64,000 bases of DNA from Pyropia yezoensis. Taxonomy: Eukaryota; Rhodophyta; Bangiophyceae; Bangiales; Bangiaceae. How positions within the stretch are numbered: position 1 is the stretch's first letter; every line of letters starts with the position of its first letter. Below are positions 1 through 64,000 of this stretch, in pieces. The position numbers and the translations under genes are program-made. The notes below the pieces were generated by a model, which worked only from the letters and a program-made list of their open reading frames with translations, did not search any database and was not told where the DNA came from. Location of the stretch: assembly GCA_009829735.1 (NCBI GenBank), contig CM020618.1, forward strand, positions 21,933,346 through 21,997,345. Direction: 5' to 3'.

Positions 1-2
1 GG

Positions 3-1841
3 ACGGACCACGCCAGCCTAAGGTGGCTGCTATGTATGGACAGCAGTCAAGGAAGGGTCGCCTGGTGGCGCCTACGCCTTTCGGAGTTCAAGTACAAGGT
101 GTGCACCAGAGCAGGGAGGGAGCACCACTGCGCCGACACCATGTCCCGGCTGGAGACTCCTGCAGCCGATACCGGTCCTATCCCGGAGGAAATACCTTGC
201 TTTATCCTCCCGAATGTCGGACGTGGCTGGCACGCTCCCCTGCATGAGACACCTGAAGCTCATCAACCGGTGACCATTCACCGGATGCTGGAGGCACAAC
301 TGACGGATTCTCAATGCTTGGAGCTTCGCCACCAAATGGACCTGAACCGGAACAGTCGTTTCTCCGAGTCTACGGACGGACTCCTAGTACGGGTGTCACC
401 CTTCGATGGGGCCACTCAAGTCTACGTACCCCGGTGCCTACGAGCTGACATCCTACGACTGGAGCACTCGTCTCCCCAGGCCGGACATCCTGGTATCAAT
501 CGGATGTATGCTTCCATGAGACGACACTATTACTGGGAAACCATGGCCAGTGACGTCCATAAGTACGTGGAGGCTTGTGTTTCTTGTGCAAGGAACCGGT
601 TGTCCCAGAGGAAGAAGACTTCTAAGCTACGCCTATTCCCTGCGGCGGAGCCCTTTGCAAGCTTAAGCATGGACATCCTGGGGCCCCTACCTGAAACATC
701 CAGTGGCAACATATACCTGCTCATCATTTGTGACCGGTTCTCCAAGTTCACTCGAGCAATCCCGCTGAGGACCATCACGGCTCTGGATGTCACGTCAGCC
801 TTCTGCGAGTACTGGATAGCTGCCTACGGCCCTCCAGACTCCGTCTTAACCGACATCGGTCCCCAGTTTGCATCCCTGTTCTTCCAAGGAGTCTGTGACC
901 TGATGGGCATCAAGAACTTGTACACCACGACGTACCACCCGCAAACGAACGGCCAGGTGGAACGATTCAACCGGACCCTAGTGGACATGCTACGGCACTA
1001 CGTGGAGGAGCACCAAGAAGACTGGGACGAGCTCCTGGCTGTCCTCACTCTAGCCTACAACTCCCGAGTTCACCGGACAACGGGAGTCGCTCCACTCGAC
1101 TTTGTCACCCCAAGGCGGCTGACCAACTTCTCCCTGGAAAGAATACCAGATGGTCTCCAGCCTGCACTGAAGTCAGGTCCCAAGGCAAAGGATGAGTTCC
1201 TGGAACAACTGAAGCTCCTGCTCCCAAGAGTCAAGGAGTCAATCTCGAAGACCCAGGAGCGATACAAGCGGGGCTATGACAAGGGCGTTCGGGAAAAGAA
1301 CAAGGAACTGGGTGGTGGCGACTGGGTTTTTGTGGACAACCATAGCAAGACCCGGGGGAAGCTGGACTCGAAGACGGATGGACCTTATGAGATCCTGAAT
1401 ACGGACGGTTGGACCTTTCTTCTAGACGTGGATGGCTCCCCGTACCGCGTGAGCAGCGACCATGTCACCCGAGCTCCACCGCCAAGCCAACGGGACTTGA
1501 CCCGGCGCAAGCGGGCCGCAGTACCCTGGCTATCCCAAGAAGAAGGTCGGGAATATGTCTACGTCAAGTTTGTGGACCATGCCTGGAGAGACGGACGCCT
1601 GTACCTGCGAGTACGCTGGTTCGGTTTTAACCCGGCAGATGATACCTGGGAACCCTCAAACCGGCTACCCATCGCGGATGTCTGTGCCTACACGCGACGG
1701 AACGGGATAGAGGGCACTCCAGTGGCCAGAGCCGGCAAGATTCTGGAGTCGGACTCGGAGGAGGACCAAGAGGATGGGGCCAACCAAGACCCTCGGGACG
1801 AGCCGAGTTCATCCGCAACGGATGCGGAACAAGAGGATTGA
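3..1841 (+). CDS. Ty3/gypsy chromovirus pol, C-terminal part (RNase H end, integrase, chromodomain)
   Basis: The frame is open from base 3, so the gene starts left of the window. The first codons encode the end of RNase H (TDHASLRWLL, then a WWRLRLSEF stretch and a DTMSRL end). An integrase follows: an HHCC zinc-binding segment ending CVSCARNR, then a D,D,E core with MDILGPLP, LTDIGPQF and YHPQTNGQVERFNRTL. Near the C-terminus is a chromodomain-like segment (YLRVRWFGFNPADDTWEP), which places the element among chromoviruses, whose chromodomain is thought to guide integration to particular chromatin. No frame breaks are visible in this stretch. The next ORF (from 1987) lies on the opposite strand and converges on this stop with a 145-base spacer, the same layout as in the element at 3747-20043. 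Confidence 0.93.
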   Translation, partial: TDHASLRWLLCMDSSQGRVAWWRLRLSEFKYKVCTRAGREHHCADTMSRLETPAADTGPIPEEIPCFILPNVGRGWHAPLHETPEAHQPVTIHRMLEAQLTDSQCLELRHQMDLNRNSRFSESTDGLLVRVSPFDGATQVYVPRCLRADILRLEHSSPQAGHPGINRMYASMRRHYYWETMASDVHKYVEACVSCARNRLSQRKKTSKLRLFPAAEPFASLSMDILGPLPETSSGNIYLLIICDRFSKFTRAIPLRTITALDVTSAFCEYWIAAYGPPDSVLTDIGPQFASLFFQGVCDLMGIKNLYTTTYHPQTNGQVERFNRTLVDMLRHYVEEHQEDWDELLAVLTLAYNSRVHRTTGVAPLDFVTPRRLTNFSLERIPDGLQPALKSGPKAKDEFLEQLKLLLPRVKESISKTQERYKRGYDKGVREKNKELGGGDWVFVDNHSKTRGKLDSKTDGPYEILNTDGWTFLLDVDGSPYRVSSDHVTRAPPPSQRDLTRRKRAAVPWLSQEEGREYVYVKFVDHAWRDGRLYLRVRWFGFNPADDTWEPSNRLPIADVCAYTRRNGIEGTPVARAGKILESDSEEDQEDGANQDPRDEPSSSATDAEQED

Positions 1842-1986
1842 GAAGAAGGGAACGGGTATATCAAGGAGAACACGCAATACAAGCATGGAACAATCAAGGA
1901 AAACAAGCACCCGCTCGGGCAACCCTTCTCTCCGCCTCTTCCCTCCTCGCTTCTCCCAAGACCCTCACCCTCCTTGCCTCCAACTA

Positions 1987-3741
1987 CTACTCCCGGCGCG
2001 GACGCTGAGCCGCGGAAGTGTCCTCCAGCGCTGCCTCCGCGGCACGACGGCAACCGGAGGAAGACGGGATGACGTAGTGCGGTGGACGCGGGGCATCTCG
2101 GTATGACGCCATCGGAGTAGTACCGGTAGTTGCCGGGGGCTCCCGCTCATCCAGATATGCCCGTCGGCGCCCCTGGAAGCCAGTGAAGGTTTCTGACCAC
2201 TGCTGGGCCAAGCCATGCCGCGTCAAGGTGGCCAGAAGTTCGCCAACCACCGGGCTGATCGACATCTGGCCGCTGTCCGCGCAAGCAAACACCCGGTCGA
2301 CCACTTTGTTCAAGACGCTGGCGTAAGTACCCAGCACCAGGGAGGACCCAACGCCTTCAACCTGCACCGGAAGACGACCCAGCTGGTCTTCAATCATACC
2401 GACGTCGTACTGGTCGCATGTCGGACCACCTTGGATCAGGTACCAGTCAGGCACCCGGAAGCGGGTAAGGCGCAGAGTCGGCGCCGGAATCTCGAACCGC
2501 CCCGAGGATGACACCACCGGACGGTCCACAACGGCCCCCGAAACCGGAGTACCCAACTCCAGCGGGGGCACAGCGCCGCCGGCGTTGGAAGAAGGCGTCC
2601 GAGGCGGAGCGGCCGGAGTGGTAGGCGACCGCACGGTCACCCCCAGACTCGCCGCAGACAGGCGCGGTGCCGGAGGAGCTTGAAGTACCGGCACAGCCGG
2701 AACAGGGCGTGAACGCGCCGGCGACGGTTCAGGCGAGGCCACCGGGGCGACAGGTGCAACAGGAGGAAGCGGAGCCGCCGCAGACGCCCGACCGACCGCC
2801 GCGGCCCATCCCGACTCATGCACAGGCGGCCCAGTCGGCAGGAGATCAAGGGCGGCCGGGGCAGGAAAGCTACCTAGCTGCGGCCACGCCAGAAGCGGCG
2901 TCGCCAGCTGCACCTTGGCCGGAGAAGACTGGTAGACCACCTGCGCCCAACCGAAGCCATCCCGACGCGGGTGGTTCTGGTCGGCAATCGCGTTCAAGAA
3001 GTTCCGGTCATGCACCGGCACCAGACGCCGGAAGTCAATCATCGCCTGGAAGAGCCCCTTGTACTCTTCGTCCTGGCTGCACAGGAAGTCGACGGTCAAC
3101 TTGTCGACAATCCAGACCATCAGGAGGTCCGGGAGAAACCAAAGCCGGTTGGACACCAAGACCTCGTGAAGCCAGTGGTTGGCCGCCAAGACTGTCATCT
3201 CGGACGTGTACATCATGTACGGGATCGAGTGGAAGAAGCCCTTGACCGACGCCTGAGTCAAGGCGTCCAAGAAGTACCAGGTGAAGGGGATGCTGGAAGG
3301 AGCAAACCCGACCGGGATCTCGACTTCCTGCTGCTGCGGGATGACCTTGGGGTAGTACGCCGCCCGGTTAGCCTTATCCAGCTTCCAGAACTCCTGATGG
3401 TTGCAGCTCACGAGGAAGTCACGCTGACGGCCGCGTCGCTCGCCTTGCTCCCGTGCCGGTGACAACTTGGAGTACTTCCGGGTCAGGAAAGGCGGCTCCA
3501 GAGCGACCATGCTCGGACGGGGGTCGCAGTTCAGGCTCCCCCACCCCTTGAGCGCCTCGTCCCAGACCTTGAGCGCCCGGTGGACGTACCCTTCCTCCTC
3601 CGGCCACCGGAGAACGGACGCGGACACGCGATGCTCGGTCAAGGGTAGATCCAGCACCAGCGCGAAGGGGAGATCCTCCAGACGAGCAACCCAAGAGGAA
3701 CCCGAGAAGCTCTGGGAGCGGTCTTGTGCCAGGCGCATCTG
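1987..3741 (-). pseudogene. Antisense accessory ORF (aORF1), 3' part, split by a retrotransposon
   Basis: This is the longer half of an ORF whose 5' half lies at 20406-20044 on the same strand. The reading frame (D-Q-M-R-L-A-Q-D) joins that half exactly when the inserted element 3747-20043 and one copy of its GTCCG duplication are removed. The joined ORF has 706 codons including the stop. I recognise no known domain. A folded-looking central region contains a YYPK...VEIPVGF segment and an RLWFLPDLL segment. A Pro/Ala/Val-rich linker follows, then a C-terminal helical region ending near QQWSETF. The first two segments have counterparts in the ORFs at 21152-22357 and 4697-7144. It converges on the chromovirus pol at 3-1841 and is probably an accessory gene of that element rather than a cellular gene. 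Function unknown. Confidence 0.7.
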
Positions 3742-3746
3742 GTCCG
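3742..3746. repeat. Target-site duplication, left copy (GTCCG)
   Basis: GTCCG directly precedes the left LTR and recurs directly after the right LTR at 20044-20048. Five bases is the usual Ty3/gypsy duplication length. Confidence 0.9.
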
Positions 3747-4109
3747 TGTAGCACAATAGGAATCCGTCGCACGTCCACTCTCAGGGAACACTCACCAAGG
3801 GGGATCGGCACCATCGTCACCGGGAGGCCAAGGTTGCTGTCCTTGGAGCGCAAGCCACGGGACCAAGATGGGAGCCCAAATGGGAGGGGTTTGTTGTTCT
3901 ACCTTGGCCGGCGGTGGATTCGCCACCGGCCCCCTCGTTATAAACCCTCGGAGACACTACTAACTACCCTCCACCCCAAGATGCAAGTCCCTCTGGTCAT
4001 ACGTAACTTATAGATACCGTGACCAGTACGGACTCTCAAATTGAAAGTTAAGGATTAGAAGTAGCCCCCCTAATATTAGGGTCACAATACGGACAACCAT
4101 ATTGCTACA
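3747..4109 (-). repeat. 3' LTR of the nested element
   Basis: This 363-bp LTR has a perfect 7-bp terminal inverted repeat (TGTAGCA/TGCTACA). Read on the minus strand it contains a TTTATAA TATA-like motif and a GC hairpin around 3909-3934 (GGCCGGCGGTGG paired with CCACCGGCC). It differs from the 5' LTR at one base near 3814 (T here, A there). Confidence 0.93.
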
Positions 4110-4121
4110 TATCCCCCCCTT
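4110..4121 (-). other. Polypurine tract
   Basis: On the minus strand this reads AAGGGGGGGATA directly beside the 3' LTR. That is the expected place for the plus-strand DNA primer of an LTR retrotransposon. It shows that the left LTR is the 3' LTR and not a solo LTR. Confidence 0.75.
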
Positions 4122-4696
4122 AGATTCGGCCCGTCCTCGGGTCGAGTTGCATTCGGGTTACCGAATGTAAGTGGGTCGCGTGACCGTTTACCCGTCGGGT
4201 GGGGCTTTGCGCCCCGTCGCGACAGACACCCCTTTTCGAGGTTGTCCGAGGGGGGTGCCCCCCTTTGTGTGGTACACACACGATCCGTTTTCCGGACCGT
4301 TAATTTCCCGATGCGGGTTTTTGTTCACGACCCCCCTTTTCCGAGGGGTGGTGCAAGCGGATCCGCCACCAGGTGCCTGGTGGTAGGGGGGCCCCTCTCG
4401 TGTGGACGATTGAGTGGGGGGCGGGGGCTGCCCGCGTTGCGTGGGGGCGGTTGGGGGTGACCCCCCTTTGCTTACCCCGTGTGTGGGGGTGGCCCCGTCC
4501 CGCCCAGGGGCCTGGGTGGAGCGCGTTCGTAGCCCCGTGGGGCGTGGGTCGACCCGCGTGTTTGTGGCGCTTCTCGTGGCCGTTTGTGGTCATAAGCGCG
4601 GGTGCCCGCGCTTCCCTGGCTCGTCCCGGTTATCCCACCGTACCGGGTCGTAGCCGTCGACGGCTTGTGGGCGCGGGGGACTCCGCACCCGTTATC
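4110..4696 (+). promoter_or_regulatory. Leader and possible promoter of the antisense ORF
   Basis: These 587 bases lie between the 3' LTR and the first ATG of the 815-aa ORF. The ORF's frame stays open back to a GTG at 4373, but the stretch 4373-4696 shows no family similarity and I leave it out of the CDS. A perfect inverted repeat at 4151-4166 (ATTCGG-GTTA-CCGAAT) stands out. A shorter GC hairpin lies near 4200-4216 (GGGGC-TTTGC-GCCCCG). A promoter here is inferred only because the downstream ORF needs a transcript opposite to gag-pol. Confidence 0.35.
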
Positions 4697-7144
4697 ATGT
4701 CCTATCCCCAGGTGCTTGGAGAGGAGGAAGACCTCCTGATCGGGGAGGAGATGGAGGACGACGCGCCTGTCGGTCCCGACGCCGCGCGTTACGGGGTGAG
4801 CTCGTCTGACGACGACGGGCCTGCGGTGTCCGTCCGTCTGTCGGCCGGAGGACTGTCGTCCGTGTGCAGCGGCACGACGGTGCCGTCGGCCGGAGGTCAA
4901 CCCGGCGGTCAACCGCGCGTGGCGGCTTCTACCCCCTCTCTGCCGGCTGCCCGGATGGAGCCTGGTGCCGGTGCCGGCTCACCGCAGCTACCTCAACATG
5001 GTCCGCCCTGCGGCGGAGGTGGCGACCCGCAGCCGACTCCGGCTGGTCAAGGTGGTCCGGGTGTCCGGGCGGTGACTCCTCGAGGCGGTCCCGACGTTGA
5101 CGCGGGTGGTGGTGGCGGTGCGACACCCGGTGCGGCGGGTCAAGACGGTGCGGGTGTCCGCACGGCCGGGGCTCCGGCTCCGGAGGCTGTCCAAGTGCCT
5201 TCCCCTTCCGAGGCGGGGGCTACGCCGACGGGTGGTGCCGGCGCCGGTACCGTACCTGCGGTGCCGCGGGTGTCGAGCGGTCAAGACGCTCCTTCTCCCA
5301 TGGCGGTTGACACCGGGAGTTCCTCCGGGCGGGCGCCCGCCCTTCTTCTTCCTCCTCGGCCTCGTCAATCTCCGACGTCGGCCCCTCTTCCGGTGGTGCG
5401 TCCCCCGGCGCCCCCGATTCTTCCTGGTCCTGCCCGGGTTGCCCCGTTGGGTGGCGGCGTCGCCGTGGCGGCGGGTCAACCCGCCATGTCGGTGTCCGAC
5501 TTGGTGGCTCGGGTTCGAGGCCTCACGGTGCAAGAGTCGATGGAGTCCGATGGGCGTATGCGGGTCGACTTCCACCTGGTGCATCCCCGTGGAGAGTCCT
5601 CCCGGCGCGTCAAGGTGGACCCGAGCTGGGAGCGGGAGTTGGTGCGGCTGGTCAACCAGCCGAACGCGGTCCGGGTGGAACACCATTGGATCCTGAGTCA
5701 GCCGGACGACCGGCATGCGCAGCTCTGGCGCACCCGGGTGGGACGGGGTGAGGTCTACCTCGACCCCAACTTCGGGGTCTGCGACCTGATTGCCCCCGCG
5801 TTGCCGCGGGAGATTGACTACCCGGCTAGTGCTCGGGGGATTGCGGCGGCGGCGGAGCCGGTTGCGTTTGGGGAGACGGTGAGCCGTACCGGTCGGTATC
5901 CCGACTTTGACTACTACCCGGGGGTACCCCCGTATCTGTCGTTGACGGCTCCCTACCCGCCCATGGCGGGGTTGAAGTCGGCGTCGAGTTGGCGACGTAA
6001 CCATGGTGTCATGGCGGATGCGTTCCGCACGGATATAACGTGTGCGTTGCAGACCGGCAACGGTCGTGCTCCGGTATACACTCCCGTGCGCCCGCCGCTA
6101 TGGCAGGAGGGGTGGGAACCCGCCCCTGCTTTCCGGTTTGACACCGGCTCCTGCCTTCGCTACTTCGGGAGTGTGTTGGCCTCGCGACCGGTCCACCCGT
6201 TGCAGGGTACCTTCACCCTTGAGGTTACCCTCGGGCAGGCTTCATCCTTCTTGCTGTCCGTCCGCCGGCAGGGTCGTCTGTTTCATCTTCCGACGGGTGT
6301 CCGTCGGCACATCGCGCAGTTGGGCGTGGATCTGATAGCTGCCAAGACCGGGTTGGCCCGGGAATTCGAAGCCCTGCTGGCTGTTCACGATGCCGTGAAC
6401 TGGGCTGGGGTGTTGGCCCTTCCCCCGTACCGGGACCCGCAGGCTGGGGCTTCCCCCTTGCCTCGTCACTCGTTGCGTGTCCGGCGTACTCAGCCGGTTG
6501 AGCCTAGTTGCCATGGGTGGGCGTCCACCGAGGCCGTTCCTGACCTGGGTATTCCCATGGTTATCCATGACCCTCTTCAGGTCCTTGCTCCGTGGTTCGG
6601 TAACCCGATGCCGGCGGCGGTTGGCCGTCGTCCCCGAGAGTGGGGCTCTGTGGGTGGGGAGCGTGAGGTGTCCCGTCGTCGGGCGGAGTACCGCCGTGGT
6701 TACGGTGGAGCCCCTTCGGTAGGGTCCTACCGGGCCTCGTATCAGGTGCCACCGGCTCCGGTGGTAGCCGTGTCGGCTCCTGTGGCTCCTCTGGCTGCGC
6801 CAGTGTCACCTCCCGCCCCTGTCCTACATGACGGGGGTCCCCGTCTCTGGTATGAGGGCGTTGACGCCCTTGTTACCCGCGCAATGCGTGGGGGTCTCTC
6901 TGTTAGCTGGGGGGATATCCCCCCAGGTGCTGCGCTGGTTGGGTCAGCGCGTTGCTTCGGTGGCGTGCTGGACCGCCTCCAGAAAGCTCTGGAGGACGTG
7001 GAGGCTGGCCGCAGCACCCTCGTCCAGCTATGCACCGAGGTAACTCGGGTGGTCGACCGTCGTGACGTTGCCGACCGGTGGAGCACGGAGGTCTACGCGC
7101 TTACGCGTGAGTGGCCTCCCTCGGGCAGTGGGTCTACCCACTGA
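4697..7144 (+). CDS. Antisense accessory ORF of the nested element (aORF2), 815 aa, unknown function
   Basis: An intact 815-aa ORF runs opposite to gag-pol and converges on pol. I chose ATG 4697 (MSYPQVLGEEEDLL) because the preceding 108 codons begin at GTG and look like non-coding leader. Residues 1-260 are acidic, then Gly/Pro/Ala-rich and probably disordered. Residues about 264-640 look folded, with PDFDYYPGVPPYL and, near residue 527, RLFHLP. A Pro/Val/Ala linker follows. A helical C-terminal domain (about 716-808) runs from LWYEGVDALV to LTREWPP. No signal peptide, membrane span or known enzymatic motif is visible, which argues against an envelope protein. The central and C-terminal parts align in pattern with aORF1 and with the decayed ORF at 21152-22357. 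Antisense ORFs between pol and the 3' LTR are known in some plant Ty3/gypsy lineages, but I cannot say this family matches any of them. Confidence 0.75.
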   Translation: MSYPQVLGEEEDLLIGEEMEDDAPVGPDAARYGVSSSDDDGPAVSVRLSAGGLSSVCSGTTVPSAGGQPGGQPRVAASTPSLPAARMEPGAGAGSPQLPQHGPPCGGGGDPQPTPAGQGGPGVRAVTPRGGPDVDAGGGGGATPGAAGQDGAGVRTAGAPAPEAVQVPSPSEAGATPTGGAGAGTVPAVPRVSSGQDAPSPMAVDTGSSSGRAPALLLPPRPRQSPTSAPLPVVRPPAPPILPGPARVAPLGGGVAVAAGQPAMSVSDLVARVRGLTVQESMESDGRMRVDFHLVHPRGESSRRVKVDPSWERELVRLVNQPNAVRVEHHWILSQPDDRHAQLWRTRVGRGEVYLDPNFGVCDLIAPALPREIDYPASARGIAAAAEPVAFGETVSRTGRYPDFDYYPGVPPYLSLTAPYPPMAGLKSASSWRRNHGVMADAFRTDITCALQTGNGRAPVYTPVRPPLWQEGWEPAPAFRFDTGSCLRYFGSVLASRPVHPLQGTFTLEVTLGQASSFLLSVRRQGRLFHLPTGVRRHIAQLGVDLIAAKTGLAREFEALLAVHDAVNWAGVLALPPYRDPQAGASPLPRHSLRVRRTQPVEPSCHGWASTEAVPDLGIPMVIHDPLQVLAPWFGNPMPAAVGRRPREWGSVGGEREVSRRRAEYRRGYGGAPSVGSYRASYQVPPAPVVAVSAPVAPLAAPVSPPAPVLHDGGPRLWYEGVDALVTRAMRGGLSVSWGDIPPGAALVGSARCFGGVLDRLQKALEDVEAGRSTLVQLCTEVTRVVDRRDVADRWSTEVYALTREWPPSGSGSTH

Positions 7145-7621
7145 GGAGTGCTATTGTTTGGGCGGGAGAGGGCCCCGGCAACCCTTATGGTAGCCGGGTA
7201 GTAGTGAGTATAAACTCATCCCCCTTTGGGGGCATTGCTTGCCTCTGTTTGCTGCCCTGGGGAGTACCCCTTCTGGTTCAGTGGTGCCTTGCCTCCCGTC
7301 CAACTTCTTCTGGTTGGTTCATGCTTGGGGAGGTCATCCTCCCTCACTTGGTGTCTTGGCTTGGGGAGGTCATCCTCCCGTGTAAGCCCCCTAGTTACTT
7401 CGATATTATCGGAGTTAGCCTTTACCTTTAAGTTAACTTATTAAGGTTCAGGTTTTACTTAGTTACCTAAGCTTAGCTCTACTTAGTTACCTGAGCTTGG
7501 TTCGACTTAGAAACCTAAGTCTGATTTGACTTAAAACCTAAGTGTGCCATAACCATGTCACACCCTACTTAGTAGGTATAAGCCTCACCCCCCAACAGCC
7601 GAAGTCGGTGTCGGTTGGGTG
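7145..7621. other. Convergent spacer between aORF2 and pol, with structured repeats
   Basis: The 3' ends of the two opposing genes meet in this spacer. It holds a pair of near-identical segments at about 7325-7343 and 7361-7380, each with a GGAGG-TCAT-CCTCC hairpin, and a 24-bp tandem array at 7457-7542. AT content rises here compared with the flanks. It is a plausible two-way transcript-end region. The second copy lies at 12618-13096. Confidence 0.6.
7457..7542. repeat. Four imperfect palindromes in a 24-bp tandem array
   Basis: ACTTAG..ACCTAAG-type palindromes start at 7457, 7481, 7505 and 7529, a constant 24-bp spacing, with small changes between copies. The array recurs in the copy right of the gap (about 12933-13018). 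Two units remain in the older element near 56795-56845. Confidence 0.75.
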
Positions 7622-10443
7622 TTACAGTAGGCGTCGTCGCCTCATGTACGGCATGAGTAGTTGGCGGGGTATATTCGCCGCCTGTTCCCAGGTGGGTGAG
7701 TCGTATCCGACCCACATAACCTTGACGTACCAGGGTCCTGGTATGTCCGGGTCGGTGTGTCCGACCACGATCTCTACTTGGTATGGAATCCCATCCGGTC
7801 CCACCGGGTCATCCGACCGGTGGGTTGTAAGAGCTTCATATAGCAACCCAGCCGGTACCGGCTGAGGCTGTTCCGGCTTCGGAGCAGGTGTGACATCATT
7901 CATACTGATGCGTTGGATCTCCGTATCGGAGTGTAAGATAACAGAGTGGTCATCTCTGTGGAGGATCTGGTACGGTCCCTTGACCGGTTGCATAAGCTTG
8001 TTCCCTCGGAACTTCTGGTGTCTGATATAGACCCAGTCACCTGTTACCAGGGTTGCGTTGCGCACCCGTAGTCGGGCGTCGAAGTTCTTCTTATATCGAA
8101 GTTGTGTTCTGTCAAGGGCACCCTTGAGCTTAGGAATCATCCACGATAGCTTGGCCAACCAAGCTAGGTGGATGCGTTCGGCGGGTCGGCCCTTCGGTGT
8201 ATCATACCGAGTGCACCTGCCGGGTGGCAGCGTCAGGTTACCGACGCCTAGTGGCATGACCCACTCCAGCGGAGCAATGTTTGTGCTCCGATGTGGCCTG
8301 GCATTGTATGCCAGGGTGAGTACGGACAGAAGCCTGTCCCAAGTGTTCGTGTGCTCGGCCACGTAGCACTGTAGCATCTTTACGATGGTGCGGTTGAACC
8401 GCTCCACCTGCCCGTTGGACTGCGGGTGGTAGTCGGATGCCCGACGTGGTTCGATACCGAACATGCCCAGGACCTTAGTGCAGAATGCCGACGTAAGGTT
8501 TGCTCCGTTATCGGAGAGGAGTTGCTTCATGACTCCGTATGCACTGATCCAGTGGTCAACCACTGCGTTCATGATGGTGTATGCCGTATCATTCGGGATG
8601 GCTGCCGCTCTGACAGCTTAGTGAAGCGGTCAGACATGACCAGGATGTACCTGTTCCCTTCTTCCGTTACCGGAAGTGGCCCGAGTATGTCGATAGCGAC
8701 TTGCTCGTTGGGCCCATCAGGTGGGAATAGCTTCATGGCAGACGCCCGCCTATGTAGACTCATGCGGTTACGTGCACAGGGGTGGCATCCCCTTACGTGG
8801 TCGACCACGTCGACGGCCATTGCTGGCCAGTAGAAGAACCTTCGCATTGCTGCGAACATACGTGAACCCCCCGGGTGTCCGGCTGTAGGGTTCTCATGTT
8901 CTCGTTTCATGACGGCTTGCCGTAAGGACACGGGAACCACGACTTGATGTCGTCCATCGGCGGGTGCCCGCCGGTATATGAGTCCGTCTTCGTTCTCGGA
9001 GAAGATGCCGGCCGTACCGGCCAGGAGGTTAGCACGATGACGTCTACAGTCATCGTCGTTGGCCTGTGCCTCGCGGAAGTCCGCGAGGGTCAATGGGCAC
9101 GCAAGGTGTGCCATGGTATGGTCAGCCATACCCTGGGTAGCATTTCCCACCATGCACACCGGTACCACCGGGATGTCCTCGTCCACCGGGCGGGTATCCC
9201 CGCTCGGGGGTGTCGAGTCGAGACAACGCGTCTCCGAGGTGGTGGGTTGGCCCAGCCTTATACACCGTGCGGTAGTCGTGCTCGGCCATCTTCAGCCTCC
9301 ATCGGGCTAGCCTCCCATGGCTATCGGAATCCTTGTCACCAAGGTTGAGGAGCCATCGTAGGGGTTCGTGGTCGGACCTCACGATGAACCTGGAGCCCTC
9401 CAGGTATGGACGGAGCAGTTGCACTGCCCATATAACTCCGAGGCCATTCACGCTCCGGTGGCACTATAGTTCCGCTCAGCCGGGTTGAGTTTCCGGCTGA
9501 AGTACCCTACCGGACGTAGGTCCGGGATAACGTTATCGGTACCATCAACGTCTCTCCCTGTAACAGGGTGCATCCCACTTGTGTATCACACGCATCGACA
9601 TCGATGACGAAGGTACCCCGTCTATGCGGTAACGCAAGGACGGGTGGGGCTAGTAGGGCTCGCTTCAGCGACTCGAATGCCTCCTCTTCGCTAGGCGAAG
9701 GGGGTTGGAGTACCTTGGGTAAGGTACTGCTCGTAAGAACCGTTAACGGTTTAGCTATCCGAGCAAAGTCCTTGACGAACCGTCGGTATACATTGCACAT
9801 TCCCAGGAAGCTCTTGAGCTGCGTCTGGGTGTTAGGGAACCGGGCATCCCGGAGTGCCCGGGTATTGGCTTCGAGTACCCCTAGTTTACCAGGGGTTATC
9901 TGGTGGCCCAGATACTCGACCGTCTGTTGGAAGAAGGCGCACTTCTTCAGACGCAGGGTTACCCCGGCGTTCCTCAAGAGGGTGAGTACCTCGTCAACAT
10001 GTTGTACATGGTCATCCATGTTACGCGAGAAGACGATGACGTCATCGAGGTACACTAGGCAGTTACGCCACTTCACCCCGACAGTATGATGTCGATAGCC
10101 CACTGGAATGTAGCGGGGGCGTTGGACAATCCGAAGGGCATCCTTAGGAACTCGTACACTCCACTGTGACAGACGAATGCCGTCTTGGGGATATCCTCGT
10201 CCGCCACCGGGATCTGCCAGTATCCGGCATTGCAGTCGATGGTGGTAAACACCGTAGCCTCCCCCAGGGAGTCGATGCATTCATCCATCCTTGGTAAAGG
10301 GTATGAGTCCTTCTTGGTAACCAAGTTGAGGCGTCGATAATCGATGCAAAACCGAGGGGTTTGATCCTTCTTCGGCACAATAACGACTGGGGCACCCCAT
10401 TCCGACATCGAAGGTCGGATCACCTTAGCTTCCCTCATCCTCT
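7622..10443 (-). pseudogene. pol copy left of the gap (duplicate, frameshifted)
   Basis: This is the same sequence as 13097-15918: chromodomain, integrase, RNase H and reverse transcriptase as far as the gap. It differs by single-base indels near 7617, 8616, 9216, 9455, 9542 and 10076 that break the frame. All of these lie toward the contig end. Together with the constant 5,475-bp offset at both ends of the repeat, this points to uncorrected sequencing errors in an unmerged contig overlap rather than a true pseudogene. Confidence 0.8.
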
Positions 10444-10943
10444 NNNNNNNNNNNNNNNNNNNNNNNNNNNNNNNNNNNNNNNNNNNNNNNNNNNNNNNNN
10501 NNNNNNNNNNNNNNNNNNNNNNNNNNNNNNNNNNNNNNNNNNNNNNNNNNNNNNNNNNNNNNNNNNNNNNNNNNNNNNNNNNNNNNNNNNNNNNNNNNNN
10601 NNNNNNNNNNNNNNNNNNNNNNNNNNNNNNNNNNNNNNNNNNNNNNNNNNNNNNNNNNNNNNNNNNNNNNNNNNNNNNNNNNNNNNNNNNNNNNNNNNNN
10701 NNNNNNNNNNNNNNNNNNNNNNNNNNNNNNNNNNNNNNNNNNNNNNNNNNNNNNNNNNNNNNNNNNNNNNNNNNNNNNNNNNNNNNNNNNNNNNNNNNNN
10801 NNNNNNNNNNNNNNNNNNNNNNNNNNNNNNNNNNNNNNNNNNNNNNNNNNNNNNNNNNNNNNNNNNNNNNNNNNNNNNNNNNNNNNNNNNNNNNNNNNNN
10901 NNNNNNNNNNNNNNNNNNNNNNNNNNNNNNNNNNNNNNNNNNN
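10444..10943. other. Assembly gap, 500 N
   Basis: Exactly 500 unknown bases. This looks like a fixed-length scaffolding gap and not a measured distance. Both sides repeat the same 4,975 bp. Confidence 0.98.
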
Positions 10944-12617
10944 CGGCGGGTCAACCCGCCATGTCGGTGTCCGACTTGGTGGCTCGGGTTCGAGGCCTCA
11001 CGGTGCAAAGAGTCGATGGAGTCCGATGGGCGTATGCGGGTGGACTTCCACCTGGTGCATCCCCGTGGAGAGTCCTCCCGGCGCGTCAAGGTGGACCCGA
11101 GCTGGGAGCGGGAGTTGGTGCGGCTGGTCAACCAGCCGAACGCGTCCGGGTGGAACCCATTGGATCCTGAGTCAGCCGGACGACCGGCATGCGCAGCTCT
11201 GGCGCACCCGGGTGGGACGGGGTGAGGTCTACCTCGACCCCAACTTCGGGGTCTGCGACCTGATTGCCCCCGCGTTGCCGCGGGAGATTGACTACCGGCT
11301 AGTGCTCGGGGGATTGCGGCGGCGGCGGAGCCGGTTGCGTTTGGGGAGACGGTGAGCCGTACCGGTCGGTATCCCGACTTTGACTACTACCCGGGGGTAC
11401 CCCCGTATCTGTCGTTGACGGCTCCCTACCCGCCCATGGCGGGGTTGAAGTCGGCGTCGAGTTGGCGACGTAACCATGGTGTCATGGCGGATGCGTTCCG
11501 CACGGATATAACGTGTGCGTTGCAGACCGGCAACGGTCGTGCTCCGGTATACACTCCCGTGCGCCCGCCGCTATGGCAGGAGGGGTGGGAACCCGCCCCT
11601 GCTTTCCGGTTTGACACCGGCTCCTGCCTTCGCTACTTCGGGAGTGTGTTGGCCTCGCGACCGGTCCACCCGTTGCAGGGTACCTTCACCCTTGAGGTTA
11701 CCCTCGGGCAGGCTTCATCCTTCTTGCTGTCCGTCCGCCGGCAGGGTCGTCTGTTTCATCTTCCGACGGGTGTCCGTCGGCACATCGCGCAGTTGGGCGT
11801 GGATCTGATAGCTGCCAAGACCGGGTTGGCCCGGGAGTTCGAAGCCCTGCTGGCTGTTCACGATGCCGTGAACTGGGCTGGGGTGTTGGCCCTTCCCCCG
11901 TACCGGGACCCGCAGGCTGGGGCTTCCCCCTTGCCTCGTCACTCGTTGCGTGTCCGGCGTACTCAGCCGGGTGAGCCTAGTTGCCATGGGTGGGCGTCCA
12001 CCGAGGCCGTTCCTGACCTGGGTATTCCCATGGTTATCCATGACCCTCTTCAGGTCCTTGCTCCGTGGTTCGGTAACCCGATGCCGGCGGCGGTTGGCCG
12101 TCGTCCCCGAGAGTGGGGCTCTGTGGGTGGGGAGCGTGAGGTGTCCCGTCGTCGGGCGGAGTACCGCCGTGGTTACGGTGGAGCCCCTTCGGTAGGGTCC
12201 TACCGGGCCTCGTATCAGGTGCCACCGGCTCCGGTGGTAGCCGTGTCGGCTCCTGTGGCTCCTCTGGCTGCGCCAGTGTCACCTCCCGCCCCTGTCCTAC
12301 ATGACGGGGGTCCCCGTCTCTGGTATGAGGGCGTTGACGCCCTTGTTACCCGCGCAATGCGTGGGGGTCTCTCTGTTAGCTGGGGGGATATCCCCCCAGG
12401 TGCTGCGCTGGTTGGGTCAGCGCGTTGCTTCGGTGGCGTGCTGGACCGCCTCCAGAAAGCTCTGGAGGACGTGGAGGCTGGCCGCAGCACCCTCGTCCAG
12501 CTATGCACCGAGGTAACTCGGGTGGTCGACCGTCGTGACGTTGCCGACCGGTGGAGCACGGAGGTCTACGCGCTTACGCGTGAGTGGCCTCCCTCGGGCA
12601 GTGGGTCTACCCACTGA
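10944..12617 (+). pseudogene. aORF2 copy right of the gap (5'-truncated, frameshifted near the gap)
   Basis: Repeats aORF2 from about residue 258 to the stop. Single-base indels near 11008, 11143, 11156 and 11295 break the first 400 bases. From 11352 on it is open and nearly identical to the copy ending at 7144 (one visible substitution changes a Val to Gly after RRTQP). Most likely the same gene sequenced twice. Confidence 0.8.
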
Positions 12618-13096
12618 GGAGTGCTATTGTTTGGGCGGGAGAGGGCCCCGGCAACCCTTATGGTAGCCGGGTAGTAGTGAGTATAAACTCATCCCCCTTT
12701 GGGGGCATTGCTTGCCTCTGTTTTGCTGCCCTGGGGAGTACCCCTTCTGGTTCAGTGGTGCCTTGCCTCCCGTCCAACTTCTTCTGGTTGGTTCATGCTT
12801 GGGGAGGTCATCCTCCCTCACTTGGTGTCTTGGCTTGGGGAGGTCATCCTCCCGTGTAAGCCCCCTAGTTACTTCGATATTATCGGAGTTAGCCTTTACC
12901 TTTAAGTTAACTTATTAAGGTTCAGGTTTTACTTAGTTACCTAAGCTTAGCTCTACTTAGTTACCTGAGCTTGGTTCGACTTAGAAACCTAAGTCTGATT
13001 TGACTTAAAACCTAAGTGTGCCATAACCATGTCACACCCTACTTAGTAGGTATAAGCCTCACCCCCCAACAGCCGAAGTCGGTGTCGGTTGGGTTG
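12618..13096. other. Second copy of the convergent spacer
   Basis: Nearly identical to 7145-7621, with the twin GGAGGTCATCCTCC hairpins and the 24-bp array. It has one extra T near 12722 and one near 13095. Confidence 0.75.
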
Positions 13097-16000
13097 TTAC
13101 AGTAGGCGTCGTCGCCTCATGTACGGCATGAGTAGTTGGCGGGGTATATTCGCCGCCTGTTCCCAGGTGGGTGAGTCGTATCCGACCCACATAACCTTGA
13201 CGTACCAGGGTCCTGGTATGTCCGGGTCGGTGTGTCCGACCACGATCTCTACTTGGTATGGAATCCCATCCGGTCCCACCGGGTCATCCGACCGGTGGGT
13301 TGTAAGAGCTTCATATAGCAACCCAGCCGGTACCGGCTGAGGCTGTTCCGGCTTCGGAGCAGGTGTGACATCATTCATACTGATGCGTTGGATCTCCGTA
13401 TCGGAGTGTAAGATAACAGAGTGGTCATCTCTGTGGAGGATCTGGTACGGTCCCTTGACCGGTTGCATAAGCTTGTTCCCTCGGAACTTCTGGTGTCTGA
13501 TATAGACCCAGTCACCTGTTACCAGGGTTGCGTTGCGCACCCGTAGTCGGGCGTCGAAGTTCTTCTTATATCGAAGTTGTGTTCTGTCAAGGGCACCCTT
13601 GAGCTTAGGAATCATCCACGATAGCTTGGCCAACCAAGCTAGGTGGATGCGTTCGGCGGGTCGGCCCTTCGGTGTATCATACCGAGTGCACCTGCCGGGT
13701 GGCAGCGTCAGGTTACCGACGCCTAGTGGCATGACCCACTCCAGCGGAGCAATGTTTGTGCTCCGATGTGGCCTGGCATTGTATGCCAGGGTGAGTACGG
13801 ACAGAAGCCTGTCCCAAGTGTTCGTGTGCTCGGCCACGTAGCACTGTAGCATCTTTACGATGGTGCGGTTGAACCGCTCCACCTGCCCGTTGGACTGCGG
13901 GTGGTAGTCGGATGCCCGACGTGGTTCGATACCGAACATGCCCAGGACCTTAGTGCAGAATGCCGACGTAAGGTTTGCTCCGTTATCGGAGAGGAGTTGC
14001 TTCATGACTCCGTATGCACTGATCCAGTGGTCAACCACTGCGTTCATGATGGTGTATGCCGTATCATTCGGGATGGCTGCCGCTCTTGACAGCTTAGTGA
14101 AGCGGTCAGACATGACCAGGATGTACCTGTTCCCTTCTTCCGTTACCGGAAGTGGCCCGAGTATGTCGATAGCGACTTGCTCGTTGGGCCCATCAGGTGG
14201 GAATAGCTTCATGGCAGACGCCCGCCGATGTAGTCTCATGCGGTTACGTGCACAGGGGTGGCATCCCCTTACGTGGTCGACCACGTCGACGGCCATTGCT
14301 GGCCAGTAGAAGAACCTTCGCATTGCTGCGAACATACGTGAACCCCCCGGGTGTCCGGCTGTAGGGTTCTCATGTTCTCGTTTCATGACGGCTTGCCGTA
14401 AGGACACGGGAACCACGACTTGATGTCGTCCATCGGCGGGTGCCCGCCGGTATATGAGTCCGTCTTCGTTCTCGGAGAAGATGCCGGCCGTACCGGCCAG
14501 GAGGTTAGCACGATGACGTCTACAGTCATCGTCGTTGGCCTGTGCCTCGCGGAAGTCCGCGAGGGTCAATGGGCACGCAAGGTGTGCCATGGTATGGTCA
14601 GCCATACCCTGGGTAGCATTTCCCACCATGCACACCGGTACCACCGGGATGTCCTCGTCCACCGGGCGGGTATCCCCGCTCGGGGTGTCGAGTCGAGACA
14701 ACGCGTCTCCGAGGTGGTGGGTTGGCCCAGCCTTATACACCGTGCGGTAGTCGTGCTCGGCCATCTTCAGCCTCCATCGGGCTAGCCTCCCATGGCTATC
14801 GGAATCCTTGTCACCAAGGTTGAGGAGCCATCGTAGGGGTTCGTGGTCGGACCTCACGATGAACCTGGAGCCCTCCAGGTATGGACGGAGCAGTTGCACT
14901 GCCCATATAACTCCGAGGCATTCACGCTCGGTGGCACTATAGTTCCGCTCAGCCGGGTTGAGTTTCCGGCTGAAGTACCCTACCGGACGTAGGTCCGGGA
15001 TAACGTTGTCGGTACCTATCAACGTCTCTCCCTGTAACAGGGTGCATCCCACTTGTGTATCACACGCATCGACATCGATGACGAAGGTACCCCGTCTATG
15101 CGGTAACGCAAGGACGGGTGGGGCTAGTAGGGCTCGCTTCAGCGACTCGAATGCCTCCTCTTCGCTAGGCGAAGGGGGTTGGAGTACCTTGGGTAAGGTA
15201 CTGCTCGTAAGAACCGTTAACGGTTTAGCTATCCGAGCAAAGTCCTTGACGAACCGTCGGTATACATTGCACATTCCCAGGAAGCTCTTGAGCTGCGTCT
15301 GGGTGTTAGGGAACCGGGCATCCCGGAGTGCCCGGGTATTGGCTTCGAGTACCCCTAGTTTACCAGGGGTTATCTGGTGGCCCAGATACTCGACCGTCTG
15401 TTGGAAGAAGGCGCACTTCTTCAGACGCAGGGTTACCCCGGCGTTCCTCAAGAGGGTGAGTACCTCGTCAACATGTTGTACATGGTCATCCATGTTACGC
15501 GAGAAGACGATGACGTCATCGAGGTACACTAGGCAGTTACGCCACTTCACCCCCGACAGTATGATGTCGATAGCCCACTGGAATGTAGCGGGGGCGTTGG
15601 ACAATCCGAAGGGCATCCTTAGGAACTCGTACACTCCACTGTGACAGACGAATGCCGTCTTGGGGATATCCTCGTCCGCCACCGGGATCTGCCAGTATCC
15701 GGCATTGCAGTCGATGGTGGTAAACACCGTAGCCTCCCCCAGGGAGTCGATGCATTCATCCATCCTTGGTAAAGGGTATGAGTCCTTCTTGGTAACCAAG
15801 TTGAGGCGTCGATAATCGATGCAAAACCGAGGGGTTTGATCCTTCTTCGGCACAATAACGACTGGGGCACCCCATTCCGACATCGAAGGTCGGATCACCT
15901 TAGCTTCCCTCATCCTCTTCACTTCTCCATCAACGATCTCTCGTTGCATAGGTCCCGCTCGGTGCGGTTGTGAGCGGGCGGGTCGTGCGCCTGGTACCAG

Positions 16001-17263
16001 GTCTATACGATGTTGGGTTGCCCCAATGGTCCCCAAGGCCCCGCCTGTCCACATAACGTCATGCTTTCTTAGCATCCGTCGTACCCCTTCGGCTACCGAA
16101 GGGGGAAGTTGGTCGAGGTCAGCCTCGGCCAGTGCCTTCAAGGCCTCTTGGTCCTTTGGCGGCAGGTCCGCCGGAGCCGCCGATGGGTTAGGCTTCCCGT
16201 CATCGGGTTGCTGTCGCTCGGTGGTCTCGGCGACCGCCAGTACTTCAAGTGGTTCCACTTGACCTTCCTTATCAGGGGTAAGGATATCTCCTTCGTAGAG
16301 TTCGGCAATCCCGAGGATAGTTCCCTTCGGGAGGGTGACTGCCTTACGGCGATAGTTCGCCATCACTAGGAGGGACGACCCTCCTGCTGGGAGGTCTATG
16401 AGACCGTTGGCCATGGTCAACCCATGGCGCTTGTACGTCCGTAGGTTGGACTGGACTCTGCAGATGCCTGCGAGGTCGCAGTTAACCGGGAGGACTGTCT
16501 CTGACAACGGCTCAAAGCGAGTTCGCTTGGCCAACCGAAGTGTCTTCGGCTGGACGCTTGCGTACACCTCAGCCACGTTAACGTGGCTTCCTTGTAGCGT
16601 CAGGTCCCTGACGATAGCCGTGTGTCCTCGCTTCGTCCCGTCAGCTTCTTGAAGCTCGACGGTCCTCCGGCCTGGCCGGATTGCATCAACGTGAACGTTG
16701 ATGAAGGTGCACCCCAGTATGCAGGGCACCGATAGTGTTTCACATACCAGGAAGTCAACTTCCGTGGTGAGATCCCCGATGGTAACCTGCAGCGACATCG
16801 CTGCGGTCGTACGAATGAGTCGACCATTCGCGTCCTTGATGGTGGGTCCCCGAGTCACTCTGACTCGTGGAAGCCACTTGTCCGGGAGGGTATCCTTCCG
16901 GATAAGGTTGGGTCCAGCCCCTGTATCCAGTACAGGGTAGTACGATCGTGTCGACTGGGGGTCAACCCCCAGTGTGGCTGATACCTTGAAGTTCTCCAAG
17001 GTAAACAACACATGTCCTACACCGATATCCGGTGTAGCTCGGGCATCCTGAACAGGGCCCTTGTCTGGTTCAACGTGACGGGGCTTCCCGTCCTCTCCTC
17101 CCAACCTTGGAGGTTGGTCATCAATCCCCTGACGCCGTGTCGTCGGGGCCGGAAGGTGTACCCGGGGGTTGATGCGGCGTCGGCTCAACCGCGCTCTCCG
17201 TGGGGCTTTCCCCGCGGTACTCCGGGGTGGCTTGCTTGGGTGACCCCAGCGCCCCCCGGTCAT
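13097..17263 (-). CDS. pol: Ty3/gypsy chromovirus pol polyprotein (protease-RT-RNase H-integrase-chromodomain)
   Basis: An intact 1,388-codon ORF. In order it shows a retropepsin with the LDTGAGPNLI active-site motif, a reverse transcriptase with [21 protein letters not shown] and the catalytic YLDD, an RNase H with TFVIDVDACD and RSDHEPLRWLL, an integrase with a zinc-binding segment ending CHPCARNR, and a D,D,E core with AIDILGPLP, LLSDNGA and PQSNGQVERFNRT. A C-terminal chromodomain-like segment contains WYVKVMWVGY and TWEQA. The domain order is that of Ty3/gypsy. The ATG at 17263 follows the gag stop by 8 bases and lies in the -1 frame. The pol frame is open upstream through the GGGAAAC heptamer, so expression as a Gag-Pol fusion by frameshifting is likely. 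All catalytic motifs I can check are present. Confidence 0.96.
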   Translation of the reverse strand: MTGGRWGHPSKPPRSTAGKAPRRARLSRRRINPRVHLPAPTTRRQGIDDQPPRLGGEDGKPRHVEPDKGPVQDARATPDIGVGHVLFTLENFKVSATLGVDPQSTRSYYPVLDTGAGPNLIRKDTLPDKWLPRVRVTRGPTIKDANGRLIRTTAAMSLQVTIGDLTTEVDFLVCETLSVPCILGCTFINVHVDAIRPGRRTVELQEADGTKRGHTAIVRDLTLQGSHVNVAEVYASVQPKTLRLAKRTRFEPLSETVLPVNCDLAGICRVQSNLRTYKRHGLTMANGLIDLPAGGSSLLVMANYRRKAVTLPKGTILGIAELYEGDILTPDKEGQVEPLEVLAVAETTERQQPDDGKPNPSAAPADLPPKDQEALKALAEADLDQLPPSVAEGVRRMLRKHDVMWTGGALGTIGATQHRIDLVPGARPARSQPHRAGPMQREIVDGEVKRMREAKVIRPSMSEWGAPVVIVPKKDQTPRFCIDYRRLNLVTKKDSYPLPRMDECIDSLGEATVFTTIDCNAGYWQIPVADEDIPKTAFVCHSGVYEFLRMPFGLSNAPATFQWAIDIILSGVKWRNCLVYLDDVIVFSRNMDDHVQHVDEVLTLLRNAGVTLRLKKCAFFQQTVEYLGHQITPGKLGVLEANTRALRDARFPNTQTQLKSFLGMCNVYRRFVKDFARIAKPLTVLTSSTLPKVLQPPSPSEEEAFESLKRALLAPPVLALPHRRGTFVIDVDACDTQVGCTLLQGETLIGTDNVIPDLRPVGYFSRKLNPAERNYSATERECLGVIWAVQLLRPYLEGSRFIVRSDHEPLRWLLNLGDKDSDSHGRLARWRLKMAEHDYRTVYKAGPTHHLGDALSRLDTPSGDTRPVDEDIPVVPVCMVGNATQGMADHTMAHLACPLTLADFREAQANDDDCRRHRANLLAGTAGIFSENEDGLIYRRAPADGRHQVVVPVSLRQAVMKREHENPTAGHPGGSRMFAAMRRFFYWPAMAVDVVDHVRGCHPCARNRMRLHRRASAMKLFPPDGPNEQVAIDILGPLPVTEEGNRYILVMSDRFTKLSRAAAIPNDTAYTIMNAVVDHWISAYGVMKQLLSDNGANLTSAFCTKVLGMFGIEPRRASDYHPQSNGQVERFNRTIVKMLQCYVAEHTNTWDRLLSVLTLAYNARPHRSTNIAPLEWVMPLGVGNLTLPPGRCTRYDTPKGRPAERIHLAWLAKLSWMIPKLKGALDRTQLRYKKNFDARLRVRNATLVTGDWVYIRHQKFRGNKLMQPVKGPYQILHRDDHSVILHSDTEIQRISMNDVTPAPKPEQPQPVPAGLLYEALTTHRSDDPVGPDGIPYQVEIVVGHTDPDIPGPWYVKVMWVGYDSPTWEQAANIPRQLLMPYMRRRRLL

Positions 17264-17271
17264 CCTTCCTC

Positions 17272-19455
17272 TTACTCGTTTCCCGCCCTTGGTAGGGTGC
17301 TGTCCGCCGGGACATCCGGCTGAGGAGGTGCCCCCTCGACGGCCAGTACTTCACCTGGAGCTGGCTGCCTACCCGGTGCGGGTCCGGGTGCTCGGGCGGG
17401 ATACCCCCCGGTGGATGCCTTGCGTTGCGCCGCTGCCCGCCGAGACTCCTCGGGGATGAGTGGGCAGGAAGACACCCAGTGCTGGGGATCCCCACACAAC
17501 ATACACCCGGACGTGCCGGTCCCCCCTTGAGGTCGCATCGGGGTAGCCCCGTAGCTACGGTTGCCTCCCTCGGGCGCCCGAGTGCCTGCTCCCTGGTAGG
17601 CCTTGGGTCCTTGGGTCAACCGGAACATGGACTCCCCCAACCGGTTGGGTCGGCCCGCAATCTGCGGGGGTGCCTCCGTGCGCACCGCCCATGTTGGCAA
17701 GGGTTGGTGAGGGTTACCCGTCACCGGGGAGTACCCCGTAGTCCGCACATACGGGACGCGCCGTCCCGTTCCTTCGTTGACCTGGAACTGGGTTCCAGCC
17801 GGGGCGATGTACGCTACCGTACCGTGTTCATCAATCACCGGCGTCGCCGGTAGCAACAGGTGGCCCTGTTGGTCGACTAGAGGGTCATCCTCACCAATAG
17901 GGGTATGTTCGGTCGCCACCAGTACTGGTGCGGCCTTACGTTCCACCTTCTCTTGCCTCGGTACCGGGGTAAGACTGGGCTTGCCTCCCTCACCCTTGGG
18001 CTTCGGGGCCAAGGCACACTCCGGGTGTAGAACCCGGTAGGCGTCCCCTAGGGACTTGCACATATGCATCAGTCGACTGAAGTTCGTCCGTGCCGTGTTG
18101 GCGCCCCGTGCGGATATCCGCACGTAGTTGGGTACTCCTGCGAACAGGATGGCCCGTAGCTCCCCTTCTCCGAGGAGCTTCCCCAGCTCGTAGTCGAGCT
18201 CTTGGATCCGGCGTCCAAACATCTCCTCATCCTCCCAGGACTGGGCGGTGGCAGTGCGAAGGGCCCGATAGTGGTCCTCGCACTTGTCCTCACTGAGGTA
18301 GCTGCTCAGCAGCTCCTTCAATATCCCACGGTAATCCATGGGGGTGGCCGCGACCCTCATTCCCGGCATCGGGGATGCCTGGCGAAGAATGCCTCGCACC
18401 CGTTCATCAACAAAGAACGGGAGGATCTCCAGGGCCAGCCCCTCGTTAACGAGCGCCTTGTCTGCGGCTGTCTTGAAGCTAGTCAAGAAGCCGATGACTG
18501 CCAACGGGCGTCCGTTCGGCCCCCCGAACATAGGGACTCCCTTCATAAGGGTCTGCATAGAGCGGATCGCCCGATGCGACGTATTACGCATCGATTCCGA
18601 TACGGTGGTAGAGCGGTCCTCCAAACGATAACGTTCCGGAGTAAGAACCGAACGGAAGACCTCGTTGACGATCTCCGTGTCAGCGTCCTGGATATCCAGT
18701 CGCTTAGCCAGTTGATGAGCGAACTCATCGGACTCCATCCGCTTCAGTAGGCTCGCAGTTACCTGCGCGGTCATAGCTTCCACCACTGAATATGGTACTT
18801 CAGGCGTCGGCACCTCGGGAACCCGAGTTGCCTGGCCTCCTTCGTCGTGGGGGTACTGCGAGAGGGTACCCCCTCCCCCAATAACCGACTCTCCCCCGGC
18901 GTACGTATCCGCCGGGTCGTGTCCGCGGAGTCCGCTTCGGGTGCTCCGAGCGTATCGCTCCGTGTGACTCCGTTCCAACTCTGCCGACGAGTCGGACCCA
19001 TACCCCATTGTGTCCGGGGGTTGTCCAGGAGTAGCAACCCCGGGATTGACCCTGGTGGACTCCGAAAGTAGTCCGGCCGGTTCGAACCGTACCGGTGTGG
19101 GAGGAACACGACGGGGTCCCGTCGTGTGCCGTGTTGACATCAACACTGCCATTGCGTCCTCCGTCCGATCTTGACGGGCGTCGAGCCCGGAAAACCGGGC
19201 CTCGATGCGGGCCAATGATGCCATCAGGGAATCCCCTGGTGAAGGAGGCGGCGGAGTGAGGTCGGTCGACGACAGTTGAGGCGGGCCCCCGCCTCCTGCC
19301 GTCCGAGCCGTGCCAAACGTCGATCCGGCACCGGAAAGCATTGGCGTCTCAATGTTATCGATCGGGTTCCCGATCCCGGTTCCCGTAGTCACCTCCGGAG
19401 TCGGCGTAGACGCCGATCCGTCATCTTGAACGTTCCCCGTCTCTTGGGTAGACAT
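17272..19455 (-). CDS. gag: Retrotransposon Gag with CCHC zinc knuckle
   Basis: An intact 727-aa ORF starting at ATG 19455 (MSTQETGNVQDDG). The N-terminal 200 residues are Ser/Thr/Pro-rich. The middle is helical and capsid-like, with the GILKELLSSYL and SWEDEEMF segments. A CCHC knuckle (CMLCGDPQHWVSSC, spacing C-2-C-4-H-4-C) lies near the C-terminus and would bind the element's RNA. The stop follows the slippery heptamer by a single codon. A second, nonsense-broken copy lies at 61125-63302. Confidence 0.92.
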   Translation of the reverse strand: MSTQETGNVQDDGSASTPTPEVTTGTGIGNPIDNIETPMLSGAGSTFGTARTAGGGGPPQLSSTDLTPPPPSPGDSLMASLARIEARFSGLDARQDRTEDAMAVLMSTRHTTGPRRVPPTPVRFEPAGLLSESTRVNPGVATPGQPPDTMGYGSDSSAELERSHTERYARSTRSGLRGHDPADTYAGGESVIGGGGTLSQYPHDEGGQATRVPEVPTPEVPYSVVEAMTAQVTASLLKRMESDEFAHQLAKRLDIQDADTEIVNEVFRSVLTPERYRLEDRSTTVSESMRNTSHRAIRSMQTLMKGVPMFGGPNGRPLAVIGFLTSFKTAADKALVNEGLALEILPFFVDERVRGILRQASPMPGMRVAATPMDYRGILKELLSSYLSEDKCEDHYRALRTATAQSWEDEEMFGRRIQELDYELGKLLGEGELRAILFAGVPNYVRISARGANTARTNFSRLMHMCKSLGDAYRVLHPECALAPKPKGEGGKPSLTPVPRQEKVERKAAPVLVATEHTPIGEDDPLVDQQGHLLLPATPVIDEHGTVAYIAPAGTQFQVNEGTGRRVPYVRTTGYSPVTGNPHQPLPTWAVRTEAPPQIAGRPNRLGESMFRLTQGPKAYQGAGTRAPEGGNRSYGATPMRPQGGTGTSGCMLCGDPQHWVSSCPLIPEESRRAAAQRKASTGGYPARAPGPAPGRQPAPGEVLAVEGAPPQPDVPADSTLPRAGNE
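17278..17284 (-). promoter_or_regulatory. Putative -1 ribosomal frameshift heptamer GGGAAAC
   Basis: In the gag frame the codons are GCG GGA AAC GAG TAA, so the heptamer has the X XXY YYZ phasing. Slipping back one base enters the open pol frame. A TGACC...GGTCA stem can form about 15 bases downstream, with a G-rich loop and a CCACCCC stretch after it that could give a pseudoknot. The older copy has GGGAAAT at 61131-61137 in the same phase. Confidence 0.6.
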
Positions 19456-19680
19456 AGTCACAATCAGTCAACCGACGCAACGATCACCACGAATAAGAGA
19501 GCGAGGGGGTAGATTGGGGAGAGTAACAGTAGGTCACAGTCACAGGTAAAAGCTCAACACAATCGATCAGGTCGCAACACCACGAGTACAAGAAAAGGAC
19601 CGGATCCCTATCCGTGTGCCAGGGCCGAAGACGGCGTCACCACAAGGGTGACGGAAACCCGTCCCCTGCTGCTCCACCAA
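19456..19680 (-). other. Element leader with primer-binding-like site
   Basis: This is the untranslated leader between the 5' LTR and gag. On the minus strand it begins TTGGTGGAGCAGCAGGGG directly after the LTR. TGG one base inside the LTR, followed by a GC-rich stretch, is what a tRNA 3' end (CCA) would pair with at about 19679-19662. I cannot name the tRNA. The same sequence adjoins the LTR of the older copy at about 63510-63527. Confidence 0.6.
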
Positions 19681-20043
19681 TGTAGCACAATAGGAATCCG
19701 TCGCACGTCCACTCTCAGGGAACACTCACCAAGGGGGATCGGCACCAACGTCACCGGGAGGCCAAGGTTGCTGTCCTTGGAGCGCAAGCCACGGGACCAA
19801 GATGGGAGCCCAAATGGGAGGGGTTTGTTGTTCTACCTTGGCCGGCGGTGGATTCGCCACCGGCCCCCTCGTTATAAACCCTCGGAGACACTACTAACTA
19901 CCCTCCACCCCAAGATGCAAGTCCCTCTGGTCATACGTAACTTATAGATACCGTGACCAGTACGGACTCTCAAATTGAAAGTTAAGGATTAGAAGTAGCC
20001 CCCCTAATATTAGGGTCACAATACGGACAACCATATTGCTACA
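19681..20043 (-). repeat. 5' LTR of the nested element
   Basis: 363 bp, ends TGTAGCA/TGCTACA, one difference from the 3' LTR at 3747-4109. Followed on the right by the GTCCG target duplication. Confidence 0.95.
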
Positions 20044-20406
20044 GTCCGCCGTGTGAAGACGAGCCTTATCCATCTCGGTCAGGACCCCGCGCCGGAGTTC
20101 CTTGCGCCAGAGGTCCAAGCAATCCTGCTGGCACTGGGCCGCGCCGGCGTTGCCGACCACCGTGGAGTAGCGCCGGCCCGCCAGAGGGTCCTGCCCAAGA
20201 AGCATCTCCGGGAGACCCACCGGGGGGGTCTCGACCGGGTGCATCACAGAAGCCGGGGGAACCCGATCCGTCCCCGCCGTGGCGACCGGCGCCGACATCG
20301 ACACCCGAGGAACCGGAGGCAGGAGAGGGGCGCGACTACCCGAGTTCTCCTTCGCAACACTCGCCGCCGGAACCACGGGCCCAGCTTGGATCTCGGAACT
20401 GGACAT
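20044..20406 (-). pseudogene. aORF1, 5' part, cut off by the nested element
   Basis: This is the N-terminal 121 codons of the ORF continued at 3741-1987. I chose ATG 20406 (MSSSEIQAG). The frame stays open to 20598, so a longer start is possible. The first 70 residues are Pro/Ser/Ala-rich. Then comes a helical stretch (DCLDLWRKELRRG) that leads into the interruption after HTAD. The break coincides exactly with the GTCCG duplication, so this is clean insertional disruption, not decay. Confidence 0.7.
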
Positions 20407-21151
20407 GACGTCCAGACTCCGGGGGAACGAGAGGGCCAAGGTGAAGGAGAATGGGGGGGGGCAGAATCGGAGCAGGTGATCGTAAACGGGGTGAAGACGC
20501 TCGACCTCGGCACCGGTGTGGACGTGCTCGAGGCTGTGCACGGTGGCACCTGGTTCGGCCCGAGGACGTGCCGGACTAGGGAGGGAGCTATGTAGCATCC
20601 CTGGCCCCGACTTGGCGCCGACCCGGGACTACAACCAGAGGGCACCAGGTGCCAAAACACGCCCGCCGTGTGGTGATGGTTGGCGGCCGTGGCCCGTGCC
20701 CGGCACTGGGATGCGGTGGACTACGCTATCCACACGTGAGAGAGGGATTGCTGATGGGTTTTTGCATACTTGTGAGGGACTTGATTTGAGAGAATTTGAG
20801 TGTGAGATTAGTGAGTGGGAATAGAATTAGTAGTGATAGTGGCCCCCGACCTGACGAGGTTAGACTCGGGTCGGGGCCACTCGGGGTTATGGGGGGGCTA
20901 CCTGGCCAACGTGCCGAGGCTCCCCCAGATGCACGTTAAGAGGGACAGCGAGGCGCCCTTGGCCCGCGCCCTCAGGAAAAAGGAAACTGCGCGTTTGCTT
21001 TCCTCTTCCCCGTGTGCACTACCGTGCGTATCTGTTTGCTCTGCGAGCAGGCACGTGAGGCAACAGGCATATCATTCTTGTAGTTCCCCTTTCTATGTTA
21101 CCTGTCCCTTTCCCCCGAGGGATATAGACACGTGTCTGAGAGGATCGAGTT
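20407..21151. other. Non-coding stretch between aORF1 and the next ORF, possible LTR remains
   Basis: No gene is supported here. By analogy with the nested element, the 3' LTR of the outer element should lie here, and a TG-start near 20834 is possible, but I cannot find a matching end or a second copy. A 42-base near-perfect hairpin sits at 20839-20880. A TATAAAA motif lies on the minus strand near 21148-21155. Confidence 0.4.
20839..20880. repeat. GC-rich hairpin
   Basis: GTGGCCCCCGACC at 20839-20851 pairs with GGTCGGGGCCAC at 20869-20880 apart from one bulged C. The loop is 17 bases. Confidence 0.6.
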
Positions 21152-22357
21152 TTATACCACAGGGGCCCCCGCAGGGGGTTGAGTCATGTAGTCATCGAGG
21201 GAGGCCGCGGCCACCACGATTGCCTTGTCCGGGGGAGGCGCAGTGTGGCGTTCCACCCCCGGGGCATACGGGTAGTCCCCGATGCCCAACCCCTCCTTGA
21301 GTACCACGCGGCCGTCGTGAAGTTCACGGCCGACCCAGACGAACTGGCGAAGTGTGCAATCGTCCTTGGGCCCACGAGTGGGGCGGCGCAACTTGTGCTC
21401 AATACTCTCCCACTTGATAAACGTGTGGAGGTGGAGCATCTCCTCCTGTAGAGTGAGTTATCCTGGTGAGCACCCCTCAGCAACTAGCTGAGGGGTGAGC
21501 TGTTCCGAACCTTGGATAAGCCGGAGGGGAAGATGCCAGAGCATCCCCCGCCGCTGGACACAGGACACCGAGGTCGACATGACCTCGAGGAGCCATTGGG
21601 TGGCCAACATGGCCCACACCAGGTGATCTGGGCAAGCCGTCAACATGACGGAGCCGAAGTGGTCGAGCAACCGTGGCAGCAACGCAGGGAATCCGTAGGG
21701 GACCTCAACTTGAGGCCACCACTCGGGCTTCTTCGGGTAGTACTGCTCCTTACTGGCAGCGGACTGCTGCGGAAACTCAAGTTGAGCCGAGGTCACCAAG
21801 TAGGGACCTCGCCGGAAGTCCTTCTCCATCCGCACATCAAAGTGATGAGTGTGCGGATCGGCCTCGTGAAGGTACGGGGGGCGAGTTGCCACCGCGTCCC
21901 AAGTAAAGGTCGGCAAGTCGCCGGGACCCGGGATAGTTCCCCCGCGGTCCACCATGGCCTTGGCCCGCTGTACGTCTTCGACCTCCTCATCGTCCAGGAA
22001 GGCAAACTGGTCCGTCCTGAAGCCGGCAGGGAACCCGACCCTACGGGGATACTTCTCCCGTAGGCGGTCCCACACCCGACCCATCGCTGTGCCAAGTCGG
22101 CCACAGCGAAGAACAGTCAACCCCTCCTCAAACAGAGGCCAAGCGGGGTAAAACCACCGCCCCAAGGCCTCACGCGGGACAACGTGTCCCGCCTCCGGGG
22201 GAGATCCCGCCGTCAACCCAAAGCCGGGTGACGCGGGAGTCCCATCCCCCGGAGTAACCGCGGAGCCCCCGCCGGAAGTCCCGGCGGGCGCTGCACCGTA
22301 GGAGGTATCCTCCATACGGTCGTCAAGGGAGTCCGTTTTCACCCCCGGGGTCGCCAT
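21152..22357 (-). pseudogene. Third aORF-family copy, decayed
   Basis: From ATG 22357 (MATPGVKTDSLDDR) an ORF runs to a TAA at 21460-21458. Reading continues in another frame from 21439 to 21152, so the gene is broken once or more near 21440-21460. Family features are PTFTWDAVATRPPYL, YYPKKPEWWPQVEVPYGF and LWHLPLRLI, each with a counterpart in aORF1 and the first and last also in aORF2. The first 100 residues are Gly/Pro-rich, as in aORF2. The C-terminal domain seen in the other two is not recognisable. No pol of the same element is beside it. Confidence 0.55.
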
Positions 22358-23162
22358 GGCTCTCCCCAAGTTGGGAAGAGACGCCCTGGCTACAGCGGCA
22401 CGAGACCCGCCTCGAGTTGAGGGGGGCTCGGATCGTGGGTAGATGGGTGGCCTCCCCAGCGTGGGGCGGCCCAGGGGAAGGTAAAGGGGATGTGGTGGTG
22501 GTGGGTAAGTGAGAACCGGGGAGAGCAAGCTGCCGAGTGGGCAAGCTTGAGGAGAGGGGCGGTCAACGTGACCGCCTCCACATCCGCGTTACGTACTCAA
22601 GGGGGGACAGCAAGTCGCGCCGCCAACGCCGAGACGTGCGTTTACGCGCCCCCTCACAGGGCCGACCGGGTCGGTCGGAACTGAGGAGAGGGGAGTGTGG
22701 CAGTATTGACCCCCAGGTAGGGGGGCAACACGTGCCATGCAAGGGGCGGCAGGCCACTAGCCTGACCCGTTCCTCCCCATGCATTTGGGTCCATATTCCC
22801 TGAGTTTGGGATAGTTAGCTTAGTAGTAAATCCAACTTGGATTTGAGGGTTTTCTGCATTTTATCGTCTTGAATTTTCGTGTGGCCCGGTGGGCAGGTGC
22901 TGGGGTGGGAGATTTCGAGGGCGAGATTCTGAGGGGACCCTGGGTGGATAAGGGGAGGGACAGCGGGGCTTGGCCTCGCTTCCCCGTCCTGACCAAGAAA
23001 CTGTTGGCCCACACACCATCTTCTTGTTTGTTAGTGGGGGGATTGGCCCACAACAGGGACAACGTGTGTGCGACTTGCACTTCTTCCGGTTCCCCCGACA
23101 CGGGAGGCAGCCCTTGCGCACCGCCCCAACTTGGGTGCCGCGTGTGCGAGTGGTTACTGCCA
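22358..23162. other. No gene seen
   Basis: GC-rich to mixed sequence between two retroelement fragments. Short ORFs on both strands have no recognisable features. The aORF-like frame remains open back to 22528 but shows no family similarity upstream of 22357. Confidence 0.5.
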
Positions 23163-24245
23163 CACATACGATTCCGTGCACACGGGTGGCATCCCCGCAC
23201 GTGGTCGACTACGTCGACGGCCATTGCTGGCCAGTAAAAGAGCTTCCGCATTGCTGCGAACATGCGCGAACCCCCCGGGTGTCCGGCTGTAGAGTTCTCG
23301 TGTTCTCGTTCCATGACGGCTTGTCGTGAGGACACGGGAACCACTACTTGATGTCGTCCATCGGAGGGTGCCCGCCGGTGTATGAGTCCGTCTTCATTCT
23401 CAAAGAAGATGCCGGTCGTGCCGGCCGGGAGGTTAGCGCGCTGGCGTTTGCAGTCATTGTCATTGGCCTGGGCCTCGTGGAAGTCCGCGAGGGTCAATGG
23501 GCACGCCAGGTGTGCCGTGGTATGGTCAACCATACCTTAAGTGGCGTTACCCACCATGCAAACCGGTACCACCGGGATGTCCTCGTCCACTTGTCGGGTA
23601 TCCCCGCTCGGTGTATCGAGTCGCGACAGCGCGTCTCCCAGATGATGGGTAGCGCCGGCCTTATATATGGTCCGGTAGTCGTGCTCGGCCATCTTTAGCC
23701 TCCACCGGGCTAGCCGTCCATGGCTGTCGGAATCCTTGTCACCAAGGTTGAGGAGCCATCGTAAAGGTTCGTGGTCGGACCTCATGATGAACCTGGATCC
23801 TTCCAGGTATGGCCGGAGTAGGTGCACTGCCCATATGACTCCGAGGCACTCGCGCTCGGTGGCACTATAGTTGCGCTCAGCCGGGTTGAGTGTCCGGCTG
23901 AAGTACTCTACCGGATGTAGGTCCGGGATAGCATTATCGGTACAGATGATCGTCTCTCCCTGTAGCAGGGTGCATCCCACTTGGGTATCGCAGACATCGA
24001 CGTCGATGACGAAGGTCCCGCGTCTATGCGGCAGCGCAAGCACGGGTGGGGCTATCAGGGCTTGCTTGAGAAGCTCGAATGCCTCTCCCTCGCTCGGCGA
24101 GGGAGGTTGGAGTACCTTTGGCAACGCGCTGCTCGTCAGACCCGTTCACAGTTTGGCTATACGGGCGAAGTCCTTGACGAACCGTCGGTATACGTTGCAC
24201 ATCCCTAGGAAGCTTTTCAGCTGTGTCTGGGTGGTCGGGTACCGC
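23163..24245 (-). pseudogene. Internal pol fragment of the nested-element family
   Basis: A 1.1-kb island homologous to pol from the end of reverse transcriptase (TQTQLKSFLGMC) through RNase H (RSDHEPLRWLL) to the integrase zinc segment (CARNRM). It has a stop after MVGNAT (near 23537) and a break near 24140. Both ends stop abruptly inside pol, with unrelated sequence on either side and no LTR. Its wording is closer to the older copy at 56.9-61 kb than to the intact pol (for example SGDTRQVDED). Confidence 0.85.
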
Positions 24246-24626
24246 CGCCAAGGGAAGGTTCACTGCGTACTCTTCGACGTCCACGGCCCTGCGAAAGCCT
24301 CGAAGGACGTCCATAATGTACGCTTTGTCTTCTCGGAGAGAGGTATCTCGTGCCCACGAGCCCATCCACAAGGCCTTAAGTTGAGCCTCCTCAGCCGCAC
24401 TCCAATCATGCTTCTCCAGCTCCTCTCCTGGGGTGGCCCGCCCCAAAGTCTCTAACGCCAAGTCTTCCCAATTGCTTTGCAGCGCAGCCTCCTTCTTGAT
24501 GATCATGACGTCAGCCGACAGCGGCTCGCTGCTTACCTCCACCGTTGGCGGGATCCCCACGCCTAGCAGAGGACCACCTCGAAGGTACCCATCCTCCTGT
24601 CTGGGTGCACTAGCAAGGAAGGTCAC
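24246..24626 (-). pseudogene. Unrecognised coding fragment next to the pol island
   Basis: Minus-strand codons read as ordinary protein (segments such as EKHDWSAAEEAQLKALW and DKAYIMDVLRGFRRAVD) until the sequence switches into the pol fragment near 24245. The frame begins at a GTG, so an upstream exon or lost start is likely. I do not recognise the protein. It may be a gene interrupted by, or fused to, the pol island. Confidence 0.35.
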
Positions 24627-25208
24627 ATGATTGGGCAGAAATGACCGGCACCGTCCGGCAGGAAACGGACGGCCCTTGAAGTTCTCCAGCAGCTGCAGTA
24701 AAGGCCGGTAGCATGCAGGTGTGCTTGTCCGCCGCGCCTCGCATCGACTATGGTCCAGGAAGCACCGGCATTTGGTGAATCTTCAAGTCCAGTGCGCACG
24801 CACAAAGAGACAGAAAACCGAAACAAGAAAGAAGTAGTGGAGGAGCATTGGTGAATCGTTGGCAACCGCTTAGTATCCTCGAGTCGCATGTAGGGCACTT
24901 TGTCCACAAGAGCAATAACAAAACAATTGGCGTGTGTCTGAGCTACGCACAGCCCTTCGTTGCTAGTGGCCTCACATTCTATGCCCGCATCCTCAACAGA
25001 CCCTCCCTTTCTGCGAGAGCAAGTTCAGCATACGTGCGCGCGAGATGTGGGAGAGCTGTCGCAACAATCCGCTCCCGTTGGATTGGTTTGTCCAGGCTAG
25101 CACGGTCACAGTGGTAACTGGCCCGGACACCATGGGACGACTTCAACCGACGTCTCCTCGGCGTTACAATGCCGCTGGCGTCAGCAGAAGCGCGCCGAAA
25201 CCAACCTC

Positions 25209-25404
25209 AGCCGCACTGCTCCACGAGCACGCAACGCAGAGCCGCACCGCTCGGAGACCACGCGCACAGCCGCACCGCTCGGCGACCACGCGCACAGCCG
25301 CACCGCTCGGCGACCACGCGCACAGCCGCACCGCTCGGCGACCACGCGCACAGCCGCACCGCTCGGCAACCACGCACACAGCTGCCTGTACTGCCTATCC
25401 CCTG
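25209..25404. repeat. 28-bp minisatellite, about six copies
   Basis: Units beginning near 25237, 25265, 25293, 25321, 25349 and 25377 share the core CACAGCCGCACCGCTCGGCG. The middle units are identical and the edge units diverged. A degenerate unit precedes them at 25209. Confidence 0.85.
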
Positions 25405-25585
25405 TCAAGATACAAGCCCGATTTTGGCAAGATCTCTTGCTTCATTGCGCGAATTCTTGCCCTGCTCGAGAACTAAATTGAACGGCTCGAGCAAGATTTT
25501 GCTGTTCTGATCGAGGTGATGGGCTAAGGCCAAAGAATCTCCGCCAGGAAAACCGACACGACGGCCGCTGTCGGTGTTCTTTCAA

Positions 25586-25759
25586 CCAATGACAGCGGTG
25601 GCGCTGGAACGAAGCGCTCCATTGGTCAGAATTTAGGTCGTAGATGTCGAGCAAGGCGGAGAGATTTCTTCGTGCAGACCGTCGAAAGCTGTCGTCGCGC
25701 AGGTTTTTCCTTCAACAGTGCGAGAGATTGCGCGGTTTTTAAACGCGTTTGTATAAATA
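25586..25759 (+). promoter_or_regulatory. Promoter-like cluster: CCAAT, inverted CCAAT, TATA box
   Basis: CCAAT at 25586-25590, ATTGG at 25621-25625 and TATAAATA at 25752-25759, in an AT-richer stretch upstream of the RMD5-like gene. The TATA box is about 520 bases from the chosen ATG, which would imply a long leader or a leader intron. Confidence 0.4.
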
Positions 25760-26212
25760 TTGCTCCCAAGCGTAGCGAAGGTTGGTCGCTTCTTTGCGCT
25801 TCACGAGAGCGCTCTTTCGCACTGTGCACTTCCGGTCATACCAAGGGAGATGGCGACCACCAATCGCCCGAGGTGTTATAGGCAGAAAGCAAGAATCGGG
25901 GGTACAAGCGGTGTCTATGATGCCTCGAGGGGGGGTCGATGCAGGTTTATGCAGGTTTTTGCTCGAGAAAATCCCCAAAAAGTATGAAAATTTTGACAGG
26001 CGATCAGCAGTGCTGGCGCAGTGCATGCCACGGGCGTCACCGTCCGTCGACCCTTGCAGCTTGCGCACCTTGCCACCTTGCCTGGTCCTCACCTCTCTTC
26101 TCCTCCCCCCCACCGCTTGTTTTCCGCGAGCCTCTCTTGCGCGCTGTTTCACACGTGTCCTTGCCCGCCCCTCTCCGTCTCTTCCCTTCTTGGCGGCGCC
26201 CCGGCCAAGGTG

Positions 26213-26231
26213 CGTTTGTGTGTGCGTGTGT

Positions 26232-26262
<31 letters not shown>

Positions 26263-26268
26263 CGACTT
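26213..26268 (+). repeat. TG microsatellite in the leader
   Basis: An almost pure TG run with a few TGCG/TCTG interruptions, ending 11 bases before the ATG of the RMD5-like gene. Confidence 0.9.
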
Positions 26269-26279
26269 GTGCCACCACC

Positions 26280-28082
26280 ATGGACGCACTGGTATCGGAA
26301 TTGGCAGACGCCAAGGCCAAGCACGCTGCTTCGCTGGGCGGCTCGTTGGACGTGGTGGCCGGTCTGCTGGCCAAGCTCACCACCATGGCCGCCGAGCTGG
26401 ACGCCTACGCCGCCCACGGACCTGCCGATGGCCCGCCGTTGCCGTCGACGGGGAGGGTAGAGGTCGCCGGTGGCGGGGGGGACAGAGACGTCAACGGTAC
26501 CGGTACAACTGCGGGGACGCCTCCTGATGCACCCCCGTTGGCGTCGCCCCCGGCCGACGGCCCGGCCACCGCGGACGCGGGCACCCCCCTCTCTCCGGCG
26601 GTGGAGGCCATGGAGGTGGACCTCCCCCCTACCCCCCCGCCCCGTCCCCCCCAGCTGGTCCTCAAAGAGGCGGTCACAGCGGCACGGGCGGCCAAGACTG
26701 CGCTCACCGCCCACCAGCGCACCATTCACAGTGCTGTTGGGCGGCTGGCCAGGCGGGTGGACGACACCCTCCCCGCCAACCCCGAGACCGCAGTGGCCCC
26801 CAACGTACGGCTGGAACGGCACCTCCTGGACACAGCTGTTGCGGGGTACCTCGTCGAGGCGGGCCACCCGGGCGTTGCCTCTGCACTGGTCGACGAGGCA
26901 AGTCTCTCGGCCAGGGAGGTGGGCCTCTTGGACAACAAGGTCGACCCAGTCAAGTTGGAGCACCGCGTCGGCAGCGGTGGCGGCGTCGGCGGCAGCGGTG
27001 GCGCCCGCCTTTGCTCCGCCGCCGCCGAGCTACTGGGGTCGCCCCCATCGCTCACCCAGCTGGCCCGCCTCCTGGACCAGCTCCGCACCGGCGACACGGA
27101 CGGTTGCGTGCACTGGGGGGTGGCCCACTACCGGGCACTGCGGATGACGGCCGTCGGAAACCGGCTGCTCTTCAAGCTCCACTCGCTTGCCTTTCTCGGC
27201 TATGCCGCCCGAGGGGACAGTGACCGGGCGCTGCGGTACGCACAAAAACAGCTGGCACCCTATGGAACGATGCTGCAGCGGGAGCTGGAGCGCCTCATGG
27301 GCGCGTTTTTTGTTCTCATCTGCGCTGCCCCACGACGGGATGACCAGCCCGCCGCTACGGCCGCAGCGGCAGTGGCGGCCGCCGAGGCAATGAAAAAGAC
27401 CGTTGCGGAGGCGGCGGCGGCGGTGCCGGGTGAGGTGCTTCCACCACTGGCCACGCCCGTGGCCACGCCCGCGGGGGGTGGCGCGGCGGTGGCACCTCGC
27501 GGTTTGGCGGCCAAGGGCGGCAGCGGCGGCGGCGCTGCCGCCCCCGCGGGGGAGGCTGCTGGGGCGGCGGGCGCCCCCCCCCCCCCCGCCCCCCGACCCG
27601 TGATGGCGTACCCCCCCAACGGCGGGCGCCCCCTCCCCCCCGGCCACGAAGCGTACCTGGACCTCCTCGACGGCACGCTCGCGGCCGAGGCCCTCGCCGC
27701 GTTTGAGTCAGAGTACCGCCGCATTTCCGACCTGCCCGCCGAGCCGCTGCTGGCCGTCACCGTCAATGCCGGGGCGGCGGCCATCCCCGCGGCGATCAAG
27801 GCGTCGCGGCTGCCGCTCAACGCCGAGATGCGCACCGAGCTGTCGGGCTCGGCGGTCGCGGCGGCCGACCCGGCCGTCGCGGGCGGGCCCTACCACACGG
27901 TCTTTGCGTGCCCAGTGAGCCGCGCCGAGGCCACCGCAGACAACCCGCCCAAGCTCCTCCCGTGTGGGCACGTGCTTGCCAAGGATTCGGTCGAGCGCAT
28001 CCGCCGCACCCACTCCCACTTCAAGTGCCCCTACTGCCCGCGGGAAACGTCCGAGGCGTCGTGCCGGTTGATTAACTTGTGA
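26280..28082 (+). CDS. RMD5: RMD5/GID2-like subunit of the GID/CTLH E3 ubiquitin ligase
   Basis: A 600-aa intronless protein. I chose ATG 26280 because it sits in an ideal context (GCCACCACCATGG) and the in-frame extension to 25782 crosses the TG repeat. Residues about 181-208 form a LisH-like helix pair (VAGYLVEAGHPGVASALVDEA). Residues about 276-345 match CTLH/CRA (LLFKLHSLAFLGYAARGD, ALRYAQKQLAPYG). A Gly/Ala/Pro linker expands the middle. Residues about 540-600 carry the degenerate GID RING: CPVSRAEATADNPPKLLPCG, then CPYCP, and the chain ends SCRLINL. In yeast and animals this subunit pairs with GID9/MAEA in the E3 that degrades gluconeogenic enzymes and other substrates. It is longer than typical homologues (about 390-420 aa) because of low-complexity inserts. 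Confidence 0.88.
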   Translation: MDALVSELADAKAKHAASLGGSLDVVAGLLAKLTTMAAELDAYAAHGPADGPPLPSTGRVEVAGGGGDRDVNGTGTTAGTPPDAPPLASPPADGPATADAGTPLSPAVEAMEVDLPPTPPPRPPQLVLKEAVTAARAAKTALTAHQRTIHSAVGRLARRVDDTLPANPETAVAPNVRLERHLLDTAVAGYLVEAGHPGVASALVDEASLSAREVGLLDNKVDPVKLEHRVGSGGGVGGSGGARLCSAAAELLGSPPSLTQLARLLDQLRTGDTDGCVHWGVAHYRALRMTAVGNRLLFKLHSLAFLGYAARGDSDRALRYAQKQLAPYGTMLQRELERLMGAFFVLICAAPRRDDQPAATAAAAVAAAEAMKKTVAEAAAAVPGEVLPPLATPVATPAGGGAAVAPRGLAAKGGSGGGAAAPAGEAAGAAGAPPPPAPRPVMAYPPNGGRPLPPGHEAYLDLLDGTLAAEALAAFESEYRRISDLPAEPLLAVTVNAGAAAIPAAIKASRLPLNAEMRTELSGSAVAAADPAVAGGPYHTVFACPVSRAEATADNPPKLLPCGHVLAKDSVERIRRTHSHFKCPYCPRETSEASCRLINL

Positions 28083-29334
28083 TGGAGGGGAGGGGGGGGG
28101 GTGGGGCGGGGGGGTGGGCGGTGCCTCTTTTTTGGTTTTTTTTGTGTGTCTTGCCTCGCCATCCTACCGCCGTCACGGCTGGGGGTTGGCCACAACGGGG
28201 CGGAAGCGTCCATGACGGGGCGGGGCGGGGCGAGACCGGCAAGGGCGAGGGGTTGGCGGAGTGGCGGCCGGCGGCCCGACTGCGACAGAAGGCAGACGAT
28301 GAGGGGGGGGGTGCGCGATGTGTACATACATATGGAGGGCGCGACGCGGGCAGCCCGATGGGAGTCGACCAGTCATAGGGGCGGAAAAACGCGGCACGAG
28401 CAGGCAGGAGTGCCGGCGCCCGGCCATGGCTGCGCCGGCGCGTGTCTGCCCCACCCGCTCCATTCTTTCTTGTTGCCGGTGATTGGTATGGCAGCAGTTG
28501 TTGTGGTGGTGGTGGTGGTGGCAGTGGTGGCGGTGGGCCGACACGGCAGCGTCGCGCCACTGCCGCCGCCGCTGCGGCGCCCACCGCCACTGCCACCTCC
28601 ACTGCCGCGGCTGCTGCCGTCCCTCCCCCGCCCCCCCACTTGCCACGGCACGAGCCGCCGCCCGCGTGCAGCGGCGACCGCTCCCGTCAGCCTGGGGGCC
28701 GCCCGTGCTGCGAGACGGCAAGCGCGCGTCACGCGGGCGCCCCCCCCGCCCGTCCCTCGCCGGCGCGCCCGCCGTGCAAGCACACCGCCCGACCGCCGCC
28801 GCGGCCGCGGCCAGTGGGGCGGCGGGTCGTGGCGCGGCGCGCACGGCGGTCGGCGCGTGCCCCCCACCGCCGGCCGTGCCTGTCGACGCTTTGTCGGCCG
28901 CCACACCACACGCGCGGTGTGCCCCACTCGCCACCACCACCGCCAGTGGTGACGGCCAGACAGTCACCACCACCCCTACCACCACCACCACCATCACCAC
29001 CACCACCACCACACCCACCATCACCCGCTGCCCCCCCCTGCTGCAATGACACGGCCGCCACAGGGCGCAGCCGTCCTTCCCCCAACCCCCGGCGGCTACC
29101 GCAACGTGCCTCCCGAGCCAGGCCACCATGCCCAGTGGCGGTCACCACGACAGCAGTGGCGGCGGTTGGAGAGGACCGCCAGCCGCACTGTGCGCGCGCG
29201 ACATGGAGACAGGCAGGTCGAGAAAGAATCAAAGGGGACGCCAGGCGGCCGCCGCCGCCGCCTCTTGGCCGACGCTTGGCCGCCGTCGGACCGCCACCAC
29301 CCCCCCGACTGGTCCAGGAGGCGGCGGCGAGGGC

Positions 29335-29367
<33 letters not shown>

Positions 29368-29386
29368 CCCCCCGGCCGCCCCCCCC

Positions 29387-29419
<33 letters not shown>

Positions 29420-30600
29420 GCCCGCCCGCTCGCTGGCCGCCCCGTCTCCCCCGTGCTCGGCCCGCCCGCCGGCCGTCGAGATGATGGCGCACGGAGGCGG
29501 CGGCGGCAGCGGCGGCGGCGGCGGCGGCGGCGGCGGGTGCGGCGGCGGCGGCAGCTGACGGGGGCGGCGGCGGGATGGCGGTGGGTTGGCGGCGCGGCGG
29601 TGTCGGCCGTCGGCGTGGTGGGCGGGCGCGGGGCGCCGGCACGGGCGAGCCCCGGGGTTGCCAGGTGGGGATGCGGCGGCGTGAAACCGCCGCCACCGCC
29701 TGGCGGGCGTGCAGCGGGCAAGGACACAGAACGCGGCCGAGGCGGGGCGGGCGCGGCCGGCAGGCGCACACGCACGCCCGCCTGCAGCGGGGGTGGATCA
29801 TGTGTGGTGTCCCCATGAGGGCACGTGCACCCGCCAACCCCCCCCCCACCCCCCACCCCCCCCCCCCCCACCCCCCCCCACCAAACCCCCACCACCATCA
29901 CCCCCCCCCCCCCCCCCTGTTCCATGCCCGCGTTGGCCACACGCCGCGCTCTCGCTCTGCAACGGGGGAGGATCCACCCACTCCCGCCGCCCCCCCCCCC
30001 CCCCCCCCCCCCCTCGACGCCCTTTTCCCTCGTTGGGGAGCCACCTTTGCAGCGGCAGCCATCCTCTCTCCCCCCGGTGCCTCCACACCCGGCGCGGCGG
30101 TAGCAGCAGGCGGTGGCGGCCGCGGCAGCAGGCGGCGGCGGCGGCAGAGGCGGCGACACGACAACCCAGCCGGGCGCAGGCACGAGGGGCCTTTTTGGCA
30201 GGCGCTGGGGCTGGGGGGGGGGCCGGCGGGCGGGACGGGTAGCGTGACGGGGGCGGTTGCGTCGTGGAAGCGGTGAGTCCGCCCTCCCCCCCCCCCCCCG
30301 GCACACCCCCCCCACTCTCTTCAATCTCCTTCCCGCCCCCGCCTCCTGTCCCCCGTTGGACGGAAGCGTGTCCCCTCCCCCCCAAGCGGCGGCCGCGCGG
30401 GGGCAAGCGACGCGGCTGGCGGTCCGGGGGGGGGGGTGGGGGGGGGGGGCGAGGGAGTGACGTGGCGGCAGCGTTCCGTCCTTAAAGAGGCGCGGCAGCG
30501 GCGCGGGGGGAGCGAGGGCGAGATTGCAAAAGCGCGTCCCCGCCCCGGCTCTCTTCTCTCTGTCCTCTCCACTCAGGGGGGGGGGGGGATGGTAGAAAGA

Positions 30601-30633
<33 letters not shown>

Positions 30634-33112
30634 AGCGACGCAGTCAGTGGCAGCCGCTGGCAGGCCGGGGTCGCCAGCATGAAAAATAGACAGGGCGCGC
30701 AGGAGGGGGGTGGGGGGGGAGGGGCGGAGGGGGCGGGACGCCAGCCACGCCAGCGACGCCAGCGACGCCAGGCAGGCAGGCAGGCAGGCAGCCAGCCAGC
30801 GGGAGGGCCAACGGCGCGGCGGGATGTGGCACGGCGGCGGCGGGGCGTCGCGGCGCACCTGTCACGGCGGCGCCAGAGGGTGGGCGGGGGACGAGCACCG
30901 CGCCGCGCCGCGCCCCCCCCCCCGCCACCAGTCATCCATCCGCGGCGCGGCCGCCAAGCGGGGGAGGGGGGCGGCGGCCAGCCGTCCCTGTATCTACTTG
31001 TCTCTCGTCCCCCCCCCCCCCCCCCCCCTCCCCCCCCTAACCGCAAGGCAGCCAGCTGCGGATGCCGTCCGCTGCAAAAGGAGGCACCCGTGATGGATTT
31101 TTTGAAGACCAGCACCGTCGCTGTCGTCTGACCATGGACGGCATGCGGAAGGGGGCTGTGGGAGAGGGAGAGGGGGTGTGGCAACACGGAGGGGAAGGGA
31201 AGGGAAGGGGAAGGGGGAGGCGCAAAGCGGAAGCTGGGCGGGACGGCGGAGGAGGGAGGGCATGAGCCGCCCCGCTCCGCCGGCTTGCACGTCTTCACCC
31301 CCCCCCTCCCGCCCAAGCGCTGTTGAGCGGGGGCGGAGTGTCCACCCCCCTCTCTCGCACAAACGTGCCGGGAGGAGCGCACGCGACGCGCGGGGACACG
31401 CCGCGACGGGGCGCCGCGTCGACAAATGGCCTTGCGTGGGGAAGAGCGCCCGCCAGCCGCGCGCGGCAGGAGCGGACACTCTGTCGAGTGTGGGAGCTCT
31501 TTTTTTGTGTCTGGCCCGAGAGCCGGCGCTTCCCCGGCTTGGACCGCACACGCCGTGGTGGGGAGTTTTCGACGCCTCGTGCTTTTTCGCTGATCAGTGG
31601 ACTGCCGCATCGTGGCAGTCCCGCCGCAACAGATTTTTGGCAGGCAAAGTGGTGTGCATTGCACAAAGAGCCTGTTGGACGGCGCAAAAATGGCCGAAAT
31701 ACCGGATGCAGCTGCAACTCACGCCTCGCTGAACGGCTGTCTGTGTCCCCCCCTCGGGGCAGAGATAGTAATGGCATTGACATCACCGATAGTTGTTATT
31801 CATTTCATCCCTTGCTTTGCCCCTGTTCTCCAGGCGACACCGATGTGATCTGGCTCCCGTAGAATCAAGATCGAAGGAGGAGATGCTCTTCTGGATTGAT
31901 TGCAGTGCAAACGTGCGTGAGTCGTGACCCACACCGCCGAGTCCCGAGAGGGAAGCGCGGCCGGAGAGAGGCTTGCCAGGCCAGATTGCAGGCTCTCTTC
32001 GGATGCATGGGCCCTCCCCCTCTTCCCGTGGCATCTGCCAGACGCTCGGAAACGTGGCGCCTCATCTCGGCGCCCCGCTCCCCCGTCACACCGCCGTCGC
32101 TTGCCCCTTCCGCCACTCTGCTGTGCCGTCCGCGTGGGCGCCCCCCCCCCCCTCTGCTCTCCCCCCCCCCACCCCCATCCCCCCGCCCCATCATGATATC
32201 AACGCGAGGAGAGACGGGGAGACGGGAGCGGGAAGAGGGGGGTGGCTGGGCCTGACGTGCCCGAGGGAGGGGGGGCTCGCCGCGTGCCCGCCGCCGCGTG
32301 CCCGCCGCGCGCCCGCCGCGGCGGGCGCCACATCCTCGGCGGCGGCGGGGGCGCCCCATGGCCGTTGCCCAAAACGTGCACGCGCGCCGCCGCCCGGCCA
32401 GACGGCCGGCCGGCTGGCCGGCTGGCCGGCTGGCCGCCCGCCCCCCCCCCCCCCCGCGGCGACAACGGCAGCGACCGTGACGCTGCGGCAGCGACGGCGC
32501 GACGCCGCACACACCGTGGGCCCCGTCGGGCGTTGCCACGGGGGGCGGGTGGGGGGGGGTGTCTGCCCCCCCCGCGACCGGCGGTCGCTGCGGGCTCGTT
32601 GCCGCGGCTCTCGCTCCCGCCCCCCCCCCCCCCCCCTCTCTGCAACCCCCCCCCCTCCCTGGGCCCCCCCCCCCGCCCCTGTCACCGCCGCCGGTGCCGG
32701 CGGGCCGCTTCCGCCGCCACTGCCACCGGCCGCTTCCGCCGCCCCCTCCCCCCCCCCCCCCCCCGCGGCCGCCACCACCACGGGACGGCGTCTGGGCGCG
32801 GCCCTGCCGGGGGGTGGGGGGGCGCGTGTGCGCCACCCTGGGAGCGGCGGTGGCGGCCGGTGGCGGGGCCGCGCGCGGCGGCAGCGGCAGCAGCGGCAGC
32901 AGCGGCGGCGGCGGCGGCGGCGGTGGCGGCGACGGCGGCGGTGGCGGCGGTGGCGGCGGCGGGCCAGCACGCCCCACGACCCTGCCGCCGGTGGGCCCGC
33001 CCCCCCCGCCCTCCTCTGCCTCTGCCCGCGTCTCACCCCCACTGGCTGCCGCCCGCGGGCGGCACGTAGATAGGGGAGGGGGGCGGGATGGCGTGCTGTT
33101 GGTTAGGGGGAA

Positions 33113-33151
<39 letters not shown>

Positions 33152-33178
33152 GAGGGGGCGCCGGGGTGGGTGGCGCGC

Positions 33179-33215
<37 letters not shown>

Positions 33216-34355
33216 GGCGGAGGGTGTGCCCCCCCACCCCGTCCCGCTGTTACCCACGCTCGATGCTGTTGCCAACGCGGAGGCCCTTCCTCTCTGCGGC
33301 TCGTGGGGTGGGTGGGTGGCTGGTGCGGCCACCAGGGGGAGGGGTTTGGCGGGAAGCGGGGTCATCGCGCCGGGAGGGTTGGGACGGCCGGGACGGCCGG
33401 GGGCCCGGCGGGGCTGGCGGGCACGGCGGCGGCGGCGGCGGTCGGCGGTCGGCGGTCGGCGGGTTCCGCGGCAGTGGCAGCAGCCGCGGTTTTTGGGGGT
33501 GCTGGTAGCCGTGGCAACGGGAAGGGGGAGGGGCTTTTGCAGAGCGCAAGGGGGGGGGGGGGGGGAGACGGCGGATGCAAGCCGCCACCGCCACCGCTGC
33601 CGTCAGGAGGGGGGGGGGGCGGGGAGGGGAGCGCCTCCCGGCCGCTTTGGCCTCCTTCGTGCGCCGCTGCCGCCGTGGCGGGGCGGCGCGGGGAGGCTGT
33701 TTGGGGGGGTGGGGGGGGCGCCCACCCCCTGTCCCCCCCCCCCCCCCCCCCCTTTCCCCACCTCATGCCGACTGGTGAGGGGGGGGGGGGGGCTGGGGCG
33801 GCCGGCGGCGGAAGACATGCGCGGGCAACCCCCCCCCCCCCCCCCCTTGCACAGGGCACGTGAGCGGGGGTGAGTGGGGGAGAGGGGGGGGAGGGGAGGG
33901 GGGCGAGGAGAGTTGCTACCCGTGCTGCAGGGGTGCGGAGGGAGGGGGCGCGCCCTGCCGGCAGTGGCAGTGGCGGTGACGGCGACCGCCGGGTGGGTAC
34001 TTGATCCCCGGCCGCCGAGGGCGGTGGTGCGGCAGAGGAGGGGATGCCGGACGCGCCACGCCGCCGCGACCGCTACGCCGGTAGGGGCGGGGCGGGTGCA
34101 TGCCCGCGGACGCGGGTCCCCCCTGCCGAGACTGCCTCCCCGCCCGGCCGCGGCCGCCGCCACCGCTGCCAGCCGCCAGCGGAGGCGTTGCCGTCGACCA
34201 TCCTCACCACCACTAGCTCATCCGTCTTTCCCAATCCTCTCTTCTTGTCCGTCCTGCCTCTGTCTGTCACCCCTGGGGGACGCGCTTTGGCGACAAGGAC
34301 GACGCGGGGGGCGGCGGCGTCCCCGATGCGGCCGGCCTGGTCGCGTGCCGGCGCC
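28083..34355. other. 6.3-kb low-complexity spacer with extreme G/C homopolymers
   Basis: No gene is supported. Many long ORFs on both strands are artefacts of GC content (Pro/Gly/Arg/Ala runs only). Notable tracts are G29 at 29335-29363, C29 at 29389-29417, G28 at 30604-30631, C20 at 31009-31028, G36 at 33115-33150 and G34 at 33181-33214. Simple repeats include ACC/CAC at about 28970-29025, GGCA at 30771-30795, GGAAG at 31193-31210 and GGCCGGCT at 32400-32430. The segment 31480-32060 has ordinary composition but no recognisable gene. Confidence 0.75.
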
Positions 34356-37300
34356 ATGGCGGACCCGTTTGTGACCCCGCCCCGCGGTGGCGGCGGTGGC
34401 GGGCCGGGGGGGTTGGGCGGGCGGGCCGTCGGGGGCGACGCAGCTTTGGCGGTGGCAGCATCTATCAGTCGGAGCTGCGGCGGTGGCGTTGGCCGCGGCG
34501 GTGGCGGCGGCGGCACCGTTGACGACGCCATCCCGGGCACACCGACGGCCGCGCCGTCGTTTGGCATGTCCCCCATGAGTGGCGTGACGCGCGCGTCGGC
34601 GGCGGCGCGCCCGCCGCCGCTGATGCTGGACCTGGACGATGGGATTGCCCACTTCCTCGCGGACGTTGACCAAGTTGCCGCCTCCCCGCGGATGCCTCTG
34701 GTACACGACCCGCTCCTGGCCGGTGGCGGAGTGGCCAAGCGTCCCCTGGACCCCGCGGCCTTGTCCTACCTGAACGATGGGTCGGGGGTGTTTGAGGTTG
34801 AGCCGGGCAGCGCCGTCTCCGAGTCGTCCTTTTCCTACCCCTCCCCGTCGTCTGCGCTGCCGTCCCCGCTGCATGGGCAGCGGGGGGATGGTGGTGACAG
34901 CACGGCGGGCCCTCAAGGCTCCCTGCTGGGCACGCCCATAGCGTCGACCGCGGAGCTGGGCGTGGACCACCTCTTCCTCGCCGCCACCTCCCCGTTCGAC
35001 CCTGTCAATGCCTATCCGGGCGTGGGCGGTGGGCCCCCCCACGGCGGCGGTAGCGGTAGCCTCGTTGACGGGGTGCCGCGCGCGGGCGCTGTCCCCGACG
35101 CGGCCGTCCGGGACCTGGAGGAGGTGCTCGCGACCGACGGCGGCGGCGCTGACGCGCGCGCCATGGTCATGGACGATGGATGGGCGTACGGGGCGTCGCC
35201 TCCGCGCACGGACGGCCCGCTGCGGTCGACCCGTGGGGCGGGGGCACGGAACGGCGGGGTGGTGGGGGCTGCTGGGTGCGCGGGGCGCACGTTGCTGGAC
35301 GAGCTCTCCCCCGTCCTCGTCCCTGCCTTTCGTGGGGGCCTGGGCGGTGCCGTATTGCCGCCGCTGGGGGCCCCCCTCCTCTCGGGCGGTGGCGGTGGTG
35401 GGAGCGCGCAGGCCATGGAGGCGGTGGCTGTTGCTGAGGCGGTGTCTGCCACCCCCACGGCCATCACGCCGCGCCCCGCCGCGGGGTCTCCGGCAGGCGA
35501 CGCGGCAGCCGCCGCGGCTGCCGCCGCGTTTGAGGTGAGCCCCCACTTTGAGCGCTTCCTCGACGCCGCCACCTCCACCGAGCCGACCTTCTTTAACGTC
35601 CTCACCATGGCAGACCTCCCCACTGGCGGCGGCAGCGCTGGCGGTGGTGGAGGGGGCGGTGGTGGCGTCCCTATTCCTGCCGCTGCTGCCGGTGGTGGTC
35701 CCCCTTCCGCTGCCTCCTCCTTGTGCGAGCAGCTGCAGCGGGCGTGTGTGCTGCCGGGGATGGACAGCATCCAGCTGCCGCCGTCCATGGCGGCGCAGAG
35801 CTCCTCTCCGTCGGGGGGGGCAAGTCCGTGTTTGGCGCCGCCGCCAGCCACGCCGTGCGGCAGTACTGGCGGCGACGGCTGCGATGACGGCCGCGGTGGC
35901 GGCGGTCGCCACGATGGAGAGGCGGATGGGCATATGGACGGGGCACTCGCGACGCTCCCGCCGCCACTGTCTTCGCTGGCGGGCACCCCCAAGCGCGAGG
36001 GGGGAGTGCCGGCCTCCGTTTCGCGTAGGAGGGCCCCCCCGCCGCGGGCGGCCGCGGCGGTGGTGGGTGACGACCCGCCGTTCTTGCCTTGCAGCTTGTG
36101 CACGTCGGTCTTTCGCAAGCAACACAACCTCAGTGTACGTTTGAATGACTGGAAGGGAAGATGGGGTGTGGCAGGAGAGTTGAGGGGAGGGGGGGGCTGT
36201 GCGGCATCTGTACCAGATGTCTGGGGCGGGTGTCGCTAGCGAGTACCCCGCGACCCTGTTCCCAAGCCCGTCTCTAACTTCACATCCCCTTTCTCATATT
36301 GTGCATTTTCTCATTTTTTTCTTGGGGCCCTGTTCTCATCTCTGGTTGTCCCCTTCTTGAACTATTTGTTTGCCTTGTGCAGAAGCATATTCGGTCGGTG
36401 CATCTGCGCAAGCGGCCACACGTGTGCGATATGTGCGATGCGGCGTTTGGGGAGAGGAACAAGCTTGTGAAGGTACGTTTCGAATGGTCCCGTGTCTACC
36501 TGTATGCTTTTGGCCTGGTCCGTGGAGGCTGCGTGACACACGGCACGTTGCTCTTGCTTTGCATCCGTCGGTCTCTAACATGTTTTCCCCCTTTTGCTTA
36601 GTTTTCCTTCATCGTTGGTGTCTACCCCTGTCATTACCTCGACATTTTCTCTCCCGCTATATCCCTTTCTCTCTTTGACACTCGCAGCACCAGTTGACGG
36701 TGCACGAGAAGCAGCGCAACTACTTCTGCGAGATGTGCACGCTCAAGTTTGGTCAGGCGTCGGACCTCAAGCGGCACGTCAACATTGTGCACAAGGGCCA
36801 CCGCCCCTTCTCGTGCACTGACTGCATTGGCCGCGCGTTTGGTCGCAAGGCGTCGCTCAAGCAGCACTTCATCTCGATGCACCGCCACAAGGCAGGGTCC
36901 CCAGAGCTCAAAGCGGCGCTGGACCGCGCGTCGCAGATGGCTGTTGCGGCCATGGCCGCGTCGGCGGCGGCGGAGAAGGCGCGCGCCCAGTCGAACGAGG
37001 AGATAGACGATGATGGCGATGAGGGCGGCAGCGGCGTCACTGGAAGCGTGGGCGGCTTGGCAGTCGGCGCCGGCGGCATTGGTGGCGGCGGTGGCGCGTC
37101 GGCGTCGCCCACCCGGTGGACGCCACTCCACTCCCGCGACGGGCGGCTTCTTGGCATGTCCCTTGGTAGCGGCGGCGGCGTCGGCGGTGTCGCTGGGCCG
37201 ATCATCCCGCCCGGGGTAGGGGCGGTTAACGTGAGCCCCGCGGCGGCGGCGGCGGCCGCCGCCTCGGCCGCTGCCGCCTCCTCTTCCTTCCCCGCCGACC

Positions 37301-37407
37301 CGTATGGCGGCGTCGACACCCTGGCGGTGCCCGACGACCACGCGCGGCGGCTTCGGTCGGCGGCGGCTGCCGCGGCGGCGGCGGCGGTTCGCCTGCCGCG
37401 TCGCTGA
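34356..37407 (+). CDS. C2H2 zinc-finger protein, three exons, four fingers
   Basis: Exons 34356-36134, 36383-36472 and 36688-37407 give 862 aa. Both introns (36135-36382, 36473-36687) start GTACGTTT, end CAG and are phase 0. ATG 34356 is in a good context (GCGCCATGG). The frame is open further upstream to 34044. Residues 1-575 are Ala/Gly/Ser/Pro-rich with acidic patches (LDLDDGIAHFLADVD), compatible with an activation region. Four fingers span residues about 579-688: three with spacing C-2-C-12-H-4-H, the fourth C-2-C-13-H-4-H. Each of the first two is cut by an intron just before its first His. The linkers are not the classic TGEKP. The C-terminal 170 residues are Gly/Ala-rich. It is probably a nuclear DNA-binding regulator. 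Target unknown. Confidence 0.85.
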
Positions 37408-38838
37408 GGCGACGCGCGGGGCGGGAGCGCTCCCCCACCCCCCCCCTTCAAACTCTTTCTCGTTTCTTTTTCGTTTTTTGGTTGCTGGGGTCAGAGACGG
37501 TGCTGCCGGCGGATGGCGCGGTGGCTACGGGGGGCGTTGCCGCGCCCCCCCTTCTCCCCTTCCTCTCCTCCCTGCCCCCCCCACCCCTCTTATTGTGGGG
37601 AGGATTTTCCCCTCTCCTTTTTCTTTTTTTTGGCAGCTACCTCCCTCCCCTTGCCGCGACACGCCGTGTGTGCGCGCCATCGGGGAGGGAGAGAGGAGAG
37701 GGAGGGGGGGTCGTAGGGGGGGCGGGGAGGGGGGGGCAGGGAGACGGAGGGACGGGCGGGGGGCAGGCGTGTGTCATCCGCCTGCCGTGGCATTTGCGCG
37801 TTGCGATGGTGTGGCTGGCGGTGGCTCCTGCGCTGAGGGCGGGCGACGGCGGCGATGGGGGGGGGGGGTCCGGGCGAGGTGGGTTGCCCCCTCAGCCCGA
37901 GCCGTTTTTTCGACTTCCCGGCCTAGGAGGGACGGCGCTCCGCCCCGCACGCGGCTGGCGCTCCCGTCTTGCCGTCTCGCCGTGGCGGGGTCTGCGCGCT
38001 GGGTCCTTCTCGCCCAGGGACCGTGGTCGCATTGCCGCTCCCCCTTTTTTTATTCTCGTCATGTTGCGTGTGTGTTGGTTTTGTTTGCGTGCGTGTTTGT
38101 TTGTGTCTGTCTCTGTCTGTCTGTCTGTCTGCACGTCATGGGGCGGTGAGGTGTTGGGTGGGGGAGGTGCCTTTTTTGCAATCGTGGAAGACCGGCAAGG
38201 GTGTGGCGCCGTGCGCAGCACGGCGCCTCCTTTATGTGTTGTTGTTCTCTCATTCCTTTTCTGTTGATTTTTTTCCTGTGACGGGGCGGCTGTGGGCGGG
38301 AGGGCAGAGCCCACGGCGGCCGCGGCTTGCCGCCGTGCCGAGGTGTCGTGGAGCCGCCCGCCCCACCAACCCCGCTTGCAGAGGGAGTAGGGAATGAGAA
38401 CGTGTTTGTTTTTTTCGCTTCCGTGCCGCCGCGACCCTCTTTGTGCACGTGGCCCCCTGTCCTCCTCGCGCGTCTGTCCCAACGGACCCGGGGGCCGGTC
38501 GGGGTGGGGAGCGACGCATTCATTCCAGTCCTTTTCGGCACTTGGACTTGGCCGTGGGGGGCCCCTTGGCCGCAGGGCGGGTGTCGGGGCGGAGCATCAG
38601 ACTGGTGCCCAGCCCCTATGGCGGGTACATGATGAATATGCAAACGTACAGTGCAGTACACACATCACGTAAGTGGCCAAGGGGCTGAGTGCCTTGGCGC
38701 ACGCCGGGCCGGCCCCCACAGACGGTCACCATAGTTGTGGTTGGCACGACCACACTGCCGTTCCCTGTAGCTTGCCCATCGCACATCGGGGGGAGGGCGG
38801 GATAGGGGGGCAGGTGCGTGGAGCCAAAGGTGCTTTTC
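37408..38838. other. Convergent intergenic region
   Basis: Lies between the 3' ends of the zinc-finger gene and the TFIIA-like/RS gene. No gene is supported. T-rich stretches just after both stops could hold polyadenylation signals. A TGTC microsatellite lies at about 38100-38135. Confidence 0.6.
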
Positions 38839-39452
38839 TTAGTACCCCCGCCGCCGCTTGGGGTGGTCCATCCCGCGCGCGTCCCCCATCAAGCGCCTGG
38901 GGGGGGCGGACGGCCGCCGCTCCCCGCGCCTGGCGTCGGGGCTCTGCGTGCGCGGCGGCCGCCGGGGGGACGCCCCCCGCTCTCTCGACGACCGCCGTCG
39001 CCGGGGGGACGACTCCCGCTCCCTCGACGACCACCGCCGACGGGGGGACGACCCCCGCTCGCTCGGCCGCTGCCGCCGGGGGGATGACCCCCGCTCCCTC
39101 GACGACCGCCGCCGTCGCGGGGACGACCCCCGCTCCCTCGACGACCACCGCCGCCGCGGGGACAACCCCCGCTCCCTCGACGACCGCCGCCGCCGCGGGG
39201 ACGACGCCCGACCGCGGCGCCCCGCGGCGGGGGTACCATCATCCCTCGACCGGCGGCGGGGGGACGAGTCCCGCTCCCGCCGCCTCGCCCCGGGGCTGCC
39301 ATCCCTCGACCGCCGCCGCCGCCGCTGCGAGGCAGACCCTCGCTCGGGGGTGGCAGAGTCGGTGCTCTCCCCCCTCGACCGCCGCCGCGAGGGGGACCGC
39401 CGGCGGTGGCGCCGTTGCCGCTTGGCATCGGGGCTGTCCTCCCTGGAACTCG

Positions 39453-39488
<36 letters not shown>

Positions 39489-40041
39489 CCGACTCCGTGC
39501 TCCCACTCGGCGACCGCCCACGGGAGGACCCCCGCTGCACCCTCGGCACATCCCTGGGGGACCCCCGCCGCTCCCGTCGTCTCGCGTCCGAGGTCTCTGC
39601 CCTCCGCCTCGGGCGGGGGGAGGAGCCCCGCTGCCCATTCCCCGCCTCTACAGCCGCATCTCCCTCCCGAGAGGCACTCCTTTTGGCAACGTCCAGCGGG
39701 ACGGGCAGCTGCGCCTTCCACAGCCGCCGCACCTCCTCCAGCAGCGCCGTCCGGCGCCCCGCGGCGGATTCAATGCCCGCCGCCGCCGCCGCCGCAGTCG
39801 CCGCCACCACCGCCGCAGAAGCACCAGCAGCACCACCACTCCCGTCGCGGGCCGCCGCCTCTGCCACCGTCGCGTCCACCACAGCGTCAATGACGCGGAG
39901 GTACACGTCGCGCGCGGCGGCGGCGGGCGCGAGCACCACCGGTGCCGCCGGGCGGGAGGCGCCTCGTCCCGCCCGTCGCGTCGCGGCGGCGGCCATGGCC
40001 GCAGCCATCCGCGCGTGGGCGGCGCGGGAAGGGGGCGGCAT
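38839..40041 (-). CDS. TFIIA-alpha-like N-terminus fused to an Arg/Ser-rich tail
   Basis: 400 aa from ATG 40041. Residues about 45-65 (DVYLRVIDAVVDATVAEAAA) and 98-113 (TALLEEVRRLWKAQL) resemble the two helices of the TFIIA large-subunit N-terminus, which form part of its four-helix bundle with the small subunit. An Ala-rich insert separates them. The acidic linker and C-terminal beta-barrel half of TFIIA are absent. From about residue 130 the chain is an RS domain built of SSPRRRRSSRERG-type repeats, typical of splicing factors. An open frame upstream of the ATG lacks conserved features. It may couple transcription and splicing, or may be an RS protein with a chance helical match. The plus strand is also open across this gene, but that is a codon-bias shadow. 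Confidence 0.65.
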
Positions 40042-41037
40042 GGCGTGACAAGCGGGACTAACAGCTGTTTTTTTGCTCCTTCTTGGCAGGAGACACGTAG
40101 AGGGGGGAGGAGGTGGTGTCGGTGGTCCACAAACAGACGGAAGAGGGGGGGGTCTAGGCGCAATGTCGTGTGACGACCAGCCACCGCTTCGGGCCAGACC
40201 GCCCAAAGAGACGAGGTGCAACACCCCGGCCACGCCGTGCCGTGCCCGGCTACGCCGTGCCGTGCCCGGCTACGCCGTGCCGTGCCCGTCAACAAGCCCA
40301 GCCAAGAACGAAGGAGGGCCGACGGCCCGATCAAGACTGCTGAGAGGGCACGAGTGGACGGGTGGCATCCCCCATGGCTTGGTGTGGCCGAGGCGATGGA
40401 TGACAGAGACCCCTCGGCTACGGTGGGAGTGACGGGGAAGGCTCAATGCTTTTCTTGTTAAAATATTTCAAAAACACGGATGAGAGGGGTGAAAGTGATA
40501 CAATGAAAGTCTATTGTCGGCATGTGTTACAGTACTTACATGCAGTTAATGCTGCGAGACCCCTCAGCACTGGGCATGGCAACGGGGCACCCCACTGCCT
40601 TGGCCACTTGGCCACACAGCGAGGAGCGCCGACAGACAGACGCCTGTAGTGCTGCCAGTCGCGCTCCCTTCGCCATCCCCCACAGCCGCGCCGCCGTACG
40701 TCGCCCGCGGGCGCGCTCGCGCCCCGGCGGTGGGCGCACAGCTGACCCGGTCGACGCCATTGTTTCCCCACGAGCAGCCACCTCACCCTTAAGCTACTTT
40801 CTTGTTTCTAGTCGTGCTGCCGGGACTGTCACCGCACACGCTGCGCGGACGGCGCCGTCCGCCGCCTCTGGGAGCCGCCGCCCACGGTGGCCGCGGCATC
40901 CACCCCAACGCTGCACCTGTTGAGCCTCGTCCCCTTGTTGATTCCTTCTTTGTTTTTCCGTCACCCGCTGCCCATCTTGCATTTTTCCCCTGCCCGCCGT
41001 CGATGCGCGTCCCGCACGTGGCGGCGCGCTCCCGACC
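40042..41037. other. Divergent intergenic region (possible two-way promoter)
   Basis: Separates the 5' ends of the minus-strand RS gene and the plus-strand USO1 gene. It contains an AT-rich patch (40450-40515) and a 20-bp triplicate repeat at 40231-40290. No gene is supported. Confidence 0.5.
40231..40290. repeat. 20-bp tandem repeat, three copies
   Basis: TACGCCGTGCCGTGCCCGGC, with one changed base in the first and one in the last unit. Confidence 0.85.
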
Positions 41038-44000
41038 ATGAACTACCTTTCAGGCGCCCTCAGCTACATTGCAGGCAACGACGAACCCCCTTCCCCGTCG
41101 TCGTCGTCCACCACCTCGGCCATCTCCCGCCTGGTGGACCGCACTGCCTCGTCGGCGCTGCCGGCAGACAGACGGTCTGCGGTCGCGGCGCTAGCCGAGC
41201 TGGCCCTCCGCGGCCCCGACGCACAGCGGGAGATCGGCAGCCGTGGTATCAAGGTCCTGTACGCGGTTATTGAACAGGATGGTGCGCATGAGGACACGGT
41301 GACCGCTGCTCTCACGCTGCTGGCCCGCATCTGTGGGGCCCTCCCGCCGCCGCCTTCGCCTCCTGACGCGGGGCGGTCCGCGGGGGCGGAGGACAGTAGT
41401 GACGGCGAGGCGGGCGCCGGGGGGGGGCGCCGGAAGGGGGGTGCCCGTGACTCGCGGCCTCCACCGTCAGTGTCGTGGACGCCCGAGGAGGCTGCGTCTG
41501 TGGCGGCCGACAACACGTCCGCGTGGGTGGCCATGGACGGCTCGATGGACCTGGTTCTCGATGCCGTTGAGGCGGATGACGCGGCCACCCGGGCGGCCGC
41601 TTTGGACGTCCTCGCCGCCCTGCTGGGTGCCAACGCCGCCGCCACGGTGCCGCGCCTGCTCGACGCCTCCCCACCCCCAGCCGGGCGGCTGCTTGAGGCC
41701 ACCCGTGACTCTGCACCGGGGGTGCGACTGCGTTCTCTGGGCGTCCTCGCCGCTGCTGCCGGCACGTCTTCTGCCGTTGCTGCGGTGCTCGCGGCCGCCG
41801 ACGGCTATGAGAGGCTTCTGGACGTGGCCGACACGTGTGTGGATAATGCGCTGCACGAGGGTGGGCCTGCCGAGACGGCGCACCAAGCGGCACTGCTTGC
41901 CGCCGCCGTGACGGCCGTCAACGCCATGCTGGCAGCGGGGGGGGCGGCCGGCGCCGCCGCTGCCCGGCGCTGTCGGGCGGTGCCTCGCCTGGGGGTGCTC
42001 CTCCGTTCCGCGGCAGCGGGGCTGCGGGAGGCCCCGCCGGCACCGCCCCCTGCATTTCTGGGCACCTCCGCGGGGGGTGGGGGCGCCACCAGACCTCAGC
42101 TGGACACGGCACTTTCTCTACTGCATACCGTTTCTTTGCTGGTTGCTGCCGACGGTGGTGGCACCCGCGACGAATGTCTGTCGGCGGGCCTCACTGCAGA
42201 GGTCTTGGCGTTGTCTTTCGACGAGGGGGGTGATGGCCGCCCAGTTGCTGGCACCAGTGGTGCCCCTCCTGGGGGTGTGCCGCCGCTCCCCCCCGACGTG
42301 CGTGTAGCGGCGCTGATGGCAACGGCTGCGCTCGCACGGGGCCACCCGCCCACCCATACCCTCTTTCTCACAACTGGCATCTTGCCACCCCCCGACACGC
42401 CGCACTCGGCGGGGTTGGCGGCTATGGCAGCTTCCCCCTACGCCTGCGTCCGCGCTGCTTCGTCGGTGGCGCTGAGCGCGTCTCTGTCAGCGCCGGTGGG
42501 GTCCACGGAGGGGGGGGTATCGGCCGAGTGGCTGACGGCCCTTGGTGCCGATGCCGGTGGCGGAAGGAGGGTTAACGCCGCCGCCGGGGACTATGCCGAC
42601 CTGGCCTCATCTCTGATGCGCCTGGTGGTGGGGTGGCCCGATGGTTCAGATGCAGGCGGCGTATTTTACGCAGCCACCCTCCTCGGTGTAACGGCAGTCA
42701 CTACGGACGGTGCCGCCGCGTTGGCGGCAGCTGTGACGCCCGGCGGGGATGAGCGGCTAGTGTCAGCTGTTGGCCGCGCGCTGGGCCGCGCTGCGCGTGG
42801 CGGGGCGCCCGCTGGGGTGTCCATTGCACTGCTACAGCTGCTCGTTGGGTGGCTGCAGAGGTGCCCCGCGGCGGTGGCCATATTTTTGTCGTCTGCTGCG
42901 GCGCTGCCGCTGGTTGTCGAGCTGGTCACAGGGGGGGACGGGAACGTTCACACCCGGGGGCTGGCCGCCGCTCTGCTGGGTGTGTGTGTGGCGCACCTCA
43001 CCGACGGCGAGGGGGTGTCAGCCGCGCCCGCGGAATTGCTGGCCGACGGCGGTGGAGGAGGCTTTCTCGGCGGTCGCTTTGGCGGCGGTCGCAGCGGCAA
43101 GGGCGGGTCTGGAGGTTCAGTGGTGGTTAGCCGTTCCGCTCTGGTCGATATAGTTCGCCACCGGGTGGGGGTGGCGGACTTTTCAGCTCGCCTCGATGAC
43201 CTGCGCGCCTCGGACGCGTACGCGTCCGCGCTTGCGGCGTCGCGGGACGGGCCTGGCGAGGGAGGCGGCGAGGAGGACGGCGCTGGTGCCGGCACGGGCC
43301 CTCTTGCAGGGCGTTCTCCCGCTTTCCTCCTCACTGTCGAGCGCATCACGTCTGGGTTATGTCGTGCTGGCGGCGTCGGCCACGAGCTGTGGTACGACAC
43401 GCGCTTTGTGGATGTTTTTGAGGAGGTCTACGCTGCGGTCCAGCCAGTAGTGGTGCAGCTGGTTTCCGCGCCCAAGGCGGCACCCCCACGGCAAGGTAAC
43501 CGCAGTGGGATGGGTGCTGGTCTCAGCAACGGCTTCCCCGACGAGCGCGTCCTTGACGGTAGGCGGGGTAATGGCGGCATGCGGGGTGGTGGCCATGGTG
43601 GTAGCGGTGGCAGTGACAGCGTTGACGGCGATGGCGACAGAGATAAGGATGCCACAGTGCTTTTGTCGTACAAGGAGCTTATTCGCCAGCAGGACGAGGC
43701 TGTGGCTGCTGCTCGCGCAGAGAACTCTCGCTTGATGGCGGCACTGGCAGAGGCCGAGGCATCGCTCTCTGCTTCGGCCACGGCTGCGTCTGGAGAACGA
43801 GGCGTGGAGCTGGCGGCCGCGGCCGAGCGCGCTGCTATTGCCGAGGAGCGCGCCGATGCACTGGAGCTGCTGCTTGCTGAAAAGACAGCCGATGCAGCGG
43901 CCATCGACCAAGCCTACCGTGCATTAGAACTGGAACGCGGATTTGATGGCGACGGTCGCGACGGTGGCGGAGGCGGCAGTGGCATCAACGGAGGCGGTGG

Positions 44001-47000
44001 CGGCAGCACCAGTGGCTCTGCTCTTGCCGCAGAAGCCGAACGCTTGTCAGAGGAGTTGGCTGCGCAGCGGTCCGCAGCGACGGATGCGGCTACGGCCGCC
44101 GACGGCGCGCGGCGAGATGCCGAAGCGGCGGTCGCTGCCTTGGCGGCTGTTGAACGCGAGCGGGACGCGTTGCGTGCGGGCGGTGCGGCCGGCGACGTAG
44201 CCGACGTGGCCGACCTCCGCCGGCGCGCCGAGGTGGCCGAGGCTGCCGCCTTCGCGGCATCTGCTCGGGCGGCGGCCGCTGATGAACTGCGCTCAGAGCT
44301 AGCTGCTGCCGTGGCTGACAAGGAGTCTGCCACGGCGGCCGTCGCTCGCGCCGATGCTGCGCGTGCTGACGCCGAAGCCGACGCTGCTCGGTCGTCGACT
44401 GCAGCGGCGGCGGAGCTGGCCGCCCTCCGCTCTGCGTCACGTGCAGCGGTGGCGGCTGCCACAGAAGACGCGTCCGCGGCTCGCGCCGAGGCGGCCGCTC
44501 TCCGTTCGTCGGCTGCCGCTGGCGGAGCCGAGGCGCTGGCGTCGGCGCGGGCCGAGGCCAAGGCGGCTCGCAACGACGCGCGATCAGCGTCGGCGCGGGC
44601 GACAGCTGCTGAATCTGAACTGTCTGCTTTGCGTTCCAGCTTGTCAGACGCGACCGCCGCGGCAGCTGCGAGCGACGCGGCTCTGGCAACTGAGCGGGAT
44701 GAGAATCGGCGGCTGGCGACGCTGGCGCGAGAGAGTCGCACCGCCGCGGATGGGGCCAAGGCGACAGCGGCGGCGGCAACTGCGGCGGCCGCCGCGTCAG
44801 CGCGACAGGTCACTGAGCTGTCTTCCCGGCTGGCAGAGTTGGAGGACGAGCGTGGCGGTACGAGTGAGGAGCTTCAGTCTCTGCGAGTTGAGGTGGCAAC
44901 CCGTGCAGAGCAGACCATCCGCCTTTCGGGTCAGGTATACGAGGCAGATGAAGCGCGGAGCGGGGCGGAAGAGGCGCGTGCGGTGGCAGAGGCCAAGTTG
45001 GCGATCCTGGAGGCGCGTATCAAGGAGTTGTCGGCTTCCGCCGCTTCGGCCGCGTCGGCCGCGTCGGCGACGGGGCCGGCCGTTGCTCGGGCAGCCGAGA
45101 CAGAGACAGCCCTCGAGGCAGCCCTATCCGAATGTGCCCTTTTGCGGCGAGCGGTGCAGGAGGCACAGGATGCTCGGGGGGAGGCGGCAGCGGCTGCCGC
45201 CGCGGCAGGGGAGGACCTCCGTCGGGCGGCTGTGGAGGTGGAGCGGCTGCGTGACGCTGAGCTGTCTCTTGCTGAGGCTGAGCACTCTAAGAAGACGCTC
45301 AGCGCGCGGGTGATGGAGCTGCAGGACGAGCTGGCCAAATCTGGCGGCAAATCGTCGTCGCCAAGGTCGCCCGCGTCGACGCGGGCTGCCATTGATGGAG
45401 CACCGGGTCATAGCCGCGGTGATGCGGCGGACTTGCGCAAGCAGCTCAATCGGGCCGAGACGGAGCTGGCGGAGCAGCGGCTGCGAGTGCGGGAATTGGA
45501 AAGCGCGGTAGACGCCCTCACCACCCAAGGTGGCACAGACAACCGCAATAGCAGCAGCGAACGTGGCGCAGGTGGCGTGGGCGGAAGCGGCGACAGCAGT
45601 GGTGGTGGGGGTCTCTCTAAGAGGGATGAGGAGCTGGAACGTCGCGCTGCCGAGGCTGAGGCACTCGTCTCTGTGGCTGCCCGTGACGCAGAGGAGGCGC
45701 GGGAGCGCCTGCAGACTTCGGAGGCAAAGACCGCACGTGCCGAAGCCGCCGAAGTGGAGATGCGGGAATGCCTGGAGACGACCGAGGCTCGGGCGGTGCG
45801 CGCAGAGACTGCATTGGAGGAGGCGCGCGTTCGCGCAGAACAGGCCGATGCGCGGGTGGTAGCTGCCGAAGCTGACGCGAAGGCACTCTCTTCCCGACTT
45901 GAAAAGGCCACTGCCGCGGCTGCAGAGGCTGCCGCGCGCGCTGACAAGGTTCGGGGAGATGCAGAGCCGCTTGCGGCTGCGCTTGAGACTGCTCGCGCTG
46001 AGGCGGCTTCAGCCGTCGAGGCTGCTCGAGTTGCGGCCGCCGCTGACGTGGAAGCGGCTCGGGCCGACGCTGCAAAGGCAGTTGCGGTGGCGCGCTCGGA
46101 GGTGGCAACGCTTGAGGCTACCCGTGACGCGGCCGTGGCGGAGGCTGCCAGCGCCCGATCGTCAGCGTCCACCGCGTCAGCGTCAGTCGAGGCCCTGCTG
46201 GCTGAGCTGGCCACCACATCAGCTGAAGTGGACCGCCTTTCGAAGCACGCAGCCGCTGTGAGTGACCAGGCAGCTGCATCTTCTCGACGGGTGGACGAGT
46301 TAACCGCTGAGGCCACAGCCGCGGCCGCCCGCTATGAGGCAGAGGCCGCTGCAGCGACTACGAACCTGGAAGCCGCTGTTGCCGGCCGTGAAGCCGAAGC
46401 GGCGCGGGTTGCCGAGGCTGCCGGCAGCGCGGCGGAGGCCAAGGCCGAGGCTGTGCGTCTGCGGTCACAGCTGGATATTGTGACTGCTGAGGCCGCCGCC
46501 GCGACCGCCGCGGCTGCAGACGCTCAGACGGCGGCTGTGTCTCACGGAGGCGCCACGGAGCGGGTTCGCCAGGAGCTGGCAGCGGCAGTGGCAGCTGTGG
46601 CTGACGCAAATGACCGAGTGGCGTCTGCCGAGGCGGCCCGCGACGCGGCCCGCGCCGACGCTGACGCGGCGCAGCAGGCCGCTTCTGAAGCAGCTGCAGT
46701 AGCCGCGTCGACGACAGCGTCGGTGGCGGCGGTAAAGGCGGCGAGTGCGCGGGAGAAGGCGACGCTTAATTCGGCCTTGCGGGCGGCCACCGCGGCTCGT
46801 GACGCTGCGGCTGAGTCAGCCGTGGAAGCGGAGGAGGAGCGGGACGCGTCCGCCGAGCGGGCTGCATCAGCGGTTGCCGCTTTGCAGCGCGAGCGCGCGG
46901 CCGTGTCGCAGCTGGAGCGGGGCATGGCTGCCCTTGGCGAGCAGCTGGAAGTTGCCCTCTCCGCCCGCGATGCCGCCGCAGCCGGCCGGCGGTCCGCCGA

Positions 47001-49179
47001 AGCCAAGCGTGACGCACTGGCGGTCCGCCTGGCGTCCATGGTCGTCGAGCGTGATGAAGCTGCCGCAGCGCTCTCTGCTCGAACAGCGATGGACGAAGCG
47101 GGCGGTGCGGGCGCCGAGACGGCCCACCTGCGCTCCACGGTTGATACGCTGTCCACCCACCTGGGGGTTCTCCGCGAGCGCGCCGCGTCGGAGAGGCAGG
47201 CGGCCGCCGAGGCGCTTGACGAGCTGGAGGCCACAGTCGAGAATCTCGGCCGCGCACACGGCCGCCTGACCGCAGAGCGCGACGCGGCGGTGGCGGCGGT
47301 GGCAGCCACCGAGGCTGCGGCTGCAGCCGCCGCTGCCGACGCAGCCGCTGCCGCTGATCGGCGGTTGGCCACCGCGCGGGCTGCTGCCGACGCGGCGACC
47401 GCGGCGGCGGCCGAGGAAGCGGCCGCGGCGGCCGCGGCCGCAGACGACCGCGTGCGGTCCCTGACGGCGCAGCTGGCCGACCAGGCCGCGGCCGCCGATG
47501 CCGCTGCCGCCGCCGCTGCAGCGGCGGCAGCGGAAAAGGCAACGGCAGACGCGGCCGCAGCGAGCGCGTCTTCGGTGGCGGAAAGCAACACGTCTGCGGC
47601 TGCCGCGCGGGCCGACGCGCTCGCGGCACGGCTGGAAGAGTCCACTGCCCGTGAGGCCGAGTCTGCCGCCGCTGCCGCGGCGGCGCGAGCGGAGGTGGTT
47701 AAGCTAACGGCGAAGCTCGCGGCGGTCACAGAAGAGGCTGCGTCGGCGCGCACGTCGGCCAGTGCCGCCGCGCGGCGGCTAGTGTTGGCCAAGGAGTCGG
47801 CCGCGTCGGCGGTGCGCGAGGCGTCGGCGTCCGCGACTGCCGGGGAGGCTGCCGAGCGCGCGGCTACTGAGGAGCGTGCCCGGGCGGCGGGGCTGGAGGA
47901 GGCGGCGGCGGTGGCCAAGGCGTCGGCCGCGTCATCTGCGGCGGCGGCCGAAGCGGCCGCCGCCGAGGCCGCCCGCCTGTCCGACGCCCTCGCGACCGCG
48001 TCGGCGGCCGCGTCGGCGGCGCGCGCCGACGCGTCGGCCGCGCGTGCCGAGGCGGCGGCGGCGCGCAAGGAGCGTGATGCCGCCACCGAGGCGGCGCGGG
48101 CCACTACCGAGCGCGCCGAGGCAGACGTGGAGACTGCGGCCGCCGACGTGGCGGCCGCCGAGGCTCGGGCGGCTGCCGCCGATGCGTCGGCGGCCGAGGC
48201 GCGGGAGCGGCTGGCGGATTCCGCGCGTGAGCAGCGCGCCCTCACGGCCTGGGTTGGCACTCTCGAGGCGCGCGCCGACGCGGCGGAAGCGGCAGAGGCC
48301 ACCGCCGGGGACCTTGCCGACCGCCTTGCCGTGTCGGCCGCCGCGGCGACGGCCGCTGACGAACGCGCCGACGAGGCAACGGCCGTTGCCGAGGCGCTCG
48401 AGGCCGAGGTGGAGGCCCTTTCGGCCGCCGCGGAGCGGGCCGCGGCCGAAACGGCCGCCGCCAATGCCGCCGCGGCCGACGCTGCGGCGGCGTTGGCGGC
48501 CGCCGACGAGCGGGCGGGGGAGGCGGAAAAGGGGGCCGCAGCGGCGGCGGCCGCCGAGGCGGCAGCCGCCGCTCGGGTGACCGACGTGGAGGCCCGCCTG
48601 TCGGCGGTGCAGGAGGACCACCTCCGGCGGCTCCGCGCAATGGAGGCGGCCGCCGCCGACGGCACTGCCCGCTGGCGGGCCGCCGCGGAGCGGGTGGCGG
48701 CGCTCGAGGCCGCCGCCGCCGCCGCTGAGTGTGGGCGCGCCGAGGCCGAGTCGGCCACCGAAGGCGCCTCGGCCGCCGCCGACGCAGCACGACGCGCCGC
48801 CGACGCGGCCGCCGCTCGGGCGGCCGCCGACCTTGACGACGCGACCGCCCGGGCCGCTGCCGCCGCCGACCGTGCCGCCGCAGCCGAGGCGGCGCTCGCC
48901 GCCGCGGGGGACCGCGCCGCGGCGCTCGACGCGGAGGCGGTGGGCCTCCGCGTCGCGGCCGCCGACGCGGCGGCCGCTCGGGCGGCGGCGGCCGACCTGG
49001 CCGCCCGCCTGGCCGCCCTCGAAGGCGAACACGTGGACCTGCTTGTGGTGCTGGCCGAGCTGGAAGTCGAGGCCGCTGAGCTTCGGGACGCCACCGCCGC
49101 CGCCGGAGGGGGTGGTGGTGGCGGGGGTGGGGCGGGGGGGCTGGGTGGCAGCTTTGCCACCAGCGGGGTGCTGACCTGA
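41038..49179 (+). CDS. USO1: USO1/p115-like Golgi vesicle tethering factor with giant coiled coil
   Basis: A single 2,713-aa ORF. ATG 41038 begins MNYLSGALSYIAG, and the following ISRLVDRTASSALPADRRSAV and REIGSRGIKVLYAVIEQD match the start of the p115/Uso1 armadillo head. The head runs to about residue 800, interrupted by Gly/Ala-rich loops, and ends with a block near residue 781 (HELWYDTRFVDVFEEVYAAV). Residues about 875-2690 form an almost unbroken Ala/Glu/Arg-rich coiled coil starting LLSYKELIRQQDE, as in p115. p115 is about 960 aa and yeast Uso1 1,790, so this tail is exceptionally long. The C-terminus is a poly-Gly stretch without the acidic tail of animal p115. It should act on the cytosolic face of the Golgi, tethering ER-derived vesicles. 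The long ORFs on the opposite strand are GC shadows. Confidence 0.88.
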   Translation: MNYLSGALSYIAGNDEPPSPSSSSTTSAISRLVDRTASSALPADRRSAVAALAELALRGPDAQREIGSRGIKVLYAVIEQDGAHEDTVTAALTLLARICGALPPPPSPPDAGRSAGAEDSSDGEAGAGGGRRKGGARDSRPPPSVSWTPEEAASVAADNTSAWVAMDGSMDLVLDAVEADDAATRAAALDVLAALLGANAAATVPRLLDASPPPAGRLLEATRDSAPGVRLRSLGVLAAAAGTSSAVAAVLAAADGYERLLDVADTCVDNALHEGGPAETAHQAALLAAAVTAVNAMLAAGGAAGAAAARRCRAVPRLGVLLRSAAAGLREAPPAPPPAFLGTSAGGGGATRPQLDTALSLLHTVSLLVAADGGGTRDECLSAGLTAEVLALSFDEGGDGRPVAGTSGAPPGGVPPLPPDVRVAALMATAALARGHPPTHTLFLTTGILPPPDTPHSAGLAAMAASPYACVRAASSVALSASLSAPVGSTEGGVSAEWLTALGADAGGGRRVNAAAGDYADLASSLMRLVVGWPDGSDAGGVFYAATLLGVTAVTTDGAAALAAAVTPGGDERLVSAVGRALGRAARGGAPAGVSIALLQLLVGWLQRCPAAVAIFLSSAAALPLVVELVTGGDGNVHTRGLAAALLGVCVAHLTDGEGVSAAPAELLADGGGGGFLGGRFGGGRSGKGGSGGSVVVSRSALVDIVRHRVGVADFSARLDDLRASDAYASALAASRDGPGEGGGEEDGAGAGTGPLAGRSPAFLLTVERITSGLCRAGGVGHELWYDTRFVDVFEEVYAAVQPVVVQLVSAPKAAPPRQGNRSGMGAGLSNGFPDERVLDGRRGNGGMRGGGHGGSGGSDSVDGDGDRDKDATVLLSYKELIRQQDEAVAAARAENSRLMAALAEAEASLSASATAASGERGVELAAAAERAAIAEERADALELLLAEKTADAAAIDQAYRALELERGFDGDGRDGGGGGSGINGGGGGSTSGSALAAEAERLSEELAAQRSAATDAATAADGARRDAEAAVAALAAVERERDALRAGGAAGDVADVADLRRRAEVAEAAAFAASARAAAADELRSELAAAVADKESATAAVARADAARADAEADAARSSTAAAAELAALRSASRAAVAAATEDASAARAEAAALRSSAAAGGAEALASARAEAKAARNDARSASARATAAESELSALRSSLSDATAAAAASDAALATERDENRRLATLARESRTAADGAKATAAAATAAAAASARQVTELSSRLAELEDERGGTSEELQSLRVEVATRAEQTIRLSGQVYEADEARSGAEEARAVAEAKLAILEARIKELSASAASAASAASATGPAVARAAETETALEAALSECALLRRAVQEAQDARGEAAAAAAAAGEDLRRAAVEVERLRDAELSLAEAEHSKKTLSARVMELQDELAKSGGKSSSPRSPASTRAAIDGAPGHSRGDAADLRKQLNRAETELAEQRLRVRELESAVDALTTQGGTDNRNSSSERGAGGVGGSGDSSGGGGLSKRDEELERRAAEAEALVSVAARDAEEARERLQTSEAKTARAEAAEVEMRECLETTEARAVRAETALEEARVRAEQADARVVAAEADAKALSSRLEKATAAAAEAAARADKVRGDAEPLAAALETARAEAASAVEAARVAAAADVEAARADAAKAVAVARSEVATLEATRDAAVAEAASARSSASTASASVEALLAELATTSAEVDRLSKHAAAVSDQAAASSRRVDELTAEATAAAARYEAEAAAATTNLEAAVAGREAEAARVAEAAGSAAEAKAEAVRLRSQLDIVTAEAAAATAAAADAQTAAVSHGGATERVRQELAAAVAAVADANDRVASAEAARDAARADADAAQQAASEAAAVAASTTASVAAVKAASAREKATLNSALRAATAARDAAAESAVEAEEERDASAERAASAVAALQRERAAVSQLERGMAALGEQLEVALSARDAAAAGRRSAEAKRDALAVRLASMVVERDEAAAALSARTAMDEAGGAGAETAHLRSTVDTLSTHLGVLRERAASERQAAAEALDELEATVENLGRAHGRLTAERDAAVAAVAATEAAAAAAAADAAAAADRRLATARAAADAATAAAAEEAAAAAAAADDRVRSLTAQLADQAAAADAAAAAAAAAAAEKATADAAAASASSVAESNTSAAAARADALAARLEESTAREAESAAAAAAARAEVVKLTAKLAAVTEEAASARTSASAAARRLVLAKESAASAVREASASATAGEAAERAATEERARAAGLEEAAAVAKASAASSAAAAEAAAAEAARLSDALATASAAASAARADASAARAEAAAARKERDAATEAARATTERAEADVETAAADVAAAEARAAAADASAAEARERLADSAREQRALTAWVGTLEARADAAEAAEATAGDLADRLAVSAAAATAADERADEATAVAEALEAEVEALSAAAERAAAETAAANAAAADAAAALAAADERAGEAEKGAAAAAAAEAAAAARVTDVEARLSAVQEDHLRRLRAMEAAAADGTARWRAAAERVAALEAAAAAAECGRAEAESATEGASAAADAARRAADAAAARAAADLDDATARAAAAADRAAAAEAALAAAGDRAAALDAEAVGLRVAAADAAAARAAAADLAARLAALEGEHVDLLVVLAELEVEAAELRDATAAAGGGGGGGGGAGGLGGSFATSGVLT

Positions 49180-49453
49180 TGTGGCGCCAGCGTGCTCCCC
49201 TGACCCTGGCTCGGCCGGCAGCCTGCTTCTCTTATTGATTTGTTCCGGTGACTCTTTTCTTTTTCTTCATTTTGCGAGTATGGTAATCTTCCCTTCATCA
49301 CCCTGCAACACCTGCTGCCGTCGCCCACTTCGTTCCAGCCTCAAGCTGGCGCTTCACAGACACCCGGCGCAGCGCAGTGGGGCTTAAACCATGTACCAAA
49401 CAAACCGCGCCGATTTGACGTGCAGCGGCGCTTGTCATGCGTACCACGCGTAC
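49180..49453. other. Spacer between the USO1 and COG7-like 3' sides
   Basis: T-rich after the USO1 stop (polyadenylation likely). No further COG7 exon is visible on the minus strand. Confidence 0.4.
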
Positions 49454-50548
49454 TGGTGAAGACGTCGTAAAACGCGCCCAGCCGCACCACCCCGGCGGGG
49501 GTGGTGAGGTCCGCCACCCGCCGGGGCGGGGGGGAGCCAAGGCTGCCACCACCAGTACCGTCGCCGCCGTCGGCGGCGTCGCCGCCGCCCACCGCCGCCC
49601 CCCCCTCACCCGCGCCACCGCCACCGTCAAGACGGCCGGCGACGGCACCCGGCGCAGCCCCCCCCCCCCCCACCGTTGCCCAAGTCGGTGGCCTGGCCAT
49701 CGGGCGCCCCCGCCCCCCCCCGCCCCGGCAGCGGCGCCGTCTACGCGTCTGTCCACAGCCGCCGGAGCGCCGTCGCGGCGGCGCCGACATAGTTCTTGAA
49801 GAAGGCATCTTGCCGCCCCGCGCGGACAAAGACGGCCCGCGCGGCGGCGAGGCCCTCCGCGTCGCGCGCCGCAACGGCGGCCGACACGCGCGGCGCGGCG
49901 GCCGCGTCGAGCCGCCCGTCAGCGGCGGCGGCCGCGTCGAGCCGCCCGTCGGCGGCGGCGAACACCGACCGGGCGGCGGCCAGCTCGGCCATCCCCCCCA
50001 AGCGGCGCCAGCGCCGACTGGAGGGCGGCGAGGGCGTCGGCCGCCGCGGGCAGGGCGCCCGCCGCCGCCCCTTCAGCAACGGCCGCGGCCAGCAGGGTGT
50101 CTGCCCGTGCCGACAGGCGCTCCGCATCGGCGGTGGCGCGGAGGAGGCCCCGCGCCGCCTCGACGCGCTGCACCACCCCGTCGGCGGCGGCGACGCCACC
50201 CCCGCCTCCACCCCCGCCACCCGCTGCGTCACGCCCGCCACAGAGGAGCGGAGGGCAGTCGCACGGCGGGGGACCACGTCGGTCGCCCGCACCGCCGCGG
50301 GTACGGCGGCAATGCCGTCGGCGAGCGCCGCCTCAAGCTCCCCGTGGCCGTGGCGGCCGCGTCGGTGAGGGCGCCGGAGAGGCGCGCCGTCGCGGCGAGG
50401 GTGGCCGCCGCCGGCGACGGCAGCGTGTCATTCAGCCACGCGACGACGCTAAAGGCGGTGCGCGAAATGGCCGACACGTCGAGGCGCGGGGCGGGTTCGG
50501 GGAGGGGGTGGTGGGGGGGGGGCGCGCCGACAGACGGCCGGCCGCCAT
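49454..50548 (-). pseudogene. COG7: COG7-like gene, 5' part, frameshifted (Golgi COG complex subunit 7)
   Basis: Minus-strand segments in three frames line up with the N-terminal third of COG7: DVSAISRTAFSVVAWLNDTL (near 50490), VVPRRATALRSSVAGVTQRV (near 50280), VVQRVEAARGLLRATADAER (near 50175), MAELAAARSVFAAADGRLDA (near 49990), FFKNYVGAAATALRRLW (near 49760) and VRLGAFYDVFTST (near 49465). Frame changes are needed near 50510, 50340, 50185, 49995 and 49720, most of them in G or C runs, so sequencing error is as likely as decay. ATG 50548 has a good context. After 49454 a GTACGC donor-like sequence follows. The remaining two thirds of COG7 are not found before USO1 begins. It is either a truncated pseudogene or an error-ridden, split gene. 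Confidence 0.6.
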
Positions 50549-51811
50549 GGCCACCCACCGCCGCCGGGGCAAGGCACACCCGCACCGCTTTGGTGGGCAA
50601 AAAGGGATGGACGGCAAGGAGCGACACGGAGCAAGGGGGATTGGGGGGGAGGACGTGGGCGGGGAGGAGGGCGAGAGGGGGCAGGGGCGCCTCGCGGCGG
50701 GGCACCCAACCAATGCGGCTGCCACCTTCAAGCCTGGCTTGTAGTGGACTGCCCGTGACATTTGAAGAAAAAAACGCAGACACGTGGAATTGGTAGCCTC
50801 AAGGTTTGGATGCGCACGAGGGGAGGGAAGCACACCGAACCAAGCGTATGGCTACCAAGTGCCTACACCGTCGTCGTCGCCCTCCCCCGCCGTAGTCGTC
50901 GCCTTCCAGAGGAGCGAGGTCCCCCGCCAACCCAGCTGGCCCCCCCAACTGACGCCGGCACAGAGAGGTGATGGAAGCGAAGCCAGCAAGCTGAACCGCT
51001 CACAACCCATTTGAGGTTCTGTCCTGTATGTACAGTCGCGGTTCTCAGCAAGAACTTCTGCCATCGGAGCGTCCCCCCCCCTCCCACCCCCCCCCCCCTC
51101 TGCTGCCACCGGCGTCGGCGTCGTCGTCGGCGTCGGCTACGCGGCCGCCGCGCCGGCTTCGGCAACGGTGTCCTCCTTGACATCTTCCCCCCCCCCCCCC
51201 CCCCCCCCCGCCCAGCCGCAACCCAGGTCCGCGTCGTGCAGAAGCTGCAGCGGGTCCCCCCCCCCCCGTGAGGTGTGTCCGCCGGGCGCCCCAACAATCC
51301 AATGCATGCAGGGGAGGCTTTGGCGGAGCAGCCAAAGCGCCCACAAAGACCTCCCGAAATCCAGCTTTGATGGTGTCCCAAAGCCCAAATAGGCCTTTGA
51401 GAGCCAGTGCAAATTCTCAGAGTGGACCGCTTACGATGCCCACGACGTCAGACACAGGCTGGCAGACACGACTCCACGGCCGGCCCGGTGTGCCGTTGCT
51501 CTGCGGACGTCGCCCGTCTCGTCTGTGGCGTCACCGCTGTCAACGCGGCCCCCGCCCGCCCCGCCTCCGAGGCCCCGCCTTCCACTCTGCCCCCCGCCTC
51601 GCTGCCCGGACTGCCACTTGCTGTCGGCTTCCATCCAACGGACTACACTCTTGGCAGAACTATGGGTACGAAGCGGCTTTTGTTTACCCCTTCCACACCT
51701 CTGTGTTCTTCCACCTTTAGCGGCGCCGCTGTGTGTGTTGGGCGCCGGGCGACGGCGGCCTGCGGGTACCGTGGCCGCTCCACTCTGCCGGTACCTGCAT
51801 GTCATGTGCCC
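50549..51811. other. Intergenic, no gene seen
   Basis: Contains C-rich homopolymers around 51075-51100 and 51187-51210. The segment 51400-51811 has ordinary composition and lies directly upstream of the Crinkler/RHS-like gene, so its promoter is probably here, though I see no clear TATA box. Confidence 0.5.
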
Positions 51812-54560
51812 ATGGGAAAGAAGCACGGGTCTTCCGCTTTATTGTCCATGGTCGACTCTGGGGCGCAAAGTACGTTTTTCCTCTTCTCTGCCGCGTGGAG
51901 CTTCGCGGCGTCATATAGAGGCTTCTTTCCGCTTGGTGTGGGTACGAGACGGCTCCTGTATCAAAGTTGAATGATCTGTTCACCTCACATTTTTCTGCAC
52001 GATGACGCTCACGCTGCCGCGGCGCGACACTAACTGTTGGGAGTTTTGAGCTGGATCCACTCCACGCCTATGCTTGCCTCCACTGGTGTCACATGTACGC
52101 ATTTGCTCTTCCTCAGGCCCTCATGGAGCAATCCGTTTGCTGAAGGCTGCTGGGGCCCTGCGTCAATCGCGGCATGGCCCGAAGGCGGCGACCACACTGG
52201 CGGTGGTTCCCCCGAGTAAGCGTCGCAGACTCGCAGCGCATGTTCAGGAGCAGGTGGTGAGCTCCTGGACTGTCTTGTACCAGGCCTGGGTACGTGCGCA
52301 AAGCCTCGGCGTGCAAGGTGTCGCGCGTGGAGGCGAGGATGGCGACGACGAGTGCAACGCCGCTTCCTCCGTGGATGAGTCCAGCGATGAAGATGACGAC
52401 GACAGCTCGACCGATGATGTGCCTCGAGGGGCTTTGGTCTACATCCGTGGTGGCTAGGGCAGCGGAAAGACGTTTTTGGCGCGGGAGGTGGTCGAGTGTA
52501 AGGCGAAGCTGGTCGGACTGGGTTGCGAGGACCCTGACGTCATCAAGCACGGGACGGATGCTGTCGTTTTCCTCCTGACGTTCAACTCGCTGTGCGGACT
52601 GCTCCCGACGGATAGTTCCATTGTACTGAAGGCAGGATGTGCCTTCTTGCCAATGTGGCTACGTCTGATCTACCAAGAGCTGGCGATCTTTAAGAAGATG
52701 CGGTGGAATACCTTTCTCTCGATGGCCATGTCCGCGCTGATAAGTGGGCAGCTACATCCTCATGTTGTCGAGGACGAGGTTCAGGCGATGCTTCGTGCAC
52801 GGCGTGGTCGTCCGGGTGCACCGCTCGTTATCATCGTTGACGAGCTCGCGCAGTGCAAAGATTCTCTCCCTGCTGGGCTCTATGGTCGCGGCTACGACTC
52901 TGCCGACGACGCGTATCGGTCGGTACTATGCCGTCTGGTGGATATCTGCGGAGGGACCGTGGGCACAACCTCCGTGAGCCAGCAGTTCATTGTGAACGAG
53001 CTCCGCGCCTCGCCGCGTGACCTGCTGCCCGCCGCCGTTTTGCGCCCCCTGGACCGCAACGTGAGCTCTTTCATTTTGCGTGGCAGTATGCAGGTGCTGC
53101 ACGCGCGGGGGCTTTAATTCAACTTAGTTGGGGAGATCGTTCGTGCTGGAGCAGGCTATGGGCTCAAAAAGCCCCAGCTCAAGCTGCTGCTGGAGTCGCT
53201 GGTGTCGGTGTGCGGCGGTCATCCTCGACTCGTGTGCAACCTGAGCGATTACATTGGCATGAGCACCCTGTCGCCCAAGTCGTCCGTCAAGACGCTGCTG
53301 ACCAAAGCTGGGTCCTCCCTGCTCCAGGGCAAGAAGACCATCCCGTCCCTAGGTCGCTCGGCCGACTTTACGGAGGCAGTGATTCTGGACGTGCTCCTGC
53401 ACAAGTCACGGCGCTTCTTCGACGCCGTCGCGTGCAGGCGTCTGCAACGCAACGGCGAAGTGCATGTCAACCTGGTGCCGCGAGAGGACAAGTCGAGCGC
53501 GGCCCTATTCTACGACTACGACGAGGTGTCTACCAGCACCCCGGTGGGCCTGACGTCTGATCCCTCGGGGGTCCTCAACCAGTCGGCCACACTTTTCGTG
53601 CCGCCCCCAGCGCTCTTTGGGTTGAAGAAGGGGCGACGCGTGCTTCCTACTCTTCAGGCGCTTGTCAGCGACATCCTCACAGGCCATCCTGCATTGCGGT
53701 GGTCGGTGTTTGAGTCCTCCTGTGTCTCGTATGAGCGCTCATTGTCCTTGGCTCGCTGCCTGCACGCGGAGGATTACGGGGCTACCACTTTTAAGAAGAT
53801 GTACCAGACGAGGGCGCAGTCGTGCTATGCTGGGTGCAGCGTTCTATCGACCGACGTGCTGCTCGACGCCTCTCTCTTCCGGGAGGAGGTCGTGTCGGAC
53901 ATTGACCTGGACCCGGTGCTCCGGCTTGCGGGAGACCCTACTCGACATCGGGAGGTGTTGCATACCTTGTACGTGCTACGCGATGGTGCCTGCGGCGTGG
54001 ACGCCATCATGTTCTACGATTGCGTCCAAGATTGTTACCAGTACAAGAAGGGTGATCTGATTGCCGTCGCTGTGCAGCTGAAGTACAGCGTGGACGCGGC
54101 GAAGACGAAGCTGGGCCCTGCGGCCGTTGGCGTCGCCTGGGGAAAAGCGATCAAGGTGTTCAAGGACTCTTGGCCATCCTGGCGCGACCGCGTTGTGTTC
54201 CTGGTCGTTGCGCGACGCACGGGCGGTTTTTCGTCTGCGGACGCTTCCATCACTGTCGCCCAAGCGGACGCTGATAGAGCGACCGACGCCAAGGGTGGCA
54301 CTGACGAGCACGAGGAAGGGGGGTCAGCTTGTGGCCTGACGGACACCGGGGGCGATGTTGATGACCACGACGAAGGGGAGAGAGCTGCTGAACTTTCCGT
54401 TGAAGACTGGTCGCCCCGGGCCATCGTGCTCAACCGCTCGGACCTAATGGACCTGCTTGGACCGTCGCTGGGGGGCCTGATGGGTGCGTCTGACTACTGG
54501 TTCCCTGCCAGTCCCTCCACCGCGTTTTTTTCTGTCTTCATCGGCGGCAGTACCGGCTAG
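51812..54560 (+). pseudogene. Crinkler/RHS-type P-loop NTPase plus PD-(D/E)XK nuclease-like protein, two in-frame stops
   Basis: Exon 1 (51812-51869) and exon 2 (52117-54560) join in frame across a 247-bp intron (GTACGT...CAG), giving 834 codons including the stop. An in-frame TAG (52455-52457) falls inside the Walker A loop, just before GSGKT, and an in-frame TAA lies at 53115-53117. Otherwise the frame is open. Walker B is LVIIVDE near 52835. The C-terminal half contains a nuclease-like pattern, GVDAIMFYD then VAVQLKYS, of the D...QxK type. The combination of NTPase and restriction-like nuclease is known from Crinkler effectors and trypanosome retrotransposon hot-spot proteins. An acidic Ser/Asp/Glu run precedes the NTPase. 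There is no secretion signal or LFLAK-like header. It is likely an inactivated member of a mobile or effector-like family. Stop readthrough is less likely. Confidence 0.65.
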
Positions 54561-56159
54561 AGCTGCTGATAGGATACGCCGCTTGCAGTAGCGCAGAATG
54601 GCAGTCTGTTGGGGCTTGTCGCCGTTTTGCGTCGCTGCGCCCCAGTCGCTTGTGCACAGCGGCTGGTGACCATAGGCACTCGGTGGTGGCCTCTTTGGCA
54701 GGCAGACCTCAACATGCCACACGGCGGGAAGCTCGGCGGCGGCGGCAGCGGTGGTGACGGCGAAAACAAGCACTGAAACGCTGGCGGGGATCGCTGTCGC
54801 CGGCCGTGGCGGCCAGGCTGGAGCTGGGGGTGCGGCGCAGGGAGTACGGGCAGTGGTGCGGCCGGCGCGGGGCGGTCGTGACCGAGTGAGAGCGGTTGCC
54901 CGGGCGGGCCGGGGGGGGAGTGGGGGGCAGCGCCGGGGGACAGTCGGCGTCAGCCCCACCGCGGAAATGGCCGGAGAGGACTGGATGGTGAACTGGTGGT
55001 TGCGACGGCTGGGCCAGCACGCACGCGACGGCGCCACCGTTGCAATCCCGCCCGTGGGGGCAACGGCCATGCGGGCGACCGGCAGAGCGCGGTGGGGTGG
55101 CCCCACTCCCCGAGGGGAGGCGGGTGGCGCGGAGGCTGCCGGCGGCGGTGGCTGACGGCCGGTTGGCCGGCCGAGCAGGCGGGATGCGGTGAGGGGGATG
55201 CCGGCCGTCCTTCTCCAGCGACGCCTTCACCGGCGCGGAGGTGGCCGGCACCGCCGCATCGGTTGCGACCGCCGCGCACGTGGTAACCGGGATGGCGCCG
55301 GCGTCGCTGGGTGGCCCTGCGGACGCCACCGCCCTCGGCAGCGCCGCCGCGGTGCCCTCGGAGCCCCCGGCGGTGACCGCCGCGGCCGCCCGGTGCACCG
55401 CGCAGCGCCGCGCCGCCGCTGCCCGTGCGCTTCCATCTGCTTTGGCCATCGCCTCAGGGTGCACGTAGGGCTGGCGTCCATGTGGGCGCCGTGAGCCTGG
55501 GGGCGGACAGGGCGCGCCGTGCCCCCCCTGCGGATGGACGCCCTGGTGCTCGTGCGGGGCTCCGTGTCGGCGGGCTAGCTTTATAGCCCTCGCGGGGTAT
55601 ACCGGCGGCCCCGTCGCGGCCGTGGCGGGGGTGACGGTCGTCACCACCAGCTTGAGAGACCACGTACCACGCCCTTGGCCGCGCCGTCCGCGCGCACAGT
55701 GTGCGCCTGCCGATGCTGCGCCGGCAGGGGGCAGTGAGTGTGGACGCGGCGGAGGTGATGCTGACGCCGTCGGGGCTGGAGGAGGGGGGGGGCGGCGTGG
55801 GGGGAAGATGGGGGAAACGACCCCCTGCCCTGGCTCCAGGGCAGGTGACCACCGTGGACGCCGATGCGGTAATGGCGACGGGGGCGGCGGCGGGGGGGGG
55901 CCTGCGGGTCAGCCACAGCTCCTTGAGCGCTCCACGACCGAGGCTGTTTTTGGTGGGCCGTGGGCGTCGGCCGTGCGCCCGACGACGAGTAGCCACCGCC
56001 CGATGGGGAACTGCCAGTACCGACACGCATTCGTCCACAGGGAGAACGGCGAGTCACCCACTGCGCACACCCGCCCTCCAAAATCCCCGGCCGCCACCGC
56101 AGCGGGCGGCAGCGGCCGCCCAGCGGCGGCCGCCAGTTGCTGTCGCTGCAACCGTTGCC
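54561..56159. other. GC-rich spacer, no supported gene
   Basis: Minus-strand frames around 55150-55450 and 55930-56150 have protein-like stretches (for example FPIGRWLLVVGRTADAHGPP) but switch frame repeatedly and match nothing I know. The region ends abruptly where the truncated retroelement starts near 56160. Confidence 0.45.
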
Positions 56160-56475
56160 TGACGGGGGTCCCCGTCTGTGGTATGAGGGCGTTGACGCCC
56201 TCGTTGCCCGCGAGATGCGGGAGGGTCTCTCTGTTAGCTGGGGGGATATCCCCCCAGGTGCTGCGCTGGTCGGTTCCGCGCGTTGCTTCGGTGGCGTGTT
56301 GGACCGCCTCCAGACAGCTCTGGAGGACGTGGAGGCTGGCCGCAGCACCCTCGTCCAGCTATGCACCGACGTAACTCGGGCGATTGACCGTCGCGAGATT
56401 GCCGACCGGTGGAGCATGGAGGTGTACGCGTTTACGCGTGAGTGGCCTCCCTCGGGCAGTGGGTCTACCCACTGA
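56160..56475 (+). pseudogene. aORF C-terminal fragment (third element)
   Basis: Encodes the C-terminal helical domain of the 815-aa family (LWYEGVDALV...LTREWPP equivalent), about 105 codons, with several conservative changes and no stops. The 5' two thirds are absent, so it cannot make the full protein. Confidence 0.85.
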
Positions 56476-56924
56476 GGAATGCTATTGCTGTGAGGGAGAG
56501 GGACCCGGTGACCCTTATGGTGGCCGGGTAGTAGTGAGTATAAACTCATCCCCCGCTGGGGCGTTTGCATGATACCAATGCCTGCCTTTGGGGAGTACCC
56601 CGTCTGACTTCGCCGTGGCCTGCCTCGGTTCTTCCTCGCGCCCCCAACCCATCCTGGTTGGTTAATACTCATGAAGGTCAACCTTCCTTGGCCCGTCACT
56701 TGCCCCATGGATGAAGGTTTACATTGGTGTAAGCCTCAGGTTACTTTGAAACTATCAGAGTTAGTCATCTCCTTCAAGTAAACTTGTAATAGTCAGTAGC
56801 TTACTTAGTTTGCCTAAGTCCGCTCCAACTTAGTGAACCTAAGTCTTACCGAATCCATGTGACACCCTACTTAGTAGGTATAAGCCTCACCCCCCAACAG
56901 CCGAAGTCGGTGTCGGTTGGGTTG

Positions 56925-59900
56925 TTACAGTAGGCGTCGTCGCCTCATGTAAGGCATGAGAAGTTGGCGGGGTATATTCGCCGCCTGTTCCCAGGTGGGT
57001 GAGTCGTATCCGACCCACATCACCTTGACGTACCAGGGTCCTGGTAGGTCCGGGTCGGTGTGTCCGACCACGCTCGCTACTTGGTATGAAATCCCATCCG
57101 GTCCCACCGGGTCATCTGACCGGTCGGTTGTAAGAGCTTCATGTACCAACCCAGCCGGTATCGGCTGAGGCTGTTCCGGCTTCGGAGCAGGTGCCACATC
57201 ATTGAGATTGATGCGTTGTATCTCCGTATCGGAGTGCAGGATGACAGAGTGATCATCTCTGTTCTTACACAAAGATCTGGTACGGTCCCTTGACCGATTG
57301 CATAAGCTTGTTCCCTCGGAACTTCTGGTGTCTGATGTAGACCCAGTCACCTGTTACCAGGGTTGCGTTGCGTACCCGTAGCCGGGCGTCAAAGTTCTTC
57401 TTGTATCGAAGTTGTGTACGGTCAAGGGCACCCTTGAGCTTGGGTATCATCCACGATAGCTTGGCCAACCAAGCTAGGTGGATCCGTTCGGCCGGTCGGC
57501 CCTTCGGTATGTCATACCGAGTGCATCTGCCCGGTGGCAGCGTCAAGTTACCGACGCCCATCGGCATGACCCATTCCAGTGGGGCAATGCTGGTACTCCG
57601 GTGGGGCCTGGCATTGTACGCCAGGGTCAAGACGGACAGAAGCCTGTCCCACGTTTTCGTGTGCTCTGCCACATAGCATTGGAGCATCTTGACGATGGTG
57701 CGGTTGAACCGCTCCACCTGTCCGTTGGATTGCGGGTGGCCGTCGGATGCCCGACGGGGTTCGATGCCGAACATGCCCAGGACCTTAGTGCAGAATGCTG
57801 ATGTAAGGTTTGCTCCGTTATCGGAGAGGAGTTGCTTCATGACTCCGTAAGCACTGATCCAGTGGTCAACCACTGCGTTCATGATGGTGTAGGCCGTATC
57901 GTTCGGGATTGCTACTGCCCGTGACAGCTTAGTAAAGCGATCCGACCCGACCAGGATGTACCTGTTCCCTTCTTCCGTTACCGGAAGCGGCCCGAGTATG
58001 TCGATAGCGACTTGCTCGTTGGGCCCATCCGGGGGGAACAGTTTCATTGCGGATGCCCGCCTATGCAGACTCATACGATTCCGTGCACACGGGTGGCATC
58101 CCCACACGTGGTCGATTACGTCGACGGCCATTGCTGGCCAGTAGAAGAACCTTCGCATTGCTGCGAACATGCGCGAACCCCCCGGGTGTCCGGCTGTGGG
58201 GTTCTCGTGTTCTCGTTCCATGACGGCTTGCGGTAAGGACACGGGAACCACGACTTGATGCCGTCCATCGGGGGGTGCCCGCCGGTATATGAGTCCGTCC
58301 TCATTCTCGGAGAAGATGCCGGCCGTGCCGGCCAGGAGGTTAGCGCGATGGCGTCTATAGTCATCGTCATTGGCCTGTGCCTCGCGGAAGTCCGCGAGGG
58401 TTAATGGGCACGCAAGGTGTGCCATGCTATGGTCAACCATACCTTGGGTGGCATTACCCACCATGAAAACTGGTACAACCGGGATGTCCTCGTCCACTTG
58501 TCGGGTATCCCCGCTCGGAGTATCGAGTCGCGACAGTGTATCGAGTCGCGACAGCGCGTCTCCCAGATGATGGGTAGAGCCGGCCTTACATATGGTCCGG
58601 TAGTCGTGCTCGGCCATCTTCAGCCTCCACTGGGCTAGCCGACCGTGGCTGTCGGAATCCTTGTCACCAAAGTTGAGAAGCCATCGTAAAGGTTCGTGGT
58701 CGGACCTCACGATTAACCTGGAACCTTCCAGGTATGGCCGGAGCAGTTGCACTGCCCATATGACTCCGAGGCACTCGCGCTCGGTGGCACTATAGTTACG
58801 CTCAGCCGTGTTGAGTGTCCGGCTGAAGTACCCTACCGGATGTAGGTCCGGGATAGCATTATCGGTACCAATGATTGTCTCTCCCTGTAACAGGGTGCAT
58901 CCCACTTGGGTATCGCAGGCATCGACGTCGATGACGAAGGTCCCGCGTCTATGCGGCAACGCAAGCACGGGTGGGGCTAGCAGAGCTTGCTTGAGCAGCT
59001 CGAATGCCTCTCCCTCGCTGGGCGAGGGAGGTTGGAGTACCTTTGGCAAGGCGCTGCTCGTCAGAACCGTTAATGGTTTGGCTATACGAGCGAAGTCCTT
59101 GACGAACCGTCGGGATACATTGCACATCCCCAGGAAGCTTTTCAGCTGTGTCTGGGTAGTTGGGTATCGCGCATCCCGGAGTGCCCGGGTGTTAGCTTGG
59201 AGCACTCCCAGTTTACCTGGTGTGATCTGGTGACCCAGATACTCGACTGTCTGCTGAAAGAAGGCGCACTTCTTGAGGCGCAGGGTTACCCCGGCGTTCC
59301 GCAAGAGGGTGAGTACCTCGTCGACATGTTGCACATGGTCATCCATGTTACGCGAGAAGACGATGACATCGTCCAAGTACACTAGGCAGTTACGCCACTT
59401 GACTCTCGACAGTATAATGTCGATGGCCTGCTGGAATGTGGCGGGGGCGTTGGACAATCCGAAAGGCATCCTTAGGAACTCGTACACGCCACTGTGACAG
59501 ACGAACGCCGTCTTGGAGATATTCTCCTCCGCAACTGGGATCTGCCAGTACCCGGCATTGCAGTCGATAGTGGTAAACACTGTGGCCTCCCCCAGCGAGT
59601 CGATGCACTCGTCCATCCTTGGTAAAGGGTATGAGTCTTTCTTGGTAACCAAGTTGAGGCGTCGATAATCAATGCAGAACCGAGGGGTTTGATCCTTCTT
59701 CGGTACGATAACGACTGGGGCACCCCACTCCGACATCGAAGGTCGTATCACCTTCGCTTCACTCATCCTCTTCACTTCTCCATCAACGATCTCTCGTTGC
59801 ATAGGTCCCGCGCGATGCGGTTGCGACCGCGCTGGTCGAGCACCTGGTACCAGGTCTATACGGTGTTGGGTTGCCCCAATGGTACTCAGCGCCCCGCCGG

Positions 59901-61041
59901 TCCACATGACGTCATGCTTTCTTAGCATCCGTCGTACCCCTTCAGCTACCGAAGGGGGAAGGTGGTCGAGGTCAACCTCGGCCAGTGCCTTCAAGGCTTC
60001 TTGGTCCTTTGGCGGAATGTCCGCCGGAGCTGTCGATGGGTTAGGCTTCCCGTCATCGGGTTGCTGCCGCTCGGTGGTCTCGGCGACCGCCAGTACCTCA
60101 AGTGGTTCCACTTGACCTTCCTTTTCAGGGGTAAGGATGTCTCCTTCGTAGAGCTCGGCAATCCCGAGGATAGTTCCTTTCGGACGGGTGACTGCCTTAC
60201 GGCGATAGTTCGCCATCACGAGCAGTGATGACCCCCCCGCTGGGAGGTCTACGATACCGTTGGCCATGGTCAACCCATGGCGCTTGTAGGTTCGTAGGTT
60301 GGACTGGACTCTGCAGATGCCTGCGAGGTCACAGTTAACCGGGAGGACGGTCTCCGATAACGGCTCAAAGCGAGTCCGCTTGGCCAGCCGGAGTGTCTTT
60401 GGTTCTACGCTGGCGTATACCTCAGCCATGTTAACGTGGCTCCCTTGTAGCGTCAGGTCCCTGACGATAGCTGTCTGTCCTCTCTTCGTCCCTTCGGCCT
60501 CTTGCAGCTCGACGGTCCTCCGGCCCGGCCAGATTGCATCAACGTGAACGTTGATGAAGGTGCACCCCTGTATGCAGGGCACAGATAGAGTCTCACACAC
60601 TAGGAAGTCAACTTCCGTAGTGAGCTCCCCGATGGTGACCCGCAGCGACATCGCTGCGGTCGTACGAATGAGATGCCCATTCGCATCTTGGATCGTGGGT
60701 CCCCGAGCAACTCTGACTCGCGGGAGCCACTTGTCCGGGAGGGTATACTTCCGGATCAGGTTAGGTCCAGCCGCTGTATCCAGTACAGGGTAATACGATC
60801 GGGTCGACTGGGGGTCAACCCCCAGTGTGGCTGACACCTTAAAGTTCTCCAAGGTAAACAGCACGTGGCCTACACCGATATCCGGTGTAGCTCGGGCATC
60901 CTGAACAGGGCCCTTGTCTGGTTCCATGTGACGGGGCTTCCCGTCCTCTCCTCCCAACCTTGGTGGTTGGTCATCAATCCCCTGACGCCGTGTCGTCGGG
61001 GCCGGAAGGTGTACCCGGGGGTTGATGCGGGGTCGGCTCAA
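56925..61041 (-). pseudogene. pol: pol of the older element, frameshifted near its 3' end
   Basis: Protease (LDTAAGPNLI, where the active-site Gly is now Ala), reverse transcriptase with YLDD, RNase H and integrase core are open from 61041 down to 57265. There a 6-to-13-base replacement near 57262-57275 introduces a stop and shifts the frame. The chromodomain-like end continues in another frame to 56925. A short duplication (DALSRLDTLSRLDT) near 58525-58550 is unique to this copy. The region upstream of 61041 corresponds to the start of the intact pol. Confidence 0.9.
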
Positions 61042-61124
61042 CCGCGCTCTCCGTGGGGCTTTCCCCGCGGCAGTCCGGGGTGGCTTGCTAGGGTTACCCC
61101 AGCGACCCCGGATCGTCCTTCCTC

Positions 61125-63302
61125 TTACTCATTTCCCTTACTCCGCCGGGTACGACCTTCCGGGATATCCGGGAGAGGAGGTGCCTCCTCGACTGCCAGT
61201 ACCCCTCCTGGAACTTGCTGCCTACCCGGTGCCGGGCCTCTGGCGGGATACCCCCCAATGGATGCCTTGCGTTGCGCCGCTACCCGTCGAGCCTCCTACG
61301 GGATGAGCGGGCAGGAGGACACCCAGTGTTGGGGGTCTCCGCACAACATACATCCGGACGTGCCGGCCGTCCCGGGCGTCCGCGTCGGGTGTGATCCATA
61401 GGTCCGGTTGCCTGCCTCGGGCGCCCGAGTGCCTGCCCCTTGGTAGGCCTTGGGTCCCGGTGCCAAACGGAACACGGACTCCCCCAGCCCGTTGGTTCCA
61501 CCAGCGATGTGCGGAGGTGCCTCCGTACGCACTGCCCATGTCGGCAGGGGTTGGTGGGGGTTGCCCGTAACCGGAGCATACCCCGTAGTCCGCACATACG
61601 GGACGCGCCGTCCCGCTCCCTCTTTGACCTGGAACCGGGTCCCAGCCGGGGCGATCTACGCTACCGTCCCATGCTCATCGATCACCGGCGTCGCCGGTAG
61701 CAACAGGTGGCCCTGTTGGTCGACTAGAGGTTCATCCTCACCCGTAGGGGTATGTTTGGTCGCCACCAGTACTGGTGCGGCCTTACGCTCCACCTTCTCT
61801 TGCCTCGTTCCCGGGATAAGATTGGGCTTGCCTCCCTCACCCTTGGGCTTCGGGACCAAGGCGCATTCCGGGTGTAGCACCCGGTAGGCGTCCCCTAGAG
61901 ACTTGCACATATGCATCAGCCGACTGAAGTTCGTCCGAGCCGTATTGGCTCCCCGTGCGGATATCCGCACATAGTTGGGCACTTCTGCGAACAGGATGGC
62001 CCGTAGATCCCCTTCGCCGAGGAGCTTCCCCAGCTCGTAGTCGAGCTCTTGGATCCGGCATCCAAACATCTCCTCATCCTCCCAGAACTGGGCGGTGGCG
62101 GTGCGAAGAGCCCGATAGTGGTCTTCGCACTTGTCCCCACTGAGGTAGCTGCTAAGCAGCTCCTTCAGTATACCACGGTAATCCATGGGCGTGGCCGCGA
62201 CCCTCATTCCCGGCATCGGGGATGCCTGGCGGAGGATGCCTCGGACCCGTTCATCCACAAAGAACGGGAGGATCTCCAGTGCCAGCCCCTCGTTGGCAAG
62301 TGCTTTGTCCGCGGCTGCCTTGAAGCTAGTCAAGAAGCCAACGACTGCCAACGGGCGTCCGTTAGGGCCCCCGAACAAAGGGACTCCCTTCATAAGGGTC
62401 TGCATAGAGCGGATCGCTCGGTGCGAGGTCGTACGCATCGATTCCGATACGGTAGTGGATCGGTCCTCCAAACGATAACGTTCAGGAGTCAGTACCAACC
62501 TGAAGACTCCGTTGACAATCTCCGTGTCCGCGTCCTGGATGTCCAGTCGCTTGGCCAATTGATGAGTAAACTCATCGGACTCCATCCGCTTCATTAAGCT
62601 CGCAGTAACCTGCGCTGTCATCGCTTGCACCAGTGACGCTGGAACTTCCGGCGTCGGCGCCTCGGGTACCCGAGTTGCTTGGCTCCCTTCGTCGATGGGA
62701 TACTGCGAGACGGTACCGCCTCTCCCCATCGCCGACTCTGTTCCGGCGTACGTATCCGCCGGATGATGTCCGCGGAGCCCGCTCTGGGTGCTCCGAGCGT
62801 GGCGCTCCGTATGGCTACGTTCCAACTCAGCCGACGAGTCAGATCCATAACCCGCCGTGTCCGGGGGTTGTCCTGGAGTAGCAACACCGGGGTTGACCCT
62901 GGTGGACTCCGAAAGTAGTCCGGCCGGTTCGAACCGTACCAGTGTGGGAGGAACCCGACGGGGTACCGTCGTATGGCGTGCTGACATCAGCACAGCCATT
63001 GCGTCCTCCGTACGCTCTTGACGGGCGTCGAGCCCGGTGAACCGGGCCTCGATGCGAGCCAATGATGCCATCAGGGAGTCCCCTGGTGAAGGTGGCGGCG
63101 GCGTGAGGTCGGCAGAGGACAGTTGCGGCGGTCCACCGCCCCCGGCCGTCCGTGCCGTACCAAACGTCGATCCGGCACCTGAGAGCGTCGGCGTCTCAAT
63201 GTTGTCGATCGGGTTACCGATCCCGGTTCCCGGGTTCAGCTCCGGGGTCGGCGTCGACGCCGATCCGTCATCTTGAACGTTCCCCGTCTCTTGGGTAGAC
63301 AT
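61125..63302 (-). pseudogene. gag: gag of the older element with two nonsense codons
   Basis: Homologous to the intact gag from ATG 63302. In-frame stops lie at 61656-61658 and near 61296-61298. The CCHC knuckle (CMLCGDPQHWVSSC) and the gag-end heptamer (GGGAAAT, 61131-61137) are still readable. Confidence 0.88.
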
Positions 63303-63527
63303 AGTCACAATCAGTCAACCGACGTAACAGTCACCACTAATAAGAGAGCGAGGGGGTAGTTGGGGGAGAGTAACCGTAGATCGCAGTCAAACGCAACCAC
63401 TCAAAACAATCAAACAGATCGCAGCACCACGAGTACAAGAAAAGGACTGGATCCCTATCCGTGTGCCAGGGCCGAAGACGGCGTCACCACAAGGATGACG
63501 GAAACCCGTCCCCTGCTGCTCCACCAA

Positions 63528-63888
63528 CGCAGCACAAAAGGTATCCGCTGCACGTCCACTCTCAGGGAACACTCACGAAGGGGGATCGGCACCAACGTCA
63601 CCGGGAGGCCAAGGTTACTGTCCTTGGAGCGCAAGCCAGGGACCAAGATGGGAGCCCAAATGGGAGGGTTTTGTTGTTCTACCTTGGCCGGCGGTGGATT
63701 CGCCGCCGGCCCCCTCGTGATAAACCCTCTGAGACACTACTAACTACCCTCCACCCCAATATGGAAGTCCCTTTGGTCATACGTAACTTATAGATACCGT
63801 GACTAGTACGGACTCCCAAATTGAAAGTTAGGGGCTAGAAGTAGCCCCCCTGATATAGGGTCACAATACGGTCAACCATATTACTACA
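63528..63888 (-). repeat. 5' LTR of the older element
   Basis: 361 bp, homologous to the 363-bp LTRs with many scattered substitutions. The left end is CGCAGCA instead of TGTAGCA and the right end is TACTACA, so the terminal repeat has decayed. Confidence 0.88.
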
Positions 63889-63889
63889 C

Positions 63890-64000
63890 TTCGCCAAGGT
63901 GGCGAAGCCGCTGAATGAGCTAGTAAGCTCGACGCTACCGGAGAGCCTGCCTCCCCCAAGTCGGGTGGAGCAGGAATCCTTTGAGACTCTTCGGGATCTA
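63890..64000 (+). CDS. Ty3/gypsy pol fragment (RT/RNase H connection) running off the window
   Basis: The 37 codons after the LTR read as the segment linking reverse transcriptase and RNase H in Ty3/gypsy pol (FAKVAKPLNELVSSTLPE, then EQESFETLRDL; compare FARIAKPLTVLTSSTLPKVL in the intact pol). The strand is opposite to the adjoining element, so that element appears to have landed inside another element's pol, which continues beyond the window. Confidence 0.75.

Follow-up and report, generated by a model that had tools for sequence, protein, structure and literature searches.

Does the long open reading frame converging on pol in a Ty3/gypsy element of the red alga Pyropia yezoensis encode a protein that the element needs, and if so, of what kind? 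The window analysed here is a stretch of 64 kb, positions 21933346-21997345 of contig CM020618.1. In it, an earlier note had recognized two different elements built on the same plan, with gag-pol on one strand and a convergent ORF after pol on the other. The plan is correct, but the number is higher: three Ty3/gypsy families, denominated B, A and O3, feature a convergent ORF, 647-815 codons long, in the interval that separates pol from the 3' LTR, and O3 copies located elsewhere in the genome have the same organization. Predicted repeats, mainly LTR retrotransposons, make up 48% of the P. yezoensis genome (PMC7423979).

Organization of the elements in the window

Element B spans positions 3747-20043, has gag-pol on the minus strand, and is bounded by LTRs of 363 bases each, 99.7% identical. 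The pentamer GTCCG is found on both sides of the insertion, at 3742-3746 and 20044-20048. The antisense ORF is intact and placed between pol and the 3' LTR, on the strand opposite to gag-pol; it starts 587 bases inside of the LTR, and its end is 477 bases away from that of pol, which is at 7622 in the first copy. The distance between start codon and LTR is 184 bases in A and 338 bases in O3. TATAAA-like stretches, spotted by eye and to be taken as candidates only, are found in the LTRs of A and B on the strand of the antisense ORF, and point towards it; the stretch is TTATAAAC in B and, where the A LTR starts, GTATAAAA.

The segment 5469-10443 is repeated at 10944-15918, 99.6% identical, around a gap of 500 Ns. 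The pol of B is in pieces in the first copy and open in the second. Gap and duplication indicate that the assembly is imperfect in this part, and the duplication is likely an assembly error. The ORF at 11352-12617 was therefore rejected as a separate element, being probably an assembly copy of part of the B ORF.

The region 3747-24245 is a nest of insertions. As the earlier note had it, B is located within the antisense ORF of A, which is split into 20406-20044 and 3741-1990 (minus strand), with GTCCG at the flanks. A lies in turn within the antisense ORF of the O3 element; the two consecutive insertions thus both hit an antisense ORF. The ORF reported at 21152-22357 is an antisense ORF of the O3 kind, but is broken: it has an in-frame stop at 21458-21460, and is truncated at 21161, where it runs into the 3' LTR of A, to which 21152-21161 belongs. 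The O3 element adjoins a B-like pol remnant, which extends to about 24245 and into which it probably inserted. A third B-like element, on the minus strand at 56160-63888 (5' LTR 63531-63888, other end cut off), retains some 100 codons from the end of the antisense ORF. Features of the window are listed in Table 1. The window also hosts long G runs (20 and more) at 29330-33220, where G+C is 74-78%, and tandem repeats at 25208-25382 (28 bases) and 38913-39218 (about 39 bases).

Table 1. Positions of the elements, their genes and their LTRs in the 64-kb window
Feature	Positions	Strand	Remarks
pol of element A, 3' part	36..1841	+	chromodomain-like end
Antisense ORF of element A, C-terminal part	1987..3741	-	
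3' LTR of element B	3747..4109	-	
N cassette of B ORF	4500..5300	+	approximate boundaries
Antisense ORF of element B	4697..7144	+	intact, 815 codons
C cassette of B ORF	5360..7185	+	approximate boundaries
Most conserved portion of B ORF, residues 421-590	5957..6466	+	from dN/dS
Helical C-terminus of B ORF, residues 691-815	6767..7141	+	weak similarity with A; predicted helices
Convergent spacer, B ORF to pol	7145..7621	.	
Second copy of part of B ORF	11352..12617	+	inside probable assembly duplication
pol of element B	13097..17263	-	protease, RT, RNase H, integrase
gag of element B	17272..19461	-	from position before pol; zinc-knuckle match only weak (E 0.072)
5' LTR of element B	19681..20043	-	
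Antisense ORF of element A, N-terminal 121 codons	20044..20406	-	far side of B insertion
3' LTR of element A	20591..21161	+	TG...CA termini, purine tract in front; ends by eye; other LTR outside window
Antisense ORF of O3 element	21162..22357	-	one in-frame stop; truncated by A LTR
3' LTR of O3 element	22696..23164	+	8-base inverted termini, purine tract in front; ends by eye; other LTR outside window

Homology, copies and selection

The homology of the three ORFs was evaluated by comparison with 500 shuffled sequences and by profile alignment. The similarity of O3 to both B (z 17.9) and A (z 12.3) is never equalled by shuffles (0/500 in either case). BLASTP, run against a tiny database, gave E 3e-9 for B-O3 and 2e-7 for A-O3, at 23-24% identity; hhalign gave E 1e-8 (probability 96%) for A-O3 and 8e-5 (61%) for B-O3. 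Between A and B directly, a weak similarity is seen at the C-terminus (z 5.7, 0/500 shuffles as high; hhalign E only 0.046, probability 1.2%). The similarity of their cores is not significant by BLASTP, and its z of 2.8 is reached by 9 of 500 shuffles. The C-termini of B and A have no significant similarity to O3 in the shuffle comparison (z 0.3 and 0.2, respectively); the similarity of the helical C-terminus is seen in two ORFs only, A and B, as noted earlier. Sequence P0006 is close to O3 (z 22.2, 500 shuffles) and less so to B (z 3.4, reached by 2/500), and P0003 is not significantly similar to O3 (z 1.5, reached by 35/500). The PPYL/PPFL motif described by the earlier note is present in all three ORFs, and YYPK...VE(I/V)P.GF in two, A and O3; RL(W/F)xLP is shared by A and B, but O3 has MLWHLP instead. 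The A, B and O3 ORFs constitute one family, in which O3 is the main link between A and B, and the helical C-terminus a weak one.

The pol proteins are far apart, A and B being 39% identical over 569 positions. Homologs at the same place and in the same orientation in three families with such distant pol, and the selection described below, make it very unlikely that the ORF was acquired from the host and is a mere passenger of no use to the element, even if retroelements do transduce genes. Searches for a single-copy host relative fill up with element copies.

The survey of the same position in related elements, which the earlier note had suggested, was carried out on 66 loci, i.e. the best-scoring copies plus a few chosen ones, L001 and L009 being the copies of the window. 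A convergent pol end is found beside the ORF in 52 (16/24 B-type, 24/30 O3, 12/12 A). Eight of the 14 loci without it (L053, L054, L057, L058, L063-L066) extend just 245-701 bases past the ORF. In the 107.5-Mb genome, the matched stretch is free of stops in 51 of 55 scored copies of B, 130/131 of O3 (299-residue query), 68/77 of A and 70/87 of B-like ORFs, fractions biased upward because the best candidates only were scored. A B-type LTR is seen, by eye and from the reading frame, within the O3 antisense ORF of L018. Six relatives were found in a database of 5.8 billion proteins, in which, for one query, the best 7999 candidates by shared words were scored; one, P0003, is annotated in Pyropia vietnamensis. 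No relatives were found among 29 pattern matches in viral contigs, nor among 19 in bacterial and archaeal genome contigs. As far as these searches tell, the family has been seen so far in Pyropia, in two named species.

Ratios of dN to dS were calculated pairwise (Nei-Gojobori) for 12 of the 24 B loci (that of the window and 11 of 23 extracted ones), all 11 A loci and 7 of the 24 O3 loci. A ratio near 1, or a profile comparison showing the three ORFs not to be homologous, had been indicated earlier as the results that would speak against the family. Neither was obtained: homology is found as described above, and diverged copies are well below 1, mostly at 0.1-0.5. Values range from 0.12 to 0.41 in all 55 A pairs, and from 0.08 to 0.69 in all 21 O3 pairs, the top value deriving from 9 changes. 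For B, 56 of 66 pairs are at 0.14-0.48. The other ten (0.57-1.03; dS 0.02-0.10) are all formed within the group L055, L059, L061, L062 and L066; high ratios in this close cluster are as expected for decay after insertion, and provide no evidence of selection either. The most constrained tract in B is 421-500 (0.02-0.12 in 5/5 comparisons), and 501-590 is at 0.04-0.28 in 5/5; at residues 346-420, two of five comparisons gave 0.61 and 1.00, from few changes. In all seven pairs used as frame control the ORF frame has the lowest dN/dS and is stop-free, and third positions are the most variable; the -1 frame comes near (0.25-0.47), yet contains 10-32 stops. Gag (0.14) and pol (0.08), compared with the third element, are under stronger constraint than the antisense ORF. 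Purifying selection acts on the protein of the antisense ORF in its own frame.

Long mechanical ORFs abound in the window. Even so, frames left open by chance in DNA rich in G+C are hardly conceivable as an explanation, given the homology, the dN/dS ratios and the frame kept free of stops in diverged copies. Selection on the amino acid sequence in this frame also speaks against the idea that the product is an antisense RNA, which would pair with the genomic RNA at its 3' end, limiting copy number. The convergent layout suits such an RNA, and antisense RNAs with a regulatory role are considered for other elements (PMC7264820; for Ty1, PMC12786077). The two functions could coexist, but RNA instead of protein as the product is, in our opinion, highly improbable.

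Cassettes in the B-type ORF

Several B-type elements are close to B in LTR (96-99%), spacer (93-97%) and gag-pol, and less so in the leader (86-92%). Their antisense ORFs follow a different pattern. In L055, L061 and L062, dS from B is 0.14-0.19 at residues 1-200 and 0.72-0.73 at residues 222-815, and falls to 0.19-0.20 at the integrase end of pol. L064 and L065 have the opposite pattern, with dS of 0.67 in the first part of the ORF and 0.12-0.13 in the remainder. Identity drops near 5360 and recovers near 7185, some 40 bases beyond the stop codon. In gag-pol of L055 and L064, dS from B is 0.02-0.35 (windows up to 134 codons). The pol dS of L065 was left out, as it is spurious because of a B-type LTR sitting in this pol; B-type LTRs are inserted there in inverted orientation (L065 with L070).

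These comparisons show the ORF of B-type elements to be a mosaic of two cassettes, N and C, and lend good support to their exchange by recombination. Among the 24 B-type loci, eight are N1C1 (the window copy included), 12 N1C2 and three N2C1; one (L056) is unclassifiable, and the combination N2C2 was not found. In two of the N1C2 loci, L052 and L054, the N part is just 73% like N1. The LTRs of the N1C2 copies L054 and L058 are only 90-92% like the B LTR, and the C2 version is therefore not restricted to one young cluster.

Elements otherwise nearly alike thus carry different versions of the antisense protein, which could act as a specificity factor. Were this true, the version would set which copies, silencing complexes or host partners are recognized; exchange of cassettes would serve self recognition, copy-number control or escape from silencing, and a retrotransposon accessory gene would be a diversifying recognition module. 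We regard this as quite unlikely. The cassettes are probably a side effect of template switching among old lineages, neutral and with their variety unselected. Co-packaged RNAs recombine in LTR elements generally, and selection inside the cassettes is purifying, not positive. No island of like depth was seen in A or O3 copies in bins of 150 bases: the lowest bin in the shared part of A copies is at 77% (L040, in a proline-rich linker), while in O3 copies there are bins at 87-89%. Deep alleles are found elsewhere too, since the third element differs from B in gag-pol (dS 0.07-0.64), yet is close in the last 102 codons of the ORF (pS 0.137); mosaicism is thus not limited to the antisense ORF. 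What speaks against neutral exchange is that, taking L055 and L064 together, dS of 0.67-0.73 is reached in both halves of the ORF, and in no window of gag or pol.

Nature of the protein and known systems

The earlier note had recognized no known domain, and none of the Pfam, PHROG, PDB-sequence and fold comparisons gave a significant match. Pfam matches to DUF6214 (E 0.014-0.087), ASTN_2_hairpin (0.0085) and SH3_16 (0.05) were discarded, being confined to one to three members of the scanned alignments, and scoring under the curated threshold wherever this is displayed; matches to PHROG, with E 0.039 at best, were rejected likewise. Structure prediction and fold comparison, also suggested earlier, were carried out but yielded no fold: two AlphaFold2 models are poor (mean pLDDT 42.4 and 43.3), and a Foldseek search of the PDB with the second (A6) returned nine matches, the best with E 3.3. 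Helices with block pLDDT up to 89 are predicted at the C-terminus of B, within the otherwise poor model. The B protein has an acidic start and an N-terminal part rich in glycine, alanine and proline; the O3 protein has a basic tail rich in arginine and serine. Basic clusters are found at residues 532-629 of O3 and 660-667 of B, and none, by the rule used, in the C-terminal part of A.

The location after pol, where env sits, and the helices in the poor models are compatible with a structural or particle protein, resembling capsid or envelope and packaged with the element as an auxiliary part. This is unlikely: the ORF is antisense to gag-pol, its product is unlike the element's own gag (BLASTP), and has no Pfam or PDB sequence match. 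As anticipated by the earlier note it is not envelope-like, no membrane span being detected by hydropathy (maximum 19-residue value 1.54). Env-like ORFs share with the Pyropia ORF the location after pol, and differ from it in orientation and for the membrane span. The term chromovirus, used in the same note, is supported for A and O3 by a chromodomain-like end of pol, and is a candidate name for B; Chromo matches at the pol end have E 3.3e-5 in A, 3.8e-5 in O3 and 0.08 in B, all below the Pfam cut-off.

The Pyropia antisense ORF has the same place and orientation as the TRP28 (Transposase_28, PF04195) ORF of Retand, and may resemble it in layout. The latter is common to many families of one lineage, and TRP28, predicted to bind DNA, is encoded by 97% of Retand clusters (PMC11963269). 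According to the available text of the same source, TRP28 occurs only in flowering plants, and Retand is a non-chromovirus lineage. In contrast, no PF04195 match was found in the 20 Pyropia ORF sequences scanned with Pfam models, nor in their own genome.

In plants and fungi, ORFs antisense to the element and placed after pol, ahead of the 3' LTR, are on record for Grande, RIRE2, Retand, PvRetro13 and the fungal Boty (PMC7264820), and the architecture is therefore known. The Pyropia ORF resembles this class, denominated aORF-3R (gene23 of maize Grande, rice RIRE2, PvRetro13, Boty) and not mentioned by the earlier note, in position, in orientation relative to gag-pol and as a conserved ORF of unknown function, which in the known class is present in most copies (PMC7264820). 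It differs from it for the host, a red alga, and for the chromodomain-like end of pol in A and O3; cassette mosaicism as seen in B-type elements is not mentioned for the class in the available text of PMC7264820. Sequence comparison with the class was limited to Pfam models. HBZ-like genes of human T-lymphotropic viruses are similarly antisense and near the 3' LTR (PMC7264820, PMC11963269), whereas the Pyropia ORFs have no significant Pfam domain.

We favour, with moderate confidence, the reading that the gene with the properties observed (position and orientation, homology in three families, many stop-free copies, selection, no membrane span and, in B-type elements, mosaic cassettes) belongs to the element itself and encodes an accessory protein of the aORF-3R kind, intracellular and possibly nuclear, which aids the cycle of the element. 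Transcription of the ORF would start at a promoter in the 3' LTR or close to it, and proceed towards pol. The protein would remain in the cell and might act in the nucleus, as suggested by composition (the basic clusters of O3 and B) and by analogy with GENE23 of maize Grande, which is nuclear and has its own promoter; the roles of such ORFs are reported as unknown (PMC7264820). It would aid the cycle most likely via expression or silencing of the element.

The antisense ORF is a real, conserved accessory gene. Two aspects appear to be new. One is a family in a red alga in which sequence comparison detects no TRP28 domain, and which is common to elements with diverged pol. The other is the presence of two exchangeable cassettes in the B-type ORF, the feature that a specialist would least expect. 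No literature on antisense ORFs of red-algal retrotransposons was found among the matches listed (titles and abstract openings, few subscription journals). Published gene models of P. yezoensis were built on repeat-masked sequence (PMC7423979), and such genes are therefore easily missed. Pyropia provides a separate family in a eukaryotic lineage other than plants, with many nearly alike elements, and natural variants differing mainly in the antisense ORF. These represent a natural experiment by which function becomes testable, and the cassette structure makes the function of the antisense ORF approachable.
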